Source: Apostichopus japonicus (lineage: Eukaryota; Echinodermata; Holothuroidea; Aspidochirotida; Stichopodidae). From it: a stretch of 64,000 bases of DNA. Location: contig NC_092576.1 in the NCBI RefSeq assembly GCF_037975245.1, positions 29,924,611-29,988,610 on the forward strand, read 5' to 3'. The position numbers and the translations under genes are program-made. Shown here piece after piece: positions 1-64,000 of this stretch. Within the stretch, counting starts at the first letter, position 1. Every line of letters starts with the position of its first letter. Under the pieces are notes generated by a model that was given only the letters and a program-made list of their open reading frames with translations, made no database searches and was not told the DNA's origin.

Positions 1-1267
1 TGCAAGATGCATGTGCAGTACTTACATAGCATTTTATGTGTTTTCTGTTTTATTCCATGGAATATAACACTAAGGAGTTGTACTAGATGGTGTATGTATG
101 TGAATGAGATGTCTTGGTTTTATACAAAATATTACAAAGCATAGAATGGGGAATGTCATATTTGTTATGTAGATGCACCTTTAATATTGAGGACAACAAA
201 GGTCAATATCGGGATAAAAAGGACTTATTCACTTGATAAAGCAACTTGGATAAACTTCACACTTGCTATGAAGATCCACTTTATCCAAGTGCTATAGTTC
301 TTTCTTTTTCTGTCAATATTCCCATCCAAAACCTTCTTTTCACATTTGCTAAAATTATACAACTTTAGTGAACTGGCCAACAAGATATCCCTATTCATAA
401 TTTTAAACCTTCAAAACCTTGTAAAAGTGAGGAACTTCATAGTGGGTTTACCGATCCACCTTGTTAAAGGCTTTTGTGTGCAGTGCTACCTGAAATGCTC
501 TGACAAGACACATGGCTTGGAAGGAATCACTAAGCCAAACGGCTTTCTCCTTTTGTGAAGCACGCATGTACTTTCTACCACCCCTCCTCGAATCCATTGT
601 AAATGGTTTAGGTCCAAGCATAGAAATAAATGGCATACTCTTACTTTTCATGTTGACTGGTCATCTCTTAGGTAAAGGAATATTTTTTCTTATGATTTTG
701 CTTTAACTTGGATTGGTTGGAAGGATGGATGTTACCATTCAAATTACCTTTCTGCCATTCACTATATATGCTTAATTTAATATTTGTAGAAGGACATCTG
801 TTTGTATGGAAAGATACATAAATAATGTAATATGTTGTTTATATTATATCCAGTGAAATGGGCCTGGCGTGGAAAAGAAGACGGAGAGATAGATTAACAA
901 TGGAATGTAATGCTATTGTACTTGGGAAGTGCTTTATGAATAATGGAAGTGAGGATGGTTAAGAAACAAAAGGTGTGTGTATCATATCTTGTTTTACTGA
1001 AGGTCTAGTCTAGTTAGATTGTTGTTACTGCTAATCCATAAGGACATTTAATTTGAATTTGACTGCAGAGAAAGGAGTGCATGATCATCTTTTTAAAGAA
1101 GCACATTACTCTGTAATATTACCAGTTATCTTTGCCCTCAGTTCCAACTCCCTGCGGACAGTCTGAGCAGGGAGTGAAGCTGTGAAGTCATCTGCACTGC
1201 TTTGCGTATCACGAATGATGGCCGTGCTGTTGATCCCTAGACAGCTTGCCACCTCCATATTTGCAAT
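1..1267. other. Non-coding stretch, no supported gene
   Basis: I see only short ORFs without recognisable domains or splice-consistent structure. The stretch is AT-rich and looks intergenic or intronic. The terminal exon of the minus-strand gene described next begins at 1268. Confidence 0.5.
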
Positions 1268-2078
1268 TCAAAAATTGCAGAGCTTCTTAGCAGAAAGAAG
1301 GTAGCTTCCAACAGTTTTAGCTTGCTTCGCTTCTTTCTGTAAAGATTCCACAATTCTAAAACAAAAGAGAGATAGATGCATTACTTACACAGGTCTGACT
1401 TAGTGTTGTTTGTTTAGCGATAGTCCGTTTAGCGATAGTCCGTTTAGCGATAGTCCGTTTAGCGATAGTCCTGTTGTGAACATGAATTAATGATTAAAGA
1501 ATATAAACATGTGCTTTCACATCCAAAAAAAACACAAAGTTTACTTTGCAGATGTAAGCATTAAACTTGACATGGAAGGTTTTGTCTATACTTTTCATAC
1601 TTGGCATATGGATATTTGAATACAAGAGCTCAACTGTTGTTGGTGTTGGTCCAAGGTCAGTTTTTAAATAATAGAAGTGAAAGTTTGTAGTACCTCATAG
1701 GTGTATTAGGGGTAATCAGCTGCCTAGTTGTCACGCTGAGACGTCTCAGTAGGGCCTCCACCTGCTTTCGATGCTGCAGTGCAGACTTCCTTGCAGCAGC
1801 AGTGTTCCCTCCGCGCACCTCATAGTACTTCTGGAACTGTCCTGTGAGAATTAAAAGAAATCGTATAGATACTACCATTATGCTCTTACGATTGTGCATG
1901 TAACGCTTAAGATAAATCCACCAAGTATCAAAATAGATTTCTTTTATTTACCTAAAGTGTTGTCCTGCAAAAGTTCACTTGACATCTCAGGATATGTCAT
2001 TGAAGAGGCAATTGACCGTTCATCTTGGGCAGTCCTGTTACTTAATAGCAGCATCTCACTATATAGGCGGGTGTCTCT
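1268..2078 (-). CDS. 3' end of a spliced gene, unknown family
   Basis: Three minus-strand exons join with exact splice sites and matching phases: 2078-1952 (donor GTAAAT), 1841-1694 (acceptor after TTCTCACAG, donor GTACTAC) and 1355-1268, ending in TGA. The joined reading frame has no stop for about 120 codons. It is rich in charged and Leu residues, with the segments RKSALQHRKQVEALLRRL and IVESLQKEAKQAK, which suggest helices or a short coiled coil. I do not recognise the family. Upstream exons must exist because the first exon opens in phase 0 without a start codon. Consistent phases across two introns argue for a functional gene rather than chance ORFs. It could be the C-terminal part of the BEN-domain or coiled-coil gene to the right, but the phases do not connect directly. 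Confidence 0.55.
1412..1471. repeat. 15-bp tandem repeat, four perfect copies
   Basis: The unit GTTTAGCGATAGTCC is repeated four times head to tail without a mismatch. It lies just upstream of the terminal exon of the minus-strand gene, inside its intron. Confidence 0.95.
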
Positions 2079-3648
2079 CTGTAGGATCCGAAAAAGTAAT
2101 GATAAGAAAATAGTAAAAATATGCTCTGCATTTTTACAGTTTACCAACCAGAAGAAAGACGGCACCATGAGGCCCATTTCAGCAGTATTTTGGTGTGGAT
2201 AGGGGTTTGTGAGAAATTAAAACTCTGTTAGTAAAGTTCACTTCCAGGCAACAGTGCAGCCACTGGGAGGGGTTCCTTTTGTCTTTTGATGTTATTTACT
2301 TCTGAATTTGTCGGGAAAGGGGCAGTCCCCCTTCCATGTGAAGTCAGTTTCCCTTTTTGGCTGGTTCTTTATATGTTTTTGCTTCTATTTGACAGGAAAA
2401 TATGCATGTCTACAAATTGCACCTTGTTCAGTTTCCCCTTAATTCAGTTTGATATATCCACCAACTTGCAAGATATCAGATATCAGTCCCATGCAGCTGA
2501 ATCAGTGAATCAGACTTCTTCCCCCCCCCCCCCTCCCTTGTCACAGACAGAGTCATGAAATTACTGAAAATGACAGTGAAACGCCGATGGTAAAGACTGT
2601 ATAGTCAAGAGCTTGGTTAGTTACAACTTTAAAAGTCTTATTTGGTATTTCCGTAATACACTACTCACTGGGAAGATGATGGTCAATTCTCTTCAACCCT
2701 TTTGCAGGACATCCAGTCATAGGACAGTCCCGAAAAACAGTATTGGAGTAGGGTTTAGTCGTTGTGATTTCTTGAAATCAATCTGGTATTGTTCTACTTT
2801 AATTCTAGACAAGTTACGATGACGCAGTTTGATTGGCCTAAGCTTACATGTTCTAATTGAACTTGAATGGAGTAACGAACAAGGATGTTTAACATCAAGT
2901 TCGTTACATGTTTATTTCTTCATAAACGGAATAAAACTGAACATAAGTACAAAATAATGCCGGAATGTAAGGAATAGGTAATTAAAATATACATTTTGGT
3001 GAAGATTGAAGGTGGATGATTTTTCTGAGATGCTCTTTAAGATGGATATTTTGAGTAACTTTTCTTAGTGCATTTCAGTGCATTTACAGGTAACATGAAT
3101 TTCATACACATTCAAGCGGTTAGGCCATTTGCTACATATACATAAATAGTTACGGTACATGGTTTCTTGGTAGGATGTCAATATTTTTTTACTTTGGAAA
3201 TTTCTAGTCAATCTCTTCCTTTTCTTCCTGCAAAACCCAGAGGTGGTTTGGTACATACAAAAGGATACATAAGAGTCTGTTTTACATAAGAAGAGTTGCA
3301 TTAAGTAAACTGTGCATTTGTGCCACTTGTTAACAACAAAAATGGCTCCCAGTCGTTCCAAAACCAAAAAGACAGCCAAAAATGGAATCAACTAGCTCCC
3401 CGGCCTTGGCCTCTTAATGTAAGGCTGGCATGACCTGATGCCTTTTTGTAATTGCCAGGAATAAATATCTTTCTCTTATAGCCACAAGGAGCATTCCTTT
3501 AATAATGTAAATACTTAGTAAAGCAAAACCGTTATTTGTTTTGATTACTAGATCTTTCAGGAGAGTTGAGGCTGCGAACAGGGCTAGCATTTTCAATGAA
3601 CTTGGTAATTCACTAGTCATTGGTTTGCCCTTTTTCTTTTGACAGCTC
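2079..3648. other. Non-coding stretch with one hairpin
   Basis: No supported coding exon was found. It holds a C14 run near 2520 and an imperfect hairpin at 2872-2907 (GTAACGAAC pairing with GTTCGTTAC, with a second inner stem GATGTT/AACATC). This is probably intron or intergenic DNA. Confidence 0.4.
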
Positions 3649-4087
3649 TCAAAAGAAGGGACATACTCTAACCCCTGGGTCCTGCTGTTGCTTTTTAGAA
3701 ATGTATATACCAGTCGGATGGGATTCGCCGTACACTGGAGAAAAAAAGAAAAGTCGCATGCGCTTGAACTGATAGCTGTGGTGTGGACAGGTCAGCGTGC
3801 CAGACAATGTGATAAACTTTAGGTTATGAAGTCTAACCTTTTGTCGCCAGAACTTTCACTTGCTCCAGAGGGTTGGGGCCTGCTGTTGTTCCACTTCCAT
3901 TTGTTCGGAGCCCCAAACCGGAACACGACACCAGCTCCAACTGAGAAAATAATAATTTTATAATTCCATTTAGCAGGTGGTAAGGATTGTTCTTCTTCAC
4001 AGCATACTGCTCCAGCTGATACAAATTATACGTGTCCACTTTAACACTTGTGAATCGGCCGTTGTTCTTTGGGTCGACTATTAGTGG
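3649..4087 (-). CDS. BEN-domain protein, two exons
   Basis: Exon 4087-3838 follows a good acceptor (TTCATTTTCAG) and ends at GTTAGAC. Exon 3734-3649 follows TTTTTTTCTCCAG and ends in TGA. The join is in phase (K-V-Y). The product has the layout of a BEN domain: a TYNLYQLEQYAVKK-like start, the helix NPYHLLNGIIKLLFSQLEL, a Gly/Ser-rich turn (SCSGLGLRTNGSG), then PLEQVKVLATK and a basic helix YISKKQQQ. BEN domains bind DNA or chromatin-associated proteins in animal transcription regulators and some viral or mobile proteins. The frame is intact, unlike most element genes here, so a host gene is likely. Upstream exons are missing from this model; the coiled-coil exons at 4387-4922 are candidates, but their last exon reads into a stop. 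Confidence 0.65.
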
Positions 4088-4386
4088 CTGAAAATGAAAT
4101 TGAACAGAAAGCTTCACAATTTAGATACTACTATAGTAATGAGAATAGAATGGTAGTTAGGTCCAAAGTTAGGTTTGGATATGGAACATGTTTGTTCAGA
4201 AGAGGATGACAACAGTGACGAATAACTAGAACTTATCTTGAGAACAAACATCAATTGTGTCAAAAACTATCAATGGTGAGACTACAAGCTTAAGTTGAGC
4301 ATCTTTAGGTAAATTGAAATGCTGTTTGTAGTAATTTTACTAACTTGTGATTTTGCTGACACTCTTTGTGCTGGTGGTAGTACTGG

Positions 4387-4922
4387 TTATGAAGTAGATT
4401 GCAAATCTGGTGGCGTCAGTGGGAGTGGGCATTGCAGTGGCGAAGTGGGAAGAAGATCTGCATCATTAAGGCTGGGATTGTAACAATTAACAACAGTGTT
4501 AGATCTGCTAAATGATGTTTTGCTTGCACCTTGACTCTGAAACTTGCTCAACAATTCCATCAATGAAGATATGTGGAACTTCACATCATCTGGTATTTGC
4601 TCTGCATCAGAAATAGACAAAAGCATGTAACATTAGCATACTATCTGATAATTGGGGTTGAAACAGAAAAGAACTACCAGTCATAGGTTGATAAACACAT
4701 ACCCTTCACAATCAGCTTTAACTGCAGCTCCAAGACTTTTGATTTTTCAACTTCAAGCTGCTCCTCCAACCTTCTTATCTTTTCCGACTGAGTCTCCAGT
4801 CCCTCTAGTTCCTCTCTGCTTTCGGCAAGCAGTGAGGATAGGGACTCCAGTTGGGTTCCAATGTAGAAAGTGGATGGATGGCATCCATCAACCCTGAGAA
4901 CCCAGCCATCATTGCCATGTTT
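4387..4922 (-). CDS. Coiled-coil protein, last two exons
   Basis: Exon 4922-4703 (donor GTATGTG) and exon 4601-4387 (acceptor after TTTCTGATGCAG, stop TAA) join in phase. The first exon encodes a clear coiled coil with heptads of Leu: LESLSSLLAESREELEGLE, then RRLEEQLEVEKSKVLELQLK. The second encodes IPDDVKFHISSLMELLSKF followed by a Ser/Pro-rich tail. A neighbouring frame at 5056-4880 also looks protein-like and basic (QRSKKLKKDVRK), so the first exon may be longer with a one-base shift. The arrangement (coiled coil upstream, BEN domain 300 bp downstream on the same strand) resembles animal BEN-domain regulators with an N-terminal coiled coil. The two pieces may be alternative ends of one gene. 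The family is not otherwise recognised. Confidence 0.55.
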
Positions 4923-5056
4923 CTTATGTCACGTTCAATGTGTATGGCTGGTGCAGTTTTTCTGACATCTTTCTTCAGTTTTTTGCTCCTCTGAGCTGGA
5001 AGACTTGTGTTCTCTTTTTGCTGTGGAGCTGAGGCATTTGAAATGGTTTCATTCAT

Positions 5057-6131
5057 TCAATAAAAAGTACAATTTTTAAAAGAAGTTATGTTGGTTGTTT
5101 TTATTTTAATTTAATTCCCCATATAGCTTTCCTTCTTCGTTTAGCTATAATCAATACTATGTAAGCCGAATTTATTTATTTATTTTTTTTTTTGTGGGGG
5201 GGGGGGACAGTTTACGATTGAAACGGGAGAAAAATGGGTCATCGACAGTTTTTTGTTTGTTTCGAGAAATGAATGTTTAAGCAAATAAGTATGTAAGGAT
5301 CGAGCCGTTGCCACCAACCACGTACCTGCTGGAATTCATCTCAATAGTTGAACCAATATTTTGTTTAGGGGGAGGTCTTGGGCGATATATGGAAAATTTT
5401 TGTATTATCGCGGTAACTTTTATCAATCAATGATTTGGATATTTGTAGCATTCCATGCTTTAGTAATTTGAAAGGAATAAAGTGCGTTTTGTCTAAACCT
5501 TCGAACTTTACCCTCCGACTTCATAATTACAAACCCGTCATACGCGTGCACACAAAGAGTCAAATATACCAACGCCAAATGCATTGTTCAAACCACGCAG
5601 TACAAACATGAGTGTATGTTCCTTGAATATGTCAAACCTTGCAAAAGCTTTGATGTACCTGTAAAACAGTATACATCTACTGTTACGTGATGAAAATAAT
5701 TGTGCCACAGCGTTTGTAAACTCATATTCAAAAATTACAAATTAAAGATCGTACATAATATTGCAGTATATCTTCCACTAAATTGCCACCGAAAACGTTC
5801 AATTGTATCTCGATCTCGAACCGCATGGTATCGCCTAACACCACACTGAGTCAATTGGAAATCGAGCCTAACCATATGTTTGGGGGAAAAAATGACACTT
5901 TTCGTAGCCTTGTTTACAACTTTCCTAGCCGAAAATCGACTGTGGTTTGGAAAGTATGTGCTATATCTTGAAGAGGGAATGTAGTACTTTACGTTCACCG
6001 TTGCCGTGGCGATGGATTGCAGGTTTTAACTTCTGAGTATTTCTTATCGATAAAGGCCTAATCCTTTTTTTTTGGCGGTGGTGCGTGATTTGAACCACAC
6101 AGGGGGGAAATTGTTAAAAGAAAGGGAACCT
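5057..6131. other. Non-coding stretch with poly-G tract
   Basis: Only short frames without domain signatures were found. A T-run followed by a long G-run lies at about 5180-5210. The N-terminal THAP exon expected for the transposase at 7.1-9.7 kb could lie here, but I could not find its C2CH pattern. Confidence 0.35.
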
Positions 6132-6139
6132 AGCCTACG

Positions 6140-6900
6140 CAAGGGCGGCGGAAGCACTTTTAATCGGGGGGGGGGGGGGGGCACCGACGTCGAAGGGCAC
6201 TTTGCAGAAATTCGATTGGACTGATGCAGCCTGATATTTAGTACCCTTTATAACTGTTATTGTATTATCTTATTTGCGTATACACATCACTCCATCGACG
6301 CCACCCCCCCCCCCCCTCCGCAAGGAAACAATGCATACTAGCACTGCAATATCTAATGTGCAAATTGGGAAACAAGGAAAAAGACAAAATGAGGTGAAAT
6401 CATTATAAAGTCCAAGTCCCTGCACACGCGATCGATACATGCATGAAAGCAAATGAAATATGTCAAAATACTGAAAGAAAAATAATTTTCTATGTGTTTT
6501 TCAATGGTTAAACTGATATTATTATGATCAATATTATTGTAACGACTTTCCGAATAATTATAACCAATTTCGAAGGGTTATAACACGGCAAATGATGTAT
6601 GTTATTGGCATGCGATGTAATAACCAACGCATGCCTATATGATATGCACATTAAGATGTTGAACGCGCGCGTAGTGCGCGAAAAATTTTGGTATTATTTT
6701 TCGAGCAAGTCGTTACAGCCCCCCAAATAAAATTGGGCTCCTGTGGTAGTAAACATTTAAAACTTCCCGAAATATTTCATTCGACGTGGGTTTCGCTTTG
6801 TTAACTCTTTTTTTATTTAGAAATTTTCATGTAGAAAAAGGGCACATTTTTAACCTGAGGAAAAGTGGGGGGCACGTGCCCCCCGGTTCCGCCGCCCTTC
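6140..6900. mobile_element. hAT-type MITE with 8-bp target duplication
   Basis: The left end reads CAAGGGCGGCGGAAGC. The right end, read inward on the other strand, is GAAGGGCGGCGGAACC, giving terminal inverted repeats of about 15 bp. They are flanked by a perfect 8-bp direct repeat AGCCTACG at 6132-6139 and 6901-6908. An 8-bp duplication and a C(A)AGGG(C) terminus fit the hAT superfamily. The 761-bp interior has no transposase. It carries G16 and C14 runs, a palindrome GGGGGGCACGTGCCCCCC near the right end, and GCGCG-rich stretches near 6665. It sits just upstream of the transposase exons at 7.1 kb, so it may have split that older element. Confidence 0.85.
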
Positions 6901-7073
6901 AGCCTACGTCAAACATTTGTTTTCTGCTTCAGTTGATGGATTAGTGGTTTGACATTAATCGAGATTAACCCCTAAACGATCGTATTTTTTTTTAGATTAA
7001 GCGTTCTAATTGAGTAACGATTAGTTACGCTGCTACAGTTCTGAAAAGTACAACACCATTATTGTTTGAACAG

Positions 7074-7323
7074 ATTCACATCTTTTCAGTCTGGACAAGC
7101 ATTCGAATACCAAAATGTCAATTTAAACTTAACCGGCAAGCAGCAGGGGATGCAAAGAAAAAGGTGCGGGTTGCTTGAAACTACACCGGCCTTTATTGTT
7201 GCTAGCTTGCTTGACCCGCCTAAAGAGGGGATTGATAGCACAACACCAGGCACGTCAGGAACACCACCACCTGCAAAAAGAAAAACTACAGAGCAGTCAG
7301 TTTGGAGCCGCCAAATGATGCCA
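7074..7323 (+). pseudogene. Exon upstream of transposase A, possible THAP tail
   Basis: An open frame runs from an acceptor (TTGTTTGAACAG, or TCTTTTCAG at 7089) to a strong donor GTGAGT at 7324. The translated segment (SGQAFEYQNVNLNL, then QRKRCGLLETTPAFI) resembles the C-terminal end of a THAP zinc finger, where a hydrophobic stretch with KR.L...A.P follows the last His. The rest is Thr/Pro-rich. Its end phase (0) fits the start of the next exon at 7841, which opens with NVATQTDKSS in that frame before a frameshift. The upstream part of a THAP domain was not found. Confidence 0.4.
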
Positions 7324-7365
7324 GTGAGTAAGCCAAAGCTCATGTCATTTTAAAGTTTACCTACA

Positions 7366-7840
7366 GCCATGGGCGCAGATCCTGGGGGCAAGCAGGGACT
7401 TGTCCCCCCCCCCCAAAAAAAAAAAGAATTTTGGGGCTAGAGGGGACATAACACAATATGTCACCCCATTTTTGGCTAGAAAGTTCCAAAACATCTCACC
7501 ATTTTGTATCTAAGCATCCTATAATATAAATACAAAAATCCTCAAAGGGGGAGGGGGTGACCCGTTATACCCCTTCCCCAGTTGTTGCTAGAAAGTTACA
7601 AAACATCTTAACATTTTGCATCTATAGGGACCTTTCATTTTACAAAAATCACATTTTAACTGGACTGGGGTAGACTTGGACTCAGCATTGGGGGGTTTGG
7701 ACTCGGCTTGTCCTGGACTCTGACCAGGTGGACCGTACCTGGACTCAAACTAACTGGACTCAACTACAGCCATGTCAATTCCATTAAATATGTGTAGCAA
7801 ACAGATAATTCATGCCTGCTTTAAACATTTTATTTTTCAG
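7366..7840. repeat. Degenerate G/C-run repeat in intron
   Basis: The intron begins with CATGGGCGCAGATCCTGGGGGC followed by C11 and A11 runs. A similar CATGGGCG-type end appears inverted at about 14190-14211. Two internal stretches repeat GAAAGTT(C/A)CAAAACATCT around 7480 and 7590. This looks like part of a non-autonomous repeat, but its ends were not defined. Confidence 0.4.
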
Positions 7841-9674
7841 AAACTCATTACCAATCCCTCTTGCAATGTTGCAACACAGACTGACAAGTCTTCAACACAC
7901 AGTGGATGTGGAGAGTCAGACGACATGCCCTGATGTTATGGTCAACCTTACTGCCCTTGACCACGACCATGTGTATGCAGTGCCCCGGCCCCAAGGACAG
8001 CCATCAGTGCTACTACCCATAGATGTGCCTTCACTCTCACTACAAGCCGTGAATATAGAGGCAGGCGCTTGCAATGAGCCGTCAACATCAACATCCCACT
8101 TTGATGAGACGGATAACTTGGTCAAGGACCCCACCTACTTTCCAGGTGATGATGATGATGATGATGAAATTGACCAGATGGCCTGTAAGTTTCCTGAAGA
8201 GACTCCTTTCCCAGAGAGAGTGGTGGCAGATGACAAGTATTTAGTGTTTGGTTCTTGTCTGGACAAACTTTTCTACAAAATTAAATGTGATGATTGTTAT
8301 TGCAATGTAGAAACTATAAGAAAAGTAGTGGTGGGTACTGGATTATTGGTTACTCTTCAGTGTATTTCTGGGCATGAGGTGATGAAATGGGCATCACAAC
8401 CCCTGGAAGGAAGGATGCCTGTAGGTAATTTATTGACAGCTGCTTCCATTATGTATTCTGGCCTAACGTATCAACGCATCTTGTCATTTGCTAACCTTTT
8501 AAACCTGAAGTTATTTTCACCAACATTATTTTTTGATATTCAGAGGCAGTACCTCGTTCCAGAGATAAATTCATCTTGGGTCAAAGACCAGTCTTCGTTA
8601 GTAAGTAGCCTTAAAGGCAAACCGTTAAGTATGGTCGGCGATGGTCGCTGTGACTCTCCTGGTTATTCCGCAGAATATTGCAGCTACACATTAATGGACA
8701 AAAGTTGTAGACTTTGAATTCGTGCATCTGAGACCGGTTCCTCTGTCAAAATGGAGGCTGTTGGATTTACCAGATGTTTTCCTACGGTCCTGAATGACCA
8801 TAAACTCAGTATTGAAAAGTTTGCTTCTGACAGGCATGTCTCAATCAGGAAATTAATGAAAGATAATCATGAAGGTGTCAAACACAATTTTGATGTTTTT
8901 CATTTAGCCAAAAATATTAGTTCAAAACTACGAAAAATTGCCAAGAAAAAGGGGAATGAGGAAATAGAGTGTTGGATTAAAGCTATTAATAACCATGTCT
9001 GGTATTGCAGTACAAATTGTGGAAAAGATCCCTCAATGTTACTCGAAATGTGGATGTCTCTTTCTCACCACATAACAGGTAAACATTCTTGGCATGATGA
9101 TGAACGTTTTCAGTCATTCAAAGAAAGTTGCCACCAACCTATTGATCCAGAGATCAGTCGTCGCAAGAGATGGTTAGTGGATGGCTCGCCTGCACATAAT
9201 GCTCCCAACAAAATTATTTTGAGCAAACGTCTATTGAATGACCTCAAATATTTGGCAGAATTTATGCATACCGGGGCATTAGAGGTCTACCATAATGTAG
9301 TTTTGAAGTATGCCCCTAAGAGACTTGAATTTGATTACCCTTATATGTCTGCTAGACTCAAATTAGCTGCCATGGACCACAATCATAATGTGGGAAGGTC
9401 CCATGCTGTTGTTCAGCAGCCTCGAACAGGTTCTAGTGTAAAAGGGGAACTTCAGTTTAAGAAGTGTTATTCTAAAATTCAGAAGCAGTGGGTGATCAAA
9501 CCAATTTATGAAAAGAAAAGTCTTGAGTATCTGTCTACAATGATGGCAGGTGTTATCAAACGGAAACAAGATCGAAGGATTGGGGCCATTGAGCAAGCCC
9601 CTGCCCCCAATATTGCTCCTGTGCCTGCACCAGAGAAAGAAGAAATGGTTGCAAAGCATTCATCCAGATTTTAA
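7841..9674 (+). pseudogene. THAP/Kolobok-like DDE transposase, copy A (broken)
   Basis: Main body of a cut-and-paste transposase, broken into two long frames (7842-8717 and 8751-9674). Order of parts: an acidic linker with a run of six Asp (about 8148), a zinc-binding segment C..C.C with CISGHEVMKWASQP (8280-8400), the helical segment GNLLTAASIMYSG, then the first acidic motif GDGRCDSPG (8637). After two frameshifts at 8710-8755 come SDRH, NFDVFHLAKNI (8890) and the glutamate motif HTGALEVYH (9270), which I take as the D, D, E catalytic residues. The body resembles a large animal family often fused to an N-terminal THAP finger and classed, as far as I recall, with Kolobok. The acceptor is at TTTTTCAG (7840). 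A third shift near 7920 is likely. It faces a ballast-domain gene 1.07 kb downstream. Confidence 0.65.
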
Positions 9675-10193
9675 TTTTGTACATGGCAAAGCACTTGTCT
9701 GGGTGTTCTTGAAATAAGTACAGCAATATGTAGGATATCCTTGCCATTTTAATCTATTCTTCTACTGTAGTGTACATATTTAAATGACTTCAACCTATTG
9801 CATTACTTAAATTGTATTATATTCACCTTAACAGTAACTAAGTGCAAAGATGAAATTCACATGATGTGAAGGATCTCTCATTTTTACATAACCTGCATGG
9901 AGAGGATTTTATTTTGTACTAAATTCCCTCTTTCTTTCTTTCTGATATTAGTAGAGCAGCTTCAGTGTGCTGTAGTAAACGCCCGTCCAGTCAAGTCTTT
10001 ATTTAACTACGTACAGTAGTGTCTTTCATTCTAAGGATAGACCATTGACAAAAGTGTAATAAATATTTATATATATAGAGATAGAATTTACTGTTCTTCA
10101 AGTACTTTTTCTGTTCATGATTAGTATCATACTTTTGGGAAAAAATATTAAAGGTTGAATACAGCTTCCAGATATCTTGAACAGTCCGAGGAG

Positions 10194-10421
10194 CAGGCAC
10201 GTAGCCACCGGAAGGTGGGGTGGGGGGGGGGGGGCAAGTGCACACCCAATTTTTTCCAAAGGTTTGGTTGAATTTGAACTTATGTCAGTAAGTCCACCAT
10301 TTTGTATATTAGCCCCTTAGATTCAAGCAAAAATCACCCATCCCCTTAGACCCCTCACCCAAAAAGCCGATGACTTATCAGTTATGTGCCCCCAAAACAT
10401 CCAACGCTGGCTACGGCCCTG
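10194..10421. mobile_element. Short hAT-like MITE, degenerate
   Basis: The left end CAGGCACGTAGCCACCGG and the right end read inward, CAGGGCCGTAGCCAGCG, form imperfect inverted repeats. Flanks CCGAGGAG (10186-10193) and CCAGGGAG (10422-10429) agree at 6 of 8 bases and may be a decayed 8-bp target duplication. The 228-bp interior holds G-rich and C-rich edges and no coding capacity. It lies in the gap between transposase A and the ballast gene. Confidence 0.6.
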
Positions 10422-10747
10422 CCAGGGAGGTCTTTCTCTGACAGCCAACATGGATGGTGAATTTTGTACATTTATAAAGCTGGTCTGTAGAGTTCTTTTC
10501 AGCCAAGTTCTCAATGTCATCATCACCGACGGCATAGCATTTCATTTCATAAGGCAGCTATGGTAAACTGACAATGAAAATTCAAAAATGGGAGATGACT
10601 AAAAATTGTAAGGTATACTTACAAACCAATATATCTTTATTGATGCATAAACTATTTAACAAACTCCACACAGATACATATAAAAGTAACAAAGTAGTTG
10701 AGAGGAAGCCTTCCAAGCAACGGTCAATAGCGGTTAAAGTTCATTTC

Positions 10748-12190
10748 TTACTCTAATTGCAATGCCTCAGTAACCTCCCTAAATCCAATGTATTGTTCAT
10801 GGGAATCTTCAGGGAAATGGCTTCTTATTTCGCCAACGCAGCATGAAGGGAGCACAATCCTCACACCTTTACCCAGAGGAACAGAATAATTTGGCCACAG
10901 AGCCAGCTGTGTATATGCCATTAGACGTCTTTGTCTGCAAAGGAAAAGAACAAGAAATGAAAATTTTCATTTTCATGCTGTTTCTGTAGTACTTGATCAA
11001 GGTATTTCAAGGCTTTCAAAGGGAAGGGTGAGGGTGGGGGGGGGGACATGAGGAAAGTTCAAGGATTAGAGTAATGGATTGGCAAAATTTATGTGTACGT
11101 AAAGTGGTATATATGTGAAATGTTGCTATCTTTGGCGCAAAGCATTGAACTCTTGGGAGTACCGATGGCTTATAGAAAAAATGTTCTCAAATGCAACTTA
11201 GGCTACCATATCAAAAAAAAAGTACCAAGTATGTAGGCTACCACTTTACTGCAATGGACAAATTGACACATACACACACATATACTTTTCAATGCCAAAA
11301 GTGTAGAATGTTACATGGGTGTGCTCTTAAACATGCTGTACAGTAACAGAAATATTGTAGTGTTCAGTGTGCAGCAACTGAGTTGAAACAGCTTAAGAAG
11401 GCTTCAAATTCAATCAGACTCGCAGTAAATGTTTCATCACCGGACACTGTGACTATTACATCTCAAAATCTGATCATCTGCAAAACCACACTGTACAACT
11501 CTTACAATATAGACTAACATACATTATCTTTCTGTCTGTCGGTTTATCATCAACAAAATCTGGACTGAAGTGTGATAAAGGTGGGGTAGAATAGCCTGCT
11601 ACCGTGGACTCAGTGTTATTTGCCACTTTAAGGCTTCCCACATTGAGTCAGCAAAATAATCCACTGATAAGTTGGGGAACGAAAATCACTCAAACGTGTA
11701 CTTGTTTCATTATGATGAAGATTTCCACACTTCATTCTTTTTGACATTGTATATAACAAGTTTAGGGCCTTGCTATGCTAGTTGGTGTATAGTACCTGTT
11801 CGTCATGTTCTCAGCAGCCGTAGGATCCTTCTTCTTGTACCTCAAGAAATTTACAAAGCATAGTTCTAAATTTACTGGCTGCAAACATATCTGAGAGAAT
11901 TCAGGGCTATTGGTTAGACATTCTCCTACGTTCAACACAGCTTTTTCTGCGAACAATCCATGGCAGCATACCCTCTCCTTTTCGCTTTCCAATGGCGAAC
12001 AGAGTGCACACAGACACCATTCTTCGCAGTGGCTCGCGGAACTGGTACTCGTATCTGCAACGGAATTCGAGCCAACATCACAAACAGTCGCGGACTGTGA
12101 ATCTTTGCTTAACTCCTCTTCTCGATGTCTCAGTTCTTCCTCTGAATATTCTGGTTCGAAAAAATATGCTTCTAATCCAAAGGCTTCCAT
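10748..12190 (-). CDS. P2X7-type ballast domain protein, gene A
   Basis: Two exons, 12190-11796 and 10934-10748, join at AACAG|GTACTA and CTTTGCAG|ACAAAG in phase. They give an intact 193-residue protein from ATG to TAA. The N-terminus is acidic (EPEYSEEELRHREEEL). Then comes the cysteine-rich cytosolic domain known from the vertebrate P2X7 receptor tail: EEWCLCALC, RVCCHG, the helix FVNFLRYKK, NRQRRLMAYTQLALW across the splice, and GKGVRIVLPSCCVGEIRSHFP. In P2X7 this 'ballast' domain binds zinc and guanine nucleotides. The stand-alone version has no P2X channel domain or membrane helices here, so it is not a receptor. Its function is unknown. It is the best preserved gene near a mobile element in the window. 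It converges on transposase A; the same pairing recurs at 17-23 kb. Confidence 0.8.
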
Positions 12191-15100
12191 TTTCTTTTTT
12201 CAAGATAATTGATCGACAATAAATGATTTAACTTTTGGAGTGCGATGATGGATGTAAGTGACGCTATCGCTAGGACTGAGTATGCGGTGAAAGCAATCTA
12301 AAGACGGTAAAATCAAATCATTGAAATGATCCCAATATTAACATTTTTACCAATACTAGTTACAAATAATAAATTTCAAACACTTTTGAAGTTTTTATAC
12401 AGATCAATAAAGACAAAATTTAATTTTGATCTATATTTTATTCATTACTATTGTTGAAAGTACAATTTTAATTAATTCAGGGATTGGCAACTATTTTTTT
12501 CTTAAAATACGCCATGTGTGTACAGATCAGTGCATGTGGCTGGCTTTCGTCACGGAACTGGCTCCAAACAAAATGGCGCGACACATGAACGACATTCAAA
12601 TGGTTTTTTCATCTCAAAGAAGGGATTTTTATGTCTTTTTATTGCCTTTACTGGAAAGACCATCTGTCAAAACGTAAGAATGGATGGAAAAAAAACTAGG
12701 GTTTATTTCTCCTTTAAGTCAAACTTTTGGAATTACAAAGGACTTATTTGGATTATTTTCGAATGGAATGGCGAACTTAATGACAAGGTCTGTGATTATG
12801 ACTTGTTAGTTTTGTTTCCGGATATAAGTGCAACACATGCATTCACGAGAACGAACATTTGGACACATTTGCTTCGACTGGTGACTATACTGCTACCTAG
12901 CCTTGGCTAATACTAAACGTACTACTACTAAAGTACTAGTTATAGTATTAGTAAGTAGTTCTAGTACTTTAGCTAGTGTACTGTAGCAATATAGCCTAGG
13001 CCGAATCAGTATTTACTAGGCCTAGGCTATATAGGCCTACTAGTACTTGTACTTATACTACGACTACTAGCTTAGTACTATACTATTAGCAGTAGTAGTA
13101 GTACTGTCACTGATAATTTACTATAGTGACTTATTCAAGTAAAGTTATGGACAATGCAGATGGAATTGTTCTCGTGAGTCGTGGTAAAAAAAAAAAAATC
13201 ATTTTTTTTCTATTTTTTTAAAGGCCTAGGGCATAGCCTTGGCCTATATAGCCTAGGCCAGAGACGCTAGCGCTACCTGTACTATTCTTTTTAAGGTTTG
13301 CTAAAGGTAGTTGTAGCAGACTCCACAAGTCATTGTCTTCAACTCCAGAAGTTACAAAGTAGGTTTAATATTCGGCATAACTTTTTTCAAATACTATAGG
13401 GTTGTGAATGGAATGGCTTGGCTGAGAAAATTGTTCTTGCAAGTAGGCTAGGCCTAGTAAGAATAGTTTATAAATAATTGTTACTAGTTGCAAGAATAGC
13501 CACGGCCTTAAAAATGCTTTGGACAAGTACTTTAAGCATTGTAATCGGGTATGACTTTTTGTGTCTTGGTTTTTTTTTTTTCTTCTCCCGCATAGGCCTA
13601 GGGGCTTGATAGGAACTTCATTGTCCCTCCTGATCCTTTTTTCTACTTATGAGTTCCGATCCCCCCCCCCCCTCCCCGAGTTAGTTTGATTATAACTTTG
13701 AAGGAAAACTTTCTTACCGCTTTGACCTTCTGTTAGGCATACTTCATACTCTGCAAATTGTTTTTTCTTTCTGACCCTTTTGGTTTGTGTGTTGTTTGTT
13801 GGCTGCCTCTTGTTTATTACGGATGCGGTCCGTCTAGCTATTCATTTCGAAAAAAAAGTGAAAACTACTTTCGGTCATATATAGTAAAAAAGTGTGACAC
13901 GGTTAGACAGGCGCCTTGCGAGGAATTTGGGAGGGGCAAAGCTTGTACCCAGACTTTCTAAGCGTAGCGCCACCATTAGTTGGCGCGAAGCGCCAAAAAA
14001 AAATTCGGCCGAAAATGCTTCCCAGGCCTTGTAAGTTGCATCTAAGCATTTTCTATTTTGAAATTACTAGCGATATCATCAAAAATACAAAACATATGCT
14101 TAAAAAAAACTATGCCACCAAATATTGGGGGGGATATTTGATACTATATCCCCCACCTAAAATATTGGGGGGGACATGTCCCCCCGTCCCCCCATGATCG
14201 CCGCCCATGCATTTATATTTTTAATATGTATTGATTGTTCTCCATTATTAACTATTAACCACTAAAAACAAATTTCACTTGTATGTCATACTTTGTGCAT
14301 ATTATCATGCTCACTGTTTCATATTGTGGTTAAATATTTTTCTTTTACAAAAACTATGTATTTCTGTATAAGTATCCATATTTGCCCAAGTTGTTTTACG
14401 AAAACATGTCAAACATTTTAATTTTCAATTAACCACTTCTCCAGGGCTACTTGAAACTTGAACATGTGTGTTGTATATTCACATAGTTTGTTACTCATCA
14501 ACAGAGTCCGCCTCCACCTCTACACCACAAAAACAGAAATGGCCAGGTCCATTGTGGCAGTACTTTTCATCTATTTCATTCATTAACTTCATGTGCGTAA
14601 ACTGTACCCACTTTCAGTGCATTTTCCCATTGAAGTGACACTGATAGTTGGAGGTACAATCATACAATGTTTCTTCGCCATGCATTTCATGTTTTACTGA
14701 TGTGTACTACAAGTTAAAAATGGGTACCAGGAAATCTTCCTTTACAGGCACTTCTTTAAGCAGCTTACCCTTTTGTTTGATAGTCAAGGAATAAGTCATA
14801 GACAATCTCTAAATAAAGCCTCTTTTCCTGTTGTTCTCTCAAGTTGCTTGTTTATTTATAGTAGAAGTAGCACTGAGTTTATTACACAGTTTATTAAACA
14901 GTGAGCTTGCAAACCACAAAGATCAAACAGTGTACCAACTGAAAGCTTACATTTCAGCTTAGCATAAGCACTGCTCTTTGGCAGAAGATTTGTAAACCAT
15001 GATCCAAGTTTCCTCTTGTCTTCACTATCAATGCTTACTCAAATGGTTTACCACAGGAAGCTTATATTTCAGCTTAGCATAACCACTGCTCTTAGGCCAA

Positions 15101-15750
15101 AGATTTGTAGAACTTTCACGTTTCCTCTTATCTTCCCTCTCTTACTATCTACATTGGTAACTTATTTGATCATACTTTTTCTCCTGGGTACATGTGAAAG
15201 TTTCCTGATTACTTTCAATAGGAAAGCAGATCATTCAGAAACTAAAAGCTTCAAAATACATATGTTTCCATGATAATCCACTGTGTATGGCAAAGTAAAG
15301 TTAATGGTATTGTGGGGCACAGTGCCACTTGCGTTAGACAAGGTTGAAATGTTGCAACTTGCCGTTACAAAGTTGATAATTTAGTTCCTTGCTGAGAGCA
15401 AATTAACCATACGCTTTGCTTTCAAGTCAATATTTGGAGGTTTGTGAGGGTGTACATGTGTGTTTGCGCCACTGTGTGGGACCTTTTATTTTGTATACAC
15501 AATAATTCAACAAGGGAATGATTGACCATTGTGATGATTTCTTAAAATGTTCCATACAATGTAATCAAACAACAGCAGTAAGGGATTATGAAATTATTTC
15601 ATCATTTCTGAGTCAACATACTCAGCTAATTTGCCCCCAACCAATGGGTATTTTGGCATGTAAAACAGAAATATTTTTATTCTACAAAGTAACGTTACCA
15701 ATTTATGCGATGGTGATTGCGTGTGAGTATGTGACGCCCTTGGCAAGTAA
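12191..15750. other. Long non-coding stretch, CTAG-rich then repeats
   Basis: No supported gene was found. 12900-13110 and 13210-13270 are dominated by CTAG/TAGTA/AGGCCTA words with many short palindromes. C- and T-runs occur near 13570 and 13660. 13900-14211 has an inverted-repeat feel, with GGCGCTTCGCGCC-like and GGGGGGGACATGTCCCCCC pieces, and may be another MITE end. A tandem duplication of about 115 bp lies at 14940-15140. Confidence 0.5.
14940..15150. repeat. Tandem duplication, about 115 bp
   Basis: The string beginning GAAAGCTTACATTTCAGCTT, with CACTGCTCTT and AAGATTTGTA, recurs as GGAAGCTTATATTTCAGCTT with the same downstream words. The copies are diverged but collinear. Confidence 0.75.
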
Positions 15751-16430
15751 ACACGATGTTGGATTGAAGCCATACATGGTACATATATGCACCATAGTGA
15801 GTAGAAGAACCCTATTGATTTTGGCTTTCATCTAATGAATAATAATGAAGTCACGGGGTCAAACCTAAATATTTTCCAATGCTTATAACTCTGCAACCGA
15901 GAGTAAGAATTTTATTGCATACTTGGTATTAATGTGTTGGTAGATAGTGGGTACATGGTAACATATGTTCAATTTGATAACTATTATGCATATTTATTAG
16001 GGGAGCGGTAAACACGGTAACTGAACAACTACAAGTTGGATTGAAATCATACTTGGTACATATATGCGTCATAGTGAGTAGATGAAACTTATTGATTTTG
16101 GTGCTAATCTCATGAATAATAATTAGGTCACAGGGTCAATTGTGAAAATCTCCAAATGCTTATAACTCCACAACAAAATGTCAGAATTAAGTGCAAAATG
16201 GTGCAGTATTAATGTGTTGCTAGATAGTGGGTACATGGTAATATATGTTCAAGTTGATATTATGCATATTTATTAGGAGGCTGGGCTTAAGTTTATTTGC
16301 ATGAAAATAGTTTGTAAACACGGTGACTGAACAACGACAAGTTGGATTGAAGTCATACTTGGTATGTTTATATGCGCCATAGTGAATAGAAGAGCCCTAT
16401 TAATTTTGGTGCTCATCTCATCTTTGTGTT
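15750..16430. repeat. Three tandem units of about 280-305 bp
   Basis: GTTGGATTGAA starts each unit at about 15758, 16034 and 16340. Shared words follow in order: CATAGTGA(G/A)TAGA, TTGATTTTGG, GGTCA, AATGCTTATAACTC, TAATGTGTTG, TAGATAGTGGGTACATGGTAA and TATGCATATTTATTAGG. The last unit is truncated. It is AT-rich and non-coding. Confidence 0.85.
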
Positions 16431-16889
16431 TTAGGTGTGAACCTGTGGAAGAATATCACTGGGTAGCACTGGCTTGCCTGCGAGCCTTACTGTACTGTAC
16501 CTAGTGAATCCCTAAGGTGCAATGATGAGAGGTTATTTCCCAGCACAAGTTTTGATGTTCCCCCTGTCCATTGATACTTTCTATTTTCTTATGTCCCTAA
16601 ACCCTTTTGTATTGTGCAATATAGTAATTGCCAGTTGTACTTTAGTTGTGTAGTTTTAAATGTGATTATGCTACATTCAATGATTAAAAAAGGGAAAACA
16701 AAACTCAAGGTCTTAGAATAAGTTGTGGTGGGTGACTTTTCCCCCACCCCACCCCCAATAATGTTGCTTGTACATGTGCATGTAAAATAATATATTCACA
16801 GCTAATGTACACAAGTAAGATTTGCATGAACTTTACCCGTTGTAAATACCTCCACATTTCACAAACTTTCATATTATTGATTCTTTCAG

Positions 16890-17013
16890 AGCCCCATCTG
16901 AAACAACAGAAAACTTGCAGATTGCAGACTTGGAGGATTCCCAAAGTGATGAAGATGAAGATGAATATGGGTGACTGGGATGAAACTGTGAAGGAAGTCA
17001 CCAATATTCCAAG
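16890..17013 (+). pseudogene. Acidic 5' exon of transposase B
   Basis: This is a short exon between a pyrimidine-tract acceptor (GATTCTTTCAG) and a donor GTATGT. It encodes an acidic stretch (SETTENLQIADLEDSQSD, then several Asp/Glu) interrupted by TGA. A one-base shift restores DWDETVKEVTNIP. It matches the acidic linker of copy A in position, upstream of the zinc segment. Confidence 0.5.
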
Positions 17014-17548
17014 GTATGTGAACATTCTGTGATAATGAAATGTATGGCGTTCATATCCATTCCATATGCTGACTTGTTTTGACAGGCAACAAGGTTTTAT
17101 TACAAATTTGGTAAAAACATAATTTCATTTCCATAGACAAAAATCAAACAGTGTTACTGTTTCATTGCTTTTAAGGTACCATGGGTTTAAGAACTTGCTC
17201 AACATAACTGAGTGGTCATTTCAAGTAAGGGGAGTCATTTTTTTTTAAACTGAACTGTATACAATATCTCCATCTAGAGTCTGCAGAATATTTTGGATGT
17301 ATGTGAGCAGAGCTAATGTCCATATTTTTGTTGTTTTCCTTTATCTAAGGGCTATTAGAGGTTGGCAAATACTCAACAATGAAACATTTTAATGAGGTGT
17401 GCTTCTTGTCATGTTGACCAATGAATACAACTCAGACTGCTGTTGAGCTTGATTTTCACACCCATTTCATTTATAACAAGTCAACACACTACTGTACATT
17501 AGATTTTCTTCTCTGGTATGCTAATTGCTGCTATTTTTCTTTTATAGT

Positions 17549-19073
17549 GACCAGCTGATTTCAAACCTATCTGTTCAGGAGGAAGTTTTTGGTGGCATGA
17601 GAGACAGAAATGAGGAACTGGATGAGGACGAGGACAGCCAAGGTGATGATGTCAAACAAGCAATAGCTGCCTGTGTTGATGACCAGAAGGGAATTGTCTG
17701 GGTGAGCCAGCTGATCCAACTCATTAAGTTGCTGAATGGTGACATATGTAAAGAGAAGGGGTGCTGCAGAGAGATGGCATATAAGACCTGCTTTGTTGGC
17801 ACAGGGCTATCAATATCATGGTCATGTCAGCAAGGACATGGTTGTGGTAAATGGCACTCACAACCATTTTCAAGAAGATGTATGCTGGCAATTTATTGAT
17901 GGCTGCTGTAGTTCTTTTATCTGGGAACAGTTTCTTAAAGATGAAAGATTTCTGTAACACTGTAGGGTTAGCCTCCATATCGGAAGATACATTTTACAGA
18001 GTCCAGAAACGATATGTAGCCCCAGTAGCAGATACATACTGGACTAAGATGCAAGAGAGTATTCTGGGCAGCTATGGAACTGATGATGTTATTCTTGCTG
18101 GAGATGGCAGGTGTGACTCACCAGGACATAGTGCCCAATACTGTAGTTATGTTTTGACAGACGAAAGCAAAAAAAAGGTGCTGCATGTTGAAACGGTCGA
18201 TGTCAGGGAGGCAGCAGGGAAGAGTCCAAACATGGAGAAAATTGTGTTTGAACGGGGTTTGGACTTCTTGATGTCCAGAATGTACGGGTGAAGGAAATTG
18301 TCACAGATGGACACCTTCAAATCTCATCAATGATGAAGAACTCTCAAAAATATCGGGGCGTGACTCACCAACATGAAATTGCCAAAAAAATCAATAAAGT
18401 GTCACAAAAGGGGGAAAACAAGGTACTGAGAAGTTGGATGCCTTCAATCCGAAATCACTTCTGGTTTTCCTCAAAGTCTTGTTTGGGTGATGCAGCACGG
18501 TTGAAGGCAACATTCCTAGGACTTCTTCATCATGTCACCAATGAGCATGAGTGGGTCTTTGGTACGGATGGTCGTCCAGGTAGATGTGGCCATGAAGAAT
18601 TGCAGGACGAGGAGAGACAGAAGCGGTGGCTGTCAAAGGGCTCTGTTGCATACAGAACTCTGGCCACAGAAATTAGTAATCGAAGACTGCTAAATCAGCT
18701 GCCATATTACCGAAACTTTCGACATACAGGAATGCTAGAGACATTCAACAACCACATTCTTATGTATGCACCAAAACGTCACTCCTACAGTTATACTGGA
18801 CTGAAGCTGCGTACTCAACTAGCCATAATTGACCATAAATCACACGTGGACAGAGAGCAGACCAAAACAGCAGATGGTCGGTTGCGGTTCCAGTCGAGGT
18901 ACAATAAGAACTGCGGCAGGTTTTCAGTGGTGCCTCTGAAGGAACCGAAGAGATACGAGTACTTGCCGGAGCTGATGAAGAGTGTCTTTTTGCAGAGGGT
19001 CACTACACCTGGTAGCATTGATCAGCATGTTTCCATGGCCGAGGATGATCCACGAGCAAAAAAGTCGTTTTGA
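17549..19073 (+). pseudogene. THAP/Kolobok-like DDE transposase, copy B (broken)
   Basis: Second, diverged copy in three overlapping frames (17549-17899, 17880-18291, 18288-19073), after a TTTTATAG acceptor. Order of parts: an acidic region, zinc segment CKEKGCC with CQQGHGCGKWHSQP (17750-17870), GNLLMAAVVLLSG after a frameshift, GDGRCDSPGHSAQYCSY (18103), a second frameshift, VTDGHLQI (18300), and HTGMLETFNNHILMYAPKR (18723) with the catalytic Glu. Where copy A has a FDVFH-type motif, copy B reads VTHQHEIAKK. About four residues, including the presumed second catalytic Asp, are absent, so this copy should be inactive even without the frameshifts. It shares long protein similarity with copy A but little DNA similarity. 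The ballast-domain gene B lies downstream on the other strand. Confidence 0.65.
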
Positions 19074-19350
19074 GCCAGGAACTTAGTAGTACAGTACGTA
19101 CATGATTATTCATACAAACTTTAGTTTGTGTATACATAAGCCATCTTTTGTTTTTACAAAAAGGTCACATGCCCTTATCACATTTTAAGCATTATGGTGT
19201 GTAAAATTTACCTCAATTCCACACACTATTCAGTAACTAATTTGTTTTGATAATGTTACTCTATAGAATTTTATGCAATAAGATATTCATTCCATTAGGC
19301 AAAGGAACTTTTGACAGAAGCATTAGCCTGTCAGAAAGTAAGTGAAATAT

Positions 19351-19984
19351 GGGACAAACTAAAACGAATGACAGCGAATGACAATTGTCTTTGTACAGGG
19401 TTAATTATCATTTGCGAATGACAGCGAATGACAGCGAATGACAACGAAGGACAACGAATGACAACGAAGGACAGTGTTGAGAAGAGATAGAATGATTAGC
19501 GGAGTGGAGTAAATGCGGTTATTGGTTTTCTGCGCAAAAATGATTTGAGGAAAATCGCATGTTACGTTACGTGGTTGCAGGGTTTTGGTGTAATTTACGG
19601 ATAGAAATCACAGGGAAAGTTTTTGTGTGAGAATGCGCTTGAGTGCTGTGCTTTTTACCTCTGTAGATTTATATAGAAAGATAACTGAAGCCGTTTCAAG
19701 ATTATAGCATTGTTAGTTTCTAACAATTAATATGGGAAAAATGACGTTAAATTTACTTTTTAATATCAGACTTACAATTTCGCTTACTATAAGGTGCGTT
19801 TTTATCTTGTCAGTACTTTACTAGATCTAGATACCCACGAAGTCTGAACTGTGATATCCGGTTGAAGCAAATGTCTGTGCTGTCATACCTGTCATTCGTT
19901 TTAGTTGAACGCAATTTTTTAGTGTGTACAGCATATTGTCATTCGTTATGTGTAACGCAATTGTCATTCGTTTTAGTAACACCC
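19351..19984. mobile_element. 634-bp MITE with 8-bp TSD
   Basis: A perfect 8-bp direct repeat TGAAATAT flanks the element at 19343-19350 and 19985-19992. The ends are inverted repeats: GGGACAAACTAAAACGAATGACA on the left and GGGTGTTACTAAAACGAATGACA on the right (read inward), 18 of 23 identical overall with a perfect 16-bp core. Inside both ends are reiterated CGAATGAC words, as direct arrays on the left (19363-19475) and inverted on the right. There is no coding capacity. An 8-bp duplication fits hAT, P or Merlin; the GGG terminus fits Merlin, while hAT normally starts CA. It inserted in the gap between transposase B and ballast gene B. Confidence 0.85.
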
Positions 19985-20964
19985 TGAAATATCGATGACT
20001 ATATCTCCTCTCTATTTCCAGTTTTTCTCATTAAATGTTCCCAATATTGCTGTTAAAGGAACTCCATACCTCATAAATTGATTAGTTTAAACTGAAGACT
20101 ATTATTGTCGCATTGTCATATGTGTTAAGGATTAATTGATTTGTAAAAGCTAGTTATTTGAGATGTGAGTTTGAACTGCAGTTTCTACTTCACATGTTTT
20201 TGGTTTCAAAGATAATCGTGACCTTTCTATTCATGATTGCGTATGTTTGTGTGTGTGTCTGTGCGTATTTGTGATGCTTAGCTTGTGTTTAAAAGTACCA
20301 CATTTAGTACAATAAGCCTAGTGTTATTGGTATAAGTCAAAGGTCATTTGAAGTCATCAGAGGTCAAATTGTGTAAAACCTTGTAACCATGAGATTGCTA
20401 AAGGATGCTTGGACAGATGTCATTCGGTTTGTAGATGTACCATATGAAACTTATGGAGCCTATAATTAGTCATTTGAACTTGGGAGTTAACAAACGCAAA
20501 ATATTCACTTCACTACTCTTTTACCTGTCTCTATACTTTTGAGTTCACTAAGGGTCAAATAGTGAAAAAAAATAATTCAACAAGGAGAGATGTCATATTT
20601 AGTATGTTAATGTATCACATGTAGTACAGGAAGGTCAATGGTCATTTCAGGAGAGCCTGTGTCATTCTAGTTTATTGTTTGTCACATCACACACTGCTTT
20701 TGACTGTATTACTAATATGAAGTATGTTGTACACCCTATACATTACGTCAGATTCATGAAGAAAATTGATCATGTCACATCATCAAAACCACAATTTACT
20801 TTTACTTCTGTTTCTTATCCTGTTGGACATAATCAACCATATTTCCAAGGGAAGCACAAGTTGGTTAATATGCTACTTATATTTATTATTTACAGAAAAT
20901 AAAACTAGATACATGAAACAGATTACAACTTTTCGCTCGCAGGGAGTTGAAAATATATATTTCT

Positions 20965-23111
20965 TTAATCCTCTAATATGCCATTACCAATTGTAAAACC
21001 TTTGTAAATATTGTCTGCTGCTGGAAACTTTGTTCTGATGGCCCAAATACAACAGGATGGAATAAGTCTCCTTCGTCCAGCACCAAGTCTGCCAATATAT
21101 GAATTGTTTGTAGGCAATAGTGTCTGTAGTTCTTTTTGTTACGAACAGCAACATCAGCCAAAATGTCCTATGTCGACCTCATTGCCACTTCCAGAACATG
21201 TGCATTAGCACACACAGCCAAGAACACTTCACTCAAAGAGAGACAAACATCCCGTATCCTGCAACACTTTCGCTCAATGTCTTGCAACATTTCTCTGCAC
21301 CTACCGCAGACACACCATCCTGGAATCTCAGTTGAATGGTCTCTGTCTGTCGGTGCTGTAGAAGTTTCCATCATTAGGTAATCCATATAGGCTCCTGGAT
21401 TTCTTTTTAAGAGATCAGTGGCCACAGTCTCTAATTCTTTCCTTTCCAGCCCATGTAAAAAGGTCTTTAAAGAATAAGAAAGAGGTTTAATGATATTTTG
21501 CATATGTACCTAGTAGAGACGATTAGTTCACTAAACACATACTGTATATAGAAAAATATAAACAGTAATCCCAAATTAAAGTATGTTTTATTGGATATAT
21601 GTCAAAATGGGTTATTGCTTCATGCACTGAAGGGTTCAGACTTATTTTTTTATCTGCATATTGTAGGTGATATATCATGAAAATGTAAAGATAAAAGTCG
21701 AAAATTGGTCACAAGTTGCTTATTGAAGTTGGAATAGCAAATGACCTTTCTGAATATATATATATACATGCTTTAACTGAAGACTTGAACTGATTTATGA
21801 TTTTTTTCACGTCATCTCAATTTTTGGAAGGTCATTGATTTATAAATACATTTTATGATAGCATGTTCACTTTCAAATGCAATTGCATCTACTGTATCAA
21901 ACTTGTATTAAGTGAAACTTTTCAAATTCCTGGCATTTCATGGGCATAAAATTAAGACAAACCATGTGACTCCTAAGTGAAATGCATTTCAAATTGAAAG
22001 TTTTTCATGTTATTTTAATTGGCCAATATAGAATAACAACTTACCTCTATTTTTGTATCCATGCTGTCATCAGATGGTTCTGTCTCAATTTCATGGTTAC
22101 TTGCAAGATCATCATCATCATCGTCATCAGGGTCACTTGAATCCTGTTAACAAAATGAAAACAATAGCTACTTTATTTATTTTGATGGAGGATGGTAATT
22201 AGATGGAGATCAATTGTCTTCTTGAAGAGTAGATTTTATAGTTGAATATTCCTTATTATTGTCATCTTGTTCGAATAAAGTGCACGTACATATTTCACGT
22301 AGACCATAGTAATATGTCATTATTGTGTTTTGTTGTTTACCAGTTGTGTAGGACACAGAGAAAGAGGAAAAAATGCTGCATATATATCAAGGTATGAATT
22401 CATGTTCAATATTAATTTGCTGAAAAAAGCATAAACTTTCAAAGGCTGGGTTATAGAGCAATGGTCGGATACCCTCACCCACTAATGAGTGTAAATGGGC
22501 GCCTGCACTTGTTATATTTGAATTTGTATAATTTCATCATTAGGTGCCCACAATATATGCACCAATTGAGAAGGGGGGGGTTGGGGGCTGGGTGTGGTTG
22601 GAACTGATGTATTGTCCTATTTTTTTGGGGGGGGGCAAAATAACGAAAGCGGACGTTCCGAAATTATGAAAGAGGGCCCGATTTAAAGTTTAAGTTACCA
22701 CTTATAATTCAGAAACTTTCCAAAATTAAACTTTCCAGTATATTTATTTATTCGATGCACCCCTTTCTGCCCCTCAAATTGAAATGGTTCTGACCAACAA
22801 TTGTGCCATCAATGGTCAGTAAATGCCTGCTATTTTCTTTTCTTTGCAGCTTTTAATATGAACTATCACTTCGCCCTTGCAAATGCTACATAGCTAATAA
22901 TTCGTTCCCCCAGCAACAACTGCTGCTACGTATGGGCCTACATTGAGATGTTGTGTTTACTTACCGGTGGTTCCCTGTTTGCGCAAGGTCTTGATCTCGT
23001 GCCACAGGTGCACGAGTCAGAGCAAAACAAATCCTCAATGCGATAGGGGCATGAACTTTATCCGGATTTGCGCTGGCACGTCGTTCGACAGTTATAGACC
23101 GACGGATCTGC
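20965..23111 (-). pseudogene. CXC + P2X7-type ballast domain gene B (broken)
   Basis: Three minus-strand exons are supported. Exon about 23111-22965 (donor GTAAGT) encodes a tesmin/TSO1-like CXC cysteine motif ending DLFCSDSCTCGTRSRPC, with an in-frame TAA earlier. Exon 22143-22045 (33 codons, phase 0, both splice sites good) is acidic with seven consecutive Asp. Exon 21464-20965 encodes the ballast domain: KELETVATDLLKR, then [21 protein letters not shown], and [17 protein letters not shown] before TAA. The last exon has an in-frame TAG at 21168 and a frameshift near 21090, so the copy is dead or mis-assembled. The layout CXC, acid linker, ballast domain is a recurring one for stand-alone P2X7-tail-like animal proteins. 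Compared with gene A it keeps the CXC part, which gene A lacks. It converges on transposase B. Confidence 0.7.
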
Positions 23112-25190
23112 TGCAATTTAATTATTTGCATTGCTATTTTGCGATAAATCACTCTCGTCCATTACGTTACAAGTGACTTCTTGATAGAGAATTAGTAAAC
23201 AAAATAAGTTTGCACACCTTTTCTTAGTTTGGTTGCTGGCAATCAACGTACAAGAAATCAAACTAAGAGTTATAAATGTCCAGCACAGAATTGTCAAATA
23301 CTAGATAGGCGCGGTTTCTGCGTAGAAACGCCTATCCAATTGTTTTATTTTGGGAAACAACAGTATTGAAAGAATGTTTTTCGATTGGTAATGAATGGGA
23401 AGGTCATCCGAGAACTTCTCACACTAGTTCAGCTGAAGATAAATCAGGCACACGGACAACTATTACGCTTCGGGCTGTGCATTGGTATACATTTCTTCCT
23501 TTTCCCGTTTGTTGAGGATTTATATCATAGGTTTTGTTCGCTGCTGTAAAGGGCGATAGATATTGGGAAGGTGAGGGACTCCCTGTCAAATGAAGCCCTT
23601 CGTGTATGTGGTGTGTGAGTGCGAAACCATATTGCCAATATGAGGTGGTGGGAGTACCAATCCGTGGGAATGGGAGGCGGGGGGAGTGGGAAATCCAAAA
23701 TGGTGAATGACCTTCGGGACAGGGATAAACTGGACTCCTCCGGCCGTTCTGAATAAATTACTACTAAAATAAGTTGAATTTTGCAGCACCTCTGGACCAG
23801 GTATAGGCCCTAAATATACCAGATTTTTAGGTCACATTTGGTGAAATTAACGCAACTGTTTCTATAACTACCTTCGATTAAATTTACCTCACCGAGACAT
23901 GACTAACTTTTCTTCTGTCCCCCTCCTTCTCCCCTTGTGTCCCCCCCCCCATCACTCTTCTCATAGCTTTTTCCATCCCTTTTTCTCAACACCTTTCTGT
24001 CTTTGTCCTTGTCCAGTTATTCCCCAACCCCTTCACTTAATCCTCTCTCTTAGTCCCTCCACTGTTTATCTCCTACCTCTACTCTTCCCCTGTTGGTTTC
24101 TTTCTTTCTTCTCTCCATCCCGTGTCTACTAATCCCCTTTCATCTATCTCTTTGTGTACACCATTTGCTCATTAACCAGTCTGTATTCTGTGCGTGTATT
24201 TTGTCCCTGACAGTTTTATTTTATTTTGAACTCAAGTATTGAAGAACGTTAGACCAGAAGCAAGTCGTTTCGTCAAATAAATGTACATAAGCAGTACATA
24301 TTCAGTCACATGTTTGTAGAGAATTACACGACGAAACTATTCGATTTTTATTTCTTCATTAATTTCTCCAACACAAATCGGCAGCACGAGATCATACGGC
24401 CCCTTTGACTCCTACCAGTTGTTCCATAACAAGTCCCTGCTCATATGAGCTGGTTATAGCGTTTTCCCAGCAGTACTGGTCCATATAGCTAATCGAAAAC
24501 TTGCGTACATTGTGGAAAGTTGCCGCATAACACACAGTACACGGTACACACATGTACACGGTATACCTGTAGGTTACGCAACATGTACACGTTACATGTA
24601 CACGGTACATGTATACGGTACATGTACACATGTACATGTACACGTTACACACATGTACACGGTACACACATGTACACGGTATACCTGTAGGTTACGCAAC
24701 ACTGTGGAGAGGCTGATTAGAATCTCGGAAATCTGATACTCTGCGGTGAACAGTTCCCAGACCCGTATGCTGTTTATAGCTAAGGATGAGAATGCCACGT
24801 TGAAGAAATGAACATGCTGCCGCTATCAGTAGAGGGCAGCATTGATTTTATTTTTAAATCGGGGAATACGTTGAGACAAGATTAGCAATTTCCTAGCTGA
24901 GAGTGTGCCTTTAAACGAGCCTGGTTTGGTTCAGGCTGGATTATTACAAGAATCAGTTGTATCGCTGAAATGTGCAATTGGTTGCTCATGTTTCTTGGTG
25001 AACTGAAATGTCAAAAGAAAACTTACGTGTTAATTGAGGTCATTTTTCATTTTGCACTTACACCTGTAAATAAGGCAGTCCTGGTAGTGTGAGTTTAAAA
25101 AATATTAAGAACATATGTTATACACTGTGTTGAGAACTTAATGAACATGTAGAAAACAACACAAACGAATTGAATCAAAACAGTATCAAA
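23112..25190. other. Non-coding stretch with hairpin and GTAC repeats
   Basis: No gene was seen. A hairpin at about 23306-23338 pairs GATAGGCG..GTTTCT with AGAAACGCCTATC. 23900-24140 is CT-rich. 24530-24705 is a cluster of GTACATGTACAC-type palindromes with a 30-bp sequence (TGTACACGGTATACCTGTAG onward) repeated at about 24554 and 24673. Confidence 0.5.
24530..24705. repeat. Palindromic GTAC/ACATGT repeat cluster
   Basis: Alternating GTACAC, ACATGT and GTATAC words form overlapping palindromes. The unit TGTACACGGTATACCTGTAG followed by GTTACGCAACA appears near both edges about 119 bp apart, so the array may have grown by duplication of the whole block. Confidence 0.8.
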
Positions 25191-25194
25191 TAGA

Positions 25195-25436
25195 AGTTAT
25201 GCAGTTGTGAGGACCAATATTGGTTAAAGTCCTGTGGCTGAATTCATCACAGAGGATGAAACGACTGTTGCGAAAACAGAGGCCCTTGACATCATCCAAA
25301 GATGGAACCCTAATATCTCCATGAGTGACCATTCCGAACAAGAATACCAAGCACTGCATGCAGTGTTTCCTGGAACACATAAGTGTCTATGCTTTTCACA
25401 GGGAACATGCATGGTTGCGTTGGAGCAAGGAAAGTA
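25195..25436 (+). pseudogene. MULE/SWIM-type transposase catalytic fragment
   Basis: An open stretch with one stop near its start reads VVRTNIG*SPVAEFITEDET, then EALDIIQRWNPNISMSDHSEQEYQALHAVFPGTH, and ends near a donor-like GTAAGT. This matches the conserved core of MULE-type transposases found in animal proteins with SWIM zinc fingers: an 'AEF' strand, E..A..AL..I..WNP, then the acidic 'D.S..E..A....FP' motif. Only this exon-sized piece is present on this strand. The SWIM part lies 130 bp away on the opposite strand, so the gene is rearranged. Confidence 0.6.
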
Positions 25437-25568
25437 AGTTAACTGAATCCTACACAAAGTTATTACTACTCTACTTTTGAAAAGTTTTTAGCAAAGACAC
25501 AGAGCAAGAGGTTCCTGGTTTGATTCCTGGTCAATGTACCTGTTTAATGTCCTTATGCAAATCACTTA

Positions 25569-26040
25569 TTATCTCCTTGCCGACTTTTGTTGAATATGGG
25601 TGGAATCATCATAGAAGCTATCACTACTACGTAGAAAGAAGCACTTACTCAGTGCATCTGCTGACGAGAAATCATCATGAAGATTAAGATATGTGCAATT
25701 CCTGTATTTTGGTGACAAGGAATCCCATGTGGCATCTGTAAATTTGACAACTGCAAACATATGCTTGCACGGCAAAAAGGTACACCTCAAGGAAATGCAG
25801 TTACAAATAGGATATCTGTCATTGTCTCCCAGATCAATCACATACTCTTGAGATGTCGTTTCACTCTTTACCCAAAAATTGCTCGAACTTACCTCTTCTA
25901 TGTTAGCTTTGGTGTAGTGTCAGGCAAGTATTCTCTTCAGGCAAGTTGTTACAAAGTTTCGTGGGCGATTGTGGAGGTAGTCTGGGACCTCTTTACTGTA
26001 TGCTTTATACTGCCTACTAAAGCTGTAGTTTTTCTGTGTG
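25569..26040 (-). pseudogene. SWIM zinc-finger fragment of a MULE-type protein
   Basis: The minus frame encodes VPDYLHNRPRNFVTTCLKRILA, an in-frame stop at about 25920, then VSSSNFWVKSETTSQEYVID and the SWIM finger CNCISLRCTFLPCKH, followed by MFAVVKFTDATWDSLSPKYR. The C.C...C.H zinc pattern and the trailing Trp-Asp-Ser-Leu are typical of SWIM domains at the C-terminus of MULE-related animal proteins. The stop and the separation from the catalytic fragment on the other strand make it a relic. More minus-strand ORF continues to 26227 without recognisable motifs. Confidence 0.65.
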
Positions 26041-26229
26041 TATGATAGCACCTGCTTGCTCTGTGGTGAATTCTGTAACCAGCAGTTCCACTAATGAGGA
26101 AATTGTTCCTATGCATGAAAGGCTGAAGTAGAAGCTTTCTAGGGAGTTGATCAGTGCCTCCACAGCATTTTAGAGTAACAGCAATGCAAAAGTCCTGTGG
26201 GACATATGCTCCACAGCATCTCTGCAATA

Positions 26230-27215
26230 ATATAAGTAGGAAATATTTGTAAATGTAAAATATTACAGTATAAACAAATCAATGCGGTGTGTAGTCATGA
26301 ACTGAAAATGCCCTCCACCTCAAAACATACAAACAAAACATGGCCACAGTTAGTAAAGAAATAATCATTATTAATCCTCTAACTGAGAAGAGAGTGTGAT
26401 CGTACAATACCTACCAGAATGTTTGTCAATCTATTTGAACAATTTTTAAACAGCTTTGCTATCTGATTCATAACACTTTTTTTTATAGCTATAGATAGCA
26501 CGAACGTACATGTCTCTGCATGTTGGTGGGCGTATTTTACTTTTTCACTCCCTTGACTTGAGTGTTCTTTCTTGGGATGGACCCACCCATTAATCAATAG
26601 TGCCGTTTGGCCGTCACGTTTTGGATCCCGCCGGGCGGGTCACGTGAAAGGACACGTGTGACAAATGTTTTCAATTTTTTAAGACATTCGCATTTTTATC
26701 ACAACCCTCTATAGATATTTTGCTCGAATGCTCAGAATATGTTCAAAACATGTTATGATTTATTGCAAATATACTGGAGGGGGGGTCTATTCATTTCTGT
26801 CACGATTTTTTGATGCAAACCGATTTTTAGCCAAATTACGTAATTTTCTGATTCACCTTTGACCTTTGAGCCCCAGCCACTAAAAAAATCACAGTAACCC
26901 CTTTTTAGTGGTTTTCTACACAAACGCATGGCCTTAGCTACATTTCAATACCTAAAAGAATGTTGTAGGATGTAAGATGGCTGAGTACTAATTCAATGAT
27001 TATTTTGGTCCATATCGACCCAGAATGCGGAAAAGAGCAAACTGTTGTACTTTTCTTTTGTCGGAATAAACTAATTTCAATGAGTGATTGCGATTACTGT
27101 TATTTACCGGAGGTATCTAGAAAGGTAAGAAATTAATTCCAAAAATAGTATTTTGGTGTCATTTACGGCCATGGGAAAGCATGGTTATCATAGGGTCAAC
27201 CCCTGTGGAGGTTTT
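26230..27215. other. Non-coding, contains repeat-family end
   Basis: No gene was seen. At 26598-26651 the sequence CGTTTGGCCGT, ACGTTTTG, GATCCCGC and GGCGGGTCACGT matches, in inverted orientation, the end of a repeat at 63563-63618. The rest is AT-rich. Confidence 0.5.
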
Positions 27216-29992
27216 ACTATCTAACGCAACGTAGTGGCCAAGAACCTGAGGTATTTTAAGGGAGGGCCCGAAGAACATGAACTTATGTTTCACCATGCTA
27301 TAATTGCACCTATTAGGTGAATTGAGTGTACTTTTAATAGTAGGCTAGACTAGCGTAGGTTCTTATGACCAACTAGACCGGTTTCTGCTCTCAACCTTTA
27401 TAGGAGGAGCTTCATCAGTAGTAAGCCTTTGAATATTCTATATTCGGCATGAGCGTCTCGTTCTCAAAATGCATCTATTTTCTGTGCACGAGTTTTTATG
27501 GACTCAAAGTGCATCTATAAGAGCATCTAAAAGAGCTTCGTGTGAACCTTGAGAGTCAGCTGATTCTTCGTTAGTACGAAACCTTGAGTTAACAAGTAAA
27601 TCTTTGATATTTTGGGCCCTTTTGTAGGCAAGAATCGGTTCTTTTGGAAACAGTTTGGATAATCCCGCGTGTTGCGAAATTAAGTGCCAATGTTTCAAAA
27701 GTGCTTTTTTCAAATGCTTGGTTTTGGTATGGGTTCTATAGGTAAGCTTGAACACCAGTGGTGGTTCCTTTTGTTTAGGATTGGTAGTGAGGTAATGCCT
27801 TCGGTTTTCAAATTTTCTGCCTTTATTCGCTGTGGCAATTTCCTTTCTTATAGTTACGGAGTAACAGTTTCTCTGTGAACGCGTTCTTTTTCTGTAAGAA
27901 ATCAGTCTCGTTGTTACAGAGACGTGTGTATCGTAATATATCTCGTTTAATGAAGCCTTTAAAATTGTCAAGTGGGTGTGCAGAGTTTCTGTCGAGGTAT
28001 TGGAAGGTTTCCGTGGGTTTGGTGTGGACGTTAGTGTCTAATAACCCATTGGTTTCGAACCTTGTACTCTTGAAGATTTTCAAATCTAGGTATGTTACCA
28101 CTGTGTGTGATATTTATACCATAAACTTAAAGAAGCGGTGAATTTCATTCAACCTTTTTACTAGGTGTTCAAGTTCCTGATGTGTACCGTCGTAGAGCAA
28201 TAGAATGTCATCTCTATAGCGGAGCCATTTTAAGATTTTATTATCTGTCGGTAAAATGTGGTTTTCAAGTCTATGCATGACGATATCGCAGATTTCCGGA
28301 GAGGCTTGGCTACCCATAGCGCAACCGATCGTTTTTTTCCGTCTTTTCATAGACTTCTTGACATATATCTAATGCCTCCTCATGGGGAGTCATTAGATTA
28401 CATGGCGACGACATCGAGTGTAGCAAGTACTACCGTTTTTGGTAGCCGAGTGGCTTCCAAAATTTGCAGAATGTGATTTGTGTCTTTCACAGAAGTGCTT
28501 TGTTTTATTACAATAGGAAGCAAGAAATAGTCCACAAATTCCGATATTTTTTTCGGTCGGTGATCCGTTTCGACTTATTATCGGTCTACCGGCAAATTTT
28601 CAATTAGCCGGGGTGCTTTATGAATTTTTGCTAGCATATATATGACCGGTGTGCGGATCTTATGGCTATATGGTGAAAAGTACTCGAAGGTGCTTTTATC
28701 GATCACTTTTGCAGAGAACATTTCAATTACTGTTTCCTGGACTAAACTTTTAGTTTGAAACGTCATATCACTTTCTAACTTTTCGTAGTGGTGACTAGCT
28801 AATTGCCTTTCAATTTCGGCCTGATAGTCTGAGTGATTCATTATAGCAATGCCTCTACCTTTATCGAAGGGTTTGACAATAATAGAGCGGTCGTTTTTAA
28901 TTGCATTTAGTGCAAAGAGCTCCGCTTTATGCGTCTTGCTATTGGCGTTTCGGATAGTAACACGTGCCATTTCGGTTTGTGTTGCTTCCAAATAGTCCTC
29001 TAGGTTTTTACTAAAAGTCATGTTAGGTGACCATGTAGAGGGTACACGGAATTTGGTAATCCTTTTTTGCATTCTATTCTGCATGATGAAGCGGATTCTC
29101 ATTTTTCTTTTCAGGTCTATTAATGACTTGAGAAGATCACTTCGTTCAGGTTTTACTGGAGTTGCTATCAACTTCAGACCTTTTCCAAGCGTAACAAACT
29201 CTATATTGGACATGTTTCTGTCTGATAGGTTCTTTACGAACTTTTTTAGTGTTTCTGCTTCTTTCCGAAGATTTTGGTTTTTTGAGTGACTACGTATAGT
29301 CTGTAGCTCCCTGTTGGTGGTTCGGAATTTTTCGGAGCTTTTATTACCTTTCACTGATCGGACATATTTGCGTTTTTTAGATAACGATGAGAGAGGTAGA
29401 GAGAGAAAGTGCATTTTGCATGTTGGAGGAGAGGAAAGTAGCTCTTTCTGGAAAATTTGGTGGCCCTAAAAAGGCCCGTTTTTCTCGACCAAACTCATAC
29501 CTTTTATAAGGTTGCTTTCGATTATTGGAATTTGGTCGGCGTGACACTCTGGTCTCCTCTCTTTTCGCTGCCTTCTGGAGGATGGTCTTCAAAAGCCTGT
29601 GTGCCTCCGGAGCTTCCAATGTTGACTCTAAGTCCGTCTCTGCTCTAGATCTCTTTTCAAGAAATCTGTCCCGTTGCCTTTTAGCTTCGCGAGATAACTC
29701 GTCTCTCCAGATTCTGCGGAGGTTCCTGCCTGCTCGTTGGAGTACTTCATTCCAGGAATCAGTAAACTCCTCCGAGTGGGTTTCTCTGAACCTTGAGTTG
29801 GTGATAGGTAGCGTTTTTATCGCCGTCTATCCGGGATATCTCTTTAGTGAGAGTGATGAGCCTTGACTGGAGCTCCTTCAACGTATCTGCCTGGCTTTTG
29901 AACTTCTTGTAGCTTGATCCTGTTCCTTGACCTTCCTTGATCCTGTTCCTTGACTTTCTTGATCCTGTACCTTCACCTTCTTGTAGCTTCAT
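27216..29992 (-). mobile_element. Penelope-like retroelement, decayed
   Basis: A minus-strand element with the reverse transcriptase of Penelope-like elements in pieces at 29619-29377, 29414-28578, 28350-28114, 28101-27823 and 27971-27504. Recognisable parts in order: LGKGLKLIATPVKPE, IIVKPFDKGRGIAIMNHSDY, YMLAKIHKAPR, a motif-A remnant LATLDVVAM followed by a stop, GCAMGSQASPEICDIVMHRLE, LRYRDDILLL (the usual YxDD has an Arg), TYLDLKIFKSTRF and TFQYLDRNSAHP, then the C-terminal LLKHWHLISQ and AYKRAQNIKDLLVNS. No GIY-YIG nuclease is seen after the last motif, and the frame stops at 27504. The 3' non-coding tail to 27216 is shared with the truncated copy at 46351-46864. The N-terminal end is uncertain. 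Confidence 0.75.
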
Positions 29993-30010
29993 CCTCTTGC
30001 AGCTTCATCC
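29900..30010. repeat. Short degenerate tandem repeat
   Basis: CTTGATCCTGTTCCTTGAC and the related CTTGTAGCTTCATCCTCTTG units are repeated about six times. They lie at the presumed 5' end of the Penelope-like element. Confidence 0.75.
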
Positions 30011-30299
30011 TGTTGTCGTTCCTTTTGGTAGGAGTTCTTTGCCCACACGGTATGTGTTCTTCTGAGGAGAAGGATGAGTCTTTATTGACTGGTGAGGTAG
30101 GAATCTCAGGACAGGAAAATAAAGGAGTTTACCCCTGTTCGACCTCACAAGAGGTCCTACGGGGGGTAATATTTCACTTTTGTAGTATAGACAATTTTTT
30201 AATTTTTTTTTCTAGGGAAAGTTGTCTATTATTCAAACAGGGAGATGCTGAGATGTGAAGTATTGTTCGTTTAACATTGTTAAGAAGCCATAAATAAAC

Positions 30300-32730
30300 A
30301 GGAGGTCGGAACTGAGGAGCCAATTAGGTAGGGATCACTAAAGGGGGAGGAATTTCTAATTAAATGGGATTTAAAGACAGAGCGGTTTCTATTGTTTGCT
30401 TCGGAAGTGGTTGCTACTTAGTTGGAGTTTTTGAGTTGTACTTAGTGTACACCTGGAATTTGGGGGCTAGACCTACTTAGGAAATGGACTTTCTAAAGGG
30501 ATGAGGCTTTAGGTAAGAAGATTGAATACAAAGATGTGGTGGTTATTTCGGATTTCGGATATTAAATTCTACGAGTACGGTGAATAAGGATTTTTTGTTT
30601 CCTGCGAGGAGAACGTGAGAGGTAGCTATATATAAGAAGGGATTTTTAGGGCAAGTCGGTAAGCTGTGGTGTGGATTCTATTTAGATTTTGTTTACTGGA
30701 GTCTGAGATGGTAAGCAGAGAGATGCCTCCGTAACTGAGAATTGGTCTTATTTTGGAATTGTAGATTTGGATAGTGGTTTTCGCAGGGAAATTATACTTA
30801 TTGTGAGAGGATTTGGATGTATTTAAGGTGGGAGCAGCAGCGGCCTGCAGTTCTAATACAGTGTAGGATAGTTTATTATCAAAAGTGATACCAAGGAAGG
30901 TTGCATTGGGAGAGGCAGTGATTGGGGTGTTTAAACAGGTTAATTTTGGAAATATGGTTAGGGAATTTTAGAGTTTTTAAAGGAGAAATTGACTAAGTTA
31001 GATTTTGAGGGGTTTATTTTTATTCGCCACATTGAGCACCAGTTTTCGAGATGTGAATATTTTTACTGGTGCTCCAAATGGCTATATCGTCAGCGTACTG
31101 ACTATAGTTGCAATTTGAGAGAGGGGATGTTTAGATCAATTACAAACAGGGTGTAGAGGGGACTGAGAACAGCGCCCTGAGGGGTGCCTGCACGAAGTGG
31201 AATAGGGTTTGAATGTTGGTTTTTGTTGTAAATTTGTGTAGCGATCACGAAGGAAAGAGGAAAGAAGTCTGATTTAATTGGAGGGAAGATTATAGTTTAG
31301 TAGCTTAATCCTTATGCCAAGTTTTGTCAAACGCTTTTTCGGCATCAAGAAAGAGGGCAGTGGTATAATGTTTTTTATGAAGCCGATTCGGATTTCTTCG
31401 GAAAGACGAAAAGTTTGGTTTAATGTAGATTTGTGTGTACGGAAACCTGATTGAGATGGGGAGAAATGATCATTTAGTTCTAGGTCAGTTCTAGTGCGGT
31501 TATCTATTATTGTTTCAAAAATTTTGCCTAAGGCTGGGAGGAGGCTAATCGGGCGGTAGTTTTGGATTTTGTTGCGGTCTTTATTTGGTTTAGGTATTAC
31601 AATAATTTTTGCGTATTTACACGGGGTTGGGAAATAGCCCAGTGGTAAATCGTTAAAAAGAGGGGATAATAAGGGGTTGGGGTAAAGCTGGTTGTATTTC
31701 GGATAATTGCTTGGTCTATTTCTTGTTTGAAACGTTTATCGTAAGGGGGGCCATCAAAGATATTAAAAATATTTAAAAGTGTGATTCAATTAGCTTAATT
31801 TCATCTTGAGTATTTCTAATCAGGTTACCTGCACCATCTCTAATGCCTGGTCTGAATTACCAGTGTTTGAGGTTTAAGTGGGATTTATGATATTTTTGAT
31901 TTTCTTCCAAAAGTGTTTTGGGTTTTTCTCATTAATGATCGATTCGCATTTGTTTTGGACTCGTTTTTGATAGTCCGCCAAAATTTGTCTATTTATTTGT
32001 TTTTTAAGTTGGTTAATTTGGGTTTTTAGAGTTGGATCTCGAGAGATCATGTAGGTTCTGCGAAGGCGGCGTCTGAGTTTAATTAGTGTAAGAATATTCC
32101 TATTAAGTTTTCGATTTCGGTTTTGTTTTAACGGACAATGAATTGAAGATATGTTGGGCAATGCTGTCACAGTAATTGTCAATATAATTTAGCTCGTTGT
32201 TGTGGTTTTGGTAAATGGTATTATATGTTCCTCTTTAAATGTTGTCCAGTCTGTTTTATTGTAGTTATATGTTAAATCGTTATTTTGAATGCGATTTAGG
32301 TTTAAGACTAGCTCAAAGAGGAGTGGAAAAAGGTCACTAATTAGGTTATCTTCTAGGATTTGAGTCCAATGAGTTTTAGTTGCGAGGTGGTTTGAGGTTA
32401 TGGCGTAGTCCAGTATTATTGTTTATTGGGTTTATCCTAGTTTTGGTATCTTGGTTTATTATTGTTTAGTTGTGTTTATCACACATTTCTAAGAGGGATA
32501 TGCCTTTTTCAGTTATTTTGGAGCTGCCAAAAATGATGTGGTGGGCGTTTAGATCTCCTACAAGAATTGTTTTTTGGTTTATATCAGTTGATATGGGCTC
32601 ATTTGGGCGACTATAATAGCTAATGATGTGGAGAGGTTTATTGTCTCTTTCGAGTACGATTTCAATTATTTGATTATTTCTTTGGGTTGGGTTAGAGAGG
32701 AGAGTGGCATCGAGATTATTTTTGACAGCT
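30300..32730 (-). pseudogene. LINE ORF2, endonuclease 3' half and RT
   Basis: Just inside the boundary the minus frame reads LIAVKNNLDATLLSNPTQ, then an endonuclease motif ILVGDLNAHHIIFG with the catalytic GDxN. 32182-31874 encodes a basic helical linker (LIKLRRRLRRTYMISRDP) typical of Jockey/I-type LINEs. The RT is decayed but readable across shifted frames: SQSGFRTHKST (about 31450), ALFLDAEKAFDKTWH (about 31330), AGTPQGAVLSP (about 31170) and the active-site YADD in QYADDIAIW (about 31095). The 600 bp toward 30300 hold the degenerate C-terminus. Multiple frameshifts and stops mean it is inactive. Confidence 0.75.
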
Positions 32731-32735
32731 ATAAG

Positions 32736-32851
32736 TGTTATAATATGGACTACCGCCCTCGAGCACGGGGAGTCGGTGAGAACACAAAAGACAGATCACA
32801 ACCAATAAAGCAGAATCAATTCAATCTTTGTCAATCCGTGCCATTATTACA
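32736..32851 (+). repeat. 5' LTR of the Gypsy element
   Basis: It starts TG and ends CA, has a TTATAATA box near its start and an AATAAA polyadenylation signal near position 80, and is preceded by ATAAG. Confidence 0.92.
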
Positions 32852-32865
32852 TGGTGTCAGAAGTG
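32852..32865 (+). other. Primer-binding site, tRNA-Leu type
   Basis: TGGTGTCAGAAGTG directly follows the LTR. It is complementary to the 3' end of a common animal tRNA-Leu (…CACTTCTGACACCA), the primer used by SURL-like elements. Confidence 0.8.
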
Positions 32866-32880
32866 AAAATTCTTTGTGAC

Positions 32881-33821
32881 AATGCAAGGCCTGAAGCCAC
32901 CCGAAGGACTATCCGTAGAAGGAAATCTTTCGGAATCATGGAGACAAAGGAAACAAATATTCCAACTATATATGACAGCTTCAGGTATGGACACACAAAC
33001 GCCTGCGGTGCAGTATAGTACACTATTGCACGTTATTGGAGATGACGGGCTCGATGTGTATAACTCGTTCCAGTTTAGCGAAACTGAGAAAAGCGATGAT
33101 TTGAAAACAATCTTGCAAAAGTTTGAGGAACATTTCACACCGAAAAGGAATGTGACCTATGAAAGGCACATGTTTAACGGGTGAGTCATTTGAACAGTTT
33201 TTAACAGATCTTAGAAACAAAGCAAAGACGTGCGAGTTCGGTTCATTATATGACATGATTCGCGACAGAATTTTAGTTGGTATTATTGACAATTCACTAC
33301 GGGAAAGGCTACTACGCAACAGTGATTTAACCCTGCAAACGGCAATTAACATTTGTAAGGTAAGCAAAGTACAAAGTACTTTGTACAGCAAGGATTCAAA
33401 TGTAGGACTAACAGTAGATGCACTAAGGTCTAAGCCATTTGTAAACAAGACTAGTTCGATGAGACCAAGACCTCAAAACCAGAATTACAACGAATGTGGA
33501 AAGTGTGGCTATGAACACCACCCAAATAAGTGTCCAGCTGAAGGACAAATTTGCCACAAATGTAGCAAGCCAAATCACTTTGCTCGTAAGTGTCGTACCA
33601 GAGAAAACAAAACAGACAGGACAGGAAGTCAATTCAATAAGAAGTCACAAGATCAGGTAAATACCGTTGAAGAAAACAACGCCTCATCAGAGTCAAAAGT
33701 ATACTATATATTTGTGGATACAGTTACTACAAGAGATAACGAAAGAAAAGTCAAAAGTCAAATTAGTTTCGTACTTCGGAAAACGTGTAAAACCATTGGG
33801 AAAGTCAACATTATTGTGTGA
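32881..33821 (+). pseudogene. Gypsy gag with zinc knuckles
   Basis: ATG at about 32881 opens MQGLKPPEGLSVEGNLSESW, a capsid-like start. The frame continues to VTYERHMFN and then shifts at about 33180. The second frame has GESFEQFLTDLRNKAKTCEF and the zinc knuckles CGKCGYEHHPNKC and CHKCSKPNHFARKC (33495-33590). The next part runs into a remnant ending before the protease catalytic site. A frameshift and deletions make it non-functional. Confidence 0.8.
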
Positions 33822-34886
33822 ACACAAGGACAAATTATACGACGTTGAATTTCAAGTTGTGAGAGAACGTAAGACCACTTCTGGGACTACAGACAAGTGT
33901 ACGCCTGGGACTGATCAAAAGAGGTTCATGCAGTCAATACAAGCTCTAATATTCAAGAAGAATATGCAGATGTCTTCAAAGGTCTGGGTTGCCTGCCTGG
34001 TAAGCACCACATACAGATTAAGGCAGATTCAAAGCCAGTAGTACATATGCACCACGACGAGTACCGATAGCAATCCGAGAGAGAGTTCGAGATGAACTGA
34101 GTCAAATGGAGAAATTAGGAGTAATCGTCAAAGAAGAAAGACCTAGCGAATGGGTGAACAGCATGGTTACGGTTGTGAAACCAGGACGTGATCGTATCAG
34201 AATTTGTTTACATCCAAAAGACCTCAACGACGTAATTGAACGGGAATACTTTCCCATGAAAACCATAGATGAAGTAATTTCACGGCTCCCGAATGCCAAT
34301 GTGTTTTGAACACTTGATGCGAATTGTGGTTTTTGGCAGCTTGCACTCGATGATGAAAGTTCGCGTCTTTGCACTTTTAACAGTCCATTTGGCCGCTACA
34401 GATACACCAGACTCCCATTTGGCATCAAATCCGCTCCAGAGATATTTCAACGTGTCATGTCGCAGATGTTTCAGGGACTAGATGGCGTTGAAGTTATTAT
34501 GGACGACATACTAGTGTGGGGGGATAAACCGTGAGCAACACGATCTACGTTTAAAGACAGTACTTGATAGAGTGAAAGAGAGAAATTTGAAACTCAATCA
34601 GGCCAAGTGTAAGTTCAATGTTAAGGAAGTAACATACATTGGTCACAAGTTAACAGAAAAGGGTTTAAAACCAGATCCTATCAAAGTAGATGCAGTTGTA
34701 AACATGGAAAAACCTACAAACAAAACAGAATTGAAACAATTCTTGGGTATCATCAATTACTTAGCGAAGTTTGTGAAAACAATTTCTGAATGTACAGCCC
34801 CGTTCAGAAAATTGTTGGAAAAAGAAATTCAGTGGCATTGGTCACATGATCAGGATAAGTCCTTTAATGAGTTGAAAAGACTGATT
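33760..34886 (+). pseudogene. Gypsy protease remnant and reverse transcriptase
   Basis: The protease region lacks the DTG active-site segment: gag's FVDTVTTRDNERKVK runs straight into a later strand, LLCEHKDKLYDVEFQVV, so an internal deletion removed it. The RT then reads MEKLGVIVKEERPSEWVNSM, LHPKDLND, a TGA at 34307 in place of a Ser codon, TLDANCGFWQL, FNSPFGRYRYTRLPFG and VIMDDILVWG (active-site MDD, normally Y.DD). A one-base shift in a G6 run (about 34520) precedes EQHDLRLKTVLDRV and the thumb FLGIINYLAKFV. The gene is interrupted at 34887 by the Academ-like insertion and resumes at 42309. Confidence 0.8.
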
Positions 34887-34900
34887 AGGCCATGGGCTCA
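34887..34900 (+). repeat. Left TIR of Academ-like element
   Basis: TAGGCCATGGGCTC, preceded by the GAT duplication. The inverted partner is at 42295-42308. Confidence 0.75.
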
Positions 34901-35209
34901 AGCCATCTAAAACACTCTTTCGTTCACATGGCTGCTGGGACTACTCAACTTCAGTTTAATAAATTCAAACCTAATTTTCTTAATCTATTTCTGTTTGTTC
35001 TTTTTTAAAATATTTGCACATTTGAGAGAAATTAAGTAAAAACCATTTAAATTTGCTAACAGACAATTTGTATGATTGGTTAATAAACTGAGCAAATTAT
35101 CAGATTGACCAATCAGAGCCCTCTATGTATGAGTCACAATCCTAGTGTTGTGATTGCGCAACATATGCACTGTACAATGCATTATGCACTTACACTGTGT
35201 TACATTAAC

Positions 35210-38200
35210 ATGGAGTGTTGTATTCCTGTATGCTGTCGGAAAACATGTAATATTATACCCTTTTCTGAGGCTAGCTTTGTGAAATTTAAGGATTGTTGTA
35301 TGAGATGGAAGTCCATTTCAAGTTCATATGGAGAAATTGCTGCTAATTGTTGGTCAGAACTGAACCTGATAAACTGTTCTTCACCTACTGATATCACTCG
35401 TACTCGTACTAGTCGTAGTGTAGGCTATCATAGGGAGTGTTACCAACGATTTACTGACATATCAAAGCTCTCTAAAGCAGAACAAAGAAGAGATTTGTCA
35501 AGTATTCAATCTGGTGAGTACATTTATATATATCATCTTTGAACAGGGCATGAATTTGATCCATAAAAGTAACAAAGTTGTCCGTGTACCACTTCCACTA
35601 CAAAATTAGGCCTATGGGGCTTTGAAACGACTTCAGGATCCCCCCAAAAAAATTGGAATTACAGTCTACCTGTCTGTCCCATAACCTGGTATTCTCTGCT
35701 CTTCCCAGGGTCTTCTCTGCCCCACCCCTTCCCACCAGGGTTTCATCTAGAGATGGATGATATAGGCAGGCATTTGAAATTTGTGGCCGTGCAATTAGGT
35801 CGATGTAATTTTATGACGAAGGCGTAAATGCGAGCTCGTAGGGCTTGCGTTTTGACTTGGGGTCCGATAAAATGTTATTAACAAATATACGCATTTTGCT
35901 GTTTTGAAGTGTATTTATAGCATGGCTTTGATATAATCACACAAGCCTAGGTTGTTATTTTGGCCGTGATTTTCGAAAAATGACCCATGCAAAAGACAGC
36001 TGCATGGTTCACTAAATGAACCTACGCACCCCCCCCCCCCCTCACACACGCACACACAAAAATAGATCAAAGTAATATTGAAGTTTTGTATCAGAATTTC
36101 TATATGCTGTGAAGTCAATTTATAATGTCGTCCAACTTGTCCCCATTCGCACAAACATGTCTGCATCCACTGCATTAACTGACTGTCAATTTTTCTTTTC
36201 TTCTTTTCACACAGATAATGCAAGTGATATTCCAGATTATAAAATTACCGAACCACCAGAACCTAAAAAAGCCAGATTGCGATCCAGAGAAGCCACAACT
36301 TCTAAATCGGACAGACCCCACATTTTTCCAGCCAAATGCTTGATTTGCAATGCTGATGGATGGACACGTGACAGGCATTCTGGTGCAAGAAAACGGGAAC
36401 CCCTCACAAAATGTGAAACAATTGAAGCCGGCCAACTTAGAAAAGCTGCAGAACTTACATTCAATGAAGCACTTCTACTGAAGATAAGAGACAGAGATCT
36501 AGTTGCAGCAGAAGCACAATACCATAAGTCATGTTACAAGGACTCAACTAGGTTTTTAACAAAAGCAAAGAAAGATGAAGCTGAAAAAGTTGACACAACG
36601 TATGGAAAAGCTTTTGAGGAGTTTTGCAAAGAATACATAGATAATCAAATTTTTAAAAAACATGAAATTTACAGAATGAATAAACTGCGTCTCCATTTCA
36701 TCAAGATGGTAAAGAAAGTTCAGGATGTAGATGCTTCGAGTTACAGGACATTCAAGTTGAAAAAACGACTACAACGGTGCTATCCTCATTTGCAATTTCT
36801 CAAGCCAAACAAACGTAATGACAGTGAGATAGTTTTGTCAAGATTGCTTGAAGCAAAAGATATAGCCGAAGAAGCTCTAACTTATGAGGATGAGAATTTA
36901 TCATTGAGTGAGCCAAGTCAAGATGACACAACTGATGATGAATCAACACAAACCAACGAACCATCTAAAGGTACTAAGCTAAGTGAAATTTACTTCACAG
37001 CCCGAAAATTAAGAGAGTCTATACAGTCAATAGAGATGACTACACCATGGCCACCTGGTGGACAAGATCTCAATCTAGATAAAACAAGAGTGATCATACC
37101 CATAAGCATTTACAACTTCCTGGCATGCCAGGAAGTTGTAATCATCTAATGATCCAGAGGAAGAAAGACTTGTAACAGTTTCCGAAAGTGATGACCAGAG
37201 TTGTGTCCATTGCACAAGACATCATTTACCATGCCTCATCAGGAAGAAAGCAGATGCCAAAACACCTTGCACTTGGTATGACTGTTAGGCATATGACAGG
37301 ATCTGCAAAGTTGATTGGAATTCTGAATGGATTTGGACATGCAGTGTCTCATTCTGCTGTTTTGGAACATGACACAGCAATAGCTGAGGAGCAGACAAAG
37401 AAAGGACCCTTAAACCTTCCCCCATTCATTCAAGAAGGGAGGTTTACAACACTTGTTTGGGACAATAATGACTTTGGGGAGGAAACTATAACTGGAAAGG
37501 GGACAACCCACAACACAAATGGGATAGTGATCCAAAGAGAATCCCTCCAAGTCAGAGACTCTTCAACCCCACAAGCAGGAACCAAGAAAACAAAGAAAAG
37601 GTCCATTGATGCACCCCCCAGAAACATTGCTACTTGCCTTAATGTTCAACGGAAAGGCCCAGTGGCATTTGCAAACGATATTTCCCTGACGGAGAATGTG
37701 GAGATGCAGTCAAAAGCTCACCAGAAAGACACTGCATTTGCACTCATCAGGCAAACACAATCAGAAGCAAGAAGTGCTCATCCTCCAAGTTGGACAGGGT
37801 TTAACACACTCCTGTGTAAGACGATTCCCCCCAAGTCCCTCATTGGATACTTACCAGTGATTGATGCCTCCCCTACTGAAATGGACACAGTGTATACAAT
37901 ATTACTTCGGAGCTTAGAGATAGCTAACAAGTTAGGTCTGGAACAAATTGTTGTTGTGTTCGATCAGGCAATATATGCAAAAGCCCAGGAACTTCGATGG
38001 CATAATGAGGTATTTATGAACCGATTAATTATCCGAATGGGTGCTTTTCATACTTCGATGTGCTTCATGGCATGCATTGGAAAAAGGTTTCAGGATAGTG
38101 GTTTAGATGATGTTGCTATTGAGTCAGAAGTGGTTGCACAGGGCTCCTTGAACGGTATCATGGGTGGATCTCACTACAACAGAAGCGTGAGATTTCACAA

Positions 38201-40706
38201 GTTAATGTATGAAGCTCTTCATCGACTGAGATTCCAGGCATACCTAAAAAGCCGTCTGAAACAGACCTTTCTGCTGCAAATGTTGCCCTTGATAAGCTCA
38301 GAAGATCATTTCCAGCAACTTTTGAAGAAGCTTTGTCAGATCCCTCAGTTCAAGGTCTATTGCAAAACTACCTGCAATTTGTGAAAACTAGCTCAACTTC
38401 ACCGACAGTCCAATATTGGAACTCGTACTTGGAAATGGTGCAAGTTCTCTTACTGTTTCTCCGTGCTTCTCGTGAAGGAGATTGGAATCTTCACCTGTCG
38501 TCCCTACGGTCCATGATGCCATGGTTTATGGCCTATGACAGAGTAAACTATTCAAGATACTCAACAGTGTACTGGCTTGAAATGCAGCATATTACCAAAA
38601 GCAATCCTACCTTGGCACAGCATTTTCAAGATGGCGAGTTTTCTGTCCAGAGACAACAAAACCATGGTTTTTCAGGAGTTCCATGTGACATGACAATCGA
38701 ACAAACCATGAACAGAGATTCCAAAACAAAGGGTGGTCTGATTGGAATCACAACCAACAAGGCTGCTGTTCATCGTTGGATTGCATCATTCCATGTAAGA
38801 GCTGAAATAGCAGCAGAATGTCAAGAAATGGCTGGAAAAGGTGACAAGTCAAGGAAGAGGAAAGATTTAGATATCACCCGTAATGTCAAAGAGGAGCAGG
38901 ATATTCAAGCATTAGTGACAGCAATCGAATCGATGACTAATCCATTTGAATTAGATCAAGAAGAATTAGTTCATCTCACATCAGGCATCGTGGCACCAGA
39001 TCATGTTTCAAAAGATTTGCTACACGCTAATGATAAAGGTGAAGAAGCTATCAAATCTTTCATACAAAGAAGGTTACAAACCAATGAAGTAGATTTCTTT
39101 GATCCCATTCCGGCTCAGAAGCTAAAGACTTTCACATCAATTGGAGAGAAGCAGAAAGTGAAAGTGAAAGGAAAAGAGATAGAGTTGAAATCTAATAGAA
39201 ATTTATTTGCAAGACTGCTTGTTTGTGGAAAAGTGAGAAACATCAGTATGGAGACCATTTTACAGTACAGCCTTGGTCCATTGCCTTTATCCCTCTCAAC
39301 ACAGTGGAACTTTGGTCAAACATCCAAAAGCAAAGTTGATGCACCACTTAGAGTCTTTGGTAGTTCCAGCGCCTTACATAACTAACATTCCAAAGAGCTG
39401 CATCTGGATTGTTGATGGCATGGCAATAATCCAACAGTTTCAGGCTCGAGACTTACCACATACGTTTGGAGAATTTTCAGAGCTTGTTATGAAGGAGTTG
39501 GTAAAACTTGCCAAGGATACAGACCACACAGAGGTTCACTTTGTCACAGATCAATATCCACAAGAATCTATCAAAAATGCAGAAAGACAGAAAAGAGCAA
39601 GCACAAGTGGTGTCCAGCGTTACAAAATACATGGACCACAGATGAAAATGCCACAGCAATTCAAGAAATTCATGAGCTCTGGACCAAACAAAGAAGAACT
39701 CGTTTCTTTCATGTACAATGACTGGCAGAGAGAGTCACGTACTACATTGTTGGATGGTGTAACAATATACATGTCCCATGGAGATGAATGTCATTCTCTT
39801 GCTGTAGTCAATGGACAAATAAAAGTACAGGAGCAGCCAGAATTACACTGCAATCATGAGGAGGCTGACACACGAATGCTGTTGCATTGTCGGTTTGCTA
39901 CAAAATCTGCAGACAGTATTGTGATTAGAAGTCCGGACACAGATGTTTTTGTTCTTGGTGTGGCATTTGCTAAGAAAATCTCAGATACTGCTGACTTGTT
40001 TTTTTACACTGGTCAAAAAAGGAAAAGAATTGTTAACTTGTCAGGAGTAAGTAATTGGTTGGGTGACAAGAGGGATGCTTTGTCGGTTTTCATAGTTTCA
40101 CCGGTTGTGATACTGTAAGTTCTTTTCACGGGAAAGGGAAAGTGAAGGTTTGGAAGTTGATGGAGGAAGAAAACGCCATTGAATTGTTTCAACTTATTGG
40201 CTCTACTTTAACACTGTCTGCAGATCTAGTGGAAGGAATCGAGAAGTTTACCTGTGCAATGTATGGTTACAAGGAATGTTTGAAGGTTAATGAAGCGAGG
40301 TACAGGCATTTCACAACCCGAGCAGACAAGTCAGACTCAGCCATGCCTCCTAATTTGGACTGTTTGAAGAAGCACCTTTTGAGAGCTAATTATCAGGCTG
40401 CAATATGGAAACGAAAGTTTGGAATGTAAACCAGGTATTCCTAATCCCGTAGGTCATGGCTGGAGAATAGAAGAGGAATGTCTGACAATTGACTGGATGA
40501 GTATGGCACCGGCACCAGAGGAGGTATTGGAACTTACCTATTGTGGCTGCAAAAAATCTCGTTGTAGTAAATCTAAATGCTCATGTGCTAAGAACAATCT
40601 TCCCTGCACTGAAGTCTGTAAATGTGTCAATTGTGAAAACAACATTGAACTAAATGAGGAGTGTGATGTTGAATACAACAGTGATCATGAAGATGAACCA
40701 TGGTGA
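35210..40706 (+). pseudogene. Academ-like transposase-nuclease-CXC protein (broken)
   Basis: Exon 1, 35210-35513 (ATG at 35210, donor GTGAGT), joins in phase to an exon from 36215 (acceptor TTCTTTTCACACAG). Parts in order: a Cys-rich N-terminus (CCIPVCCRKTC) and a second zinc segment CLICNADGWTRDRHSG to YHKSCY (36330-36530); an acidic linker; the core with MPKHLALGMTVRHMTGSAKL, WDNNDFGEETITGKGTTHN (37460), VVVFDQAIYAKAQEL (37955) and ESEVVAQGSLNGIMGGSHYN (38125), which I read as candidate D, D, E; NYSRYSTVYWLEM and GFSGVPCDMTIEQTMNRD. Then a FEN1/XPG-like nuclease with IVDGMAIIQQF (39410), HEEADTRMLLH, SPDTDVFVLG, and the helix-turn FHSFTGCDTVSSFHGKGK (40086-40142). Last is a tesmin-like CXC motif CGCKKSRCSKSKCSCAKNN (40541-40640). 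Frameshifts at about 37197, 38255, 39305, 40083 and 40415, plus a palindrome at 37111, inactivate it. Confidence 0.7.
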
Positions 40707-42294
40707 ACAGTTCAGGGTCTTCTACAATGTATGCATAACTTCAGGGCAAGGAAGATACTGTAACTTGTTTCCCAAATTAAAGATAACCAGAAGTTGGCTC
40801 AATATTTTATGTCATTCACTCAAAAAAAGAATCATTGTTCCCTTCTGTACCTTTTTTTTAAATTGAATCATTTGAAATTTGAATTGTGCTACTAAAACAG
40901 GCCTAGGAATATCAATTATTTTAATTCAAAACTCAAAATTCAAAACAATTCAATGGTGTCTCTTCTTACATCAACTTTCAAACAGGTGTTTTCATCATTG
41001 ATAGCAGGCTCATTGTGCCTTATTGGTTTTAATGAAATGTATTCAAGGTTAATTAGATTATCATTTTAATGACAAACAACAAGACAACTTGTTAGGTTCT
41101 GTAACAATATTGAACTTAATACTTTGCATGGTGGATATACCATGTGAATCACACTTTCATTTTTGAATGTTCAATTTTTAAACAAGATTCAATGTGTAAT
41201 ATCGATGTAATTTTTACCATTTAGAAAATGAATACTGCTGGTAGCAGTCCAATGTAATGTGAAATAAGGTGATATTGGTGTTCATCACGGTAGCCCCTAC
41301 CAGACTGTACAGTATACTTACAACGGTCTACCAGTAACATTGAACCTTCCATACAGTACAGTAGCTTGTTATGTACATGACATTGGAGTTGTTATCCTCT
41401 GGTTTTATGTATTGTTAGTAATGTATTTATGGTTATTGTTAAGAAGACATTGACAGAGTGCAAGGAGCAACACTTGAAAGTTAAGAATTTGAATTGTTAC
41501 TTATATCAGATGGCTTGATAATGTAGCAACGCCCCATTTTTATTTTTACTTCTGATTATGAACAAATGTATTAGGGAGCTGGATGGTAAAGATCCAGTGT
41601 GAGGGGTGAAGTGCTTGTAACCTCTCCCCTCTTTTTGTTCCATATAATTAAGTAAATTTAAATACAGTATAAGAATTAGATGCCACGAACTAAGATTCAA
41701 GAAGTTATTATAACGAACATTAAGTAAACGCATCAGTTTATGCTGCTTTATGGAACAAAAGTCGAAGTGTAAAGAATTATGGAGCTGGATGGTAAAGATC
41801 CAGTATGAGGGTGAAGTGCTAGTAACCTCTCCCCTCTTGCTTTTGCATGTACTTTATTGAATAGTGTAAGAATTTGATGCAACATATTAAGATATTAGAA
41901 GTTACCAAAGTAAAATTTTCACCCAAGATAAAACTAATGCTTCAGTTTATGCTGCTTTATGCAAAAATGTAAAGAATGTACATAAATAGAGTAGATATGA
42001 AATAAAATTTATCTGAAGTAAAGAGACAATTGACTTATGAAGTATTTCTGTACAGCAAAGCTTTTATTAGCTCAATATTGTCAAAAGGTGGTCGTAACAT
42101 TGTGGTTGTTTCTGAGATAGTGGCTCCAAAAAGTAACAAATTTCAATCTTAGGTTTTCGCTTCATGTGCAACTTTGAGCAAAAAGAACATGCATTATCTT
42201 TTTCTACACACCGTAGACTACCAAAAACACCTGGTTCCGTTTAGTCCCTCAGTGGGTGCAACGAAACTTGATTTTTATTTACATTTGCACTAGT
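40707..42294. other. 3' non-coding part of the Academ-like element
   Basis: AT-rich with no ORF of note. It contains the 206-bp tandem duplication (41575-41965) and AATAAA-like signals near 42001. Confidence 0.6.
41575..41965. repeat. 206-bp tandem duplication
   Basis: GGAGCTGGATGGTAAAGATC starts each unit, at about 41575 and 41781. GTGAAGTGCT, GTAACCTCTCCCCTCTT and CAGTTTATGCTGCTTTATG follow in order in both. Confidence 0.85.
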
Positions 42295-42308
42295 TGGCCC
42301 GTGGCCTA
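42295..42308 (-). repeat. Right TIR of Academ-like element
   Basis: TGGCCCGTGGCCTA on the plus strand, followed by GAT. Confidence 0.75.
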
Positions 42309-43663
42309 GATGACTGAAGCTCCAGTCTTGCACTATTATGATGTTAACAAACCAGTGATTATTAGTGTCGATAGCTCCAGTAGAGGTGTTGGTGCAGTAA
42401 TTCTTCAGGATAACCATCCAATAGCATTTGCTTCAAAAGCATTTAGTGAGTCACAGCAGCGTTATGCTCAAATTGAGAAAGAACTGGCAGCAATTATTTT
42501 TGGTTGCCAGAAGTTTCATCAATATGTATTTGGGCGCGAATTTGATGTTGAAACAGACCACAAACCACTGGAGCCAATCCTGAAGAAACCACAAGCACAA
42601 GCACCCCCTCGACTACAGCGTATGCTGTTAAAACTGCAAAAGTATGCAATGAATGTGAAATACAAAAAATGTTTGTAGCAGATGCACTGAGCAGAAATTT
42701 TCAAGATCACAGTGAAAATGATATTGATGATTCAACTGAAATTTCAGTATGTATGGTAGATATGTTGCCTATGAGTGATGAGCGTGTGAAACAGTTTCAA
42801 GATAAAACTAAGGCTAATCCATTAATGCAAATGTTGAAAAATGTAATCTTACAAGGATGGCCTGAATGTAGAGATAACCTAGATAGGGAGTTTCTGCCGT
42901 ATTGGAATTTTAGAAGTGATCTTTTTCTTGAAGATGATTTAATTTTGAAGTCACATAAACTTGTCGTACCGAGATGTCTAGGGAAGTTCATGGTCAACAA
43001 GGCTCATGAAGGCCACCAAGGCATAGAAAAATCAAAAAGACTTGCAAGAGATTTAATGTTTTGGCGAGGAATGGCTAGTCATATTACAGATGCTGTGAAC
43101 ACATGTGAAACCTGTAATATGTTCAACAATCAAAACTGTAAAAAGCCCATGATAAACCATGAACTGCCTTCAAGACCTTGGGAAGGGTAGGCACTGACTT
43201 GTTTACATTTGATTCAGAAAACTATCTGATAATAGTGGATTATTATTCGAATTACTTTGAAGTGAACAAATTATCTAGTCTTAAAAGCAATGCCATTATC
43301 AGTTTGTGCAAGCAGCAATTTAGTAGGCATGGCATTCCCTCAGTCGTAATTTCAGACAATGGTCCTCAATATTCTTCGTCGGAGTTTAAGAAGTTTAGCA
43401 AAGAGTATAACTTCAAGCATGTCACATCGTCTCCTCATTACCCACAGTCTAATGGGAAAGCTGAAAAGGCTGTGCAAATAGCAAAGAATATCCTAAAGAA
43501 ATCCAAAGTTTCGGAGCAAGATGCTTTCCTGGCACTTCTCAATTCTAGAAATTCACCCCTAGAGCATGGTGATTCACCTGTTCAGTTGTTGATTGAAGGC
43601 CAACACGCACCACACTACCTACAACTTACAAATTGCTTAGGCCCAGGTTACCAAAGAATGTAA
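42309..43663 (+). pseudogene. Gypsy RNase H and integrase
   Basis: After the insertion the frame continues TEAPVLHYYDVNKPVIISVD, then RNase H motifs GVGAVILQDN, FSESQQRYAQIEKELAAI and VETDHKPLEPI (42340-42580). A shift at about 42665 leads to FVADALSR. The integrase has the HHCC zinc motif (KAHEGHQG, CETCNMF; 43000-43120), a shift at about 43187, and the catalytic core: D in GTDLFTFD, D in VVISDNGPQYSS, and E in SNGKAEKAV. The frame ends at 43663 and a decayed tail runs to the polypurine tract. Confidence 0.82.
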
Positions 43664-44107
43664 AATCAAAGATTCAAAAGAAATGTGAAAATTTCTATAA
43701 CAGACAAGCACGACCCTTGAAACAAATTAATGTTGGGGACACAGATTTAAGAATGATCAGTTTTGGCAAAAGGCAGTGGTTGTAGCAAAGTCTCCACAGC
43801 CTCGTTCATATGTTATTCAGTCTGGACAGCAAACGTTCCGTCGTAACAGGAAACACTTAATACAAACACCTGAACCGCCACCATCACCTAGACAAGAAGA
43901 TACACAAGACACCACACCAACACAACACACAGACAAACAACACACAGACAACTGATACAGACACATCTCAAGTTCAGATGTCAGCCAGAGGAAGACGCAT
44001 TAAAACAAGAAGGGAACAAGATTTTTTGTATTACTAAGGTTTTCTTTTATTGACATTTTGTTTCTCTGTTAAAGATAATCATTAAAAGGTAAATTGTTTT
44101 TTTGTTT

Positions 44108-44118
44108 GGAAAGGGAGA
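44108..44118 (+). other. Polypurine tract
   Basis: GGAAAGGGAGA lies immediately before the 3' LTR. It is the expected plus-strand primer. Confidence 0.8.
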
Positions 44119-44235
44119 TGTTATAATATGGACTACCCGCCCTCAAGCACGGGGAGTCGGTGAGAACACAAAAGACAGATCACAACCAATAAAGCAGAAT
44201 CAATTCAATCTTTGTCAATCCGTGCCATTATTACA
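44119..44235 (+). repeat. 3' LTR of the Gypsy element
   Basis: It is identical to the 5' LTR except for an extra C in ACTACCCGCC and A for G in CAAGCACGG. It is followed by the duplication ATAAG and then by LINE sequence. Confidence 0.92.
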
Positions 44236-44240
44236 ATAAG

Positions 44241-44600
44241 TACTCCTCCTCTAGAGCGGGAGATATCGTTTCTAAAAATTTGGTAACCTGGGAGGGATGT
44301 TCAGGTGTGATTTTGAATTTAGTTTAGTTTCATTTAGCGAAATGACATCCGGGGAGTGGTTGGTAATTAAACTTAGTAGGAGATTCAGTTTTGGAAGGAT
44401 ACTGTTTATCGAAGGAGGGAGGTTGATTGTCATTTTGGTGATTGGGGAGGGCTAAATATTGAAGGTTGATAGAGACGTTCCATAATTAAAGATTTTGGGA
44501 TATTTAAGTTGAGGTGTTTTAATGCTAACACGGTGGAATAGATGGCAAGGTCTTCAGATTTAATATTGATGTTGGCTTTTTGAAGGTATATTGAAGTAAT
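44241..44600 (-). pseudogene. LINE ORF2, N-terminal endonuclease half
   Basis: The minus frame encodes LPKLNLLLSLITNHSPDVISLNETKL, the APE-type endonuclease motif with the catalytic Glu, and after a small shift RNDISRSRGGVLI. The continuation of the same strand (LIAVKNN) lies at 32730 on the far side of the Gypsy insertion. Confidence 0.75.
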
Positions 44601-44680
44601 TCAATTACAAATGTTGCAATATTTAGTATTTCTTCGGTGGCGATTTTTTTGGGTAATTTCGATTTTAGGGGCAGCTTTGG

Positions 44681-45577
44681 TTACATTTGCGTAGGTTCTC
44701 TGTACTTGTTGTTTGTTAATTTCTTCTGTTTTGGCTTCTTTGGATTTTGGGCAGCCTTTCTATAGGGTGGCATGAGTCCCGAACAGTTTGCGCATTTCGT
44801 ATTCTCTTTTTGTTCTGGACAGTCTTTGACCCGGTGGTTTTCGCCAAATCTTAGGCATCTAGTTTGGTTCTTGCAGCTGTGGTGAGTATGCCCAAGGGCT
44901 GGCATTTGAAGCATTGGGTGATTGGGGGGGGGGGGTCGTTATATTCCTCGGTTTTGTGTTTCGAGTATCCTAGGTATAGGCCATGTTTGATAAGTGTTTG
45001 TTGTTCTTTTCCTTCAAATGTGATTTTTACATTCCAGGTAGGGTTATTTGTGGCTCCGCTGATTAGTCTTTTTGTCTGGATTGGTGAATATTCTTGCTCT
45101 TTTAATTCCTTGTTCGATGTCTTTAATTTGGATTTCAGGGTTAATGCCACAGGCAACTACTGAGAAGTTTCTTTGTCTTGTTTTTTGGGGGGATTCTTGG
45201 TTTCGGGTTGCCTAGTTTAGTTTTTTTAGTCCAAGGTTGGAGGAGGATATTTGCAGATTTAGGGTCATGGGGGTGATTAGGATGTCGTTACTGCGAAGAC
45301 GGTTTATGTTTGATATCATGGCATTTGGCTTCTCTTCATTGATCAGTTTAGCTAGTGTTAATGGGTTATTTGATATTTCTGGGAGGATTCCTGAGACTAT
45401 GATTGATTGGGCGGATTTTTTGGTGGCTGTCTTGGAGTTTGGTGATGGGTTTACCTGAACGGAATTAGGGCGCTGTCTTTTCCTGCTATTTTGAACGGGG
45501 ATCCAGTCATTTATATCGAAGTCAAAGAGGTTAAGGTTGTCATCAAGGGGGTTAAAGGTGGGTTTAGGGGTTGCCAT
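44681..45577 (-). pseudogene. LINE ORF1, gag-like with CCHC knuckles
   Basis: ATG at 45577 opens MATPKPTFNPLDDNLNLFDF. Three overlapping frames (45577-45212, 45156-44851, 44914-44681) hold a basic N-terminus, an RNA-binding-like middle (NPTWNVKITFEGKEQQTLIKHGL) and two zinc knuckles (CFKCQPLGHTHHSC, CLRFGENHRVKDC) plus a third CANC start. The gag-like ORF1 of Jockey/I-type LINEs has this order. One frameshift falls near a C/G homopolymer at 44929-44940, encoding a Pro run. Confidence 0.75.
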
Positions 45578-45660
45578 AATGGCAAAACAGCCCCTCCCTA
45601 CTGGATCTAAATGGGTTCCTAAACAATGAAAAGTTGAGCAAAACTTCACTTACCTAAGGC

Positions 45661-46350
45661 GGCGGACGGAAAAATAAAAACTCCTTATGATGAGGCAGCA
45701 CTTATGATTTGAGATTGGCTTCGTAGCACTGTAATGGTAGCAAAGGACGCGTATTGGAAAAAAGTGGCGGGTAAGTCACAGAGTGAAGGCTCATGGGACG
45801 GTGTATATTAGTGTTGACGTGAACGTAACCATGACAACCATGTCAGCTGAATCCCAGGAATCAGTGAGTCATGACTGAATATGCCTTTCGACAGAAAACC
45901 CTTGAGCTTAAGTCCATTTTAACGGACGTTGTTCAGTTGGAACCCCTTTGTTTGCCTTTACGGACGTAAAATGAGCAGCTGTGAACCATTGTTATTTTGG
46001 TCAGCTGATCGGTTTGGGGTAGCTCTTTTGTTATAGACTTAGGTTCTGGAGTCAGTGAGGTCAAACAGTGACGGCTTGTGATTGGCCCAAATTCTGTTGT
46101 AGAAGCCTTTTTATCATAGGCTACAACGTGGTGACGCATACACACTCTTATGGTGTAATTTATTAGGTTCTTTGGCGATTAAAATTTTTTGTCTCGCTCT
46201 AGTGAGACGATGGAATATTCAACGTATTTTCCATCCAAGTTTAACGTTAGAGATTCCTCGAAAGAATTCTCAGTGGTATGCAAACCTACGTCTCGATATT
46301 CCGAAGAACAGAGAGACAAATGAAATGAAATGGGGGTGTAGGCGGTTTTA
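45661..46350. other. Non-coding flank between LINE and Penelope copy
   Basis: No supported gene. A short minus ORF at 45933-46145 has no known motif. Confidence 0.4.
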
Positions 46351-46864
46351 CACTATCTAACGCAACGTAGTGGCCCAGAACCTGAAGTATTTTTAAGGGA
46401 GGGCCCGAAGAACATGTACTTATAGCATGCTCCTCATGGTGAAACATATTAGGTGAATTTAGTGTAGTTTTAATAGTAGCAAAGACTAGCGTAGGTTCTT
46501 ATGACGAACTAGACCGGTTTCTGCTCTCAACTTTTATACGAGGAGCTTCAACAGTAGTAAGCCTTTGAATATTTTCTATTCGGCACGAGTTTTTATGGAC
46601 TCATAGTGCATCTATAAAAGCATCTAAAAGAGCTTCGTGTGAACCTTGAGAGTCAGCTGATTCTTCGTTAGTACGAAACCTTCAGTTAGCAAGTAAATCT
46701 TTGATATTTTGGGCCCTTTTGTAGGCAAGAATCGGTTCCTTTGGAAACAGTTGGGATAATTCCGCGTGTTGCGAAATTAAGTGCCAATGTTTCAAAAGTG
46801 CTTTTTTTTTCAAATGCGTGGTTTTGATATGGGGTGTATAGGTAAGCTTGAACACCAGTGGTGG
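46351..46864 (-). mobile_element. 5'-truncated Penelope-like copy
   Basis: Nearly identical to 27216-27764 of the larger Penelope-like element. It starts at the same 3' end (CTATCTAACGCAACGTAGTGG) and stops abruptly after AACACCAGTGGTGG. A deletion of about 39 bp near 46585 lies between GCAYGAG words. Abrupt 5' truncation is usual for target-primed reverse transcription. Confidence 0.88.
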
Positions 46865-47860
46865 TGTTGTGGCTTCACATGTGCAAATGAATCCATGTGG
46901 GATGGTGTCATGGTATTAATTTAGTAAATTTATTTTCAACATAGTCAATGTACATACATGAAATGCAGTAAGAAAAAAAAACAATGTTAATAGTTAAAAC
47001 ACTTGTTCCTATATGATAACTTTGGTTTACTTTGAGTATTCTTCTTTGACAGCTAAGGTTATATTGAGATGCTACAGCTGTTTGATAATCCATTGGTTGG
47101 GGAAATGACAAGACGTATGAGATGGGGTCTAAAATATTGCTGACATTTTTCTAGGGGCTGCAGCCAATTTTGAGGGTTTGAATATTTTACATCGCCTTTT
47201 AACAAGTCGTATAAAGATGCCACGGCTGTTTTATAACCCAGTCGTAAGGCTCTGGCTAGGAACCTATCAGGAAATGAATGCGGTACACTGCCTTGTAAAT
47301 AATAAAGTTGAGGCTTGCCATCTAGTGAATCCCACAGTTTTACTCCTCAATTTGAATGTTAAATAAAGATTGATATGTAGAGTTAATATTACAATAATCA
47401 TGTCTTCACTTGAATACTCCTTTGACTGTTCGTTTCTCAGTTAAAGAAAATTAGTTCTTTATATTGTTTTTATTATTTTTAAATTGTTTTTGTTATTTTT
47501 GGGGTTTTATTTCCTTCCTTTTTCAATTATAAAATGTTTTACAAAATTTAAAAATACCTTTTTTTCCATACAGGATGAAAATTATGCCCAATGCTGTAAA
47601 TGGAATAAAATTACACAAGTGCAAGAATCGAAAATATGACAGCATTTGGACTCGCATTATCAAACGAGAGAGAGCTATAATGTGACAGTTAACACAAAAG
47701 TTTGCAGCAATCATTTAAAGTTTGGCCAACCATATGATGATGACCCCAAATCCAACATTATATCCTATTGGTTGACAGTTTGTTGCAACATAAGCGTTTT
47801 TCTATTCAACATATAGCACATTCCAATGAGTAAGTAAAAAGAAGAGGATCTGTCCATTGA
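46865..47860. other. Non-coding, with a recurring ~70-bp motif
   Basis: No clear gene. Segments at about 47040-47110 and 47195-47275 resemble each other and 50155-50235 (RAGATGYYAYRGC...AATCCATTGGTTGG/AACCCAGTCGTAAGG/AAACCAGTTGTATAG), so a small diverged repeat family may be present. Confidence 0.35.
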
Positions 47861-47867
47861 CGATGAA

Positions 47868-48372
47868 TTGTTTATGACTCAGATTTTGTCAACGTGGATA
47901 CCTTTTCTAGCAAGAGAGCTTGAAGAATTTATTTCTTGGCCTACCCAAGAACAAATCTACCGCTACTACCCACAGTGCTTTCACAAATATATTGGATGTG
48001 TTCCATGTATAATTGACTGCACAGAAAAACAAATAGACCGACCATCGCTTGCAGCTTCCAACAACCTGGTGTAGTCAATATAAATCCCGCCCAACCCGTG
48101 TTTGGTTGGAATTTCACCGGAAGGAACAATTTCTTTTTTTCCCAAACCAGTTGATGGTTCAACATCAGACAAAAAGATTGTCAAAATGAGAAAACTTGTA
48201 GACAAATTTGAGAAAGGGGATATCTGCATGGCTGATAAGGGATTAACAAAGTTGGTTATTCCCCCTTTTACACGAACAACAGCTTCTAGAAAACAATTCA
48301 CAGAGGCCGAAGATACAGCCACCAAAACTGTGGCAAATGCCAGGATACATGTTGAGAGAGCTATTGATTGAT
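47868..48372 (+). pseudogene. Harbinger/DDE_Tnp_4-like nuclease fragment
   Basis: Two frames read CVPCIIDCTEKQIDRPS (about 48010, first catalytic Asp), then, after a shift, GISPEGTISFFPKPVDGSTSDKKIV, KLVDKFEKGDICMADKGLTK (second Asp) and TEAEDTATKTVANARIHVERAID (catalytic Glu, stop after it). This is the order and spacing of the PIF/Harbinger-type 'DDE superfamily endonuclease' core, with GD.xMAD(K/R)G and ARIHVERAI. The stretch between the first two motifs has an in-frame stop and a shift. N- and C-terminal parts are missing, and no TIRs were found. Confidence 0.7.
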
Positions 48373-50488
48373 CTCATGAAAGCCTCTCTTATTACTTGTT
48401 CCGCTGTTGGTAATTTACAGCCTAATTTGGTCCCTCTAACATCCTAATGACACTTTTTTCAGAATTCTTCTCCATGCCTGCATGTAAAATTATAACTTTA
48501 ATATTGTAAAGTAAACCTCGGTAAAATTATACAAGCATAGTCAACCAAAATGATGAACACTTTCTCGGTTCTTTCTTAAAAATCACTTAATTTCTCAAGT
48601 TTGTACAGATGATTATTCTAAATTGGTGAGTCGAAGAACAGTGTCTCAATCTATAAAAGCAGGGGACCAGCGATTACATTTCTCATGAGTAGGTACACGA
48701 TGAGAAAAATATATTTTGAGTATATGGCTAGCTAAATATTGAGAAGGTATTAGGCGAGTAAATCAATCACCAGAGAGACGTCCGTTCACGTGGCATATAA
48801 TATAAGGAATTTGATTAAAAGTACTCCAAGCTCGCTAGATCGTAAATTAACAGTCTTTCCCGAAATCTAACAGACAAATAACTACCAAATCATGTCTACA
48901 GATCGTATTAAAATTGACACCCAACATGTATCATCATGCACTTGTTTAACTATATACCCCACTTACGTTCAATAGCTACGTGACTCTCAGTGGCCTAAAA
49001 GACAATAACGGGTCAACATATCGTTCCTTATTTTCTTAGTTAACACTTTGGTCCTTACATACATTCTGACCGAGATTACTTGATACACATAATTTGACAC
49101 ATTTCTTAGCTCGTTACGTTACGACAAAGCACTGCTTGGAACACAATACCTAACCTTGCAGTATATTAACTAGCGTATTGAACCTAGCCCTTCGTTAAAT
49201 TCTGCAACTAAGTTTACTCTGCATAACACAACCATTTCGTGTCCTAAACTAAATTACGGATCATTGCAACAACTTGTAAGCAATAGGTCATTAATTTTAC
49301 AGCTAAACAGGACCTTCATCAAGTAATTAAACTTAGATAAGGCCAAATTTACCTATAATTCCGACAACTTACATATATACGTCGTAACCGTTTGCGTTCT
49401 TTTGTTCGACTCCTTTACACAGGTGTAAAATCAATACAGGTATGTACGGTAATTTTCCATTGGAAATTCCAACGATATAACAATACACATGAAGCAATCA
49501 GCTGTTCAGTGCTTGGCTAGAAGCCTCTCGCACGAGTATATGGAAATGTGGACAAAATTTGGCTTGCTAGGAATAATGAAAGCTGACGAAACAGGGTCGA
49601 TTGTGGGGTCAATAAATTTTGCGTAAGAAATTCACCGGCTTATTCCGGTATTAGATAAAGATAACAACATAGAAATAATAAAGAAACATAGCGAATATAA
49701 CTACCCCCTCTTGTGTTCTTCTTTCACTCTCCGGAAGTAGAACCCGTCCTGCACCGCCGTCTCCGTCGTTACCACATATGTCTTCCTTTCAGTCATCTTG
49801 ACAATCTTCCACTCACAGGACGTTTTTCATGTTGGCATCGTTCGAGCCTCCTACCTGGCTTTCTCCATTTTTGGGCGATCGCCGTCTTACCCTAATCCTG
49901 GAATGACTCCTTCTGGAACAGTCTCGGGTCCGGCGCACTAATCTCATTGGCTGACTAGCAAGAGATCTCTTTCGGTGGCTGTTCGTTGTCGCTGTGATCC
50001 GTGTTCTCATTGGGGCTCTGGGGAGATGTGTCAGTTTTCTTCACGATGCGTCTGTGATCCAGAGGACTGCAAGCAATTGTTTTGTTTTTTAATAGTCAAT
50101 TTCCGCTACACCATTGAAAAGAACCACTTGAATGTTATAATATATTGTTTTGGCATTTTACAGCCCTTTTCAACAGCTAAGGTCATACAGAGATGTCATG
50201 GCCATTTAATAAACCAGTTGTATAGCACTGGCTGGGGAGAAAGTGAAGTTTTCACCACTAGACGACTTAAAAAATATTTTGGAATTAAACTTGAGAGCAA
50301 GTGTTCTTAATTACAAAGTCAGATATTTAATAATGATGCATTGTAAACCTGATAGTTGATGCCAAAATTAGAAAGAAAAAACCTTGACTCGTAAACAAAA
50401 GAATTTTGATGTAATACAGCTTCTGTAAATAAAATGACCTTATATGAAATATAGAATCAAGTTATTACTTGTTTCATTTGAACTATGA
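48373..50488. other. Non-coding stretch
   Basis: No gene was seen; it is AT-rich. Short overlapping ORFs at 49713-50010 have no recognisable motif. Confidence 0.4.
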
Positions 50489-50764
50489 CATTTTACCTGT
50501 TTTGCGCTTTCTTTGTTGTTTGTTGCATTTACTACACTTCCAGGTTGATTTCCGCTTACTAAGAAAAGGTTCCAGGCCGGTAAGTCCAACGCATGAATAG
50601 TGATGGGACATTTGACATTTATCACAGCCAATACTTTGTTTGTCATCATCACTTGGGTTCCCTTCACAGTCATCACAACAAACTCCACATGTGTATTGAA
50701 TGTCGCTTAATGATATCATAAGAAAAAGTACAGAAGATGTCAATTTTTTCAGTATGTCTTCCAT
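50489..50764 (-). pseudogene. PHD-finger exon
   Basis: The minus frame encodes a C4HC3 PHD finger: CGVCC...D, then GCDKCQMSHHYSCVGLTG and STWKCSKC, followed by a Lys/Arg-rich tail and a stop. PHD fingers read histone tails, and in invertebrate genomes they are also found at the ends of some transposon-encoded proteins. The exon seems isolated. It may be the last exon of a host or element gene whose other exons I did not find. Confidence 0.6.
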
Positions 50765-51147
50765 GATTTTTTTTACAGCATTTTTAACTACCTTTGTCTT
50801 TAACCTTTCCGGTTAACAGTTCTGGGATAATAGCATGGCGAAAAAAAAAAAATATTGGAAAAAATCCGCTCAACATGAATATTATCACTACTACAAATTG
50901 TATGCACAACAAAGTCATGAGGTAAAACATGTTGCTTGAATTTTTAGTTGAACTTGAGCATAATATTTGTGGCATCTGTCCAAATGTATACTGTTGTTCT
51001 CACATATAAGTCCAGAAGACTCCTTTTCTTCAACTAACTGCGTTATTGTTTTGCCCTGTGTGTGTAAGGGTTCTTGATCTCAACCAAACCGTGCCCACAT
51101 TCACTACACAAAATAGTCTTATCTGGGGAAGTAGCACTATAGGGATG

Positions 51148-52055
51148 TTACTTGCTTATCCAAAGCCCTGTATCAGAACATGCTAACTTAGAATGCTTAT
51201 GATGAGCTAAATAATGTTTTCGCGCTACTCCTTCCCTATCTTTGCCCCACTGGAGAGCAGGCCTACAACCTTCACAAGGTCGACGGGACAAGCCGTCGAC
51301 GTTGCTGTGGATTCTTCCAGATCTGTGTTCTGTGGAGAAATCGTAAGCCCGAGTGTCTATAAGCAGCGGGCTATCTGCAAACAACCACCGGAGGGCACCA
51401 TGATCCGTCCTAATAAGGAACTTCCTCCCGTACAGGTAATGGTGATACCATTTCACCCCTGCTACAATGGCCAAAAGTTCCCTCCTGGTGACGCAGTATC
51501 GTCTCTCCGGTTTTGTCAACGTTCTGCTATAGTAACCAATCACCTTCTCTTCTCCATTTTGCTTTTGTGAAAGTATTGCTCCTACTCCGTGATTGCTCCC
51601 ATCAGTGTCGAGAATGGAGGGGTCATTCCTCGTAGGATAACCTAGGACAGGCGCGGTGTTAAGTCGTCTCTTAAGCTCACAAAAGGAATCCTCACAATCA
51701 TCGTTCCATCGGAAGTCCCTTCCCGATTCTGTCAGTCTGTGTAACGGCTTAGCAACAGAACTAAATCCTTGGATGAAACGTCTGTAGTAACTACAGAGAC
51801 CAATGAAACTACGGACTTCTCGTACGTTGTTGGGATGAGGCCATTCGGAGACCGCCCGGTCGGTTTGTATTCCCTCGGAGCTAACGACATCCCCAAGAAA
51901 TGTTACTTGTCGCCGGAACAGTTGGCATTTCCTTGGCGACAGCTTAAGACCTGCCCGACTAAGCCTCCGCACAACCTCTTCTAGACGGTGAAGTTGCTCT
52001 TCAAATGTTCGCCCGTTAACTATTACGTCAGTAAGGTAGACCAGACAACTTTCCC
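51148..52055 (-). pseudogene. Ty3/Gypsy RT-RNase H fragment
   Basis: The minus frame starts in the RT palm (YLTDVIVNGRTFEEQLHRLE) and continues LSPRKCQLFRRQVTFLGDVVS, the thumb SFIGLCSYYRRFI, and RNase H motifs DPSILDTDGSNHGVGAILSQ, RRYCVTRRELLAIV and IRTDHGALRWLF. A deletion then joins this to HRSGRIHSNVDGLSRRPCEGC. The frame is open for 274 codons. It is a different lineage from the 32.7-44.2 kb element. No LTRs or integrase were found nearby, so it is a fragment. Confidence 0.8.
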
Positions 52056-53440
52056 ACCATGCTAAGGATATGCTTCAAGAGAAATACAGCATTTCCGAGT
52101 GTGGAAAATTTAAATATTTAAACTTTGTTGCTTTCAGGTCTGGAAGTAAATATATCTTTGGGCAATACAATATACTGCACAGATGTAATTTTGCAATATG
52201 CTTAGTACATTTTATAATCCATCCAAGTGAAACTGCTATTTGTTTACCTGTTGTTTGGTGATGACAAATAAATACTCTTTCAAGAAATTGACTTAATCTA
52301 AGAATGTATATGGATATCCAAATATAAAAAGCCAAAGTACATGAACCGGGGTCAATTACATGCTTTCTTCTCGCCAGACTTGGAGCTGAAAATTTCAGAG
52401 GGACCTCATGCCTGCAGACAGCTCCAAAAATCCTGTCTCGTCCACAAGGGCAGCCTTAACCTTAGAGCGAACAAGGTCCCCTGCCTGAAATGAACTGCAG
52501 TCCTGCGTAGAATGGATCTGCATTTCATATTTAGTTTTTACTTTTATACACCCAAAATGAACTGATCGATCTAGGGGCAGCACCACATCTGTGGTGACAA
52601 GGTAAAACCACCCTCTTTTGGTTTTCACCCGCACTACCAATGGGAAAAGAGCTAGACATTTTTATATGAAGATGACTTTTAATTTCATGGGCACAGTAGA
52701 GATCTGGATCCTCAAGAAACTGGGCCCTATCCCTATATCACACCAACCACTGATACATTACAGATTTTGCTACTATCATAGGAGGCTGTTGCGGCCCCTG
52801 GATGGATATGCTTGAATAAATATAGCATAATTTCCTCAAGAACATATAAAAACTTCCAATTATTACAATTTAGATGAAGTTATCTCGCTTCCATGAATGA
52901 AGGAAAATACTAATCGACCAAATGAGGAATTTCTATATTCGTAAAGTCATGACTTTAATTGATGCCCCTCGCAGTGACACATTCCTCCGTACATGAAACC
53001 TATTAAAATGGCAAGTAAAATTAGTACATACATGCATTCTGCATGGTTTTCCACAAAGTTGTCAACATCACCTTGCTTAAGGAAAAACTCAGTCCCATGG
53101 CGTGGAGGATTGGCAGACGTCCCGGACTTTTTCTATCATTTCAGCCCAATCTAGGCTAAAAACGATTTTCTTTTCACCTATACAAATCAAGACAGCAAGT
53201 GACCAAATCACTGACTCTGCACTCGTTTATTAATGAAACCGCCTCATGGATTAAGAGGACATTGACTGCTTGTTTACCCTGATGTGAATCATGTTAACTC
53301 AACTATGCCAACTTCATTCAGAAAACTTATGGTAAAAGTCATGATATATACACCTACCACACTATAGCATCTCTCATCATGCATGCAGAAACCGATTCAT
53401 CTTACAGATTGCTCACCATTGTACAAGCAGGACATGAACT
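52056..53440. other. Mostly non-coding, one unknown ORF
   Basis: A minus-strand 81-codon ORF (52640-52395, WFYLVTTDVVLPLDRSVHFG...) looks protein-like, but no family was recognised. The rest is AT-rich. Confidence 0.35.
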
Positions 53441-54004
53441 ACGAGGTGTTTGAAAACTTTGACTTCTTGTATGAACCGGAATTTAGAGAAAGTGGCTATG
53501 GCCATGCCAGCAGTTCTGTCCGGGTCTTTATGTCCGCTTAACTACCATCTGGGACACATCGAACGCGCTAAGCCGTTTGCGCTTTTTTAGTGGCGCACTT
53601 GCTGATTGTTCCCCCGATGCCTGGAGGACCCTAGAGGTACTGGCCGATGTAGTGGCTGGTGGGCTGGCCCCCAGGTCCGGGTCAGCGTCCTCTGTAACGA
53701 CATACTGCCATGCCGTGTAATAATTAGCATGGGTTGAGGAGAAATGCACCACAATTCCATGCTGGTTTTCTAACACTCTTAACCATCGACGTGGCCGATC
53801 AAGCTTTACCGCCATGTGATAGTGTTTGCCGCCATCTTGGTGGGTTTCTTGACAACATACCCATTGGATGATATGTGCCCCTACCGACTCGAACGAACTT
53901 CGTACCTGTTCTGCGAAATTTTCACTTTCATCGGCTTGGCTATATGTTATCAAATATACCATCCGAACTTGACGTACTCCTAATGTATCAGCCATGATGT
54001 GCAA
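53441..54004 (-). pseudogene. HUH/Rep-like endonuclease gene (broken)
   Basis: A 158-codon minus frame starts near MVYLITYSQADE (a Rep-type first strand, '.LITY.Q.D'). It continues VGAHIIQWVCCQETHQDGGKHYHMAVKLDR, which has the H-hydrophobic-H metal-binding motif (KHYHM). Then comes NYYTAWQYVVTED, with candidate catalytic Tyr residues. These three motifs define single-strand-nicking HUH endonucleases such as CRESS virus Rep and the Rep of eukaryotic transposons (Replitrons). A shift near 53535 continues the frame (KTRTELLAMAIA). No helicase domain was found. It may be a mobile element's Rep or an integrated, domesticated one; the context does not decide. Confidence 0.65.
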
Positions 54005-57000
54005 TACTGAAATCTCCCGGTCCTATGTTTATGAGTTCTATATTAGCCTGTATGTATACATATATATGTGTGTATATAAGACTTGCTGATATCATGTGGT
54101 GATCTTTATATGTCTGGTTGGATATACACATGACGTGTTCATCTGTCTAATAGCTAACAATTGGCCCTGAATCTCATTTACCAAATTTGGGTAATTACTG
54201 ACGTGTTATACTGTCAGTGACTGGATTATAGGTTTGAAGGTGTAAGATCTTCCTGAGGTGATGAAACGGCTGATAATGTAAGCTTATAAAATCATTCTAT
54301 GAACCCTTTCCCTGGTTGGGTATTGCGACTGTCAGATGTTCTCTCACGCAGTCACGTGGTGTTGATCTACGTAGATATACGTACCGTACTGTTTCTCTAT
54401 ATATGTACAATCCGAGTTTAACGAGTCGAGTGCGCCCTCCAACGTATGCTATGCACATATGCACATGCGCCTACAATCATCTGGGCTGTTAACTAATAAT
54501 GATCGAAATTACCAAGTAACCATGAAGGAATCATATTTCATTTATATGCTATATTGAGAACCATGTGTATTATTCTTACACTCATATATATATATATATA
54601 TATCTAATATATAAATGAAGCAAATATTTACCAACATAAAAATTAGGAGGATATGATGAACATATAAACGATTTCTGAAATTGGTGAGCAAAATTGGAAC
54701 ACAAACCATTAAACTGCAATGAACTGCTATATAAAATGAAATATAAGAGAGGCATATGAAAAACACAGCATTAGCAAACCTACATTACAGAGAACAGATT
54801 GATGGTTAAAAATCATAGTTCAAAACTTAGAATAAAGCACTGAGCAAAAGGATGGACTCCTTTGTCACTTCAAACCTGTTTTTACAACCCACGAGGAGAG
54901 AGCCATGAAAGCGCCCGACACAGGTTTCTTACAGGAATGTGGCACTCCACAAACATAAAATAAAACCACTTCATAAAGTCCCAGGAAATGCTACAATCGG
55001 TCGAACTAGACTAGCTGGCCAAAGGTGGAGTCTAACTAATCTGACAGCATTGCTCTCAAATGAACAAAACAGCACAGGAACTGTATGTTGCCTACCTATG
55101 AGGGTAGAAAATGTGGAAAAGATTTCTCACATACTTTGAATTGGTCCTAAATTTCTGTAATATATTTGAACAGAAAACTACAAATTTGATATGACCTGAT
55201 ATTGTGTCATGGCCACAGCCAAACATAGTGTGATTTGCTTTGTAGGGCTCACTCTTCTTACCATAGTAACATGCATACTTTGAATTTTGTTAATTATTTC
55301 AGAAAATTAATACACTGTTAGAATTACCTTTGTAATCAACTAATGACACATTCCTAAAATTTCCACTGCTGCACTGATGGCTTTTCCATACATCCTGCTC
55401 AATGAAGGTGCTGTGGAAACAACCATACTGCAATGACACAGACAAGATTACTTAACATTTCATTTCTGAAACTCAATTTTAAAGTTATGCCCGAACTTCA
55501 CTTGGGTTTGACCATCGAACACATTTTTGTGGAAGTCCCGAGAAACATATGCCGTGCACCAAAATTGCACTATGAAATAACATGTTCCACATTGATTGGT
55601 GGGACAGTCATCTCAATATCTTGTACACTAAATATAAATATATGTATCTAGATATGGTCATTGATCAGTGAATTATATGTGCCAGATGTTGCATGCCCGA
55701 TATACAGAACTCCCTCTGCCCGATGCATTCACAATAGTCTACAAATACATGATGTGGTTTTTACCCAAATTGCTTTAACAATTCTTACCTTCGTGGTCGA
55801 AAAATATAGAAAGAAACCACCACATGAAAATAGGAATGTGTTGTGACCACAGCCTAAGTATCTGTAGGTGACATGATTGCTGCATTGGCCAGAGGTACAG
55901 GTGACACTCACATTTCCTGAACATTGCAGCTAGTGTGCTTTCCCTGGCCCAGGCACCCTCCGTGGACATCCTCTTAGCCCTGTACCTTCCAGTCTGGCTG
56001 TATCTTGGACGAGGCAGGTCGTCTTGGTGGGACGAGGTAGCTGGTTCAGAACTACCATCTTTCAAATTCCCTGTCCCAAAAACTTTATGGAAAGGCCTGC
56101 GTCTCCTCCTTCTTTGGATATTTACAATTCGACGCCCAACCAGTTCAACCTTTGTAAAACGTCTCTGTTTTTTTTTCTAGTAAGAAATATGTAAACTGAT
56201 AAGAAACAAGTAAATTTGAAATGCTATAAAACTTTATAGAATTAACGTAATAAATATATAAGTAAAATTCGTATTATGCACCCTTGATGCTATAGCCTAT
56301 ACAGCAAGAGTCATGAACTGACCAGGCCTTTTTCTTAACCAGAATACAAAAGTCACTGTAGTTTGTGTGATGTACAGTACATGAGAATATACTTCATCAT
56401 AGTAATATAGCAAGAACTACTAACAATGTAGCAGTGACAAACATCGTTTTTACAATGAAAGAGCTCTGCTGGTTTACACCAAAAAAAAATTAACTGTGCT
56501 GTCAATGTCTACAAGGGAAAAGAACCCAAATTAATGTTTATCGAGTGGTTTGTGGTGTAAAAACAAAAGGTGTAAATTGAAAAGAACATGGGTACTTGGT
56601 TTATGTGAACAAAATTCCTCCGTCACCAATTTCGAAATGTATATATGGGATCCAGGATGCCTTATACTGTCACTGTCAGCTATAATTGAAAAAGAAAGCA
56701 GGGTTGTAACAAACTTTTTTTGTTACAGTATACAGCAGGTCTTCATATCAATTCGCAAGCACATGATCACTTAATTATTTTTAATCTAGCCGACCTATCA
56801 TGTAACGACGTGGGTGTACCCTTTGGTAAATTTGGCCTGGGGTAGGTCTAGATTGAGTTGGTACGGCTTGCCTAAATTTAACTATGCTTACGCCTGTTAG
56901 GCAAAATTGAAAACTATTTATTAACTAGCTTAGAGTAAGGCAATGCTAGAAAAAAATCAAATCTGATCTGTTAACCTTACTAGTTTCGCAAGTTCATCCC

Positions 57001-57656
57001 GTACATAAATTTTCTGTGATTCGTTCAATCTTTCTTGAAGCATAAATTCGTAGTATTAAACATTACCGGATTGTTACGAATACGACAAAGCAGCCGACGG
57101 ATTAAACGTACCGCCTGCTTTCCCGCGATTCGATCATATTCTACGTCACACTTTGTACGTCATTCGCTACTGTTCGTACTGTACCTCAAAATATCTGTAA
57201 CAACTATACATGTCAATGCATGTAATTCCCAAACTCAAATGTAGCCTTATATATGAAATTCTAGTCTCAAAATACAACCGTGGAACTCGTTAATCAGTTC
57301 ATCGCAGTAACACTAGCATACATCATGAACGAACAATAGCACTGTCTGGCAGAACAACACTGGCCACAAGAGTAAACTTAAATCAAGGATAATTAAAAAA
57401 AAAACATTGCATTAACAGGGTAAACCTCATAAAAATAGGTTCAAAACTCACCAGTAAACATCACACTATACTTTGTAGTTTGCTTTCGTGGAGTGCGGAC
57501 GTATTTTCGGCTGCTCTTCATTTTTCGTTGACCACACACTTGTGTGTTTTTTAACGTTGGCCTTCCAATAGTTTGTAGTTTGTTTAGTGTAGTTTTCGCT
57601 TTGTTGCGTGGTTTTTGTTTTTCGTAGGTGCGTGGCTTGCCACACCCCTAGCTGTC
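54005..57656. other. Mostly non-coding; one possible exon
   Basis: A TA repeat at about 54583-54612 is the main landmark. At 55890-56165 a minus-strand frame stays open and is Arg-rich (VGRRIVNIQRRRRRRPFHK, then SSHQDDLPRPRYSQTGRYR), ending at a donor-like GTGAGT. This could be an exon of an unknown gene. Confidence 0.35.
55890..56165 (-). CDS. Possible exon of unknown basic protein
   Basis: The minus frame is open for about 90 codons with a biased, basic composition (QRRFTKVELVGRRIVNIQRR, a run of five Arg, KMSTEG-type tail ARESTLAAMFR) and ends at GTGAGT. The phrase VGRRIV..I is reminiscent of the N-terminal exons of some Mutator-like transposase proteins in animals, but that is weak. No start codon or acceptor was firmly identified. 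It may be spurious. Confidence 0.3.
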
Positions 57657-58803
57657 ATGGCGGCTCGCCGTGACAGCAAAATCGTATTGTTGAGTTTTTC
57701 GGGGGAGGCTGAAGTCGTCCCCGGACAAGTTTTGTCACTTTTCGTTCTGCTCTGTTGGTTTAAAGGTCCCTGGAGAGGTTGACGCGCTTCAGCGTAAACC
57801 TCTCCGGGGTATAAATTTTTTTGATGTTCGGTTCACCTCGGAGGCTGCCCGCGTCCGAGGTGTCCATGTGTTGGAGGGAGTTGAGGGACTGAAGGTCACA
57901 CCGTATGACAGTTCGGTGTGGGTGACAGTCCTCCGTCTCCCTCTGGACATGTGTGAACAGGTTGTTGTGCGGACACTGGGGCGTTTTGGCAAAGTGACCG
58001 GCTACGAGGAGCCGATATTCCTTAAATGTAATGGTATCAAGACCGGGACTAGACGAGTTAGAATCGAACTCAAGTCCGATATCCCCTCTACCTTGTGGGC
58101 TAATGGGCACAGGGCCCACATTGCATACCCGGGCCAGCCTCGCACTTGTTGGAGGTGTGGTCTAGAAGGGCATGAGGCCAGGTTGTGCCCGAACAAGCGG
58201 TGTAGCCGCTGTTTACAGGTTGGGCATACCCTTGCCGAGTGTAAAGGGGATATCGTGTGCAACTCGTGTGGGAAAACGGGCCATCTCGCCCGTTTATGCC
58301 CAGACCGCTCATACGCCGCGAGAGTGGCTACGGGCGTGGTTGAAGCGGTCCCTGACCCGGCCTCTGACACCGTACCACCTGATGCTCCTGTCATCGCCCC
58401 AGTGTCCGACACTAGCGTTCCGGTGGAGGCTTTGTTCCCCCTTCCGTGTCCGACCTCTCCCCTGATCGAACTTGCCGAGACTGCCAGCCTGACCACTGAG
58501 GCAGAGCAGGAAAAAACGGCGGAGATGGTACTAGCGGAGTGGCATGCGGCGCAGGATGCCGCTTGTACTGGTTCACCGGTAGCTACGCCCGTTATCGGTG
58601 ATGCTAGTTGGGCCCCGAGTCAACCGGCCCAAGAGACATTGAGTGGCCCAGATTCTGACTCGCCAATGGAGGACTGCACTACAGCCTTATTAGTTGTGGC
58701 TAAGGAGTCCTCCGATTGGTTTGATGAGACGAAACAGGCCACTGATCTCGAGTGGCCCTTCCACCCTACCCGCAGCCGCTATACCGGACACGATGGTCGC
58801 TAG
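57657..58803 (+). pseudogene. LINE ORF1-like, three CCHC zinc knuckles
   Basis: ATG at 57657 opens MAARRDSKIVLLSFSGEAEV. A shift near 57760 joins VPGEVDALQRKPLRGINFFDVRFTSEAAR and the long frame ending at 58803. The middle (GTRRVRIELKSDIPSTLWANGHRAHIAYPGQPRTC) is an RNA-binding-like fold seen in gag-like ORF1 proteins. Three zinc knuckles follow: CWRCGLEGHEARLC, CSRCLQVGHTLAEC and CNSCGKTGHLARLC (58150-58300). The C-terminal third is Pro/Ala/Asp-rich and disordered. GC content is clearly higher than the surroundings. No endonuclease or RT follows; instead a repeated tail is found at 59116-59298, so the element is internally deleted or truncated. Confidence 0.7.
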
Positions 58804-59039
58804 TGGACCTCCTGTTCCTGACAGGGAGGTCCACTCGATCAAGGTTGACGAGGAGCTAAGAACTCTGCTCCCTCAAGAAAAGGGGGAACACTGCTTGGGG
58901 CCTGAAAAGACCCATATTGGGAAAACTTTGCAGGTAATGCGCATGCCTGTTGTCTACCATCGGGACGGCGTACCCCGGATGAAATTTTGGAGTGGGTTAG
59001 TTGTCAGGTGTGGGGGGGGGGGGGGTTGTGTGGTCGTTA

Positions 59040-59298
59040 CATAATATGGGTTAGGGGGTTCTGTTTGTGGTTTGGAGTTTGCTTTTGGGGGCTGGTTTGT
59101 AGAGCTTTATTGTTTTGGTTCTGTTGACCTTTGGGTCCGTGTCCTTTTCATGTCACGTTGAACGCTACATTGTATACATTTGTGGGTGAGAGATTTCTGT
59201 TTGTGGGTTTTCAGTTGGGTTTATGGTGGTTGTTAAACAGACTGGGATTCTTTTTGGTTTTGTTGACCTTTGGTCCGTGTCCGTTTTCTTTGCACGTA
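59040..59298 (+). repeat. Repeat-family tail, copy 1
   Basis: Two internal units share GTTGACCTTTGG(G)TCCGTGTCC and end CACGT (59116 and 59258). The whole block matches 62905-63081, including GCTACATTGTATACAT, GAGAGATTTCTGTTTGTGGG, ACAGACTGGGATT and the terminal TTTCTTTGCACGTAA. Confidence 0.85.
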
Positions 59299-59299
59299 A

Positions 59300-60471
59300 C
59301 AAGCGACCAACTGATACACGATGTCTACAACTACTTCAAGATGTCCCCCAACAGGCAAAAAAAGCTATGCTGAGTTCCAGAAATTTGTGGATATTGATGC
59401 CCACCGAATTCTTAAGCCATGCCAGACACGTTGGCTGTCTGTAGTCCAGTGTGTTAGTCGGATTTTGGAACAATGGCCGGCCCTCGTTCTGTTCTTTACT
59501 GCAGAGGCAGGTGCGAATACGTCCTTGGAGACCTGACAGGTCTGTGTTATGTTCCAATCGAATGGGTTTCACCTACACCGGCTAGGAACAGAAGTTGAGC
59601 GAGTTGTAAAGATGTTCTGCCAAAACTTCAGGAAGCCAGTGCAGAATCTTGCCACGGTCAATGTTGATGACGAATCGCAGTGTTTACCACTTGATAAGGT
59701 CTACCCGGGGATAATGGCATATGAGTCTTTGGGGAAAATGCTTCCACATGAGAGGGGAAGCTTTTTGCGAAGATGCAGACATTGGTGCAGGGAAGCTGTG
59801 CGCCAAATTACACAGAGAATAGACTTATCTGACCCAGTTCTGATCGCTTTTAAAGATGTTGACATCAAATCGGCCGGTGTTCTTGCTCAGAGATTTCCGA
59901 GGATTAGTTTGTCTAAAGTGCAGGCAATTGATCGACAATGGCCTTCCCTTCTGATTGAAGACAACGTCAAGAAAGGAGGGTGGGAGAGCAGAGTCTGAGC
60001 CGCCTTCCCGAGTATGCAGATGTGGCAATCTTTATGCTGCAAATGACCTTGCCGCAAAGTACTGCAGAGGTAGAGAGGACCTTCTCCAAGCTGAATGCCA
60101 ACAAAACAAAGCTAAGGAGTTCCCTCGCTGTACGCACCTTGGAAGCCATCATCCAAACGGCAGAAAACTTCCCTACGCATGTTCAGGTCAACTCAAGGCT
60201 CACCCACTTGTACACAAATGCAAGGAAAACCTACATGGAAAGATACACCGAAAATGAGCGGAACCGACATGCGGAGACTGAAGAGGGGAGGGGGACTTTG
60301 AATGATATGTTTTTTTTTCTTTCTTTTTTTAACATATTTAAAGATCTCTTTAATTCAAAACTACATGATAATACACTTAAAGTTTTTGACAATAACAAAA
60401 TTGGTCTCTTACTTAATAAAGCAACTGAATTTAATCATCGTGTTGTTACAGATTTTTATATTTTGAACTGA
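59300..60471 (+). pseudogene. hAT-family transposase, C-terminal half (broken)
   Basis: It begins HDVYNYFKMSPNRQKK, shifts in an A7 run (about 59360), and continues AEFQKFVDIDAHRILKPCQTRWLS and CVSRILEQWPALVLFF. A stop at about 59536 follows, then FRKPVQNLATVNVDDESQ and PLDKVYPGIMAYESLGKM. After another shift the dimerisation motif reads LPQSTAEVERTFSKLNANKTKLRSSLAVRTLEAII (60050-60155). The last part is the hAT C-terminal domain, with the usual S.AEVER.FS pattern. The catalytic N-terminal half and BED finger are missing upstream, where the repeat-family tail ends. At least three frame disruptions are present. Confidence 0.75.
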
Positions 60472-60479
60472 GTCGTCCC

Positions 60480-61094
60480 AGGCAGCATCACACAGCCCAA
60501 GAATGTTATTTATCTCGATTTCAACAAATATTGCTTTATTTCATTTTTCAACCTCTAAATCCCAATATCTCATCGATTTCATGTGCAGATTGTGCGGGTG
60601 TTGGGAGACGCGATCAGCGCCGTAGCGACCGGGTGGTGTGTGTGTGGGGGGGGGGGGGGTGACACCCCCAATTCTCCTAATAAGTTGATTAAGTCGGCAT
60701 TTAAAACCTCAGTCGGCAAATGAAACATAACATTATTCATAAAAGAATCCAGGCTGTTCAATAAAACTTTAAGTCGGCATTTTTTTCAATATCTTTATTG
60801 TTTTGATAGTATCATCAAGATAGATTATATTGTAACGCTACCTCGTCCGTGGTGTGAGATCAGGTCTCGACTGGAGTCTGGGATCACTGGAACGGAGTTC
60901 TGTTCTGAAAAAAATACTCAGGCACACAAGGTATAAAGCAATCTATTTACAACACGACTTGCTTTCAGTTTCATGCTACAGGCATTAAAGGAACATCAGA
61001 ATACATTTATTAAGTATATATATATGAGGAAACATCAACGCAACACAATGTAGGACCCTGATGACAACTAGTCAGGTGTAGAGTCCCAGTATAT
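60480..61094. other. Non-coding with G14 run
   Basis: No gene. The sequence CAGCGCCGTAGCGACCGGGTGG followed by GT and G14 runs at 60614-60660 resembles the end of the hAT-like MITE at 10194-10421 (CCGTAGCCAGCG). Confidence 0.4.
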
Positions 61095-61518
61095 GACCTG
61101 CGGAATATTCCTAATTCCGCCAGAAACCAGTATAATAGTATATTCCGCAAAAAAATAGCCGGAACAAGCCTCCTTTCCGTTGTTCAGCGGAATCCACTCA
61201 ATTCCTCGGGGTGGGCGGAATAACCTTCCTTTCCGTTGACCGGAATTGCCCTCTGTTCCGCTGTTAGGCGGAATACCGTCAATTCCGCGGGTAGGCGGAA
61301 TAGCCCCTCGTTCCGCTGTTTGGCATAATAACCCTCTGTCCCGCTGTAAGGCGGAATACCGTCAATTCCGCGGGTAGGCGGAATAGCCCTTCGTTCCGCT
61401 GTTAGGCGTAATAACCCTCTGTCCCGCTGTAAGGCGGAATACCATCAATTCCGCGGGTAGGCGGAATAGCCCTGTGTTCCGCTGTTAGGCGAATTACCGA
61501 CAATTCCGCGGGTATGGG
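61095..61518. repeat. Minisatellite, GGCGGAATA-type units
   Basis: Units such as AATTCCGCGGGTAGGCGGAA and TAGCCCTTCGTTCCGCTGTTAGGCG repeat. Higher-order copies of about 83 bp (61276, 61359, 61453) share AATTCCGCGGGTAGGCGGAATAGCCC. TTCCGC and GCGGAA alternate, giving many short inverted pairs. Confidence 0.9.
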
Positions 61519-62579
61519 GTGGAAAGATGGTCCCTACATCTAGGATATAACAACAGGTAAAATATGTGGTCCCGTAAAAATGACAGAGGCCCTCCCGTTA
61601 GGTCCAGAATACCAGCAGAAATATGTAAATGTAATTTCCCCCTTGATACGGAATAATTTAACCCCCAACCAGACAGATGTCGAGTTACACTCTGCCTGAT
61701 AAATGTCACCGTTAATTTAGGCGTTGAACGTCTGGTCTCTATACGACCGATTTATATATATAGGTTGATTACTGGTACTTACTCTAGGCTCTGTTAGATT
61801 CACGGCAAAACTTCTACGGCGACGGTGTGCAACGACTCCAGAATATAAAGTTATTAGGGCTAACTAACAGTTGGTTTACCCAAATCGAACACAGAGAAAT
61901 TGACTGACTATACAAACGACAAAAGTTCAATCACAACTTGACGATTCTAATTCTAATCTATATATATATATAACGACCCTTTGATAACGATCCTTTCTCT
62001 TCGGAGGCAAAAACAGGTGTGTTCTAGCCCTGCGTATCAGTGCAGGCTGGCCGTAACTTTCACACAGCACGTGTCAGGAAGTTAATGAACAAAGTTAAAC
62101 AATAGTAGCGGAAGCTTCCGGCCCACGAGGCCTTCATGTGCACCCATCGCAGTGACGTTTAACAGCCGTAATCTACGGTAGCTTATTATGCACTACAATA
62201 TTATTATGATTAAACAAAAATGTCACCTATTTTCGTAACACTATGTTGGAAAAGGATGATGACGTTTTTTCGCGTCGGTCTCAAATCAGTATGAAACCCA
62301 CTAGGCTTTCATCAACGGAGACTGCCTCTTTCCTCATGTAGTTTCGTTGCGATGTCTCCCCAACTTGGTGGATGAGGGAGAATGCTTTTTTTCTGAGTCA
62401 GTTAAAATATTGGTGGCATCACATTCCATTGTAGACATGTTGAACATGGCCAACAGTAGTAAGAACCTGTCTCTCCGAAAGACGTGTCAAAAAATAAGGG
62501 GTCGATTGAGATGGATTGGAGCTATCCCAGTATGCACTGAGACATGTTTTTTGGACAAGACCCATATTGACAATCATCC
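61519..62579. other. Non-coding stretch
   Basis: No supported gene. A TA repeat is near 61965. Short ORFs at 62347-62664 have no recognisable domain and overlap the repeat family described next. Confidence 0.4.
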
Positions 62580-63081
62580 CCCAAGATGCCTTCCTTTTTC
62601 TCAAGGTCAGTGCCATTCCATTCAGCATATCTTGACTTTCTCCGCAGAGGCGTATTTCTCATAACTTTTTCCTTGGCATACCTGTTAGTTTTTCTTGCGA
62701 TCTTTCGCCGTTTATCTGGGGCTGCCTTTTTTGGACGATGGTGTTCTGGGGAGGGGTGTTTCGTTGCCTGCTGGTCGTCCTTTTGTAGATTTTTGAATGT
62801 TTCAGTGGGTGGTTGGCCGTTTCTTCTCTGCGTATGTACTGTGGGCGTATGTACTTTTTTGGCTCGCTTGACCTGAGTTTCGTTTGTAAGAATGGAATGG
62901 TTCGGTAGGGTCTGTGTACTTTTCACGTAAAGCGCTACATTGTATACATATGTGGGTTAGTGAGAGATTTCTGTTTGTGGGTTTCAGTTGAGGTTTTAGT
63001 GGTTTTTATACAGACTGGGATTATTGTTGGTTCTGTTGACCTTTGGTTTGTGTCCGTTTTCTTTGCACGTAAAAAGCAAGA
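62580..63081 (+). repeat. Repeat-family copy 2
   Basis: 62696-62912 is inverted relative to 63613-63833 (shared TTCGCCGTTTATCTGGGGCT, CTGGTCGTCCTTT and GTTTGT/ATAAGAATGG). 62905-63081 is direct to 59040-59298. It encodes on the minus strand a basic ORF with KKAAPDKRRK, also readable in the 63.6-kb copy. Confidence 0.85.
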
Positions 63082-63436
63082 ATCACCGAAAGCAGTATCA
63101 GCAATGCTGTCTCCAAAGTTATCAGTATCACTTTCGTCGTCCGAATTTATCTTGAAATACACTCCAAAACGTCCGATAATAATTCCGAAACTAGTGAATG
63201 TTTTGCTCTTACGACTGCCTATTCACTGTTGGGAGTAGTATCGCGAATTTGACCATGCTCCGTAATGCAATCTGCTTAAGTTAGGACTTGGCATATAATT
63301 TGCCGATTTCATATGGATTTATGGTCAGGTTCGGCGTTATAATAGCTTCTTATACCATCTACTATTCGCTGACGCGATATCTAGTGCCTAGTGTCAACCA
63401 ATCGCAAGCCACATTGCAATATTTCGGGTGTTTACA

Positions 63437-63460
63437 TGAAAGCCACGATCGTGGCTTTCA
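63437..63460. repeat. Perfect 24-bp palindrome
   Basis: The half-site TGAAAGCCACGA is followed directly by its reverse complement, with no spacer. It lies in otherwise ordinary sequence between two copies of the repeat family. Confidence 0.95.
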
Positions 63461-63562
63461 GCAGGATAACAGTTTAATATTAAAAGGGGAGGCATGTAAT
63501 GTTTTGATATGGAATCATATTGGGTGATAATTTATATGTGTACACCTTGTATTGACTGGGAA

Positions 63563-63833
63563 CCTTTTTACGTGACCCGCCATGCGGGATTCAAAACGTC
63601 ACGGCCAAACGCCACTACCGAATCATCCCATTCTCATAAACGAAAGTAAAGTCGAGCGAGTCCAAAAATTAATATGCCCACCGACCTGCAGAGACAAACC
63701 CCCAACCACCCATTCAAACATTCCAAAAACCACGAAAGGACGACCAGCACGCAGCGAAACGTAACATCCTCTCCCAAGCACACTACCGTCCAAAAAAGGC
63801 AGCCCCAGATAAACGGCGAAAATCGCGTTCAAC
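63563..63833 (-). repeat. Repeat-family copy 3, inverted
   Basis: It contains the end sequence CGTGACCCGC..GCGGGAT...AAAACGTCACGGCCAAAC, shared with 26598-26651, and the body shared in inverted orientation with 62696-62912. It reads forward as a basic, stop-containing frame (PILINESKVERVQKL; SKKAAPDKRRK). Confidence 0.8.
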
Positions 63834-64000
63834 CTAAGGCGAATGTCACACTTCACCGCCTCCAGGACTGCCTGCCAACTGGCAGATGTTCTCCTAAAAA
63901 CCACATCACATCTATACCTCTAAAGAAGTGTTTTGCACAATAGAACAAACACAATACGGCGCAACACAAGAAAACTGGAGGATCTACCCAATATACAACA

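Follow-up and report, generated by a model that had tools for sequence, protein, structure and literature searches.

A probable AcademX transposon with an EXO1/FEN1-type nuclease and a CXC motif inside a sea cucumber retrotransposon

A DNA transposon has jumped into an older Gypsy-like retrotransposon within the window analysed here, a stretch of 64,000 nucleotides from contig NC_092576.1 of Apostichopus japonicus. With a probability of about 0.87, we read this transposon as a dead, recently mobile copy of an autonomous cut-and-paste Academ element of the nuclease-bearing AcademX lineage. The nuclease-bearing Academ kind is already known; added here are a CXC part and the exact ends.

Ends, target sites and other copies

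The sequence-only reading had placed the element at 34887..42308 (7422 bp), inside a Gypsy codon run and between inverted ends flanked by a duplicated GAT. The inverted ends, the duplication and the right boundary all held up, while the start proved one base late. As the terminal inverted repeats (TIRs) occupy 34886-34897 and 42297-42308, the element measures 7423 bp. Fusing its flanks on a single GAT restored an uninterrupted pol frame, in line with an insertion inside a Gypsy codon run. The features of the insertion are as follows.

27204..46865, plus strand: host Gypsy-like LTR retrotransposon, observed with a repeat pair at 27204-27765 and 46337-46865
34883..34885, no strand assigned: left target-site duplication (TSD) GAT, read from the sequence
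34886-42308: transposon insertion of 7423 bp within the pol region of the Gypsy-like element
34886..34897, plus strand: left TIR TAGGCCATGGGC, 12 bp
34918..34931, plus strand: left subterminal box TTTCGTTCACATGG, element positions 33-46
42259..42266, minus strand: right subterminal TTTCGTTG, position 43 counted from the right end
42297..42308, minus strand: right TIR TAGGCCACGGGC, 12 bp
42309..42311, no strand assigned: right TSD GAT, read from the sequence

The Gypsy repeat pair aligned in two pieces of 87 and 95% identity. Between these repeats, an open stretch on the minus strand (28578-29465) resembles by eye a fragment of a Penelope-type reverse transcriptase and is perhaps a second nested insertion. 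Direct repeat pieces with a spacing of about 205 bp occur toward the 3' end of the transposon (41565-41967), and tandem duplications together with one inverted repeat pair were seen outside it (61169-61498, 15758-16277 and 62697-63826).

Exact 12-bp end matches in the 64-kb window were confined to the two element ends. With two mismatches allowed, three matches occurred versus a shuffle mean of 3.49, and since this count equals the shuffle level, the ends in the window alone are little proof. Genome-wide (671.6 Mb), the end pattern TAGGCCAYGGGC gave 67 matches compared to 16 for the reversed control. From these 67, 19 facing pairs lying 3.4-8.0 kb apart, the window copy included, were chosen by position alone. 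All 19 pairs were flanked by an exact 3-bp duplication and none by one of at least 4 bp, with a chance expectation of a 3-bp match of 1 in 64 per pair. Because the flanks of L016 and L017 are identical, the pairs represent 18 independent insertions. The duplicated triplets varied (GAT, ATC, GTC, CAG, TCA, CAA, TTG, GTT, CCA, ATA, TTA, TAG, GGT and ATT). It had been set beforehand that copies with other ends, or lacking a 3-bp duplication, would speak against the transposon reading, and all 19 pairs agree with it. The excess over the control and the uniform TSDs also rule out that the ends arose by chance.

The same data bear on whether repair or retroposition brought a host gene or duplicated segment into the retrotransposon, the ends and the GAT being coincidental. 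At a single locus a 3-bp repeat could indeed be chance, as the shuffle control indicates; however, the 19 exact TSDs and the existence of two multi-copy families refute a coincidental landing, and we regard the odds of this explanation as negligible.

The 19 copies fall into two families. Family A consists of the window copy, L025 and L010, the last being short and diverging at its right end past the TIR. Aligned to L025, the window copy shows 46 differences over 4284 coding positions and 26 over 1473 non-coding ones, many gaps not being counted; about 100 bp are missing from the right subterminal part of L025, which nevertheless retains its TSD. The remaining 16 copies form family B. Among these, L023 (7.2 kb) carries all coding parts at 50-61% identity to family A by pieces and is frame-broken too, and P0017, a protein annotated from A. 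japonicus, is 98% identical to it over 269 aa and 88% over 425. In the other 15 (L009, L011-L022, L024 and L026), the N-terminal coding piece alone was found; 13 of them span 3.7-4.2 kb, and L024 and L026 carry extra DNA. Most of these derivatives stop at the same place, directly after the similarity to L023 ends; L011 and L020 have no stop before that point. The N-terminal part kept in them is possibly a source of a repressor-like product, or a relic. Families A and B come out as sisters (support 100/99) in a tree built from 39 nuclease-side proteins.

Past mobility is evident from the common ends, the 3-bp TSDs at many unrelated sites and the shortened derivatives that were also inserted with the same ends. 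All 19 copies share the 12-bp TIR and, at position 33 of the left end, TTTYGTTC, and the left box at 33-46 is a candidate transposase-binding site. Of the 19 right ends, just two, those of the window copy and L010, have the right subterminal motif.

With 38 of the 67 end matches accounted for by pairs, the remaining 29 were all inspected, over spans of 9.9 kb (n = 9), 301 bases (n = 18), or 4.6 and 8.1 kb (n = 2). Six are solo ends of family A or B (L036, L037, L038, L043, L051 and L055); the other 23, a number near the control level, showed no blastn similarity to either family. At L034 (C3:2661587), TAGGCCATGGGCGTCA and TGACGCCCATGACGTA stand about 0.8 kb apart in a context unrelated to both families, perhaps another inverted-end element. 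At L008, L029, L035, L047 and L052 the 12-mer lies in a near-constant context (accaac followed by TAGGCCATGGGCGCTG), and with ACTG at L053 and L054; L008 and L035 are one and the same place. Given this near-constant context, the 12-mer seems to be part of another repeat there.

A frame-broken gene for a predicted four-part protein

The coding region was described by the sequence-only reading as a single gene joining an N-terminal zinc segment, a conserved core, a FEN1-type nuclease and a CXC motif. This order of parts is correct; an intact gene is not present, as six open stretches extend from 36082 to 40706, five of which overlap in turn in differing frames. The coding parts, all on the plus strand, are listed below.

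35210..35513: putative first exon, cysteine/histidine-rich (CCIPVCC ... YHRECYQRF), within the open reading frame 35087-35542
35514..36214: putative phase-1 GT-AG intron of 701 bp (GTGAGT ... CACACAG), from sequence only
36215..37149: N-terminal coding segment, with C-x2-C ... H-x3-C motifs at 36334-36363 and 36520-36543
37176..38384: RNase H-like transposase core, first part, with D1 in VWDNNDF (37455-37475) and D2 in VFDQAIY (37956-37976)
38213..39385: core, second part, here in another frame, with a helical region and the third acid, E, in IEQTMNRD (38696-38719)
39237..40118: EXO1/FEN1-type nuclease, first part, with acids in WIVDGMA (39405), VTDQY (39543), HEEADTR (39855) and SPDTDVF (39930)
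40067..40429: nuclease, second part, with the helix-turn HSFTGCD motif (40091-40111)
40383..40706: C-terminal tesmin/LIN54-like CXC motif and stop, cysteines at 40542-40634

Together these parts would amount to roughly 1600 codons, predicted to encode one protein in two exons. A programmed frameshift at the core joint was considered and rejected: L025 lacks the breaks at 38.25 and 40.08 kb, and the distant copy L023 is broken elsewhere, so the window copy is dead rather than frameshift-programmed. Beside a frame break, the coding region contains a perfect 32-bp palindrome of two 16-bp arms with no spacer (37110-37141). The cysteine/histidine motifs of the N-terminal segment are present as described, the 'zinc' role being suggested by their spacing.

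For the core, a structure model was to reveal whether the RNase H fold is present. The model has RNase H topology, with a structural match that is moderate and partly common to unrelated rows, so that the topology expected by the earlier reading was found at this limited strength. A conserved D, D and E occupy the places expected for this topology, a long helical stretch preceding the E. Foldseek with the core model returned no significant match, and the core profile found none among PDB sequences. The sole Pfam relation was DUF6589, matched by core relatives below the Pfam cut-off (best 8.8e-6), in four of nine proteins at E <= 0.5 and four of 47 members at E <= 0.01; a literature search on that word found no paper.

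The FEN1-type nuclease was strongly confirmed by domain analysis of the close copy L025, with EXO1 closest: both the fold and the active-site acids of the EXO1/FEN1/XPG family are present. A single-sequence PDB search with the nuclease piece gave weak, unrelated matches only. The CXC motif was borne out by a match to PF03638 (E 3.4e-7) and to a LIN54 profile. The fold is much better established for the nuclease than for the core, and one might propose that DNA is cut by the nuclease, alone or together with a host enzyme, the core having a role other than strand transfer. Against this, D, D and E are conserved where RNase H topology expects them, and a constant 3-bp TSD together with TIRs is the signature of DDE enzymes, which make staggered strand transfers; FEN1-family enzymes are not known to join DNA. 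We consider the nuclease very unlikely to be the cutter in place of the core.

Database searches retrieved 560 relatives of the core piece (E <= 1e-3, 3079 candidates) and 304 of the C-terminal piece of L025 (E <= 1e-3, 4699 candidates). Among the matches listed (best 120 of 560 and best 120 of 304), most are nameless and most named ones are 'uncharacterized' or 'hypothetical'; named core relatives among the best 120 of 560 come from sea cucumbers, an acorn worm, cnidarians, a spider and fish. Thirteen C-terminal relatives were inspected. The long ones (925-1007 aa) begin inside the core and continue through the nuclease; P0166 alone among them extends back past D1, and it ends before the CXC motif, which is present in most long relatives and lacking in P0216. 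As the search covered chains up to about 1010 aa, longer ones falling outside it, no inspected protein spans all parts, and the full order was established from the overlap with N-terminal-plus-core relatives and from the DNA of the window copy, L025 and L023. In viral or prokaryote contigs, 27, 132 and 69 pattern matches yielded no tblastn relatives.

Since exact ends, candidate catalytic residues and a 3-bp TSD at 18 independent sites are now available from the locus and its sister family, these proteins can be annotated as transposon proteins.

Proposed mechanism and comparison with known systems

In the mechanism we propose, the N-terminal Cys/His and CXC parts of the four-part protein would bind the element ends, for which the box at 33-46 is a candidate site. 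The RNase H-fold D-D-E core would release the element and attach its 3' ends to the target at positions staggered by 3 bp; repair of the gaps would leave the 3-bp duplication. The EXO1/FEN1-type 5' nuclease may trim 5' flaps on the non-transferred strands at the gaps, or cut the second strand. Such flap removal has been proposed for host FEN1 after retroviral integration. A more far-reaching idea, which we find rather doubtful, is that one polypeptide unites a hAT/RAG-like strand-transfer core, an EXO1-class 5'-flap nuclease serving as a step of transposition and a LIN54-like CXC reader, with the B derivatives as trans-repressors or parasites. If true, the nuclease would replace host flap processing at strand-transfer gaps, which would explain in concrete terms why TSD length goes with the accessory enzyme (nuclease 3-4 bp, helicase 9-10 bp), as PMC10045372 suggests. 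The B derivatives, more numerous and with the N-terminal part only found, would then be trans-repressors or simple parasites. In any case, the element makes the role of a transposon-borne flap nuclease testable.

The AcademX lineage and the Academ superfamily reportedly go back to Kapitonov and Jurka in 2010 and Kojima in 2020. The AcademX nuclease is of the XPG type. We know of no other superfamily that pairs a nuclease with a 3-4 bp TSD. PMC10045372 gives duplications of 3 or 4 bp for AcademX and 9 or 10 bp for AcademH, and suggests that TSD length goes with the accessory enzyme, a nuclease in the former and a helicase in the latter. The Academ assignment made from sequence is supported by this published description: the element carries an XPG/FEN1-type nuclease and duplicates exactly 3 bp in all 19 pairs. 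It is a probable AcademX member, assigned by description rather than by the sequences or ends of named Academ elements; the Repbase rule asks for equal TSD length and a terminal match over positions 1-11. A separate DDE lineage outside Academ that makes 3-bp duplications and acquired its nuclease independently is unlikely. It would fit with a placement made by description, with a core whose one Pfam relation is a sub-threshold match to DUF6589 in a few relatives, and with the literature searched, in which we met no CXC-bearing transposase; yet TSD length and nuclease both match AcademX as described in PMC10045372.

Compared with known systems, the core shows a moderate fold match to the hAT transposase Hermes, with an empty profile search of PDB sequences. 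hAT elements make 8-bp duplications and lack a nuclease, whereas this element duplicates 3 bp. The nuclease shares the family traits of EXO1, FEN1 and XPG, but is embedded in a transposon protein and is 12-16% identical in most rows. Of the tesmin/LIN54 CXC motif, one copy was found in the element, compared to two in LIN54. AcademH, whose core is presumably related, differs in its helicase and its 9 or 10 bp TSD (PMC10045372), and Pfam scans of the element proteins and relatives found no helicase domain. By description, the likeness is to AcademX, in the encoded nuclease and the 3-bp duplication. Rather than opening a new kind of system, the element adds a well-resolved member to a known one.
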